NCBI GenBank assembly: GCA_015064555.1
Contig: SVRZ01000024.1
Coordinates: 1 to 38,060 of the forward strand
DNA: 38,060 nucleotides
Direction: 5' to 3'
Source of the DNA: Oscillospiraceae bacterium
GTDB lineage: Bacteria; Bacillota; Clostridia; Oscillospirales; CAG-272
Shown: piece by piece, positions 1-38,060 of the stretch
Layout of the letters: every line of letters begins with the position of its first letter
How positions within the stretch are numbered: position 1 is the stretch's first letter
Program-made: the position numbers and the translations under genes
Notes under the pieces: model-generated
Databases searched by the model: none
Told to the model about the DNA's origin: nothing
What the model saw: only the letters and a program-made list of their open reading frames with translations

Positions 1-95
1 AAGTTTGCCCATCACTTCGCCGTCAGGCGAAACTTCACTCACGAAGTGAACTTCACTATCAGAGATAACTTCACTTGCCCAAAGGGCAAACTTAG
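1..95. repeat. Array of mini-hairpins with an 18-bp period
   Basis: The word ACTTC recurs at positions 14, 32, 50 and 68, an exact 18-bp period; the last three copies read ACTTCACT. Between the copies sit short, different inverted repeats: TTCGCC/GGCGAA (16-31), TTCACT/AGTGAA (34-50), TATC/GATA (57-67) and TTGCCC/GGGCAA (75-89). The outer ends AAGTTTGCCC (1-10) and GGGCAAACTT (84-93) also pair. The constant linker with variable small palindromes suggests an intergenic repeat family rather than a single terminator. Function is unknown and the array is cut by the window edge. Confidence 0.7.
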
Positions 96-96
96 T

Positions 97-128
97 TAGC
101 GTGATACTCCGTTAAGAGTATCACGCTA
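97..128 (-). terminator. Hairpin downstream of the phosphoesterase gene
   Basis: A perfect 13-bp stem (TAGCGTGATACTC / GAGTATCACGCTA) with a 6-nt loop lies 14 nt past the stop codon of the minus-strand phosphoesterase gene. It lacks a proper U-tract on the minus strand, so it may be an imperfect terminator or an mRNA-stabilising hairpin. Confidence 0.45.
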
Positions 129-142
129 TATCATGTACTCTT

Positions 143-1177
143 TTATTTCAATATTATTCTCGCAAGCATTCCGGCTTCGTGATAGGGATTTCCCGAAATT
201 ATGTACTGAGGAATATATGCGGATACCCTTTCTCCGCCGCGGTCGTAAGAAGCAACCACCTCCGAATAGAACTGGCTATGCCAATGACCTGCGAATATTG
301 CTTTAACCACGTCGGCATTCTTCGTGATGAGATCATAAACCTTTTCTGTACTCTCATCGCATCTCTCTGCGCCGCCGACTATCGTAGGATCTGAGCCTAT
401 CCTTATGCTTTTGTATGCACCGCCGTTTTCGATAATTGCCCTTACCTCGGTTTCCATAGGGTTTTTGCTTACAACAGGCTCGTGCTGGAAGATAAGAATG
501 ATTTTTCCCTCTTCCCTTGCTCGCTTTATATCCGTCTGTAGCTTTTCAACCTGGCAGGGAAGATATTTGCTCTGACTGTTATCCAACACAACGGCTATGA
601 TTTTCCCTGCAAGCTCACGCGAATAATAGTGTATATCGTGCGGCCAAACGGCTCTGAGCATATCAAGTCGTTCCTCAAGCGGAAGAAGATCGGGCTTTTT
701 GGTTTGCATTTGCTTGGTGTAGTCGTGACCTCCGAGTGCAACCATAGCATCCGGGTATTTATTGAAAAGGTTCGCCTTTGTATAATTAAGAGAGCCTGAT
801 GACATATAGTCAAGCGTATCTCCGAGAACCACGGTGGCATCGCAGAAGTCACAGGCCTCAAGCGCTTTTGCCGCAGGGATCACCCACTTTAAATTCTCGG
901 GCCATATTCTGCACTGCTCGGTATACGCAAGCTCCTCGTCAAGACGATCCTGCTGATTGCAGACGTTAAAATGAAGATCGGCAACAGCACCAATTATAAA
1001 AGGCGTTTCAAATCCAAGTCCGAAATCCAGATTTATATCGGCAACAAGCTGTCTTGTGGTCTTGAGCCTGTACATATCATAATGCGGATCGGGGTTGTAT
1101 ATCAGTCTTGGAGGTATAGATACAAATTCTTCCCTCTCCTGTGAGAAAAACCACTCTCTTTCTTTTAAGCTTTTCAT
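143..1177 (-). CDS. Calcineurin-like metallophosphoesterase
   Basis: A 344-aa protein with the metallophosphoesterase fold, which uses a two-metal centre to hydrolyse phosphomono- or diesters; the substrate cannot be told. Visible motifs in order are DLH (Asp67, His69), GDTLD (119-123), GGHD (149-152), QHEP with His231, and GHWH (His297, His299). The usual third motif is GNH[DE]; here the metal-binding Asn is replaced by Gly150, which may alter metal binding. There is no signal peptide or membrane segment, so it is probably cytoplasmic. The ATG at 1177 is preceded by GAGGAAA. The gene stands alone, divergent from the PadR operon, with its own promoter (1221-1249) covered by a perfect 18-bp palindrome. 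Family is clear; the role is open. Confidence 0.85.
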   Translation of the reverse strand: MKSLKEREWFFSQEREEFVSIPPRLIYNPDPHYDMYRLKTTRQLVADINLDFGLGFETPFIIGAVADLHFNVCNQQDRLDEELAYTEQCRIWPENLKWVIPAAKALEACDFCDATVVLGDTLDYMSSGSLNYTKANLFNKYPDAMVALGGHDYTKQMQTKKPDLLPLEERLDMLRAVWPHDIHYYSRELAGKIIAVVLDNSQSKYLPCQVEKLQTDIKRAREEGKIILIFQHEPVVSKNPMETEVRAIIENGGAYKSIRIGSDPTIVGGAERCDESTEKVYDLITKNADVVKAIFAGHWHSQFYSEVVASYDRGGERVSAYIPQYIISGNPYHEAGMLARIILK

Positions 1178-1212
1178 TTTTTATTTCCTCATATTCTGTA
1201 ATATTTTACCTG

Positions 1213-1249
1213 GTGTTATAAGTATAACACATCATAACAGAAAATGCAA
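1213..1249 (-). promoter_or_regulatory. Phosphoesterase promoter with overlapping palindrome
   Basis: On the minus strand a -35 TTGCAT (1244-1249) and -10 TATACT (1221-1226) are separated by exactly 17 bp. A perfect inverted repeat, GTGTTATA-AG-TATAACAC (1213-1230), covers the -10 element and looks like a repressor operator. The remaining 1250-1365 stretch up to the PadR promoter shows nothing else recognisable. Confidence 0.6.
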
Positions 1250-1365
1250 TAAAGGTTGTAAATTATCCCATATGATTTATTCCGTTTATTTTCCCATTCT
1301 GCTTTTCACTGATACGATCACTGATACAACCGCAAGAGATTTATCTTAATTTTTTTGAAAAAAAC

Positions 1366-1399
1366 TTGACAAATACAATACTTCGTGATATGATGTATT
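1366..1399 (+). promoter_or_regulatory. PadR operon promoter and likely autoregulatory operator
   Basis: TTGACA (1366-1371) and TATGAT (1389-1394) are 17 bp apart, a near-consensus sigma-A promoter. AATACA (1372-1377) and TGTATT (1394-1399) form an inverted repeat that brackets the spacer and overlaps the -10. PadR proteins typically bind dyads of this kind at their own promoter, so autorepression is inferred. The SD sequence AAGGAGG follows at 1404-1410. Confidence 0.7.
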
Positions 1400-1418
1400 A
1401 CGTAAGGAGGAGTATTGC

Positions 1419-1745
1419 GTGGATATACAGTTAAAAAGAGGTCTTTTGGACGTGTGCGTATTGGCAGCTATTAAAAATGAAGATTCATACGGCTATAAGA
1501 TAATAAAGAATATGAAGCCTTATATCGAAATGTCGGAATCTACTTTATATACAATTCTTAAAAGGCTGGAGCTTGCCGGAATGCTGACGGTATATACATC
1601 CGAGCATGGAGGAAGGCTTCGGAAATATTATCACATAACCAAGGCGGGACTCGGACGCATCGAGGATTTCAAGCACGAGTGGAGCGAGGTCATGTCGATA
1701 TACCAATTTGTTATAAAGGAGGACTTAATCTGTGAACAAGCTTGA
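1419..1745 (+). CDS. PadR-family transcriptional regulator
   Basis: A 108-aa winged-helix repressor of the short PadR class. It opens with the typical MDIQLKRGLLD segment and carries the SYGYKI, SESTLYTILKRLE (recognition helix) and YYHITKAG (wing) elements. Translation begins at GTG 1419, 8 nt after a perfect AAGGAGG. It is the first gene of a four-gene operon; PadR next to DUF1700 and DUF4097 genes is a recurrent Firmicutes arrangement in which the regulator is thought to control the cell-envelope genes behind it. The 3' end overlaps the next gene by 14 bp, implying translational coupling. The likely ligand is unknown; autoregulation is suggested by the dyad over its promoter. Confidence 0.92.
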   Translation: MDIQLKRGLLDVCVLAAIKNEDSYGYKIIKNMKPYIEMSESTLYTILKRLELAGMLTVYTSEHGGRLRKYYHITKAGLGRIEDFKHEWSEVMSIYQFVIKEDLICEQA

Positions 1746-2319
1746 ATTTATCGGTAAGCTCAGAGGCAAGCTGATCGATCTTCCTTATGAGGAAGTGCGG
1801 GAAAGACTCAATTTTTATTCCGAAATGATATCCGATCGGATGGAGGACGGACTCACTGAGGATGATGCAATTGCCCAAATCGGCTCGGTGGATGCAATAG
1901 CCTCCGAGATCAGGAGCGAATTTCTTTCGGGCAAAAAGGTCGGCGTCGCCGCGAAGGAGAAAAGGCATAGAAGAGTATGGGTAGGAGTGCTTATCGGGCT
2001 TGGATCTCCCTTATGGTTATCACTTATGATTGCCGCACTTGCCGTCATACTTTCGCTTTATGCCGTTTTGTGGTCTGTGGTAGCGGCGCTTTGGTCCGCG
2101 GTTCTCGCACTTGCGGTGGCAGGTGTAGCAGCGATCCCGGGAGCTCTCATATTTGCTATAAAGGGCAACCCTCTTGCCGCGCTTGGATTTTTGGGAATGG
2201 GCGCTTTCAGCGCGGGACTTGCGGTGTTCGCATTTTACGGAGTGCTATTTGCAACCAAGTGGGCTGCCTTTATCACAAAAAATGCGTTTCTTTGGATAAA
2301 AAATAAATTCAGAAGATAA
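1732..2319 (+). CDS. DUF1700 / HAAS-domain membrane protein
   Basis: A 195-aa protein. The N-terminal 70 residues (NKLEFIGKLRGKL, then YSEMISDRMEDGLTEDDAIAQIG) match the HAAS/DUF1700 helical domain that accompanies PadR regulators. From about residue 80 onward there are four hydrophobic segments separated by short loops, and the protein ends in a basic KNKFRR tail. The start is GTG 1732, inside the end of padR, with AGGAGG at 1717-1723. The N-terminal part probably sits in the cytoplasm and may contact the PadR repressor, acting as a membrane-linked sensor or anti-regulator; that is inference from gene linkage. Family assignment is firm, biochemical role unknown. Confidence 0.88.
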   Translation: MNKLEFIGKLRGKLIDLPYEEVRERLNFYSEMISDRMEDGLTEDDAIAQIGSVDAIASEIRSEFLSGKKVGVAAKEKRHRRVWVGVLIGLGSPLWLSLMIAALAVILSLYAVLWSVVAALWSAVLALAVAGVAAIPGALIFAIKGNPLAALGFLGMGAFSAGLAVFAFYGVLFATKWAAFITKNAFLWIKNKFRR

Positions 2320-2335
2320 GGAGATAACACAAACC

Positions 2336-3370
2336 ATGAAGAAAATTTTCATGACGTCCGGAGCGGTAATGCTCATGGGATGTATTCTGTTTCTGGTCGC
2401 ACTAACGATGTCAGGTTGTAGCTTTGTCAACATTTTTTCAGACAAGCTCGATACCAATTCATATGATATAACCGAATCGTTTTCGGATATATCCGTGAAT
2501 GCAGATACGGCAGATATCACGTTTCTTCCCTCCGAGGACGGCATATGCCGGGTCGTTTGCCGCGAGAGCAAGCGTCTGACACATACCCCCTCAGTCGAGG
2601 ACGGTAGGCTCACAATAACCTGCAGCCGCAAAACAAAATGGTATGACCATATCATGGCATTTGACAACAGCTCTGTCACCGTATACCTTCCCTCGGAAAA
2701 ATACGGCAGACTTGCCGTAAGCGCAAGTACAAGCGACGTAAAGATACCTAAGGATTTCTCATTCGATAGTATTGAGATATCCCTCAGCACGGGTGACGTT
2801 ACTTCACACGCATCTGCTGATGAAGCAATAAAAATAACCGTAAGCACCGGCAAGATCCTTCTTGGCGATATATCTGCATCAAGCCTTGAAGTCGGGACCT
2901 CCACAGGTGACATAACACTTTCAAAGATTACTCTTTCCGGTGATCTTATCACCTCGGTATCTACCGGAGATATTAAGATATCCGATCTTACCTGTCAGAA
3001 TCTCAGCTCGGACGGAACTACCGGAGATATAGATTTCAATAACGTTACCGCATTTGGCGATCTCACCGTAAACAGGTCTACGGGAAAAACGAATATGACA
3101 AGCACCTATGCTGCGAAATTCTCGATAGAAGCCGACACGGGTAAGGTTATGATAAGCCGATGCGATGCGGACGAGGTGATGATAAAAACGAGCACGGGCG
3201 ACGTTACGTGTACTTTTATGAGCGAAAAAATAGTCTATACCGACACATCTACAGGCGATATAGACATCGAGAGATCAGCCACAGGCGGAATCTGCGATAT
3301 AACCACGAGCACAGGTGATATAACGGTAAGATTTGCGGGCAATTCGGCAGACGGCGGTGAAGATCAATGA
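2336..3370 (+). CDS. DUF4097 beta-repeat lipoprotein
   Basis: A 344-aa exported protein. Residues 1-30 form a signal peptide ending in TMSGC, a plausible lipobox, so the mature protein is probably lipid-anchored at Cys28. The rest is a ladder of short beta-strand repeats marked by the word STGD or STGK (about ten copies such as TSTGDITL, VSTGDIKI, TSTGDIDI), the hallmark of the DUF4097 / putative adhesin beta-helix family. DUF4097 proteins co-occur with PadR and DUF1700 and are linked to envelope-stress responses. The gene starts 16 nt after the DUF1700 gene, with AAGGAGA as SD, and its stop overlaps the next start by 4 bp (ATGA at 3367-3370). Confidence 0.88.
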   Translation: MKKIFMTSGAVMLMGCILFLVALTMSGCSFVNIFSDKLDTNSYDITESFSDISVNADTADITFLPSEDGICRVVCRESKRLTHTPSVEDGRLTITCSRKTKWYDHIMAFDNSSVTVYLPSEKYGRLAVSASTSDVKIPKDFSFDSIEISLSTGDVTSHASADEAIKITVSTGKILLGDISASSLEVGTSTGDITLSKITLSGDLITSVSTGDIKISDLTCQNLSSDGTTGDIDFNNVTAFGDLTVNRSTGKTNMTSTYAAKFSIEADTGKVMISRCDADEVMIKTSTGDVTCTFMSEKIVYTDTSTGDIDIERSATGGICDITTSTGDITVRFAGNSADGGEDQ

Positions 3371-3711
3371 AGCATTATATGCGCCTTAACCCCGAGCCCT
3401 TCGAGCTTATAAGAAGCGGTAAAAAGACGGTGGAGTTAAGACTCTTCGACGAAAAGCGGCGGCTTTTAAAGATCGGAGATGAGATAGAGTTCACCTGCAC
3501 AAATATCGACACGGGGTGCATCGTATGCCGCGTTGAGGAGCTTTACAGGTTCGACTCCTTCCGGGAGCTCTATAAATCCCTGCCTCTTTCAGAATGCGGC
3601 TACACCGAGGATAATATCTCCTCCGCATCATATAAGGATATGGAGAAATATTATAGCCCCGATGAGCAGAAGAATTACGGAGTGGTCGGAATAAAGCTCA
3701 GGCTGATCTGA
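3367..3711 (+). CDS. ASCH-domain protein
   Basis: A 114-aa cytoplasmic protein with the ASCH (PUA-like) fold. The diagnostic G-x-K-x-x-E-x-R pattern is visible at residues 18-25 (SGKKTVELRLFDEKRR), followed by KIGDEIEFTC and a conserved C-terminal GVVGIKL strand. ASCH domains are proposed RNA- or modified-nucleoside-binding modules; some have hydrolase activity on modified nucleosides. It is the last gene of the PadR operon, coupled by an ATGA overlap to the DUF4097 gene, an unexpected partner for an envelope module. Whether it belongs functionally or is a passenger cannot be decided. A strong terminator follows at 3748. Confidence 0.8.
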   Translation: MKHYMRLNPEPFELIRSGKKTVELRLFDEKRRLLKIGDEIEFTCTNIDTGCIVCRVEELYRFDSFRELYKSLPLSECGYTEDNISSASYKDMEKYYSPDEQKNYGVVGIKLRLI

Positions 3712-3747
3712 GGCGATCTGCGCAAACGCTACGTCTGCAACATATAC

Positions 3748-3790
3748 AAAATGAGTGAGACAAAAATCTGCCTCACTCATTTTGCTTTTA
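3748..3790. terminator. Bidirectional terminator between convergent operons
   Basis: A perfect 12-bp stem, AAAATGAGTGAG (3748-3759) and CTCACTCATTTT (3772-3783), with a 12-nt loop. It has T-rich sequence on the plus side and the matching A-run on the other, so it can end both the ASCH operon and the M23 operon. Confidence 0.85.
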
Positions 3791-3854
3791 AAGGTCGTGC
3801 CCAAATGACACATCCGTTTTTATCATATTAGTTCATAATACATATCGCTTTCGA

Positions 3855-5927
3855 TCAGGCATCACCGACCACGACCGCCTCCGTTATGGGGTTTATCGCT
3901 TTACCGTCAGGGGCCTCAGCCACAAGATGCACGTGTGCATCTGCGCTTGCCTCTAAGGGGATGGTATTACCTACCGTGCCGAGCTTATCGCCCGTAACCA
4001 CCACATCTCCCACACTGACTAAGATCTCGCCGAGAGAACAATAGCAATACTTATAGCCGAATGTGTTCTGTATGATGACGTACTTTCCGTTTGTCGAATT
4101 ATCGCCGACCTCAACTATCCGACCGCCTGCGATGGCATATACGCCTTTATCACGCACCGATGGCAGGTAATCCACCGCAAGGTGAACTCGGTAGTCATCG
4201 GTAGTGGCATTATATATAGGAGCCTCGCTGTAAGGAGTAAGGATCTCTCCGGCGGTAGGCGCTGTGTAGAATTTCGGATCGATCGCACGATTGGATCCGC
4301 TACCGTAATTCGGATCCCTCAATGAGAAATGAAGGTGCTCACCCGCCGAGCTCTCATGCTCAAACGACGTACCTACAGTTCCGATAACCGTTCCCATACT
4401 AACGTTATCACCAAACGCTACACGTACCTCTCCCAGCGAATCATAGCAATATATGTATCCGAGCGAATCTGTTACCTCCACTCTGCCGTCTCTGATGCTT
4501 GTAACTGTGCCTTTAGAAACCGAGTATACCCTTTTATCCTCGCCGGTAGGCTTGAAATCTATCGCATAATGAGCAGTAATAGTACCGTAAACATCTGTGA
4601 AGTCCGAATAGCCAAGTATAACCTCGCCGTCTACCGGGAGGATGCCGGCTATGCAGTTGAACGCGGGGGTCGTGTTAGATTTTCTTTCGGTATAGGTGCC
4701 GTTATCAAACTTGTAGGTAACTCTTATACTATACACGCCTGCCTTCATTCCGGAGAAGGAGAGCGCAGACACATCCTCGCCCGTAAGAGTAAATACAACA
4801 TTCCCTCTTTCGTCAATAAGCTCTACTTTTTCGAGCTCGGAGATACTGTTATATCTTGCAAGATCGAATCTTACTGTATCACCTTGAACGTTTATATTGG
4901 TATCAACGAATATTTCGGGATCAAGCGAGATATCCTTTTGCGAAAGAACTCGACCATACTTACCGTTTGAGTCTAATGCATCGTATACCGCCACTACAGC
5001 GCATTTATATTCTTTGCCACCCACAAGACCTTCTATAAGAATTCCATTCTGGGGCTCGCCTACGGATATCTTCTTATCTGCGACTATTCCATTCTTACGG
5101 TCATAGACTATGACGTATGCGCTTCCGCCCGATTTCTCTATGAGCCCCGCGACGTCCTCGACCTGTGCATTAAGCACGATTGAATTGTAGCTGTAAGATT
5201 TTATATTCACCACTCCTTTAGGAGTACGGGTAGTGCCGACTGCTACGTTGACCGTCTGCTCGCCTTCCATCTTAACGTCCTTTATATCCTTGCCATCCAC
5301 GTACTTTATGGCATCTATCGTATAGGACACTATGTTTTGTGCGGTGCCAACGTTGGTGCGGAGGACAATATGCTCCATATCAGAGCCCTCCTCGAACATA
5401 TAAGAGGAATACTTCTCTCCGTTCAGAGTGAAGGAAAGTATTTCAAAGTTATCCGGGTTATCAATATGAACGGTTATGAGAATTTCCTCACCCGGCTTTG
5501 CATAATAATCGTATACGACGCCCTCGGTGAATCCGTATCTCTCCTTGATTGCTGCATTAAGCGACTTCTCCGCATTTATAACAACCGGCTTATATACGAA
5601 TTTGACATTGCTGTTTACGGTGCTTGCAGTGAGGGTTGCATTGAGCGATTCGGGCATCTCGGCTGTATCCGATGGAATAGAGGCAACCGTCATTCCCGTA
5701 TACACGGGTACCTCCTTTTTGCCTGCAAACATTATCACCGCAAATACTGATGTTATCAGTAGCGCAAAGCACGCCGCAATAGCCGTAATTCCCTTATGGT
5801 AATAAAAAAATCCGCGTTTTTTCAGTAACATTATGTATTTTATCCTCTCTTCGGTTGCTTCATTTATATATTTTTCGTCTATGCCCGATATAGAATCGAG
5901 GCTTATTCTTTCGCTGCGCTTCATCAT
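3855..5927 (-). CDS. Membrane protein with two degenerate M23/LytM domains
   Basis: A 690-aa single-pass protein. Residues 1-45 are cytoplasmic and charged, 46-69 form a transmembrane helix, and the rest is extracellular: Ig-like/fibronectin-like segments to about 430, then two M23 (LytM) domains. In the first, His453 and Asp457 (HYAID) and His531/His533 (HLHFS) are kept; in the second, His582/Asp586 (HLAVD) and His665/His667 (HVHL). In both, the catalytic Y-x-H is replaced by YDSLGE or YCSLGE, so peptidoglycan hydrolysis is doubtful and a binding or scaffold role, as in SpoIIQ-type proteins, is more likely. The start overlaps the sigma-factor stop (ATGA at 5924-5927), suggesting a membrane anti-sigma or wall-sensing partner. 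This functional link is inference. Confidence 0.82.
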   Translation of the reverse strand: MMKRSERISLDSISGIDEKYINEATEERIKYIMLLKKRGFFYYHKGITAIAACFALLITSVFAVIMFAGKKEVPVYTGMTVASIPSDTAEMPESLNATLTASTVNSNVKFVYKPVVINAEKSLNAAIKERYGFTEGVVYDYYAKPGEEILITVHIDNPDNFEILSFTLNGEKYSSYMFEEGSDMEHIVLRTNVGTAQNIVSYTIDAIKYVDGKDIKDVKMEGEQTVNVAVGTTRTPKGVVNIKSYSYNSIVLNAQVEDVAGLIEKSGGSAYVIVYDRKNGIVADKKISVGEPQNGILIEGLVGGKEYKCAVVAVYDALDSNGKYGRVLSQKDISLDPEIFVDTNINVQGDTVRFDLARYNSISELEKVELIDERGNVVFTLTGEDVSALSFSGMKAGVYSIRVTYKFDNGTYTERKSNTTPAFNCIAGILPVDGEVILGYSDFTDVYGTITAHYAIDFKPTGEDKRVYSVSKGTVTSIRDGRVEVTDSLGYIYCYDSLGEVRVAFGDNVSMGTVIGTVGTSFEHESSAGEHLHFSLRDPNYGSGSNRAIDPKFYTAPTAGEILTPYSEAPIYNATTDDYRVHLAVDYLPSVRDKGVYAIAGGRIVEVGDNSTNGKYVIIQNTFGYKYCYCSLGEILVSVGDVVVTGDKLGTVGNTIPLEASADAHVHLVAEAPDGKAINPITEAVVVGDA

Positions 5928-6514
5928 ACCTCAATTCCCTCCTTACTTAGTTTTCCGCGAAGCCTTCCGCGAAGTCTCTCAAGATCGCGATAAACCGTTT
6001 TCTCGCTGACGCCGAGCATTTCGGCAATATACTTGACTCTGTCGCAATAATAGTATCGCGATATGAATACAAATCGCTCGCGCTTGCCTATCTCGGCAAG
6101 AAAGCTATTGAGAACCTCGGTTATCTGCTTTATAGCATAGTCCTCCTCGACCGATGCATCGGCAACAATACAGTCGCCCAGCTCCTCAAGAGAAACTATA
6201 AGCTCCGATGGAACTCTGCGGGATGCACTTTTTTTCCTGTATTTACTGATTGAAATATCCCTCATTATTTTCGAGAGAAATGCCTGAAATATCGACGGCT
6301 TTTCCGGCGGTATCCTATTCCAGGTGGAGTAGTAGGTGTCGTTTGCACACTCCTCGGAATCCCACGTGTCGTGAAGAATATTATATCCTATCGTTTTGAG
6401 ATACCTACCGTACTTACTGTCGGTCTCGGATATTGCCTTTTCATCACGGTCAAAGTACATTTTGATGATCGACTCATCCGAAAGCGGTACTTTCTTCTTG
6501 TCAACTGCTTGCAT
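5924..6514 (-). CDS. RNA polymerase sigma-70-family factor (ECF-like)
   Basis: A 196-aa protein. An N-terminal region 2 (ALSDESIIKMYFDRDEKA-like opening, through DTYYSTWNRIP and ISKYRKKSASRRVP) is followed by a region 4 helix-turn-helix at about residues 150-190 (VKYIAEMLGVSEKTVYRDLERL). It redirects RNA polymerase to a special set of promoters. I start it at ATG 6514 because AGGAG stands 7 nt upstream; an upstream in-frame extension to 6589 has no SD. It is co-transcribed and overlapping with the dual-M23 membrane protein, the normal layout of sigma/anti-sigma pairs. A near-consensus promoter lies at 6680-6708, leaving a leader of about 160 nt. Confidence 0.85.
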   Translation of the reverse strand: MQAVDKKKVPLSDESIIKMYFDRDEKAISETDSKYGRYLKTIGYNILHDTWDSEECANDTYYSTWNRIPPEKPSIFQAFLSKIMRDISISKYRKKSASRRVPSELIVSLEELGDCIVADASVEEDYAIKQITEVLNSFLAEIGKRERFVFISRYYYCDRVKYIAEMLGVSEKTVYRDLERLRGRLRGKLSKEGIEV

Positions 6515-6679
6515 ATGCCACTCCTTTTTTTCTTGGGTGAAGGAATAAATCCCTCTCTGATTTGCGCAGACCGTCCTTTTATATATCAAGTCCGCTCATA
6601 AATATATGCCGCAGAAATTTTCATAATCTGACATATTTTTTCAAAGTAAATAAAAAATTGCACCGTTGCTCGTTATTTA

Positions 6680-6708
6680 ATTATACCACACGGGAAGGGG
6701 TAAGTCAA
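6680..6708 (-). promoter_or_regulatory. Promoter of the sigma/M23 operon
   Basis: On the minus strand TTGACT (6703-6708) and TATAAT (6680-6685) are separated by 17 bp. This housekeeping-type promoter gives a 5' leader of about 160 nt. No second, clearly different promoter for autoregulation was recognised. Confidence 0.7.
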
Positions 6709-6885
6709 TCGCCTCGGTGCTTTCCGTGACCAAAACCGGAATTTTCAGGAAGCAGCAAGAATGTATTGATCAAAATCACCGTTATTTGTTAATAGAATTT
6801 TAATTTTAGTGTTTCATATTGCTTTTTTCTTTCGGTTGGTATAAAATAACTTGTAGTTATCAAAATGTCGCGAAAGGAGAACACC

Positions 6886-7716
6886 GTGAAAAAAATTTAT
6901 CGACTGCTTGCCTATGAGATAAAAGCGCCTAAGACATTCGGTCTTTTTCATCTGACCTTTGCCGCAATCATCGCGTTTACAACGGCAAAGCTATGCAAAA
7001 GAGCACCCAATGATACCGAGCGGCGCGAGCGAAAAACAGCACTTATCTTTTGGTTGATACTCCTTTTCTTCGAAACATATAAGCAAATAATTTACTCGGT
7101 AAGTCTCCAAGGAGATGAGTTTATATGGCAATATGCCTGGGGTTCATTCCCCTTCCAGCTCTGCTCTATGCCCCTATACGTGTTGCCTTTTATCGCATTT
7201 TTACCGAATGGACGGCTACGCGAGAGCTTCGTCGCATTTTACGGCAGCTATATCCTTCTCGGAGGTCTGGCTGTATGCGTATATCCCGGAAGCGCTTTTA
7301 CCGAAACGCTCGGTGTAAATATACAGACTATGGTCTGGCACGGCTCTCAGGTAATATTGGGCATCTATTTCAACGTAAATCGCTTTGCAAATGATGATAC
7401 CATAACCCCGAAAGGTCAGCTTCTTTTGGCTTTTCCGCTCTTTCTTTCCTCGGTATCGATCGCCGTTATTCTGAACGTGGTCATTCAGAATATGCTTGAT
7501 TCCATCGGAATATCCGAAGTATTCAATATGTTTTATATAAGCCCTTATCACGAATCCATCTTCCCGATACTCGATAAGCTGAGCGTCTCTGCACCGTACC
7601 CCCTATTCATTTTAACCTACGTAACCGCTCTTACAGTCTTTTCTTTCATACTGCTCTTGGCATGCAAAGCAGCAGTATTGCATGCTTGCCATAAAGCTGA
7701 AGTCAAAAATATTTAA
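6886..7716 (+). CDS. YwaF-family integral membrane protein
   Basis: A protein of about 276 aa with six to seven hydrophobic segments. It carries the features of the YwaF/TMEM164-like family: an FPFQLCSMPLYVLPF helix near residue 90 and a TMVWHGSQVILGIY helix near 155. Members are uncharacterised in bacteria. I place the start at GTG 6886, 6 nt after AAAGGAG; the ATG at 6865 has no SD. A possible extended -10 (TGG-TATAAA, 6837-6845) lies upstream. The gene stands alone and ends in a very strong terminator. A decayed second copy lies at 23938-24172, so this gene was once duplicated in the neighbourhood. Localisation is clear, function unknown. Confidence 0.75.
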   Translation: MKKIYRLLAYEIKAPKTFGLFHLTFAAIIAFTTAKLCKRAPNDTERRERKTALIFWLILLFFETYKQIIYSVSLQGDEFIWQYAWGSFPFQLCSMPLYVLPFIAFLPNGRLRESFVAFYGSYILLGGLAVCVYPGSAFTETLGVNIQTMVWHGSQVILGIYFNVNRFANDDTITPKGQLLLAFPLFLSSVSIAVILNVVIQNMLDSIGISEVFNMFYISPYHESIFPILDKLSVSAPYPLFILTYVTALTVFSFILLLACKAAVLHACHKAEVKNI

Positions 7717-7763
7717 AAAACCTTCCGTTTTGCAAATCATCGTTTGCAAAACGGAAGGTTTTT
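7716..7763. terminator. Long-stem terminator with TTTGCAAA apex
   Basis: A perfect 21-bp stem with loop TCATCG; the arms end in TTTTGCAAA and start with TTTGCAAAA, and the right arm ends in TTTTT. It can serve both the YwaF gene (+) and the peptide/giant-protein operon (-). The same apex occurs in the terminators at 24181 and 34923. Confidence 0.9.
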
Positions 7764-7855
7764 GCTTGTTTTAACTTATGTTCCGCAGCTTTCTGCTAAT
7801 TTAATCATCAAGTGATCTCATCCGCAAAGCAACGGATCTTGCCGAATTGGTTTTC

Positions 7856-7984
7856 TTATAAATCAAGGTCCCATATACCGTCGTTTTCTTCTTTGGGTGT
7901 GGTTTCGGTTCCGGGCGAGGAGGTTATGATATCCTCTGCCGAAAGCTTTACAATCTCAATTTCGGGATCAACGTATTTTTTCAT
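7856..7984 (-). CDS. Short acidic peptide, copy A (42 aa)
   Basis: A 42-aa gene too short for usual gene callers. It begins MKKYVDPEIEIVKLSAEDII, continues with a TSSPGTETTP segment and KEENDGIWD, and ends LDL. An SD of AAAGGAG stands 8 nt before the ATG at 7984. It starts 34 nt after the stop of the 2706-aa protein, so it is in the same operon. A second copy (17174-17311) follows the other giant protein; the first 40 or so residues are identical and only the last few differ. There is no signal peptide or transmembrane helix and the peptide is acidic. The conserved position and reading frame argue that it is real. Role unknown: chaperone, regulator, secretion helper or precursor peptide are all possible. 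Confidence 0.75.
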   Translation of the reverse strand: MKKYVDPEIEIVKLSAEDIITSSPGTETTPKEENDGIWDLDL

Positions 7985-8018
7985 CCTGTTTTCTCCTTTC
8001 ATTTTCCATTGTCAGCCT

Positions 8019-11000
8019 TCAATTTTCAACTCCGATTACAGCACGTCTGTAATCGGCTGCACTCTCGCAATACTTTGCGAAGCGCAGAACAAGCTTTACG
8101 AGGTTATCGTTATTCTCGGTCTTTGCCCATTCGTAGTAGCACCTGATATGGCAGGAGTCGCTTTCACCGTTTACGGTGTAGTCAACCGTTTCGGCAAGCT
8201 CGTATGCATAGAGCTTGACTTCAACGTACTTACCGTTAGCATCGCTTCCTTCCTCTGCCGCTACTGCACTGCCGTTTATCGAGAATGCGAAGTCGGATGC
8301 CTTAAATCCTTCTGCAAGATAGAATCTGAGTCCTGGCTTTGCGGTGAGGTTATAGGTAACAGCCGTGATGCCGAGAGTGGGCTTTTCTGCGTTGCCGTTC
8401 ATCACGGGAGCACTGCTTTCATCGTAATTCTCGCCAAGAAGTTCATCGATCTTTGCCATTGCCTCTGCATCGGCAGTACCGAAGTATGCGTATGCAGCCT
8501 TAACGTAGGAAAGAACGTCCTTTACAAGAGTCTTTTCGGTAGCAGAGGCGGTACTGTCTGCAAGAACCTTCTCTGCGTACTTCGGGATAGAGAATGTGAA
8601 GGTTCCTCTCATAGCCTGACCGTCTGTTATTAAAGTGACTACGAGGATAATATCTCTTGCCGCTTCTTTTGCACCAAGATCGACGACCACAAGATGATAA
8701 CCATCCTTTTCGATAAGAGTACCGATATCTACTGCCGCACCGTCGAGAGTGAGTGCCGTGAGATTTGCGTTCTTGGGTATATAGATATTGAACACAAGCT
8801 CCGAGCCGAGAGTGATGCTCGCCTTGGGAACGAAGCTCTGCTCAACGACTGCCTTGGGTGTGAGTCTGTAGGTTGCTGTAGTGCCGTTATCGCTTATCTT
8901 GACGAATACAAGCTCGCCGCCGTTTGCCGCGCTCACGTTGAGCGAGGATGCGGAGGGTATCTCAAGGGTAGTGTAATTACCGCCCTCGGGCTTTGTGAAG
9001 GTGAGCGAGGAGTCTGCATTAGCACCGTCTGTATTAGCGAGTGTGAAGGATGCGGCGGAGCCGATGATCTTACCGCCCCTCATAACGGCTGTGATCTTAG
9101 CGAGCTCACCCGACATATTGAAGAGGGTAACGTTATTTTTCGCTGCGCTGATATCTATTTCACAATCGTTAAGCGTGATATTGAAAGGAATTGCAGTAGC
9201 CGGCAAATCTGTTCCAAAGGTAGTATTGCTTAAAATTCTGAGCGTGCCCGCGCTTGAAAGCAGCTTGATGGTTACATTGTCAAAGATAAAATCAAATTTA
9301 CCTGCGCCTTTGGATGAGGCGTTTATATCTATAACGGGCTTGTTGCCGCTAAGAGCAATGCTACCGTTCTTTACAGTGATGCTCGTATTGTTCGCAGTTT
9401 TCTTCACAGCGTTGAGCATAGGCTGATGAACTACGGTGAAGGTGAAGCCGTTAAGATCGATAACAATACCTGTATTCAAATAGCTGAGGTTGTTGAAATA
9501 ATCACCGGAATATGTAAAGTTGCGTCTCAACAGTATTACCGAGCCTGCATCTCTTGCCTTGGGAAGCGCGCCGGCTGTGTCTTTACCACTCCAAAGGGCA
9601 TACGCGCCGACAAACTTACCGTTTAAGAATACAGCGAAGGGATAATCCTCTGTTGACTGATAAGCAAACGGTATATCACCGTACTCGGTCTTTATGGGCT
9701 CACCGAGCAGATACACGGTATTTGTGCCCTCTGTCTTATCCTTACCGAAGGAAAGAACAACACCGTTCGAATTAGTAAAGAGTATCTCGGGGGTGGGAGC
9801 GGAGATGGGCTGAATAAGAGTGATATAATTTCCGTCATTGCCCTGTCCAACCTCTGCAGTATCGTCACTTCCGATAGTGTAGAGCTTATAATCGTTGATA
9901 TTGCTTGCTATTATCTGTCCACCGTTTATCTCAATGGTGGTGTTTACGTTCACCTTATTCGTACCGAAGTGGAATAATGTGAGTCCACTCGCGGAATCGG
10001 TAAAGTCAAATACGCAGTTGCTTGCCAGAACCTCAATTGCAAGACCCGAGCTGGTCTTATCATCGTGTCCCCAGTCCTGAATTATGGATTTTGCTATTGA
10101 GGAGAGCTTCACACCGTCAAAGCTGAATTTGAGCAGCTTCTTCTCCGCTCCATCGGGAACCATACTGTTGTGACCTAGAGCTATCATAGGTCCTGTCTCT
10201 CTGTCGTTTCTTATCTCTCCGTTTTTGAAGAGAAGCTCGGAGGAAAATCCGAGAGCGGTGGTGGTTGAGTTGTTGAGGTTTATATTTATAATTGTAGTGT
10301 CGACCGCACTGAGAATATTACCCTGAAGGTCTACTATAATCGTGCCTCTTGCGAATAAATGGTTATTACCGTTATCGATACCCGCCTTAGCACCGTAATC
10401 GCGGCGCATCACTATCTCTACGGTATTCCTTACGCTTGCCTCGGCAGCCGTATCGATACATCCACTGGCTGTACCTACCGCTGCCTTGAATGATTTTTCG
10501 GCACTCTTAAAGCTTCCGTTATAGAATACGAAGAAGGGATAATCGTAAGCCGAAAGATATTTTGCGTTGCTTGCGTTTACGGTAAGCGCTCCGTATGAGC
10601 CGAACGCAACACTCTCAAGCTTATACGTTGAGGTAACTCCATCATCGGATATCTCAACAAAATACTTATTACCCTCTGCCGTTGGGAATGCATCCGTGCA
10701 GTGTGCATAATCAACGGCTGTGGTAGCGCCCTCGAATATTATGTATTCACCGTTTGCACCGCGCTCAAGGATCACATTATCGCAAGCAGAATACTTCATA
10801 AGCATATTTGAGATAATGGTATTACCCTTCATTTTTCCACCCTTGATAACAACGGTCGAAACGGTCTTCTGCTTGTTTTCAAGCATATTGAGTACAACCG
10901 CATTAGAGGGGGCGTTTGTAAGGTCAAACGTGCAATCCTCAAATGTGTAATGAAGATCAAGTCCGTCACCTGTCTTGTCATAGTATTCCTTAACTACGGT

Positions 11001-14000
11001 AGTAGCACCGTTTGCAAGCTCAAAGGTAACGCCCTTGAATATGAAATCAAGGCGCTTCGTATCATCAGCCTCGGTATTTCCACTGTGACCGAAGGCGAAA
11101 AGATTACCACTGCTTCTTTCATTTCTGAGAGTACCGTTTATGATCTCCAAGGTGGAGGTGAATTTTGCGGGGGTATTTGCGTTGTATACGTAGTTTACAT
11201 CAATAAACGTAGTATCGACATTTGTGATAGTGAAGTTTCCAAGATCAAGAACGATCTTTCCGTATGCTCCGTTAAAGTTACAGCCCGTATCGCCGCCTGC
11301 CTTGGTAAGCGAATAATTTCTCCTGAGAAGCACCGTTACAGTCTTGTTTTTCGCTGCAGCGGTATTTATCAAGCCTCTTGCACCGCCTAATGCACCGCTC
11401 CAATTTGCGTATCCGCGCTTGAACTCACCGTCCATAAATACGGCAAAGGGATAAGCCTCGGCATCGGTATATCCGCCTGTAATTACACCGTAATCGGTAA
11501 CGTTCTTGTTTTCGGTAAGCTCGTAAACGTCATAGCCGTCAACATTCTCGCTCTTCAGAGTGAAGTTCTTGTATTCACCGAAATCGGTCTTATAGCTGTC
11601 TGTAAGCACCGAGCCGCCCGCTTTCACCTTAAGAGACGTAAGGCTTCCCGCCTCATTCTCGGCTACGGTAGCGGTATCAAGGGAATCCACGGTGAAGAGC
11701 TGTGAATACGCACCGCACGAACGGATCTCACCGCCGACAAGTCTGAAGTTGACTACCGCGGGGACGGTACCGAACGAGAAGGGTGTGCCTCCCGCTGTGG
11801 GGGCATTTGCATCAAGGTCAAATACGCAATCCGTGCAGGTGATGTTGGTTTCGGAGGGCGTATTGCCATTGGTGGACGCATTTTGCCATACGGTCATAAA
11901 CGTGCCGTTTGCCGTTGACATAGTGCTGTCCGCAGTAAAGCCGAAGGTGATATCCTCAAAATCAAGGTTAAATATCTTCTTTTCCTCGGTTTTTAGCATA
12001 TTGTGTATTGCTCCGAGCGAGCCGCCCTTTACAAGGAGACTTCCGTTTCTTACCTTAATATTCGTAGGATAATCATAGTTTGCGCCTGCGTTAAGCTCAA
12101 GCATAAAGAGAATATTTGATGCTCTTGTAAGCTTGTGTTCGCCAAGGTCTATGAGTATCGTGCCAACCGACGAGCCGAATATAGTATTCGAGGGGTTGGT
12201 AAAATCTCTTGTCATAAGTATCTCAACCTGAGAATCTATCCTCGTTATATCAGCCTGAAGCTTGTTAGCCGCAGATACCGCATCCTTAAGGGTCGTGTGC
12301 GCGCCAACCATTACACCGTCCGAGAAGAGGATGAAGGGATATGCCTGCGCGTCACGGTATGCCTCCTCTATTACTCCGTAAAGCGTTGATCCTTCGGTAA
12401 GAGAAAGCTTATAGGTGGAAATGTTATCTTCACCGTCACTTACCTTAACGTAGCTTGCATAGCCGTTGTCTATACGGTAAGAGCCCTTAACACCCGAGGT
12501 AATCGACTCGGGAATCATAAGAGCGGTATATTCACCGTTCGTGCTTATGAAGTCTACTACGGTAGCGTTATTAAGAATTTCCACACGTCTCTGAGATGAA
12601 AGCCTTATCTCGCCGCCCTTTACACCGTAGCTGAGCTTAAGAGAATCCGAAGCGGGCGCGGGGAATATTACCGAGCCGTATTTTGCGTGCATAGCATCGT
12701 TGAGATCTATTACGCAATCGGTGAGGTCTATATCCGCATTCACGGATGAGCCCGCCTTGATAGCAGATGCGCATACAAGCTCGGTAGTGAATGAATTTTC
12801 ACCGAAGCTTATATTTACACCGTGAAGATTGATATCGAAGCTCTTGTTCTCAGCAGTAGCATCGGCAAAGGACACGATAGCCGTTCTTCCGAGCTTGATC
12901 TTACCTCCCGAAATGTTTATCTCGGTTGCCGCGGTGCTTGCCGATTTATCATAGATAAGAGCGCCCGTTTTGTTTGCGGAGGTGATAGTGTAGCCGTTAA
13001 GGTCAATATTTACCTTAGCAAAACCGCCGATACCGCTGTATACGCCCGTATCGTCAAGCGTGTAATTTGCCTGAAGCTTCAAGGTATATCCAGATACGAA
13101 TTTCGCAAAGGCTTCCTTGAGGGTAGCATATTCGCCAACCTTGGTTGCACCGTTATAAAGCGCTATGGGCTTATTTGACACCGCTTCCTTATATTCGAAG
13201 CCGCTTCCGTCATCGGTCATAGCAAGACCCGCAGAGGATATATCAATTGCGGTAAGCTCCTCTGTTACGAGAAGATCTCTTATGTACATCTTCTTGGCGG
13301 AATCTCCCGTGGGAGTGAGAGCGAGTGTCATCGTCTTTGTAACTCCGTCGGAGAGGACGCCGTAATCGGGCTCGTAAACCTCATATGTGAATTCAACGTG
13401 TACCCATTCGTTTGCCTTGGTAGCTACGTTAAATCTCAAACCGTTATAGTCTATAGTACCGTAAACATCCTTTTTCGTCATTCCGTTGAGATAAACGGTA
13501 AGTCTGCGATCCACTGTATCGTATATATCAAAGCCTACCGTAAACCGTCTGCCGTAGTTCTCTACCGAGGTTTTTATTCCGCCCATAAAATTCTTATAGG
13601 TAAGAATTTGAGTAGGGTTATCGTACCATACCGAAAGAGGATTCGAAGCGGAGGGCTTAATTGACTTACCCGTAACGGTTACGGATACTGCCGCCTTACC
13701 GTCAACGGTATCCTCAGCGAAGATAGCATTTTTCCTCGTAGCGTTTGAGTCGGTAAGTATGAGCTTTCCGTCATCGCTCGAAAGCACGTTCTTTGTGCTT
13801 TCGGCATTCTTAGCCTTGAGAAGAAGGGTTACCTCACTTCCCTTGTTTTTTGCAATGTAGTCGGAAATATCGATTTCATACGTGCCTCTGCCGCGAAGAT
13901 TTACAGAGCCGAGAAGCTCACCGCTTACGGCGGCAGTGCTTTCCACAGCATAAAGCTCCGCTACGTTAGCCGCATCGTTTGCAACCGCAAAGCGGAATGC

Positions 14001-16139
14001 GTAGCCGTTTCCAAAGGTTATCTCGGAGGGGGCTGTAAAGGTGTAATATCCGCCGTTAGCCGAAATCTCACTAACCTTATCGGGTTTTGTGATGAAGCTC
14101 ACGGAGAATGCCTCGCCCATATCTACACCGTTCTCACCCGAGAAATCAGCGGGAATATTAACGGTATAAAGCGAGTCTCCCGAAAGAAGCTCGGTGGGAG
14201 TAAATTCCCATATAACACCGCCAAAGGAGGAATCCCAGATTCCCTCTACCGCGTTGCCGCCGAGGGTTACGGTGATCCTCTCAACCTCAGAGCGTGTAGC
14301 AACACCCGTGAAGGCTATTTTGATCTTTGTGTTAAGGTCGGTATTTCCCGCGTTGTCCATAGGTGAGGTATAAGCCACGCCGATAGCCTCGTCCTTAAGG
14401 AAATAGCCGAGATATCTGATGAATGCCTTATAAGCATCCGTGTTATAGTTCATATCCATACCGGAAACGAGAGTATGACCTATAGGAAGCTCAAACTGTA
14501 AAAGAGGAATATCAAGCTCGCGGCAGATATTGTAAATGCTGAGCGAATATCCGTATGCCGCGTTGTAAGTATCCTGCATATTGCCCGTGATGAACATCGG
14601 GCTGTGATTTGCGGTAATATCCTCCTCCTGTGCACCGTTTGCCGCATAGGTAAACTGAGCGCCCGAAAGAATTTCCTTTCCGACAGAATCACCGCTCACA
14701 TAGGTAAGCCAAGGCTGACGCTCTGCCGCGCGGATAGTAAATCCTGACACGGGGTCAGTCATATCGGTAAGATGACCTACCTGATAACGGGTCTCACCGT
14801 AGTGACCGTCGTAATATCTGTCAAAGCCTAAGGTCGAAAGTATAGCATTTATGGCTTCCTCGCGCTCCTCTACACTACCGTAGCTGCCCTTGGCAAGCTC
14901 GGACTGAACGATCTCTTCACCGAGGAATGAGAACCAACCGCCCTTTGAATTTCCGTAAACGCCAAAGGCGTCAAGGTCAAAGCTGACGTCAGCCTCATTC
15001 TCGGAGAAATTACGAAGGTAACGCATTGCAGCGGTATTAACGAGCTTATCGTTATACATATGAACTCCGTAGTTCATATGGTCGCCCGTTATACCGGGTG
15101 CGCTTCCGTCATAGTAGCCGAAGCTTGAGTTTGTCGCCATAGGAACCCACAGATAATCAAATACTGCGTTGGCATAGCCCTCATAAAGGAAGTGATTGGA
15201 ATGAGGGCGAACATCCGCGCTTGTGGTTGCGGTTGTGGGATAGTTCGATGAATTTGCAAGCGACATAACGGGGACGGGCTTTTCGGGATTGGTCGGATAT
15301 ACGATATGTATGTAAAGGTTCATATCGATGAAGCTTCCGTCGGGATCTACGCAATCGTAGATATCCTCAGCTACTGTATATTTAAGCTTCGTATAAAGTC
15401 CGTTTTCGCTGTCCTCTACCTTACATTCCGAATCGCTGTACCACACAGCGTCATCGGTTACCTTCTTTCTTGTATCGGGAGTATTTCCCGTTGCCCACTT
15501 GACTGCACTGTTTGGCTTGTAGGACTTAAGGTCGGTATTCCAGGCATTTACTATCTTCTCAAGCGTGCCCTCGGTAGAATGCTTATCGATCTCCCAGAAA
15601 ACACCGTTAATAAGCACGTTACAGCCCGCGGGGCATACGAAGCACTCGTTAGCCTCCTTGCCTCCCGCATAGCCGCTGAAGCTCATAACGTCACCGAGTA
15701 TAACGTACTTCCTGAACTCCTGCGAGGAGCGCGCAAGCGTTTCGCTATCCGACTCGGTGTTGAGATAATCGGCTACGATAACCACGTATCCGCGATCAAG
15801 CATCGATTTGATGATATCTACGTTGGAATCGGTACCCGCTTTCACTACGTTCGGGTGATTTACAGTGTAAATAACTACGGGTGTACCCTTGTAGCCGGCA
15901 ACGGTATCTCCCTTTGCCGTATCGTAATATACGGTGTACTGAAATTTACCGACGTGATTATCGGTCCATTCCTTGGTGCCCTCAACAAGATAGCTCTTGT
16001 CAAAAGCAGCTTTAATTTCAATCATTTCATTTGTTCCTTCGTCAGCTAATGCTGTTATAGCTATAATTCCCGTTGCAGAAAGCACGCAAAGCATAACCGC
16101 CAGCACCAGCATCTTGAAGAGTGAAGAATGCTTTTTCAT
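8019..16139 (-). CDS. Giant secreted alpha/beta-hydrolase with beta-helix-like repeats
   Basis: A 2706-aa exported protein. Signal peptide 1-33 (cleavage near ITALA|DEG). Residues 55-585 form an alpha/beta-hydrolase domain with nucleophile elbow GNSKGGW (Ser398) and candidate acid Asp523 and base His555 (IGHTLVSG). Then come a Big_5-like Ig domain (590-685), two jelly-roll/carbohydrate-binding-like segments (690-967) and five repeats of about 300 aa starting near 994, 1265, 1563, 1865 and 2167; the last four open with YPF-[AFI]-[VL]-F and each contains LDLxxxx strands typical of parallel beta-helices. The last 270 residues (from FVPKASITLGSEL, about 2436) are shared with the neighbouring giant protein. 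No LPXTG, dockerin or SLH motif was seen. The start at 16139 has AGGAGG at 16150-16155. Probably a surface esterase acting on glycans; the substrate is unknown. Confidence 0.85.
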   Translation of the reverse strand: MKKHSSLFKMLVLAVMLCVLSATGIIAITALADEGTNEMIEIKAAFDKSYLVEGTKEWTDNHVGKFQYTVYYDTAKGDTVAGYKGTPVVIYTVNHPNVVKAGTDSNVDIIKSMLDRGYVVIVADYLNTESDSETLARSSQEFRKYVILGDVMSFSGYAGGKEANECFVCPAGCNVLINGVFWEIDKHSTEGTLEKIVNAWNTDLKSYKPNSAVKWATGNTPDTRKKVTDDAVWYSDSECKVEDSENGLYTKLKYTVAEDIYDCVDPDGSFIDMNLYIHIVYPTNPEKPVPVMSLANSSNYPTTATTSADVRPHSNHFLYEGYANAVFDYLWVPMATNSSFGYYDGSAPGITGDHMNYGVHMYNDKLVNTAAMRYLRNFSENEADVSFDLDAFGVYGNSKGGWFSFLGEEIVQSELAKGSYGSVEEREEAINAILSTLGFDRYYDGHYGETRYQVGHLTDMTDPVSGFTIRAAERQPWLTYVSGDSVGKEILSGAQFTYAANGAQEEDITANHSPMFITGNMQDTYNAAYGYSLSIYNICRELDIPLLQFELPIGHTLVSGMDMNYNTDAYKAFIRYLGYFLKDEAIGVAYTSPMDNAGNTDLNTKIKIAFTGVATRSEVERITVTLGGNAVEGIWDSSFGGVIWEFTPTELLSGDSLYTVNIPADFSGENGVDMGEAFSVSFITKPDKVSEISANGGYYTFTAPSEITFGNGYAFRFAVANDAANVAELYAVESTAAVSGELLGSVNLRGRGTYEIDISDYIAKNKGSEVTLLLKAKNAESTKNVLSSDDGKLILTDSNATRKNAIFAEDTVDGKAAVSVTVTGKSIKPSASNPLSVWYDNPTQILTYKNFMGGIKTSVENYGRRFTVGFDIYDTVDRRLTVYLNGMTKKDVYGTIDYNGLRFNVATKANEWVHVEFTYEVYEPDYGVLSDGVTKTMTLALTPTGDSAKKMYIRDLLVTEELTAIDISSAGLAMTDDGSGFEYKEAVSNKPIALYNGATKVGEYATLKEAFAKFVSGYTLKLQANYTLDDTGVYSGIGGFAKVNIDLNGYTITSANKTGALIYDKSASTAATEINISGGKIKLGRTAIVSFADATAENKSFDINLHGVNISFGENSFTTELVCASAIKAGSSVNADIDLTDCVIDLNDAMHAKYGSVIFPAPASDSLKLSYGVKGGEIRLSSQRRVEILNNATVVDFISTNGEYTALMIPESITSGVKGSYRIDNGYASYVKVSDGEDNISTYKLSLTEGSTLYGVIEEAYRDAQAYPFILFSDGVMVGAHTTLKDAVSAANKLQADITRIDSQVEILMTRDFTNPSNTIFGSSVGTILIDLGEHKLTRASNILFMLELNAGANYDYPTNIKVRNGSLLVKGGSLGAIHNMLKTEEKKIFNLDFEDITFGFTADSTMSTANGTFMTVWQNASTNGNTPSETNITCTDCVFDLDANAPTAGGTPFSFGTVPAVVNFRLVGGEIRSCGAYSQLFTVDSLDTATVAENEAGSLTSLKVKAGGSVLTDSYKTDFGEYKNFTLKSENVDGYDVYELTENKNVTDYGVITGGYTDAEAYPFAVFMDGEFKRGYANWSGALGGARGLINTAAAKNKTVTVLLRRNYSLTKAGGDTGCNFNGAYGKIVLDLGNFTITNVDTTFIDVNYVYNANTPAKFTSTLEIINGTLRNERSSGNLFAFGHSGNTEADDTKRLDFIFKGVTFELANGATTVVKEYYDKTGDGLDLHYTFEDCTFDLTNAPSNAVVLNMLENKQKTVSTVVIKGGKMKGNTIISNMLMKYSACDNVILERGANGEYIIFEGATTAVDYAHCTDAFPTAEGNKYFVEISDDGVTSTYKLESVAFGSYGALTVNASNAKYLSAYDYPFFVFYNGSFKSAEKSFKAAVGTASGCIDTAAEASVRNTVEIVMRRDYGAKAGIDNGNNHLFARGTIIVDLQGNILSAVDTTIININLNNSTTTALGFSSELLFKNGEIRNDRETGPMIALGHNSMVPDGAEKKLLKFSFDGVKLSSIAKSIIQDWGHDDKTSSGLAIEVLASNCVFDFTDSASGLTLFHFGTNKVNVNTTIEINGGQIIASNINDYKLYTIGSDDTAEVGQGNDGNYITLIQPISAPTPEILFTNSNGVVLSFGKDKTEGTNTVYLLGEPIKTEYGDIPFAYQSTEDYPFAVFLNGKFVGAYALWSGKDTAGALPKARDAGSVILLRRNFTYSGDYFNNLSYLNTGIVIDLNGFTFTVVHQPMLNAVKKTANNTSITVKNGSIALSGNKPVIDINASSKGAGKFDFIFDNVTIKLLSSAGTLRILSNTTFGTDLPATAIPFNITLNDCEIDISAAKNNVTLFNMSGELAKITAVMRGGKIIGSAASFTLANTDGANADSSLTFTKPEGGNYTTLEIPSASSLNVSAANGGELVFVKISDNGTTATYRLTPKAVVEQSFVPKASITLGSELVFNIYIPKNANLTALTLDGAAVDIGTLIEKDGYHLVVVDLGAKEAARDIILVVTLITDGQAMRGTFTFSIPKYAEKVLADSTASATEKTLVKDVLSYVKAAYAYFGTADAEAMAKIDELLGENYDESSAPVMNGNAEKPTLGITAVTYNLTAKPGLRFYLAEGFKASDFAFSINGSAVAAEEGSDANGKYVEVKLYAYELAETVDYTVNGESDSCHIRCYYEWAKTENNDNLVKLVLRFAKYCESAADYRRAVIGVEN

Positions 16140-16190
16140 AGTTTGATTTCCTCCTTTTAAATTTATTCACCTTAATAATAACACAAAGCA

Positions 16191-16219
16191 TTGACTTTTT
16201 ACGTCAAAAAGTGTACAAT
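16191..16219 (+). promoter_or_regulatory. Face-to-face divergent promoters of araC and the giant hydrolase
   Basis: Plus strand: TTGACT (16191-16196), 17 bp, TACAAT (16214-16219), driving the AraC gene. Minus strand: TTGACG (16202-16207) with a weaker TGTTAT -10, driving the 2706-aa protein. The two -35 elements form a perfect dyad, TTGAC-7 bp-GTCAA (16191-16207), overlapping another inverted repeat ACTTTTT-5 bp-AAAAAGT (16194-16212). Polymerase or regulator binding in one direction should exclude the other. Confidence 0.65.
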
Positions 16220-16258
16220 AATCATCAGATACTGCTATATCAAAGGAGAAGTAAACAT

Positions 16259-17083
16259 ATGCCCGAGATACAACCGTCCAACTTCAGCACAGAAAATCGC
16301 GTTCGCGCTACCCTGCAGAACAAAAGATTTTTGCTTGCCGTGCATATACATCAGTTTGCTGAGCTGATATACGTTATAGAGGGAGAGTTGACCGTAAAGC
16401 ACGACAAAATCGAGGAAGTAGCAAGGGCGGGAGACGTTGTTGCCATTCTCCCCTATCAGCAGCACGGATTTTATACCCCGGAAAATAAAACGGTCAAATA
16501 TTGGATGGTTTTATTTTCCGAGGATCTTATGTCGGATATAGTTTACCACGAAAGTGCTTTCCTTGGATACAAGCACCTTGTATTCAAGCCCTCACCTGCG
16601 TTAAAGACGCTTATAGAGTTAAAAATGTTTGATACCGGTGAGCAGCTCGTTAAGCCGGATTTTGAAAGGACACTCGATTCGAAAGCATTGATATACACGG
16701 CGTTTTCGGAATATTTGCGCAAAAGGTCATCAAATCCATCGGCACAATCCAAGGATGACAAAATAGTTTCCTCCGATCCCGTTACAAAAACAGTTAATTA
16801 TCTGCGAATTAATTTCCGCAGTGACATAGGAGTTGAGGATTGTGCTAAGGAAATAGGATACAGCAAAAGCCATATATCTCACCGCCTACGGGAGCAATTT
16901 CATATGACCTTTATGGATCTGCGAAACACCTTAAGGGTGAGCTATGCCAAGCACATTCTTCGCCATAACAGTATGAGCATTTATATGGTTGCCCTTGAAT
17001 GCGGCTTCAACTGCGAATTAACGTTTGAAAGAGCCTTTAAAAAGCTTACAGGGCTAACTCCGAGGCAATACAGAAGGAAATAA
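16259..17083 (+). CDS. AraC-family transcriptional regulator
   Basis: A 274-aa regulator. The N-terminal cupin-like sensor domain (residues 25-80: HIHQFAELIYVIEGELTV, then GDVVAILPYQQHGFY) is followed by a C-terminal pair of helix-turn-helix motifs (about 175-272), ending in the signature ALECGFNCELTFERAFKKLT-GLTPRQY. Start ATG 16259 is 9 nt after AAAGGAGA (16242-16249); an extension to 16211 would lack an SD. It is divergent from the giant hydrolase and convergent with the second giant operon, so it most likely controls one or both in response to a sugar or glycan fragment. That target is inferred from position. Confidence 0.9.
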   Translation: MPEIQPSNFSTENRVRATLQNKRFLLAVHIHQFAELIYVIEGELTVKHDKIEEVARAGDVVAILPYQQHGFYTPENKTVKYWMVLFSEDLMSDIVYHESAFLGYKHLVFKPSPALKTLIELKMFDTGEQLVKPDFERTLDSKALIYTAFSEYLRKRSSNPSAQSKDDKIVSSDPVTKTVNYLRINFRSDIGVEDCAKEIGYSKSHISHRLREQFHMTFMDLRNTLRVSYAKHILRHNSMSIYMVALECGFNCELTFERAFKKLTGLTPRQYRRK

Positions 17084-17120
17084 CAAAACCGAGGTGCTGC
17101 AAGGGCACCGCAAAAATTAT

Positions 17121-17162
17121 AAAGCCGAGCTTAAAGCTATCAAACCTTAAGCTCGGCTTTTT
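17121..17162. terminator. Bidirectional terminator after araC
   Basis: Stem AAAGCCGAGCTTAA (17121-17134) and TTAAGCTCGGCTTT (17147-17160), 12-nt loop, followed by T residues. It separates the AraC gene from the convergent second giant-protein operon. A smaller GGTGC/GCACC hairpin precedes it near 17093. Confidence 0.85.
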
Positions 17163-17173
17163 GCCGTGGTTAA

Positions 17174-17311
17174 TTACGGGGTGTTAATGTTAAAATCCCA
17201 GATACCGTCGTTTTCTTCTTTGGGTGTGGTTTCGGTTCCGGGCGAGGAGGTTATGATATCCTCTGCCGAAAGCTTTACAATCTCAATTTCGGGATCAACG
17301 TATTTTTTCAT
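17174..17311 (-). CDS. Short acidic peptide, copy B (45 aa)
   Basis: A second copy of the short peptide, 45 aa, following the 2150-aa-class giant protein after the same 34-nt gap and with the same AAAGGAG SD. The first 39 residues (from MKKYVDPEIE to DGIWD) match copy A exactly; the tail differs, FNINTP here against LDL there. At DNA level the block including the SD, gap and end of the giant gene is nearly identical in both places (about one difference in 170 nt). Different C-termini on a frozen N-terminus hint that the tail is the variable, perhaps functional, part. Function unknown. Confidence 0.75.
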   Translation of the reverse strand: MKKYVDPEIEIVKLSAEDIITSSPGTETTPKEENDGIWDFNINTP

Positions 17312-17345
17312 CCTGTTTTCTCCTTTCATTTTCCATTGTCAGCCT

Positions 17346-20300
17346 TCAATTTTCAACTCCGATTACAGTTTGTCTGTAATCGGCTGCACTCTCGCAATAT
17401 TTTGCGAAGCGCAGAACAAGATTTACGAGGTTATCGTTATTCTCGGTATTTGCCCATTCGTAATAGCACCTGATGTGGCAGGAATCGCTCTCACCGTTTA
17501 CGGTGTAGTCAACCGTTTCGGCAAGCTCGTATGCATAGAGCTTGACCTCAACGTACTTACCGTTAGCATCGCTTCCTTCCTCTGCCGCTACTGCACTGCC
17601 GTTTATCGAGAATGCGAAATCGGATGCCTTAAATCCTTCTGCAAGATAGAACCTGAGTCCGGGCTTTGCGGTGAGGTTATAGGTAACAGCCGTGATGCCG
17701 AGAGTGGGCTTTTCTGCGTCGCCGTTCATCACGGGAGCACTGCTTTCATCGTAATTCTCGCCAAGGAGTGCATCGATCTTCGCCATTGCCACAGCATCGG
17801 CAGTACCGAAGTATGCGTATGCCGCTCTGATGTAAGAGAGAACGTCCTTTACAAGAGTCTTTTCCACAGCGCTTATCGTGCTGTCGGAAAGGACCTTCTC
17901 CGCATATCTCGGGATCGAGAATACGAACGTGCCCTTCATATTAGTTCCATCCACATTGAAGCCTGTTACAAGAGTTATATCTCTTGCCGCCTCGCTTGCA
18001 CCGAGCTTGACGGTCACAAGATAGTATCCGTCCTTTTCGGTAAGTGTACCGAAGTCGAGCGATACGCCGTCGAGAGTGAGTGCCGTGAGATTTGCGTTCT
18101 TGGGTATATAGATATTGAACACAAGCTCCGAGCCGAGGGTTATGCTTGACTTGGGTACAAATTCAGCGAGAGCCGCACTTGCAAGCTGATAAACGGTGTA
18201 ATCACCATCCTTGCCGCTCTGATAGAATCTGTAATCGCCATTCGGCGTGGCGAATCCGGTCGTTCCGAGGGAAATACCGTTTGCCGCTTTAAGAATCGCA
18301 TAATATCCGTTATCACCCTTCTTGAAAATAACGGTATCTCTTCCGTTCTCCGCTACAGGTACGTCAAGATCGGTAGTCTCATCTATGATGAAGGTGCATC
18401 CGATAAACTCAACATTAAATATGTTCTTATCATCAGCGCCGGAAGAATTAGGTCTCATAAGAAGTGCACCCGCCGTATGATTGGTTGCCATATCGACCGT
18501 ACAATTCCTGAAGGACATCTTAAATATAGAGTCTGCACCGCTCTTGGATGTTTGCGACCTTGCTATGAGCATAGCCGTTGCGCTTGAGGACGGAGCATAT
18601 CCTACGTAAACATTTTCGAAATTGATATAAAGTGTTTTGGGGTAAGTGAGATTGCCGCTCTGAGCCGCATAAATAAATCCGTGAACCTTGGCAAGAAGCC
18701 TGCCGTTCTTAATATTTATAGTACCGTCCTTTGCGGAGGTAGCACCTGAGGCAAGGCAATCTGCCGCGCCGGTATTTCCAAGGCTCTCTGCGGCGATAAG
18801 AGTATAACCGTTGAGATCAAGGGTAACGGTAGCTCCTATATTGGAGATACCCGTGGGGAATCCGGTGTTGTAGAAATCGGCTCTGAGAAGTATTACAGCC
18901 TCATCTGTTGTGGCGGTGCCGTTTGCCTTAGTCAGAGCAATAGCCCTTTCCATTGCCGACTTATAATTATTATATCCCTTATCGAATTTATATTCTCCGT
19001 TACCGTCCTTGTAGAAAACAACGAAGGGATATATAGTTGCCGATGCATATTCAATAGGGATATCATCATAGACGGTAGTTACAGCCGCTGCATCAACAAG
19101 AGCGAATAACGTAAGACCATCCCTCACGCCCGCCCCGGTTACGATAAGAGGAGTATTTACAGACGAGATCAGAGTAACACCGCTGATATCTTCCGCGGAA
19201 AGAATGGTTGAATACTCACCGTTTGCATCCTTTTTAAAGGTCACACTGTCACCGGATGCGCTGGCGGGAGTTGCCATATCAGCAAAGCTGTCTATGATAA
19301 ACTCGCAGCCCTCGAAAACAATTTTGTAATCAGCATGGGAAGCATCGCTTGAACCATAAAGGCGACCGAGCTTTGCCTCGGGCTTAGCATAGGTGGAAAG
19401 ATCAAGCGTGCAGTTGATAATGTTCATATTGTATATGATATCAACGCTTCCGCTGTGCGTTCTGTCGCTGATAAGAAGATCGAATCCGGCATCGCTTGCC
19501 GCGCTTGTGGCATTCGGGGCAAATCCGATATAAAGATCCTCAAGCGTATAATTCATCGTCTTTTCTTTTGTAAGTGCGGCACTCGACTGGTTGAATATTA
19601 TACCCCAGCTCTTCATAAGAAGTCTGCCGTTCTTATATATCCAATTGCCGTCATTTGCGTTGCCGCTTGCATCAAGAGCATCCTGTACACCGGTGTTTCC
19701 GCAGCTCGTCTCTGCGGTAAGAGTATGTCCGCCGAGGTCAACGGTTACTGTTCCCGAAATACGTGAGGTTCCTGTGGGATAGCTGGATTCCTTGAAATCG
19801 GTACGAAGGAAAACGACAATATCACTCTCGGTTCCTGTCGTTCCGTGAGTAAGCTGTATCGCCCGGGTGATCGCCGATTTGTAGCTTTCATATCCTCCTT
19901 CAAACTCATATCCCGATGCTCGCTTACAGAATATAACGAAGGGATAGGATACGGAGGATGCATACGAGGCAGGAATATCGCCGTATGCAGTGGCTAGTGA
20001 GCCTATTGCACTGAGAGAATAAACGGTATAATTACCGTCGGTTCCCGTCTGCTTGCAGGCGAGTGCATTTCCTTCGTCATCAAGGAAGGAAATACCTGAC
20101 GCCGAAACACCGCTCTTTATTTTGATCGTAGGATAATTTCCGTCATTGTCCTTGAGAAGAAGGAACTTGTCACCCTCCGAACTCATCGTTACCTTGAAAT
20201 CGTTCGCCGAATCGGCAATGATCGTGCAGCCCTTCATCGTAAGTGTATAATCGTTTGCTGCGACGTCGGCATGATTGGAGGTAGTAAGATATGCAAGATA

Positions 20301-23300
20301 TGAGTTTGCAGGAGCATTGGTTACCATATCGATGGTGCAATCAATAAGATTCATATTGAAGTATGCATTCTTACCTGTGGTATTAGATGATCTGTCATTC
20401 AGGAGGAGCGCCGCCGTGCTTGCTCCCGATGCATATCCTATGTGAACTCCGTTAAGATTGTATTCAAGAGTCTTTTCGGGCTTGCTTGTAGCATAACCGT
20501 CACTACCGGCTGCTGTAAATACTATTCCAAAGCCGCCCATAAGCAGCTTACCGTTGCTGATATTTACGGTAGCCTTAGGATTACTTCCGCAATCATCGGT
20601 TCCGGTATTTCCCATGCTGGTTCTTGCCGTAAGAGTGAAGCCGCCGAGATCGAGATTTACTGTGCCACCGATGTCAGAAACGGCATTGGGATAGGTTTTC
20701 GTATCGTGATTGCTGCGGAGCAGAACGACTACGTCATCGGTAGTACCGCTTGCTACATTAGTCAACTCTATCGCGCGTGTCATAGCCTCGCCATAGCTTA
20801 CCTTTGCAGAATCAAATACGTATGCTCCGTCCCTCTTTCCGAATACGAAGAAGGGATATTTTACCGCATCCTCATAGATCTTGGGAGCATATCCGTAAGA
20901 GGTCTTTATAGACTCAAGGAGAGGATATACCTCATATACGCCCTCCTTGGTGGGATTCGAGCAGGAGAGAAGAATGCTCTTACCGTCCGCATCTATTCCA
21001 TCGAAAGTAAGTGATGAGGGAAACTGAGTACCGCCGGAAAGAGCGATATCGGTATATTTGCCGTTCTCATCCATACGGAAGACAACACTGTCCTCCGCTC
21101 CAAGAATAAATGCGGAGTTATTGCCGCCTACACCTATCAGTCTTCCTCCCACAAACGTCATATGATCGTCATATTTATTATAGATATCGTTTGTGTTTGT
21201 AACCGTGGTGAGCTTTGCAATACATGCGCCGCTCGGAGCACCCGTCATATCAATAACACAGTTATTATAGGTGAACTCATAGGTGAAATTAGGCATAGAA
21301 GAGGTTACGTCAGAGGTTACGTAGGGGTGAACAAGAAGACTGGGAGCCGTTCCGCCTGCCGCATAACCTATTCTCACGTCTGTGAAGGTGAATACGTATT
21401 TTCTCTCTACGGTATAGCTGGCAGGAACTATCTTATTGTAGAACATACCGTACTTGGTATTACAGAGAAGCTCACCGTTCTTAATATCAATATAGGTGCT
21501 TCCTCCTACGCCCGTACCGAAGTCCCGAAGCTCTGTATTCATAAGACTGGTATTGTATGTGAGGGTATAACCGCCCAGGTCGATAACGAGCCTTCCGCCT
21601 ATGCTGCTGCCGGTATAAAGCGAGCTGAATGATGTATCGCGTCTTAAAAGAACGATAGCCTCGTCTTGATACGTAGCGCCGTTAGCTCCGAGGATATAAT
21701 CATCTGCCGCGTTGATAACCGTCTTCCAATCGGAATATCCGGCAACGAAGGTGTAATTAGCCTCTGTTTTCTCCTTTTTGAAAAGTGCGTAAGGGTAAAG
21801 GGTATCATCGGTATATTTGCCTGTTATGGCTGCATACTGTGTCGGAACACTGCCTGAAGCTACCAGCTCATAGGTATAAGCGCCCTCGGCCTCACTGACA
21901 AGCTTATAAGCAACCGAGGTTTCATATGAGCCGTCGAGTCCTGCCATCGTGGGAGTCGATGCAGGCTTTGCAGTAAACGTAACCTTTCCGTAGCTTCCTT
22001 TTTCATCCTTCAGGTAGGTAACGCTGTCGCTTGCGCCCATCTTGCTAAATCCTACATTTGCAGTATTCTGCGCAAGGAAAGTACAGCCCTTGAAGGTTAC
22101 GTTATAATCCGAATTATCGGTATCTCCCGAGGACTTTGCAAGTCTGCCGAGAGTTGCGGTTGCCTTCGCATTGTTTGAAACAAAGTCGAAGGTACAATTT
22201 ACCGCGTTGATATTGTAGATTATATCCGCGGTATCGAATGCACTTCTTTCGCTTGCAAGTATGTCGACATGCTTATCGGAATTATCGTAATTGGTCTTAT
22301 CGGTCGAGAAGCCGAAATATACGTTATCGTAATTGAACTCCATGACCTTATTCTTGGTGAAGGCAGCGGTGCCGGACGCCTTTGCGGCGAAAATAATGCC
22401 GTAGTCGCGCATGAGAAGCTTACCGTTTTTGAAGTTTATAACCGCCTTCTTAGGATTTCCGTTTTCATCGAAGACGTCCTTCTGCGCGGTGTTACCCATG
22501 CTCGTGTTGGCATCTATGGTATAACCGCCAAGGTCAATTGTAATAGTTCCACCTATCCAGGAAAGACCTGTAGGGTAGCCGGATTTGTTATTTGCGCGCT
22601 GAAGTATAACTATCTCATCCTCTGTGCCTGTGGATGCATTCGTCAGGTCGATTGCCTTAGTCATAGCCGATGCATATGAAGCATATCCGTCAACAAAATC
22701 ATATCCGTCAGCAGCTTTCTTAAAGAGAGCAAAGGGATATGAGGAGGCAGATGCCTTGTTGGCAGGGATATAACCGTATTGAGTATTGACTCCGCTCACC
22801 GACTGAACCTTTCTTACGAATGCCTCGCCTATCATCTGCTGGCTGAAGGCATTATAATGCCAATAGTCCTGCTGACTTGGAAGAGTATGCACGCCGGTAT
22901 CGGGATCGAGAAGATCCTCATCCACCTTGACGGCAAAAGCATTGCTCACAGTAGAAGCAACTATATCCTGCTGAGCCTGAACCGTGGATATGTAGGGGGT
23001 TCTCGAGGGATCGTGTTCGGGGTTATTGTATATTCTTCCGAAAACGAAGGGCATCTCGGAGCAGTCTGTGTCTGTAACCGCCGAGAGATCCGCTCTTACG
23101 TCGTTTATGAAGCAGGTAAGAAGCTCGGAGTATGCAGATGAGGTGTCCGCTGAGAAGGTTTCTGCCTCTCCCTGCATATACCACATACCGCGTATAACCG
23201 AAGTATAACCCTCCGCCTCAAGCTCTGCAACCTTATCGGCAACAGTAGCGACAAATCTTAGATAAAGATCGCCCACCTTGCTGGCATTGGTATCTATGCC

Positions 23301-23792
23301 GTATTTGTCAATGTAGGAAGGGGGCGTCCAGGTTCCCTGCTTTACCGATATATCTGCAGCAGTATTGGGATATATATAGGAAGAGCCGTATGCAAGCTTT
23401 ATTATGGCGTGATTTCCGCTATCGCCCACTGCAGTCGCTATTCCTATCTCTGCACCCGAGGTGGTGCTTGATTGGCCAAGACCGAATTTTGTGGCCTGGA
23501 AGTTCTTGGAGTAATTTCCTGTTCCCTCATCCTCTCCGTAGAAGAGAACATTGGAATATCCTGCGGTAAGGTTGGTGTAGCCCTTACGCGTGTTACCGTT
23601 TGCATCGGTCTGTGGATAATCGGCAACTTTTCCGTAGCCGACCGCATTTGACTGACCCGCTATAAGCCAGACCTCTATCTCGCCCTTGCTTCCGGGGGCG
23701 GGAGTTGATGCTGCGTAAATAACAATGCCAAGTGCGGCAATGAGCATCGCCGCCGTCAGTATGACGAGCAACAGCTTCTTCTTCATAATCAT
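17346..23792 (-). CDS. Giant secreted SASA/SGNH esterase with beta-helix-like repeats
   Basis: About 2148 aa. A signal peptide (KKKLLLVILTAAMLIAALG) precedes an esterase domain of the sialate O-acetylesterase-like (SASA, SGNH) type: GQSNAVG with Ser48, WYMQGEAE near 210 and the DYWH dyad (Asp309, His312), so the likely reaction is deacetylation of a polysaccharide. Five repeats of about 310 aa begin near residues 350, 665, 978, 1281 and 1586; each has YPF-x-[VI]-F, an A-[IM]-x-L-T helix, a [VI]LLR strand, and DLGG[YFH]T turns, suggesting parallel beta-helices. The C-terminal 270 residues equal those of the other giant protein. I use ATG 23792, 5 nt after AAAGGA; ATGs at 23798 and 23786 are alternatives. 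The promoter at 23830-23858 is consensus. Confidence 0.86.
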   Translation of the reverse strand: MIMKKKLLLVILTAAMLIAALGIVIYAASTPAPGSKGEIEVWLIAGQSNAVGYGKVADYPQTDANGNTRKGYTNLTAGYSNVLFYGEDEGTGNYSKNFQATKFGLGQSSTTSGAEIGIATAVGDSGNHAIIKLAYGSSYIYPNTAADISVKQGTWTPPSYIDKYGIDTNASKVGDLYLRFVATVADKVAELEAEGYTSVIRGMWYMQGEAETFSADTSSAYSELLTCFINDVRADLSAVTDTDCSEMPFVFGRIYNNPEHDPSRTPYISTVQAQQDIVASTVSNAFAVKVDEDLLDPDTGVHTLPSQQDYWHYNAFSQQMIGEAFVRKVQSVSGVNTQYGYIPANKASASSYPFALFKKAADGYDFVDGYASYASAMTKAIDLTNASTGTEDEIVILQRANNKSGYPTGLSWIGGTITIDLGGYTIDANTSMGNTAQKDVFDENGNPKKAVINFKNGKLLMRDYGIIFAAKASGTAAFTKNKVMEFNYDNVYFGFSTDKTNYDNSDKHVDILASERSAFDTADIIYNINAVNCTFDFVSNNAKATATLGRLAKSSGDTDNSDYNVTFKGCTFLAQNTANVGFSKMGASDSVTYLKDEKGSYGKVTFTAKPASTPTMAGLDGSYETSVAYKLVSEAEGAYTYELVASGSVPTQYAAITGKYTDDTLYPYALFKKEKTEANYTFVAGYSDWKTVINAADDYILGANGATYQDEAIVLLRRDTSFSSLYTGSSIGGRLVIDLGGYTLTYNTSLMNTELRDFGTGVGGSTYIDIKNGELLCNTKYGMFYNKIVPASYTVERKYVFTFTDVRIGYAAGGTAPSLLVHPYVTSDVTSSMPNFTYEFTYNNCVIDMTGAPSGACIAKLTTVTNTNDIYNKYDDHMTFVGGRLIGVGGNNSAFILGAEDSVVFRMDENGKYTDIALSGGTQFPSSLTFDGIDADGKSILLSCSNPTKEGVYEVYPLLESIKTSYGYAPKIYEDAVKYPFFVFGKRDGAYVFDSAKVSYGEAMTRAIELTNVASGTTDDVVVLLRSNHDTKTYPNAVSDIGGTVNLDLGGFTLTARTSMGNTGTDDCGSNPKATVNISNGKLLMGGFGIVFTAAGSDGYATSKPEKTLEYNLNGVHIGYASGASTAALLLNDRSSNTTGKNAYFNMNLIDCTIDMVTNAPANSYLAYLTTSNHADVAANDYTLTMKGCTIIADSANDFKVTMSSEGDKFLLLKDNDGNYPTIKIKSGVSASGISFLDDEGNALACKQTGTDGNYTVYSLSAIGSLATAYGDIPASYASSVSYPFVIFCKRASGYEFEGGYESYKSAITRAIQLTHGTTGTESDIVVFLRTDFKESSYPTGTSRISGTVTVDLGGHTLTAETSCGNTGVQDALDASGNANDGNWIYKNGRLLMKSWGIIFNQSSAALTKEKTMNYTLEDLYIGFAPNATSAASDAGFDLLISDRTHSGSVDIIYNMNIINCTLDLSTYAKPEAKLGRLYGSSDASHADYKIVFEGCEFIIDSFADMATPASASGDSVTFKKDANGEYSTILSAEDISGVTLISSVNTPLIVTGAGVRDGLTLFALVDAAAVTTVYDDIPIEYASATIYPFVVFYKDGNGEYKFDKGYNNYKSAMERAIALTKANGTATTDEAVILLRADFYNTGFPTGISNIGATVTLDLNGYTLIAAESLGNTGAADCLASGATSAKDGTINIKNGRLLAKVHGFIYAAQSGNLTYPKTLYINFENVYVGYAPSSSATAMLIARSQTSKSGADSIFKMSFRNCTVDMATNHTAGALLMRPNSSGADDKNIFNVEFIGCTFIIDETTDLDVPVAENGRDTVIFKKGDNGYYAILKAANGISLGTTGFATPNGDYRFYQSGKDGDYTVYQLASAALAEFVPKSSITLGSELVFNIYIPKNANLTALTLDGVSLDFGTLTEKDGYYLVTVKLGASEAARDITLVTGFNVDGTNMKGTFVFSIPRYAEKVLSDSTISAVEKTLVKDVLSYIRAAYAYFGTADAVAMAKIDALLGENYDESSAPVMNGDAEKPTLGITAVTYNLTAKPGLRFYLAEGFKASDFAFSINGSAVAAEEGSDANGKYVEVKLYAYELAETVDYTVNGESDSCHIRCYYEWANTENNDNLVNLVLRFAKYCESAADYRQTVIGVEN

Positions 23793-23829
23793 TTCCATCC
23801 TTTAAAATATTTGTTTTAATGGTATCACA

Positions 23830-23858
23830 ATTATATACGATTTTGTGCGCTTTGTCAA
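23830..23858 (-). promoter_or_regulatory. Consensus promoter of the second giant protein
   Basis: Minus strand TTGACA (23853-23858) and TATAAT (23830-23835), 17-bp spacer: both hexamers are perfect. This predicts strong expression unless repressed. A perfect palindrome lies about 100 bp upstream of the predicted start (23913-23930). Confidence 0.85.
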
Positions 23859-23912
23859 TTGAATTGCGATTTTGAAAAAAATATTGTGAGTATTGTACAA
23901 TTATATCTGATC

Positions 23913-23930
23913 ATATTTGTTAACAAATAT
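23913..23930. promoter_or_regulatory. 18-bp perfect palindrome upstream of giant gene 2
   Basis: ATATTTGTTAACAAATAT is a perfect dyad with central GTTAAC. It sits near -98 relative to the predicted start of the SASA-type giant gene and just ahead of the YwaF relic. It may be an operator; no regulator can be assigned. Confidence 0.4.
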
Positions 23931-23937
23931 TAAATTC

Positions 23938-24172
23938 TGGATCCGGCACGGCGCGCAGGTAGTTCCGGGAATCTATTTGGGGGATCAATCGTTTTTCAAA
24001 CGATAATACCATAAATGCATCTTCCCAATGCCGGATAACATCAGCCCCTCAGCATCATATGCCGTATTCATCTTAACGTATATAACCGCCCTTTCAATGT
24101 TTTTCTTCATATTGCTCTCGATATGCAAGAGTGCAATTATTGCGCGCAAATTGAAAAACCAAAATAAAAGAA
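23938..24172 (+). pseudogene. Decayed YwaF-family gene remnant
   Basis: Translated in pieces, this stretch matches the intact YwaF-like protein at 6886-7716. The first piece reads WIRHGAQVVPGIYLGDQ and corresponds to the MVWHGSQVILGIYFNVN helix; after an in-frame stop and loss of about 60 codons, a second piece reads CIFPMPDNISPSASYAVF and then ILTYITALSMFFFILLSICK, corresponding to SIFPILDKLSVSAPYPLF and ILTYVTALTVFSFILLLACK. The 5' half, an internal block and the stop codon are lost. A terminator with the same TTTGCAAA apex as the intact gene's terminator follows at 24181, so gene and terminator were duplicated together. Confidence 0.8.
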
Positions 24173-24180
24173 ATTTGATA

Positions 24181-24226
24181 AAAACCGCCTATTTTGCAAA
24201 CTATTATTTGCAAAATAGGCGGTTTT
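24181..24226. terminator. Long-stem terminator with TTTGCAAA apex
   Basis: Perfect 20-bp stem AAAACCGCCTATTTTGCAAA with loop CTATTA. It follows the YwaF remnant (+) and lies about 110 bp past the stop of the GH3 gene (-). Between 24227 and 24335 nothing else is recognisable. Confidence 0.85.
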
Positions 24227-24335
24227 CTGAACATAGATCTAATATATCTCCGCAGAAAAATCCGAAAATACAATTTTCATCCCGGTATTTAAGCTACGGA
24301 TTTCAGAATACTTACATACTCGCCTTGCTTCTGCC

Positions 24336-26651
24336 TTATTCCAACCAGAGAATAAGCTCAAGCAAGCGCTTTACGCATACGGCAAGCCTGTCACGGCTGA
24401 CACCCTCGAATATTCCGTCATCAAGAGTCTTGTCGGCTGTGCGTGTTGAGGGCATGCGTATATCATTTCCTGCGATCTTTTCGGTAGGAGGATATGCGTT
24501 GTTATGCCAGTCTGTGGTGATAAGTCCGCGGAAGCCCCACTCGCCGCGGAGAATACCTGTGATAAGCTCGGCATTCTCGGACGCGCGTGTTCCGTTTATT
24601 ACGTTGTAGGCAGTCATGATAAGCTTCGGCTCCGACTCCTTTACAGCTATCTCAAAGCCCTTGAGATATATCTCGCGCAGAGCGCGCTCTGAAACGATGG
24701 AATCGGATTCCTTACGATTGGTTTCCTTGTTATTGCAGGCAAAATGCTTAAGCGTTGCGGCGATGCCTTCGGACTGGATTCCTCTTACCTTTGCCGCCGC
24801 CATCTTTCCCGAAATGAAGGGATCCTCCGAGAAATACTCGAAGTTTCTTCCGCAAAGAGGGCTTCTGTGAATATTAAGCGCGGGAGTGAGCCAGATGGAA
24901 AGATTGTTTTCCTTCATCTCGAGCGCACCTGCCTTACCTATTCTCTCGACGAGGTCGGTATTCCAGGTGCAGGCAAGCATGGTTGCCACGGGGAATGCGG
25001 TCGTTCTCACACCCGTACCGGGGTTTATGCGTACACCGGCAGGGCCGTCCGCTGTCATAGGCGTGGGGATTCCGTACTTCCGAAGACCTCCCATACCGTC
25101 GGTGTTTGCAACACCTGTATTAGGCTTACCTATAAGCAGGCGCATCATATCCTCATCTGTAAGCTGAGATATGAAATCATCGAGCGAAAGTCTGCCTCGG
25201 TAAACGTCGATAAGCATCATACGCTCCTTTTCGGTAGCCGGAAGCTTTTCCTCGCACTTATATCCGCACTCAAAGCTCTTGCGCTCTATTTTTCTATCGG
25301 GAACGCTTACGTACTCTCCGTTTGCCGTAAGTCGCTTTCCGAGCTTTTCGGGTGCTCCGTACTCTGTAAGCTGCTCGGTTATTTTATCCTCGCATAAGGT
25401 ATACTTATATTCAAGCTCGGTAAGGGATCTTACCGAATTTCCGACGAATATCTTATACTCACCGCGCTCAAGCACGTATGAAGATTTTCTTACGTCACCG
25501 ATATCATCATAGGATGCCATATCGGAAACAGCAAAGGTCAATATCAGATTTTCGCTTTCGCCGGGCATAAGAAGCTTGGTTTTTGCAAATGCCTTGAGCT
25601 CAAGTGCGGGCTTGGTTATTTTTCCCGAGGGTGCCGAGCAGTAAACCTGAACGACCTCCTTGCCGGCTCTTTCGCCTGTATTTTTAACATTGGCGCTGAC
25701 TACTATATTTTCACCGACAAGAACGGCAACGGCATCCGATATCTCGAAGCTCGTATAAGAAAGACCGAAGCCGAAGGGATATATAACGCGCTCACGCTTG
25801 CCGGGAATAGTTTCAAAATAACGGTAACCGACAAATATATCCTCGGTATACTTAACGTAATCTACCGATTCGTGGAAGCCCTCGGACGAGGGGTAATCAT
25901 CGAAGCATAGAGCGCAGGTATCGACAAGCTTACCCGAGGGATTAACGTCACCGACGAGAACGTCCGCCGCGGCAAGACCGCCCTCCATACCGCCCTGCCA
26001 TATCATAAGTGCGGATGCGATCTTCGGGTTATGTGCGAACCAGGAGGTGTCTATCATAGCACCGGTATTAAGAAGCACTACTACCTTTTCAAAGGTCGCA
26101 CAGACGGTATCCACCATAGCTCTTTCTCCGTCGCTCAGAACGAAATACTTATCCTGTCCGTCATTCTTACGGTCCTGTCCCTCAGCTGAATAACGGCATA
26201 TCGTTATAACCGCGGTGTCGGTAAATTCCCTCGCCTCGGCAAGAAGATCCTCGGGTATCTCGGATTCACGAAGCATACCGTTTCTGCCGCCCTCGCGGTA
26301 AAGCGCGGAAACTCTCTCCTTGTAATAGAGCGAAAGCTTATCGAAAAGATCAACCTTGCCGCCCTTCTCCTTAAGTCCGTCATATATATTTCTTACGTAT
26401 TCGCAATGAACGATGCCGCTTCCGCCGCCTCCCTTGACGTAATCTATCTGTGCATTGCCGAAAACGGCAAGTCTGGTTCCCTTTGCAAAGGGAAGAAATC
26501 CGCCCTCGTTCTTCAGAAGAACAGCTCCTTCTCCAGCCGCCTCGCGAGATAGCGCGATATGATCGGCGCATCCGGTTATCTTGGAATTGTTATCTCCTAT
26601 CGGTAACACGGGTGTGTGATTTATTCTTGCCCATTTATCCATTTTTGCCAT
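24336..26651 (-). CDS. Glycoside hydrolase family 3 with permuted domains
   Basis: A 771-aa enzyme, probably a beta-glucosidase or related exo-glycosidase. The order of domains is inverted relative to most GH3 enzymes: the alpha/beta-sandwich domain comes first (about 30-250, with GGGGSG and NTGAMIDTSW), then a fibronectin-like domain (about 330-400, FGFGLSYT to VYCSAPSG), and the (alpha/beta)8 catalytic domain last (about 500-771, TADGPAGVR near 537, KHFACNNKE near 636). The nucleophile is Asp714 in TTDWHN. This order is known from Ruminococcus albus and Butyrivibrio enzymes. There is no signal peptide, so it should act on imported oligosaccharides. ATG 26651 has AGGAGG 8 nt upstream. An AraC gene diverges from it. 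Confidence 0.92.
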   Translation of the reverse strand: MAKMDKWARINHTPVLPIGDNNSKITGCADHIALSREAAGEGAVLLKNEGGFLPFAKGTRLAVFGNAQIDYVKGGGGSGIVHCEYVRNIYDGLKEKGGKVDLFDKLSLYYKERVSALYREGGRNGMLRESEIPEDLLAEAREFTDTAVITICRYSAEGQDRKNDGQDKYFVLSDGERAMVDTVCATFEKVVVLLNTGAMIDTSWFAHNPKIASALMIWQGGMEGGLAAADVLVGDVNPSGKLVDTCALCFDDYPSSEGFHESVDYVKYTEDIFVGYRYFETIPGKRERVIYPFGFGLSYTSFEISDAVAVLVGENIVVSANVKNTGERAGKEVVQVYCSAPSGKITKPALELKAFAKTKLLMPGESENLILTFAVSDMASYDDIGDVRKSSYVLERGEYKIFVGNSVRSLTELEYKYTLCEDKITEQLTEYGAPEKLGKRLTANGEYVSVPDRKIERKSFECGYKCEEKLPATEKERMMLIDVYRGRLSLDDFISQLTDEDMMRLLIGKPNTGVANTDGMGGLRKYGIPTPMTADGPAGVRINPGTGVRTTAFPVATMLACTWNTDLVERIGKAGALEMKENNLSIWLTPALNIHRSPLCGRNFEYFSEDPFISGKMAAAKVRGIQSEGIAATLKHFACNNKETNRKESDSIVSERALREIYLKGFEIAVKESEPKLIMTAYNVINGTRASENAELITGILRGEWGFRGLITTDWHNNAYPPTEKIAGNDIRMPSTRTADKTLDDGIFEGVSRDRLAVCVKRLLELILWLE

Positions 26652-26685
26652 TGATCTTACCTCCTGTATTATGGATCTTTATTTT

Positions 26686-26694
26686 ATTATATCA
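26686..26694 (-). promoter_or_regulatory. Extended -10 promoter of the GH3 gene
   Basis: Minus strand TGA-TATAAT (TATAAT at 26686-26691, TG upstream at 26693-26694). No good -35 is visible, as is common for activator-dependent or extended -10 promoters; the divergent AraC protein is a candidate activator. Confidence 0.5.
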
Positions 26695-26767
26695 TCTATT
26701 TATTCGATATAAAAGTTCTTTTGCATCAAAATATTCACCAAAATATGCTGTTTTCGGAAGGAATGTA

Positions 26768-26796
26768 TTTACTTTCACCGATATATATGCTATAAT
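26768..26796 (+). promoter_or_regulatory. Promoter of the second araC gene
   Basis: TTTACT (26768-26773), 17 bp, TATAAT (26791-26796) preceded by TGC, an extended -10. The predicted transcript starts almost at the SD (GGAGGTGAT, 26803-26811), giving a leader of about 15 nt. Confidence 0.65.
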
Positions 26797-26816
26797 CGTA
26801 TCGGAGGTGATCGATC

Positions 26817-27608
26817 ATGAGTTCATATTTCGAGAATACAGACAGGGAGATTTATACCTCCTATCACACGTCCGCGCATTCCTTCAGCTCGCACTTTCAC
26901 AGCAAGCTCGAGATAGCGCATTGCTTTTCCGGAATGCAGAAAATAAAGCTCGGAAAGGAGCTTTATACCATAAGGGGCGGCGATACGCTGATAATTTTCC
27001 CGAATACGATACACGAATATATTGCCGACGGATATCCCTCCGCGGACACCGAATGCATATCTTTAATATGCAATCCCGGACTTATGACGGGATATCTTGC
27101 CGATCTTACAGTGCGAGAGCCCGAATCCCCTCTTATTGAGTCGGGCAGTCTTTCGGAAAACGCCATACTCGCCTTCCGCAGAATGACCGCTCCAAAGGAT
27201 ATTCTCGAGCTTATGGGATGGAGCTATATCGCACTATCGGGGATAATGGACGTCCTGAAGCTGAAGCCGACGAAGAAGCTCAATTCCCGAAAACTCGCTC
27301 CCGAAATAATATCCTATATAAACGACAACTTCCAGAAGCCGCTGACGATCTCGGTATTAGCAAGAGAATTCGGCTATAACCAATCCTATATCGCGCATTT
27401 ATTCTGCGATAAGCTGAAGCTGCCCTTCCGCACCTATCTTTCCTCTCTGCGTAGCGAATACGTTGCCAAAATGATAAAGAGCACAGACAAGAGCCTGACC
27501 GAGATAGCATACGATGCCGGCTTTGAATCGCTTAACACCTTCTGTCGATGCTTCAAAAAGCATTTCGGAAAAACACCCTCTCAGTACAAAAGGGATTGCC
27601 GCGCATAA
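26817..27608 (+). CDS. AraC-family transcriptional regulator
   Basis: A 263-aa regulator with an N-terminal cupin sensor (HSKLEIAHCFSGMQKI, GGDTLIIFPNTIHEY around residues 28-70) and a C-terminal double helix-turn-helix (about 165-260) ending in the family signature AYDAGFESLNTFCRCFKKHF then GKTPSQY. ATG 26817 follows GGAGGTGAT by 5 nt. It is divergent from the GH3 gene with only about 165 bp between the starts, so it very likely governs GH3 in response to the matching sugar. It is not closely similar to the other AraC protein at 16259. Confidence 0.92.
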   Translation: MSSYFENTDREIYTSYHTSAHSFSSHFHSKLEIAHCFSGMQKIKLGKELYTIRGGDTLIIFPNTIHEYIADGYPSADTECISLICNPGLMTGYLADLTVREPESPLIESGSLSENAILAFRRMTAPKDILELMGWSYIALSGIMDVLKLKPTKKLNSRKLAPEIISYINDNFQKPLTISVLAREFGYNQSYIAHLFCDKLKLPFRTYLSSLRSEYVAKMIKSTDKSLTEIAYDAGFESLNTFCRCFKKHFGKTPSQYKRDCRA

Positions 27609-27637
27609 GAGTGCCGCTTACTCAAATATACACAAAG

Positions 27638-27680
27638 AATATGCTTGCACAGAAAAGACGGTCTATGCAAGCATATTTTT
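27638..27680. terminator. Terminator between araC and nrdD
   Basis: Stem AATATGCTTGCA (27638-27649) and TGCAAGCATATT (27666-27677), 16-nt loop, followed by TTT on the plus strand. It lies between convergent genes and can serve both. Confidence 0.8.
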
Positions 27681-27726
27681 TATGAATTTTATCTTTAAAG
27701 CTTATCGATATTGAGCAGATCGGATA

Positions 27727-29901
27727 TCAGAGATGAAGAACTCTATCGCGTATCTCGCTCGTTCTTCCCTGATTCCAATACTGCGTTCCGATATATCCGC
27801 AGGTTCTGCGGGCAACGTTCATCTTGGACTGATCGCGGTTATGGCAGTTGGGGCATTCCCAAACCAGCTTACCGTCCTCGTCCTCCTTGATCTCTATTTC
27901 GCCGTCATATCCGCATTCCTGACAATAATCACTCTTGGTATTGAGCTCGGCATACATGATGTTATCATATATGAATCTCATAACCGAGAGAACTGCCTCG
28001 ATATTATTCTGCATATTGGGAACCTCAACGTAGCTGATAGCACCTCCGGGCGAGAGTGCCTGGAACTTAGCCTCAAGGGTGAGCTTATCAAATGCGTTTA
28101 TAGGCTCGGTAACGTGGATGTGATAGGAATTGGTTATATACTGACGGTCGGTGACTCCGGGGATTATGCCAAAGCGCTTCTGGAGGCACTTTGCAAACTT
28201 ATAGGTAGTGCTCTCAAGGGGTGTGCCGTAAAGCGAATAGTCGATATTCTCAGCCGCCTTCCACTTTGCGGTATACTCATTGAGCTTTTTCATTATGGTA
28301 AGTCCAAGCTCCTCGCCCTCAGGCTCGGTGAGCTTCTTACCGTTAAGCGACATAACGCACTCCCAAAGACCTGCATAACCGAGGGATATTGTAGAGTAGC
28401 CGCCGTGAAGATACTTATCTATGGTCTCGCCCTTAGGAAGCCTTGTAAGCGCTCCGTACTGCCAGAGGATAGGTGCGGCATCCGAAAGAGTTCCGCTGAG
28501 GCGCTCATGCCTTGCCTGAAGTGCTCTGTGGCAAAGCTCCATTCTCTCATCGAAGATCTCCCAGAATCTGTCCATATCACCCTTTGCTGAAAGACCGATA
28601 TCAACAAGGTTAACTGTAACGACGCCCTGGTTGAAGCGACCGTAATACTTAGGCTTTCCGTCCTCATCGATATAGGGTGTAAGGAAGGAGCGACAGCCCA
28701 TGCAGGTGTAGCAATGTCCCTCTCCGTTTTTATCGATCTTATTCTGAAGCATTATCTTCTCGGAGATATAGTCGGGAACCATACGCTTTGCCGTGCATTT
28801 TGCGGCGAGCTCGGTAAGATAGTAATAAGGAGAATCGCTGTTTATATTCTGTTCCTCAAGAACGTATATAAGCTTCGGGAATGCCGGAGTTATCCACTCG
28901 CCCTTCTCGTTCTTAACTCCCTGACAGCGCTGAAGAAGAGTTTCCTCGATTATAACCGCAAGATCTGCCTTCTCCTGCTCGTTCTTAGCCTCGCCAAGAT
29001 ACATAAATATGGTTATGAAGGGCGCCTGACCGTTGGTGGTAAGAAGTGTTACGACCTGATACTGAATGCATTGAACACCGCGGCGGATCTCCTCTCTGAG
29101 TCTGCCCTCGGTTATCTTATTCACTGCCGACTCATCATTGACGCCTATATCCGAAAGCTCTGCACGGACGGATGCGCGGATCTTCTCGCGGCTGATCTGC
29201 ACGAAGGGTGCAAGGTGCGCGAGGCTTATCGACTGACCACCGTACTGGTTGGATGCAACCTGTGCGATTATCTGAGTCGCAATATTGCAGGCGGTGGAGA
29301 AGCTGTGCGGCTTTTCGATCATTGTTCCGCTTATAACTGTTCCGTTCTGGAGCATATCCTCGAGGTTTACAAGATCGCAGTTGTGCATATGCTGAGCGAA
29401 GTAATCCGAGTCGTGGAAATGGATGATTCCCTCCTCGTGCGCCTTTACGATATCCTCGGGGAGAAGTATACGCCTTGTGATATCCTTAGATATCTCTCCT
29501 GCCATATAGTCGCGCTGAACGCTGTTAACGGTGGGGTTCTTATTGGAGTTCTCCTGCTTTACCTCCTCGTTATTGCACTCGATGAGCGACATTATCTGAT
29601 CATCCGTGGTATTGGTTCTGCGGATGAGGGCTCTCTTATATCTGTAGGTTATGTATGCACGCGCGAGGATGAACGCGCCCGAGCGCATAAGCTCGTTTTC
29701 TACCATATCCTGAACCTCTTCCACGTTTACCGCTCTGCCAAGCTTCTCACATCTTGACTCAACGTTGGCGGCTATCTTATTTATTTTACCTGCGGTGATC
29801 CTCTCATCCTCGTCAACCGCTTCATTAGCCTTTATTATAGCTGCGGCTATCTTTGACTTATCAAAGATCTCCTCAGCACCGTTTCTTTTAATAAGCTTCA
29901 T
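27727..29901 (-). CDS. nrdD: Anaerobic ribonucleoside-triphosphate reductase (class III)
   Basis: A 724-aa glycyl-radical enzyme that reduces ribonucleoside triphosphates to deoxy forms for DNA synthesis without oxygen. An ATP-cone occupies about residues 1-95 (VIKRNGAEE-like opening, INKIAANVESRCEKL), giving allosteric dATP control. The C-terminal zinc ribbon uses Cys660, Cys663, Cys683 and Cys686, and the radical site is Gly702 in RRTCGYIG. Length and tail are normal for NrdD. The activase NrdG, often the next gene, is not here: the downstream neighbour is the convergent AraC gene, so nrdG must lie elsewhere. The promoter carries two NrdR boxes. ATG 29901 follows GAGGTTA. Confidence 0.97.
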   Translation of the reverse strand: MKLIKRNGAEEIFDKSKIAAAIIKANEAVDEDERITAGKINKIAANVESRCEKLGRAVNVEEVQDMVENELMRSGAFILARAYITYRYKRALIRRTNTTDDQIMSLIECNNEEVKQENSNKNPTVNSVQRDYMAGEISKDITRRILLPEDIVKAHEEGIIHFHDSDYFAQHMHNCDLVNLEDMLQNGTVISGTMIEKPHSFSTACNIATQIIAQVASNQYGGQSISLAHLAPFVQISREKIRASVRAELSDIGVNDESAVNKITEGRLREEIRRGVQCIQYQVVTLLTTNGQAPFITIFMYLGEAKNEQEKADLAVIIEETLLQRCQGVKNEKGEWITPAFPKLIYVLEEQNINSDSPYYYLTELAAKCTAKRMVPDYISEKIMLQNKIDKNGEGHCYTCMGCRSFLTPYIDEDGKPKYYGRFNQGVVTVNLVDIGLSAKGDMDRFWEIFDERMELCHRALQARHERLSGTLSDAAPILWQYGALTRLPKGETIDKYLHGGYSTISLGYAGLWECVMSLNGKKLTEPEGEELGLTIMKKLNEYTAKWKAAENIDYSLYGTPLESTTYKFAKCLQKRFGIIPGVTDRQYITNSYHIHVTEPINAFDKLTLEAKFQALSPGGAISYVEVPNMQNNIEAVLSVMRFIYDNIMYAELNTKSDYCQECGYDGEIEIKEDEDGKLVWECPNCHNRDQSKMNVARRTCGYIGTQYWNQGRTSEIRDRVLHL

Positions 29902-30053
29902 TTTTCTAACCTCACAAGTTTTCTTATATTGTCAAAACAGAATAAAAAGTCCCTACCCTTTTTTTAAGAAGGTAGAAGCCTTGTATTCATAGATAAAGGT
30001 CTGTGCACGAAGAAATCCCCCGCGCAGATCCCGTAAATTCTCCAGGTGTATCT

Positions 30054-30104
30054 ATTATACCATATATTGTGTTTTTGTCAAGAGGTAAATACTATATATT
30101 GTGA
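30054..30104 (-). promoter_or_regulatory. nrdD promoter with two NrdR boxes
   Basis: Minus strand TTGACA (30076-30081), 16 bp, TATAAT (30054-30059). Two near-identical 16-bp boxes, ACACAATATATGGTAT (30057-30072) and TCACAATATATAGTAT (30089-30104), match the NrdR consensus and are 32 bp apart, about three helical turns as expected for cooperative NrdR binding. One box fills the spacer and -10 region, the other sits just above the -35, so NrdR should repress nrdD. Confidence 0.88.
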
Positions 30105-30292
30105 TTTTTATTTAACAAGCAATTGTGCTCTTGGATATATTTTGCACTAAAAAAAAGATTTTTTTTGTTGAAAATTACTCTTGACATTTTAAGCATTAAG
30201 TTAATCCGTGGCAGAGTTATTTTTTTATTGTTCAAATCTACCAAAATATCTCTCATTTTTTCTATACACGGAAATTTTTTCATATTTTTCTA
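30105..30292. other. AT-rich intergenic region without a supported gene
   Basis: Between the NrdR boxes and the ygjV-type promoter the sequence is very AT-rich. A 63-codon reading frame on the minus strand lacks an SD and runs into the NrdR box, so I do not call it. Nothing else is recognisable. Confidence 0.5.
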
Positions 30293-30321
30293 TTGACAAC
30301 GATCAAAAGGTATGATATACA
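30293..30321 (+). promoter_or_regulatory. Promoter of the YgjV-like gene
   Basis: TTGACA (30293-30298), 17 bp, TATACA (30316-30321). The leader to the start codon is about 70 nt. Confidence 0.6.
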
Positions 30322-30396
30322 TAAATACGTGCGCGGTGTGCGCGTTATACTATAAAATGTAGGCTTTTGAAAAGAAGTCTGCGGCGAGGATAAATA

Positions 30397-30987
30397 ATGC
30401 TTGAATTTTTCAATACGCTTTTCGGGCAGATAATAGTACAGTCCATCGGATTTGTTGCTATGGCGCTCGGTATAGCCTCCTTCCAGAGAAAGAAACGAAA
30501 TTCTATAATCGCCTTTCAGATGTCGGCAAGCTCGCTTTGGATGCTTCAGTTCATCCTCCTCGGCGGATACACCGGCGCGATACAGAACGGAATAGCAATA
30601 GTCAGAGGAGCATTTTTTGCACAGAAGGACCGTCTGCGCTGGGTTTCCTCGCGCATAACGCCCGCGATATTCATAACTGCATTTATCATAGCCGGAATAT
30701 TCACATTCGGTGCCGAGGGGCCGATAACGCTTCTGCCGGTGGCAGCTATGATAATACAGACGGTCGCTCTTTTCTGTAATAACGAAAACCGCATCCGTTA
30801 TCTTTCACTTATGGTGTCGCCCCTATGGCTGATATACGATTTCCGCACGGGAACTATCGCTGGAGTTATCTGCGAGAGCTTCACCATATGCTCTATAATT
30901 ATTTCTCTTATACGCTTCCGCACAAAAAGGAATACCAAAGCAGAAGATCTTTCAAAAGATGCCGTAAAGGATTCACCGGAGCAGTAA
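30397..30987 (+). CDS. YgjV-family membrane protein
   Basis: A 196-aa integral membrane protein with five or six hydrophobic segments, resembling the YgjV/Imp-YgjV family: the opening VQSIGFVAMALGIASFQRKK, the SLWMLQFILLGGYTGA helix pair and the PLWLIYDF turn near residue 145. The C-terminal 25 residues are charged and cytoplasmic. The family has no established role. ATG 30397 follows GCGAGGA by 8 nt. It is a single-gene unit, closed by a hairpin at 31048. Confidence 0.75.
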   Translation: MLEFFNTLFGQIIVQSIGFVAMALGIASFQRKKRNSIIAFQMSASSLWMLQFILLGGYTGAIQNGIAIVRGAFFAQKDRLRWVSSRITPAIFITAFIIAGIFTFGAEGPITLLPVAAMIIQTVALFCNNENRIRYLSLMVSPLWLIYDFRTGTIAGVICESFTICSIIISLIRFRTKRNTKAEDLSKDAVKDSPEQ

Positions 30988-31047
30988 GCGATTAATGATC
31001 CTATGCCAGCCTCATAAAAGCAGAATGGTAAGCACCGAAAATTGCAT

Positions 31048-31097
31048 AAAAATATCCGAACCGAAGGAATATATCCCTCGGCTCGGAATTTTTTTGC
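31048..31097. terminator. Terminator between convergent genes
   Basis: CCGAACCGAAGG and CCCTCGGCTCGG around an AATATAT loop, with T-runs at both ends. On the minus strand two positions are G-U wobbles; on the plus strand they are A-C mismatches, so it is stronger as the end of the repeat-protein gene (-), but it may also end the YgjV-like gene. Confidence 0.7.
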
Positions 31098-31117
31098 TTT
31101 ATGATCTTAAATCAATA

Positions 31118-34100
31118 TCAGAGAGTCTGACCCCACTTAACGTCACAGGTCTTTACGACAAGCTCTCCGTTTTCGGCAACGATGCCTATAACGCACCAGG
31201 TGGTCTCCCAATCTGCAGGCTTCTCTGCTGCCTCGCAAAGAACCTCTGCCGCTGCCGCATTATAGAAGGCGAACTCGCCTATCGACTCAACTCTTGCGGG
31301 AAGCTTGACAGTCTTAAGCGATGCGCAAGCCTCGAATACGTGGTTTGCTATAGCAAGGATCTGATCTCCGCCCAATACAGTAACGGTCTCAAGTGCTGAA
31401 CAGCCGCTGAATGCTCTTGCGCCTATATTGGTTACGTTCGATGCGACGGTAACAGACTTGATGGTAGTATTATTTGCAAATGCGCTTGCCTTGATAGACT
31501 TAACGGGATAGATCTTTGCGCCGGAGCCGTAGGATTCGGGGATCACAATATCGGTAACGGATGTAGAGCTGAAGCCGGTCACCTCATAGTAGGAGTAGGC
31601 TGCATTAACAAGACTGTACCTGAGTCCCTCGGTTCCCTTGACGAAGCTCGGGTAAATTACTACGTCCTTATTATCCTTAAGATCTGCAACCGTAACGGAG
31701 GTCTTCTTAGCAGTGAGCTCAGCATCGCTGTACCAGCCGTAGAAGGTGTGTCCGCCTGCGATCTGGGGAAGACATCCCTCAAGGCTGACGGTATCACTCT
31801 CGATGGTCATATTTATCGACTTGTCTGCATTATTGAAGCTGAATCCGGTCTTGTTCACACCTTCAAGCATATAAACTATCTTGTAGGTATGAAGCTTCCA
31901 GGTTGCAGTAAGCTTTCCGCCGTTTGCAGGCATGGTGTAGCTTGCATTTTGATAGTAAATTCTGCCGTTCTCATCAGCCCAGCCTGCGAAATCGTAATGC
32001 TCACGGGTGGGTGCTCCGGAATGGAGCTTAACCGACTCGCCGGTCTCTGCCGAAATATCAGCAAAGCTGCCTGCGCCTCCGTTAAGATCAAAGCTTACGG
32101 AGAACTTATTTGCCTCCCATACGGCATAGAAAATAACATCCTTGCCAACGTAATCGGGAGTGAAGGTGAAGGACTCACCGTTCTGATACTTTGCGGTATC
32201 GCTGTTCTTAACGTCCGACCAGCCGATGAACTTATAACCGTCACGAACGAAGGGCTCTGCAACAGTCAGAGCAAAGGGAGTGTCGGTATAAACCTCGGTG
32301 GATACCTGAGTTGAGGTGTATCCTGCATTGAAGTATACGGTGTACTTATTCTTCTGCCACCTTGCGGAAAGCGCAAGGTCACCGATACTTCCTCTTTCTA
32401 CCTTGCTCATAGCTCCGTCCTCGGTATACCAGCCGGTGAAGGTGTATCCAAGACGGGAAACGATGTCCTCGGTTGCAAACTCGAAGGTATCGCTCTCAAT
32501 GGTGTACTCATACTTAAGAGTCTCGCCGACAAATGCGCCCTCGGTGGCATCAAAGGTCACCGTGTAGGTGATGGGCGCCCATACTGCATAGAAGGTCTTG
32601 TTCTCTACCGTTCCTACAGGTATGAACGTAACAGGCTCGTCACCTTCAGCGGGATCGGGAGTGGTGAACCAGCCGAGGAACTCATAGCCCTTCATGGAAA
32701 CCTCGGATACGGTGGGAAGTACCACCTTATCAAAGAGGGTGAACTCATTGGTCGCGGGTATTGTAGGTGAAACGTCCTCGGGTGCGCGCTCGGGCTTGTT
32801 GGCATTAAGCTCATACTGATACTTGATAGTTTCATATACAGGTCTGAAGGTCTCGCCTCCGGTTACCTTGTATCTGTAAACGCCGTTTACCTCATCGTAG
32901 GTTACGTCTTCCCAGGTTCTTGTATTGTAATTCCATACCTGCCATCCGATAAGCTTGTAGCCTACTCTTACAGGCTCGGAATCGTAAAGCTTAAGAACGT
33001 CACTTGAAACAGCCTCGTTGCCGGGGACCGATACGTCCTGATGCTTATTACCTGCCGCATCAAGGAAGGTATAGGTTATCTCTGCGGTATCGGTAGCGCT
33101 GAGAACCTTTACGTTTATCTTATATTCGGTGTACTCACCGTTTTCGTCAATAACTCTTACGTACTTGAAATTATCACCGGGCTGAAGATCCATCTCCTTG
33201 AAGCCTACAACGAACAGACCGCCGACCATCTCACCGAGAGCCCAGGTGCATCCCTCGCTTACCGAGAAGATGTATTCAAGGTTGATGTGAGTAGAGCCGT
33301 AAGCCTTATTGATGGAAAGAACACGGATATTTTCCTCTTCATCAATGTAAGAGGTAAAGCCGGGAGCATTCGATATCTTTCTTTCAACCCATTTTGCATA
33401 AAGGGTAACGTCTCCTGAAAGGGTGGATGTATCGGTAACCTTGGTTCCGGAAAGGAATTCGGGAGTGGTGTACCATCCCTCAAACCTCAATTCATCAAGA
33501 GATGTGGTAAGAGGCTTTTCAAATACGGTAAGCTCATCCTTGGTGTAATAGGTGGGAGCTGTATCCGAAACCTCACCGCCGACGTAGGTCAGGTTAAACC
33601 TGGTCGCCTGCATATTAACGGGAATAGTGTGATCGCCGCTTATTACGGCTGCCTCATTAAGAGCGCCGCTCTCATCAAGGAATGCATCAGGCCAATTCCA
33701 GGAAACCTCATAGCCCTCCTTGGGGGTAGGATCGGCATAGCCGACGCTATTAAGAAGAGTTCCGTCTTCCACAACGTACATTACAGAGGGTGCCGACGGC
33801 TGAGTGAAGGTAAGCATAGGATGATCCTCACCGACGATCTTCACGTTGACGTAAGGGCTCTTGATCTTATAGTTGGAAGCTCCTTCACCTGCGAGCTTGA
33901 AGCGCACGGAAACAGGTCCGATCGCCGACAAGCTTCCACCCTCTACAACGACGGAAAGATCGTCGCCCTCAAGTGCTCCGATCGCAGAAGCCTTAACAAT
34001 GTAAGCCTTATCCTCGAGTAATCTTACAAGGCTCGTCTTGCCGGGAGCAAGAGCTATATAGGAAAGGAGGGTATCACCGTCATAAATGCCGGCGAATGCC

Positions 34101-34669
34101 TCAACGCCGATGCTGAGAGGACTTATTGTCAAGGTTGCCTCTATCTCAAGATCATCGTAATACTGACGGGTGAGAAGAGCGGTTACAACGTATTCGCCCG
34201 CATCGGTGAACACAGGCGCATTGTCCTGAAGCTCGCCGTTAACACGGTACTGAACGCGCGTTCCCTCGGGCAGGTCGGTAGGAAGAATGCTCTGCGCATT
34301 TCCGTCGTACACAACGTTTTCCGAGTCAAAATCATAGCCCTCGAAGGTACGGTTTACTACCGTGTATGTAAATTCCTCGGAGTAGTACCATTCGTAGGTG
34401 ATCGAGAAGGTATGCTGACCGACAGAGCCGGAAAGGTCGCCCTTCACCGAACCCTCGCTCAAGGGTAAAAGCTCGACTGTGCCGTCCGCATAATGAAGCT
34501 GTATCTTCAAAAGCGACGGATCAAATTCGTCTGCATAGTATTCTGCATTTCCGGAAATACTTACACTCTCGATGCTAGCCTTGCCCGAACCGCCAATCAC
34601 CAATACGGCAATTACAGCAATAAGTCCGATCAAAGCCACTGCCAAGAGTATTTTTCTTACAGTTCTCAT
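31118..34669 (-). CDS. Surface protein with Listeria-Bacteroides and LRR repeats
   Basis: A 1183-aa exported protein. A signal anchor (residues 7-27, ILLAVALIGLIAVIAVLVIGG) is followed by Ig-like/MBG domains to about 300, then seven or eight Listeria-Bacteroides (InlB B-type) repeats marked by GY-x-F-x-GW and ending in YAVW or YAKW (for example GYTFTGWYTEDG, GYKFIGWSD). After about 1040 come BspA-type leucine-rich repeats (IKASAFANNTTIKSVTV, IGARAFSGCSALETVTV, IGEFAFYNA). Such proteins are adhesins or matrix-binding proteins. No LPXTG or SLH anchor is seen, so the N-terminal helix may be the anchor. ATG 34669 follows GGGAGGA, with a GGGTA/TACCC hairpin directly before the SD. Confidence 0.87.
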   Translation of the reverse strand: MRTVRKILLAVALIGLIAVIAVLVIGGSGKASIESVSISGNAEYYADEFDPSLLKIQLHYADGTVELLPLSEGSVKGDLSGSVGQHTFSITYEWYYSEEFTYTVVNRTFEGYDFDSENVVYDGNAQSILPTDLPEGTRVQYRVNGELQDNAPVFTDAGEYVVTALLTRQYYDDLEIEATLTISPLSIGVEAFAGIYDGDTLLSYIALAPGKTSLVRLLEDKAYIVKASAIGALEGDDLSVVVEGGSLSAIGPVSVRFKLAGEGASNYKIKSPYVNVKIVGEDHPMLTFTQPSAPSVMYVVEDGTLLNSVGYADPTPKEGYEVSWNWPDAFLDESGALNEAAVISGDHTIPVNMQATRFNLTYVGGEVSDTAPTYYTKDELTVFEKPLTTSLDELRFEGWYTTPEFLSGTKVTDTSTLSGDVTLYAKWVERKISNAPGFTSYIDEEENIRVLSINKAYGSTHINLEYIFSVSEGCTWALGEMVGGLFVVGFKEMDLQPGDNFKYVRVIDENGEYTEYKINVKVLSATDTAEITYTFLDAAGNKHQDVSVPGNEAVSSDVLKLYDSEPVRVGYKLIGWQVWNYNTRTWEDVTYDEVNGVYRYKVTGGETFRPVYETIKYQYELNANKPERAPEDVSPTIPATNEFTLFDKVVLPTVSEVSMKGYEFLGWFTTPDPAEGDEPVTFIPVGTVENKTFYAVWAPITYTVTFDATEGAFVGETLKYEYTIESDTFEFATEDIVSRLGYTFTGWYTEDGAMSKVERGSIGDLALSARWQKNKYTVYFNAGYTSTQVSTEVYTDTPFALTVAEPFVRDGYKFIGWSDVKNSDTAKYQNGESFTFTPDYVGKDVIFYAVWEANKFSVSFDLNGGAGSFADISAETGESVKLHSGAPTREHYDFAGWADENGRIYYQNASYTMPANGGKLTATWKLHTYKIVYMLEGVNKTGFSFNNADKSINMTIESDTVSLEGCLPQIAGGHTFYGWYSDAELTAKKTSVTVADLKDNKDVVIYPSFVKGTEGLRYSLVNAAYSYYEVTGFSSTSVTDIVIPESYGSGAKIYPVKSIKASAFANNTTIKSVTVASNVTNIGARAFSGCSALETVTVLGGDQILAIANHVFEACASLKTVKLPARVESIGEFAFYNAAAAEVLCEAAEKPADWETTWCVIGIVAENGELVVKTCDVKWGQTL

Positions 34670-34728
34670 GATGAATCCTCCCGGGTAAAAATACCCAAAT
34701 TTACTTAATTATATTAAAAATCATTATA

Positions 34729-34757
34729 ATTATAACATTAAACCACCGAAATGTCAA
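34729..34757 (-). promoter_or_regulatory. Promoter of the surface repeat protein
   Basis: Minus strand TTGACA (34752-34757), 17 bp, TATAAT (34729-34734): a perfect sigma-A consensus. The 34760-34890 stretch above it is conspicuously A-rich on the plus strand and holds no supported gene. Confidence 0.85.
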
Positions 34758-34922
34758 CATACAAGTGAGTATTTTGAAAAAATTTGCGAATAATGCCGAA
34801 AAATGCAAAAAGCAGAGAAGCGCGGCAAAAACAAAAAAGCAGATCTCAAAAAAATACAAAACCAAAAAAACAAACAAGTTTTTTATCCGTATCGCCATCG
34901 CTTATCTTCAAAAAATATACGT

Positions 34923-34968
34923 AAAACAGGCATATTTGCAAATGATTGTTTGCAAATATGCCTGTTTT
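34923..34968. terminator. Long-stem terminator with TTTGCAAA apex
   Basis: Perfect 20-bp stem AAAACAGGCATATTTGCAAA with loop TGATTG, 14 nt downstream of the ZIP transporter stop (minus strand). Third example of the same apex as at 7716 and 24181, but here not next to a YwaF gene. Confidence 0.85.
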
Positions 34969-34982
34969 TGGATTTTATTCGT

Positions 34983-35741
34983 CTAACCGAGAAGCACATC
35001 GACCGCAAGCATCAGGCAGAAGCCTATAAGCAAAGAATAGGTAGCTCCGCGCTCCGAGCCGTGGGCGTGAGTCTCGGGTATCATCTCGTCGCTGATAACG
35101 TAGAGCATTGTTCCGGCGGCAAAAGCGAGCGCAAAGGGCAGTATTGCCGATGCAACACTCACCGCGAAATATCCAATGAGCGTTCCCACCACCTCAACGG
35201 CTCCCGTCAGGGCAGCCAGTGCCAGAGTCTTCCCGGGCTTGACACCAGATGCGAGCATAGGAGCGATTATTATCATTCCTTCGGGGATATTCTGCAATGC
35301 GATACCTCCTGCTATCACAAGTGCTCCCGACACGTCACCTGCTCCGAATCCCACTCCCGCGGCGATACCCTCAGGAAAATTATGTATCGCTATCGCAAGA
35401 ACAAAAAGCATTACCCTACTTATATTTTTCGGTGCATCGGTATGCGATTCCTGATCCTTACCCGCAAGCCTGTGAAGGTGAGGGACGAGGATATCTATGA
35501 GGTGCAAGCACACCGCACCCGCGATAATTCCGGACACGGTTACAAGGATACCGTATTTTCCGCCGTGCTCAAGTGACGGGCTTACCAGCCCGAACACCGC
35601 CGCCGCAAGCATAATTCCCGCGGCAAACGAAAGAACAATATCCGAGAATTTATGCGACATATTTTTGAAGGCAAAGCCGATAAGCGCACCTATGACAGTC
35701 GCGCCTCCGACGCCGAGAGCCGTCAATAAAACTATTTCCAT
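34983..35741 (-). CDS. ZIP-family metal transporter (ZupT-like)
   Basis: A 252-aa membrane protein with eight predicted helices that imports divalent metals such as zinc, iron or manganese. The two metal-site motifs are plain: AIHNFPEGIAAG in helix 4 (about 119-130) and ALQNIPEGMIII in helix 5 (about 148-159). A histidine-containing loop (HLHRLAGKDQESH, about 88-100) lies between helices 3 and 4 as usual. ATG 35741 has GGAAAGGA upstream. It lies on the same strand behind the superoxide reductase/rubredoxin genes but a hairpin at 35780-35808 separates them. The metal cannot be told from sequence. Confidence 0.93.
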   Translation of the reverse strand: MEIVLLTALGVGGATVIGALIGFAFKNMSHKFSDIVLSFAAGIMLAAAVFGLVSPSLEHGGKYGILVTVSGIIAGAVCLHLIDILVPHLHRLAGKDQESHTDAPKNISRVMLFVLAIAIHNFPEGIAAGVGFGAGDVSGALVIAGGIALQNIPEGMIIIAPMLASGVKPGKTLALAALTGAVEVVGTLIGYFAVSVASAILPFALAFAAGTMLYVISDEMIPETHAHGSERGATYSLLIGFCLMLAVDVLLG

Positions 35742-35779
35742 ATCTTTTTCCTTTCCAAAAAAACATCTTTCGTGTCAAA

Positions 35780-35808
35780 GAGGCAGACTCAAGAATTGAG
35801 ACCGCCCC
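35780..35808 (-). terminator. Hairpin between rubredoxin and the ZIP gene
   Basis: On the minus strand GGGGCGGTCTCAA pairs with TTGAGTCTGCCTC (two G-U wobbles, one mismatch), then a short T-run. It may end the superoxide reductase operon or sit in the leader of the ZIP gene. Its GGGGC-x-GTCTCA word recurs in the inverted repeat at 37934. Confidence 0.45.
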
Positions 35809-35888
35809 TTTTCACACAGCTTATATTTTTATGAGAATTTGAAAGCATTTATTCCATCTGCGCGTACAACCATGCGCAGCAGAGTATA

Positions 35889-36047
35889 TTAAACCTCGGA
35901 GAAATTATCCTTACCTACTCCGCAGAGAGGACACTCGAAATCCTCGGGGAGATCTTCAAACTTCGTGCCGGGAGCAATTCCGTGCTCGGGATCACCGAGA
36001 GCCTCATCATATTCCCATCCGCAAACGTCACATACGTACTTTTTCAT
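35889..36047 (-). CDS. Rubredoxin
   Basis: A 52-aa iron protein with the two rubredoxin knuckles, CDVCGW (Cys6, Cys9) and CPLCGVGK (Cys39, Cys42), and the conserved [20 protein letters not shown] centre; length is typical. It transfers single electrons in the cytoplasm. I start at ATG 36047 behind AAAGGA; an upstream extension to 36170 runs into the preceding gene. It begins 28 nt after the superoxide reductase gene, its classical electron acceptor, so the two form a superoxide-detoxifying pair in which NAD(P)H-derived electrons pass through rubredoxin. Confidence 0.96.
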
Positions 36048-36075
36048 ATATTTGTATCCTTTCTTGTTTTCGTTA

Positions 36076-36456
36076 TTATATTTCGCTCTTCCAGAGTCCA
36101 TGAAGGTTGCAATATGCGTACACCGCAAGGGGCTTTTCACCTGCAACGGCAAATTCCACAACAGGCTCATTGCCGGGAGCGAGGTACTTGAGCTGTCCGC
36201 CCTCGTCTGTCAGTAGGTATATCCACTCAATGCTGTGCTCCTCGGTCATAGGATGGATAACCGAGCCTACCGTTACGGTGACTCTTCCCTCCTCCGCCTT
36301 AACCACAGGGACGTGCTTTTCACGGCTTGCATCGACAGAGCCCGCCTTGAGCTCGGTCATCTTCGATCCGCAGCATACGAGCGGAACGCCCGAATCGTCT
36401 ATCTTTGTTACTATATTACCGCAGTGCTCACAAATATAAAATCTTACTTCTTTCAT
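36076..36456 (-). CDS. dfx: Desulfoferrodoxin / superoxide reductase
   Basis: A 126-aa two-iron superoxide reductase that reduces superoxide to peroxide without releasing oxygen, the usual defence of strict anaerobes. The N-terminal desulforedoxin centre has CEHCGN and VCCG (Cys9, Cys12 and the CC pair near 28-29). The catalytic iron ligands are in [19 protein letters not shown] and AYCNLHGLW (Cys then His), with the catalytic Glu in EKHVP. ATG 36456 follows GGAGG by 8 nt; a TTG further up overlaps that SD and is rejected. It is operonic with rubredoxin and divergent from a Crp/Fnr regulator. Confidence 0.95.
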
Positions 36457-36503
36457 TATTTTATCCTCCAAAATTTAAATTATGTTTTATTTTGTTTTTT
36501 TAC

Positions 36504-36561
36504 TTGCTTTTCTGATAACATTATAGTATAATTATCTCGTAATTTATGTTGAATTTTCAAC
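36504..36561 (+). promoter_or_regulatory. Divergent control region of crp/fnr-like gene and superoxide reductase
   Basis: Plus strand TTGCTT (36504-36509), 17 bp, TATAAT (36527-36532) for the regulator. A minus-strand TATAAT (36520-36525), with no good -35, lies in the spacer and may drive the superoxide reductase. Downstream, the perfect 14-bp palindrome GTTGAATTTTCAAC (36548-36561) resembles a Crp/Fnr-type half-site pair (TTGA/TCAA) and could let the regulator control both genes. Confidence 0.6.
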
Positions 36562-36574
36562 GAAAAGGAAAAAA

Positions 36575-37234
36575 ATGAAAAAATATTTAGAAATTTTAAA
36601 AAACTGTCCTCTTTTTAAGGGTATAGCCGACGAGGAAATTGTGAGGATGCTGACCTGTTTAGGGGCAAAAATACAGCCATACGATAAAAAGCTCACGGTT
36701 ATGGATATGGGAGAGTCTGCCAGGGATATCGGTATAGTTATCTCGGGATCGGTGCAGGAAATACGAATTGACTATTACGGAAACCGCAGTATACTCTCGC
36801 GCGCGAAGGAATCGGATATCTTCGCCGAGGAATTCTCATGCGCAGGCTTGTCTTCAATCCCCGTAAGCTTTGTTACAGACAAGCCCTCCGAGATAATGAC
36901 GATAGACTGCAATCATATCATGCATACCTGCTCGAATAATTGCGGATTTCATCAGCAGCTTATATATAATTTAATGAAGAATCTTGCGGCAAAGAGCGTT
37001 AATTTCCATCACCGTCTTGAGGTAACCTCGCAAAGGACTACGAGAGAAAAGCTGCTCTCTTACCTCGAGCTGAAAGCAAATGAGCTCGGAACCCAAAGCT
37101 TTGATATCCCCTATGACCGCCAGGAGCTTGCCGACTACCTTGAGGTTGATCGCAGCGGACTCTCGGCTGAGATAGGAAAGCTTCGCAGAGAGGGCGTTAT
37201 AGAATGTCGCAAAAACCATTTTGAGATACTTTGA
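36575..37234 (+). CDS. Crp/Fnr-family transcriptional regulator
   Basis: A 219-aa regulator: a cyclic-nucleotide-binding-type beta-barrel (about 10-115, beginning CPLFKGIADEEI), a dimerisation helix (about 115-145) and a C-terminal Crp winged helix (about 150-215, with YDRQELADYLEVDRSGLS as the helix-turn-helix). Ligand residues for cAMP are not evident. Several cysteines (Cys11, Cys28 and a TCSNNCGF cluster) might sense redox or bind a metal, but this is inference. ATG 36575 follows AAAAGGA. Adjacency to superoxide reductase and rubredoxin suggests control of oxygen or nitrosative-stress genes. Confidence 0.9.
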   Translation: MKKYLEILKNCPLFKGIADEEIVRMLTCLGAKIQPYDKKLTVMDMGESARDIGIVISGSVQEIRIDYYGNRSILSRAKESDIFAEEFSCAGLSSIPVSFVTDKPSEIMTIDCNHIMHTCSNNCGFHQQLIYNLMKNLAAKSVNFHHRLEVTSQRTTREKLLSYLELKANELGTQSFDIPYDRQELADYLEVDRSGLSAEIGKLRREGVIECRKNHFEIL

Positions 37235-37253
37235 TAATATAGAGGAAAAAACA

Positions 37254-37898
37254 ATGAAGCTCGGAAATATACTGATACTCGGTGATAGCTATTCCACCTT
37301 TGAGGGTTGCATCCCAAAAGGCTATGCGCCATATTATACCTATAAAACAGAAAGAAATACGGATGTGCTTGCACCAAAGGACACCTGGTGGTATCAGCTC
37401 GAGGATGAGAACGAATGCAAAATAATCCTCAATAACAGCTGGTCGGGCTCTACCGTATGCCACACGGGTTACGGCGGCACGGATACCTCCAAAACATCCT
37501 CCTTCAATCACCGCCTCGACGTGCTTATACGCGAAGGCTTCTTTATTGAAAACAGAATAGATACTGTACTTGTTTTCGGAGGAACTAACGACAGCTGGGC
37601 TTCATCTCCTATAGGAGAGATGAAGAATGAGAGCATTACAAGAGAGGATGAATATGCCGTCCTCCCCGCATTTTCAAGTCTTTTTGCAAAGCTGAGATCG
37701 GCGGCGCCCGATGCACGCATCGTCTGTATTATAAATTGCGGTCTTAAGGACGCTATCACCGACGGTGCTCACGAGATCTGCCTCTATCACCGGATAGAAG
37801 CGATCGATCTTTCTGATATAGAAAAGATAGATGGCCACCCCACGAAAAAGGGAATGAGCGCGATAAAGGATCAGATAATCGCACAGCTTGATAAATAA
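37254..37898 (+). CDS. SGNH/GDSL-type hydrolase
   Basis: A 214-aa protein of the SGNH-hydrolase fold: block I GDSYSTFEG (nucleophile Ser at about residue 11), block III GGTNDSW (about 100-106) and the block V dyad DGHPTKKG (Asp and His at about 194-196). It should cleave an ester, for example an acetyl group, but the substrate is unknown. No signal peptide is seen. ATG 37254 follows AGAGGA by 7 nt; a TTG at 37221 inside the regulator gene is rejected. The gap of 19 nt indicates co-transcription with the Crp/Fnr gene. Confidence 0.85.
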   Translation: MKLGNILILGDSYSTFEGCIPKGYAPYYTYKTERNTDVLAPKDTWWYQLEDENECKIILNNSWSGSTVCHTGYGGTDTSKTSSFNHRLDVLIREGFFIENRIDTVLVFGGTNDSWASSPIGEMKNESITREDEYAVLPAFSSLFAKLRSAAPDARIVCIINCGLKDAITDGAHEICLYHRIEAIDLSDIEKIDGHPTKKGMSAIKDQIIAQLDK

Positions 37899-37933
37899 AA
37901 GCATACACGCTTCCGCCTTAACGATCATTATAA

Positions 37934-38030
37934 GGGGCTGTCTCATTAAAAATTCAATGATATCAAGGCATAATTATAGAAAATTCAGTAAGAAATACGG
38001 TTTTAGCGAATTTTTAATGAGAACAGAACC
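37934..38030. repeat. Imperfect inverted repeat with GGGGCTGTCTCATT end
   Basis: GGGGCTGTCTCATTAAAAAT plus TC (37934-37955) is mirrored by GAATTTTTAATGAGAACAG (38008-38026) with one bulged base, spacing 52 bp. It could be a small non-autonomous element, the end of an insertion sequence cut by the window, or a long-loop terminator of the SGNH gene. No target duplication was recognised. Confidence 0.5.
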
Positions 38031-38060
38031 GTGGGGCGAACTGATTTAGAGCGGAAAGCG

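Follow-up and report, generated by a model that had tools for sequence, protein, structure and literature searches.

Genes at the locus

The window, i.e., the whole stretch of 38,060 nucleotides analyzed here from the draft genome of an Oscillospiraceae bacterium, carries two small peptide genes, each located behind a gene for a giant secreted protein. The following features were identified.

7856..7984, minus strand: peptide gene copy 1, probable precursor of the linear polyphosphorylated peptide (LPP) type (frame 7859-7984, 42 aa; stop codon 7856-7858)
17174..17311, minus strand: peptide gene copy 2, tail FNINTP (frame 17177-17311, 45 aa; stop codon 17174-17176)
7993..7999, minus strand: AAAGGAG, Shine-Dalgarno-like sequence of copy 1
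17320..17326, minus strand: AAAGGAG, Shine-Dalgarno-like sequence of copy 2
7716..7763, minus strand: terminator-like hairpin 3' of copy 1
17121..17160, minus strand: terminator-like hairpin 3' of copy 2
7922..7984, minus strand: residues 1-21 of copy 1, a predicted leader carrying Y4-x-x-P7 and T21 (alignment; putative leader role by analogy with PMC13381572)
7859..7921, minus strand: predicted core, the putative product, copy 1 residues 22-42 (selection on the tail; exact cut and phosphorylation presumed)
7916-7918, minus strand: invariant Ser23 in the predicted core of copy 1
8019..16139, minus strand: giant secreted protein of 2706 aa, the partner upstream of copy 1
17346..23798, minus strand: giant secreted protein of 2150 aa with a SASA esterase domain, the partner upstream of copy 2
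8022..8822, minus strand: C-terminal region common to the giant proteins, first protein (15 genome matches; fold model)
17349..18146, minus strand: C-terminal region common to the giant proteins, second protein (genome matches)
16211..17083, plus strand: gene for an AraC-type regulator, transcribed divergently to the first giant gene; it may regulate the two-gene unit

As the initial annotation had read them, the two peptides are identical over residues 1-39 and differ in their tails (LDL in copy 1, FNINTP in copy 2), and both start codons are located 34 nt past the stop of the giant gene, with AAAGGAG common to both. Since each small gene is followed by a terminator-like hairpin, it looks to be the last gene of a two-gene unit. 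Database searches gave no match to the peptide in Pfam at E ≤ 0.1 or in NCBIfam at E ≤ 1, in accordance with the earlier remark that it belongs to no known family; the gene set described below nevertheless fits the LPP family of RiPPs (PMC13381572). No peptide was detected behind another gene of the window (31118-34669, minus strand), whose 1183-aa product contains Flg_new and LRR_5 repeats.

The peptide is a gene family in the source genome

When the 2.07-Mb draft, which is 82% complete, was searched for copies of the peptide at E ≤ 10, 14 places were found: 11 full close copies, a further copy truncated at the end of a contig, and two distant cousins. With these copies and with relatives across the class, the peptide is not the orphan it had been called, but a gene family within the source genome. 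The 34-nt gap of both window copies recurs in 4 of the 11 copies with a visible upstream gene (one of these copies being cut), the rest having gaps of 16-25 nt, so that the constant spacing noted earlier does not extend to the whole family. Among the 11 full copies, only window copy 2 has a tail of a different type. The distant cousins, on contigs C20 and C44, are found just upstream of proteins with signal-like N-termini. These cousins (L024:1622-1789 and L025:12776-13090, both on the plus strand) lie upstream, not downstream, of their partners, and end in NGWT and DGWL.

Comparison of the 11 full copies gave a pS of 0.390 and a pN of 0.022 for the tail (columns 18-40; pN/pS 0.056), and a pS of 0.588 and a pN of 0.206 for the leader (columns 1-20; pN/pS 0.35). 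The tails of the copies on C14 and C15a differ by 12 synonymous and no amino-acid changes. Selection at the protein level holds the C-terminal half of the peptide. The initial annotation had considered that the frame would be a non-coding by-product of duplication if homologous loci lacked it or showed stop codons and no synonymous bias. The near-identical DNA of the two window copies would suit such an origin, but the low pN/pS of the tail and the synonymous-only differences between C14 and C15a refute it, and the relatives of the peptide across the class also argue against it, leaving it next to no probability.

The same pattern was observed in a sister genome (G172), where four loci carry another common tail (tail pS 0.451, pN 0.028; leader pS 0.517, pN 0.120). 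Inside the source genome and G172 the tail is the most constant part of the peptide; across genomes, in contrast, it is the leader motif that is conserved and the tail that varies. Genome G085 is an exception, because the four copies read there have differing tails with little in common beyond a WT ending. At one locus of G085 (L179:2453-7270, plus strand), a 1605-aa protein with a lipoprotein-like N-terminus ends in NDGSGWT, which resembles the NIDGGGWT tail of the peptide behind it.

Leader motif and conserved serine

The N-terminus of the peptide has a Y-x-x-P leader motif, and its Y-x-x-P-E-I suggested a leader bound by an RRE; W/Y/L-x-x-P motifs are bound by many RREs (PMC12710340). In the alignment of 40 clostridial precursors, the sole invariant column is a Ser two residues past a conserved Thr. 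A pattern search gave a Tyr-to-Thr distance of mostly 17. At T+2 this pattern was restricted to S, M, T, N or D, and the tallies that it produced for motif positions 1 and 4 should not be relied upon. In the L144 cluster, the peptide has no T-x-S motif.

Secreted partners of the peptide

The shared C-terminal region has 15 matches in the source genome, 13 with a visible gene end and two running off their contigs. A peptide was found behind 11 of the 13 assessable genes (one peptide being cut), and none was detected behind C27:59299 and C32:50719. In two related MAGs from roe deer caecum, RGIG4071 and RGIG4066, with 44-48% identity in the shared region, a peptide was present at 4/4 such loci. 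In the copy on C14, the upstream giant protein contains the shared region internally and has a different sequence at its end; therefore, the peptide has not merely been copied along with this region.

A wider set of 72 loci (14 from the source genome, 29 from the family and 29 from the class) included 52 in which a gene encoding 100 aa or more ends at most 60 nt upstream of the peptide. Of the rest, 8 had a gene starting at most 100 nt downstream, 5 were at a contig edge and 7 had neither. Outside the source genome, where the best-scoring peptide per genome was used, such an upstream gene was present at 41/58 loci. The description of the peptide as locked behind each giant thus largely holds for the shared-region genes and the outside loci, the two source-genome genes named above being exceptions without a detected peptide. 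At the loci analyzed with wider context, a signal-like N-terminus, called by a rough home-made rule, was found in 26/28 complete upstream partners versus 55/137 other ORFs of at least 300 aa, with a median length of 1342 aa for the partners versus 480 aa for the other ORFs.

The initial annotation had proposed to check whether hits across Clostridia always sit behind genes ending in the same C-terminal domain. Many partners in the class sample end in sequences other than the shared C-terminal region, which therefore cannot be the sole docking site. The association of the peptide is thus with secreted proteins at large rather than with any single C-terminal domain. The fold model of the shared region predicts two beta-sandwiches with helices after each, and no clear relative was found.

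Probable enzyme partners in the source genome

The source genome encodes one clear stand-alone PqqD/RRE protein over the cut-off (C18:9947-10246, 61 bits). A SipW/Sec11-type peptidase gene (C18:9474-9941) starts 5 nt past its stop codon. It belongs to a group of SipW-like peptidases with invariant S29, H67 and D84, which has matches in the PDB to SEC11 and signal peptidase I (SEC11A, E 1.2e-05). These Ser, His and Asp motifs and the SEC11A match resemble SipW/Sec11-type signal peptidases; unlike them, the protein is short and its gene adjoins an RRE gene, directly behind a listed PqqD gene in 88 of the 150 listed cases. The peptidase likely acts on the RRE-bound leader. An HprK-like kinase is encoded at C27:11092-11793 and a PF14907 nucleotidyltransferase at C9:15110-15835. 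The RRE with the peptidase, the kinase and PF14907 are hence located on three contigs, and none of them adjoins a detected precursor. In the region of the genome's own kinase (L173:8093-10313, plus strand), the next gene resembles one for a polysaccharide chain-length regulator. On contig C21 (L032:4976-7259, minus strand), a radical SAM/SPASM gene precedes one of the PAD_porph (agmatine-deiminase-like) type.

The RRE profile matches the lasso RREs TbiB1 and TfuB1, and also 9x90 and 9x8z. Together with a Y-x-x-P-x-I/L leader similar to lasso leaders, this would be expected of a lasso peptide precursor, but the lasso leader peptidase PF13471 was over the cut-off in 0/80 peptide genomes, the source genome included, with 8 weaker matches at E ≤ 0.001, and we regard a lasso precursor as very unlikely.

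Co-occurrence of the peptide and the enzymes

Among 295 genomes of the same family, PqqD was detected in 95/99 genomes with the peptide versus 98/196 others (both in 95 genomes, peptide without PqqD in 4, PqqD without peptide in 98, neither in 98), and the peptidase in 88/99 versus 69/196 (both in 88, peptide without peptidase in 11, peptidase without peptide in 69, neither in 127). With both enzymes considered together, the peptide was present in 88/150 genomes having PqqD and peptidase, 7/43 having PqqD only, 0/7 having the peptidase only and 4/95 having neither; 98 of the 193 PqqD genomes had no peptide. In the class sample of 391 genomes, the peptidase was found in 51/56 peptide genomes versus 68/335 others. 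Peptide genomes in which the partner was not detected numbered 4/99 for PqqD and 11/99 for the peptidase in the family, and 5/56 for the peptidase in the class, the drafts being incomplete. The link between peptide and peptidase was also seen within genera (odds ratio 4.4, p 0.003, 18 informative genera), as calculated for the 223 of 295 genomes with a known genus, the other 72 being left out.

Fifty of the 99 peptide genomes were tested for the two remaining enzymes: the HprK-like kinase profile matched 50/50 versus 7/30 others, and PF14907 matched 43/50 versus 11/30. These contrasts are inflated, because 20 of the 30 peptide-negative genomes are without PqqD and 28 without the peptidase. In L151:4906-7191 (minus strand) the peptidase forms a fusion with an ABC exporter, and in G026:C43:27068-28258 and G048:C27:6040-7182 a single open frame covers both the peptidase and PF14907; these arrangements support a common pathway.

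Gene clusters in relatives

In ten relatives (L143-L152), selected for closeness of peptide and peptidase, the peptide, kinase, RRE and peptidase are all encoded in one cluster; the kinase and RRE models used on these loci contain most of the clusters' own sequences. Each cluster is preceded by a gene for a protein of 259 to 1750 aa, the one of L143 being cut by a contig end. An ABC exporter gene was confirmed in L146, L147, L148 and L149, in addition to the fused one of L151, and PF14907 was confirmed in L145, L146, L148 and L152. Departures from the common arrangement include a swapped order of RRE and kinase in L151 and an extra gene between peptide and kinase in L143, L147 and L149. In the window's own family, locus L157 of genome G257 encodes a giant protein, the peptide, kinase, RRE, peptidase and PF14907 in a row.

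The peptide could also be an unprocessed small protein acting intact as a partner, chaperone or anchor of the giant, with the enzymes co-occurring through common lineages. Its tight pairing with secreted proteins and the selection on its tail would agree with such a role; the within-genus association with the peptidase, the clusters joint with kinase, RRE and peptidase, and the leader motif do not, which makes the intact partner quite unlikely. Among the roles suggested in the initial annotation, that of a precursor yielding its C-terminal tail as product finds good support in the leader motif, in the RRE, peptidase and kinase partners and in the selection on the tail; nothing in the data spoke positively for a secretion helper or a translational regulator.

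Two further loci carry a radical SAM gene, in L091:4821-7544 (plus strand) with the kinase, precursor and RRE, and in L092:2707-4935 (minus strand) with the precursor and RRE, each with several Cys in the precursor tail; a hybrid of LPP and radical SAM RiPPs is possible there. These loci, along with two SPASM matches in the source genome, would favor the precursor of another RRE-dependent RiPP, e.g., one made by a radical SAM enzyme, for which the kinase and peptidase were mere companions. We consider this unlikely, given that the kinase accompanied the peptide in every peptide genome tested, that just 4/68 distinct peptides have a Cys past residue 24, and that no radical SAM gene was noted by eye in the ORF lists of L143-L152.

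Comparison with known systems

Linear polyphosphorylated peptides were reported as a RiPP family in May 2026 (PMC13381572). The genes LppA, K, B, S, D and N were described in Paenibacillus alginolyticus. The RRE protein LppB presents LppA to LppS, a SipW-like peptidase with S29, H68 and D93, which cuts after T-1, and LppK places several phosphates onto Ser3 of the core, where Ser is accepted and Thr and Tyr are not. Each LPP cluster contains one to three precursors, and LPP clusters of Bacilli also occur in polysaccharide loci. The final product was not found, and its role was stated as unknown by the authors.

The clostridial system resembles LPP in its short precursor (LPP range 35-200 aa) with a YxxP leader and a C-terminus that varies between genomes, and in a conserved Ser past a Thr, close to the published phosphate acceptor (PMC13381572). 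It likewise includes a stand-alone RRE, an HprK-like kinase, a SipW-like Ser/His/Asp peptidase and a PF14907 NTP transferase, and ABC exporter genes in several clostridial relatives may correspond to the MsbA-like ABC exporter of LPP. In the 80 peptide genomes searched, the lasso peptidase did not pass its cut-off, which is a further similarity to LPP. The published leader consensus is YxxPxVLxHQxIxFETxxS with a Tyr-to-Thr distance of 15 in LppA, in contrast to the clostridial leader, which lacks VLxHQxIxFET and has a distance of mostly 17; the conserved Ser is at T+2 rather than at T+3. Compared with the single LPP cluster, the source genome has many scattered precursor copies, each adjoining the gene of a secreted protein, and the enzymes of this draft are on three contigs, although L143-L152 and L157 are clustered. 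Furthermore, the clostridial tail is more constant than the leader within a genome, and the organisms are Clostridia, whereas the family mapped in PMC13381572 was from Bacilli.

RRE-guided leader removal is known from paeninodin (PMC5067487). Paeninodin-type lasso peptides share this step and an HprK-like kinase with the clostridial system, and an NTP transferase occurs in related clusters. The clostridial genomes differ from them in having the SipW-like peptidase in place of PF13471, which was over its cut-off in none of the 80 peptide genomes.

Proposed pathway and its meaning

Because the enzyme set is the one that defines LPP, the window peptides are most likely LppA-like precursors of a clostridial LPP-type RiPP with the tail as the product, a reading in which we have good confidence. 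The differing leader consensus and spacing, the L144 peptide without T-x-S and a modification deduced from the genes led us to assign them as a variant of LPP. In the proposed pathway, the Y-x-x-P leader would be held by the stand-alone RRE encoded elsewhere, on C18; the HprK-like kinase (C27) would phosphorylate the invariant Ser23, and the SipW-like peptidase (C18, next to the RRE) would cut the leader off near T21. The nucleotidyltransferase (C9) may decorate the phosphate. The remaining product, presumably exported, would comprise about 21 acidic residues, with an IWDLDL ending in most copies. With the peptide gene last in a two-gene unit with the giant secreted protein, production of such a surface protein would always be accompanied by that of the same product, which probably acts together with the giant protein at the cell surface.

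Compared with PMC13381572, the new aspects are the precursors scattered genome-wide, their pairing mostly with secreted giants, and one tail at many loci. With one tail at nearly all loci, the product gives the impression of a partner that the surface proteins have in common. More tentatively, and with less than even confidence, the clostridial LPP could be a surface system, in which many giant surface proteins are co-made with their own copy of a genome-specific phosphopeptide that docks on, anchors or marks the surface protein or a glycan partner. One enzyme set would then serve a dozen scattered precursors, and the core would be a species-specific shared part rather than an antibiotic.

The link of individual precursor genes across Clostridia with genes for large secreted proteins, together with a tail sequence that selection maintains at many loci of one genome, provides a concrete hypothesis for the function of LPPs, and the question of function becomes testable via a small gene behind a surface protein. 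Our results also indicate many unannotated precursor genes in gut genomes, and that RiPP precursors can escape searches confined to enzyme neighborhoods.
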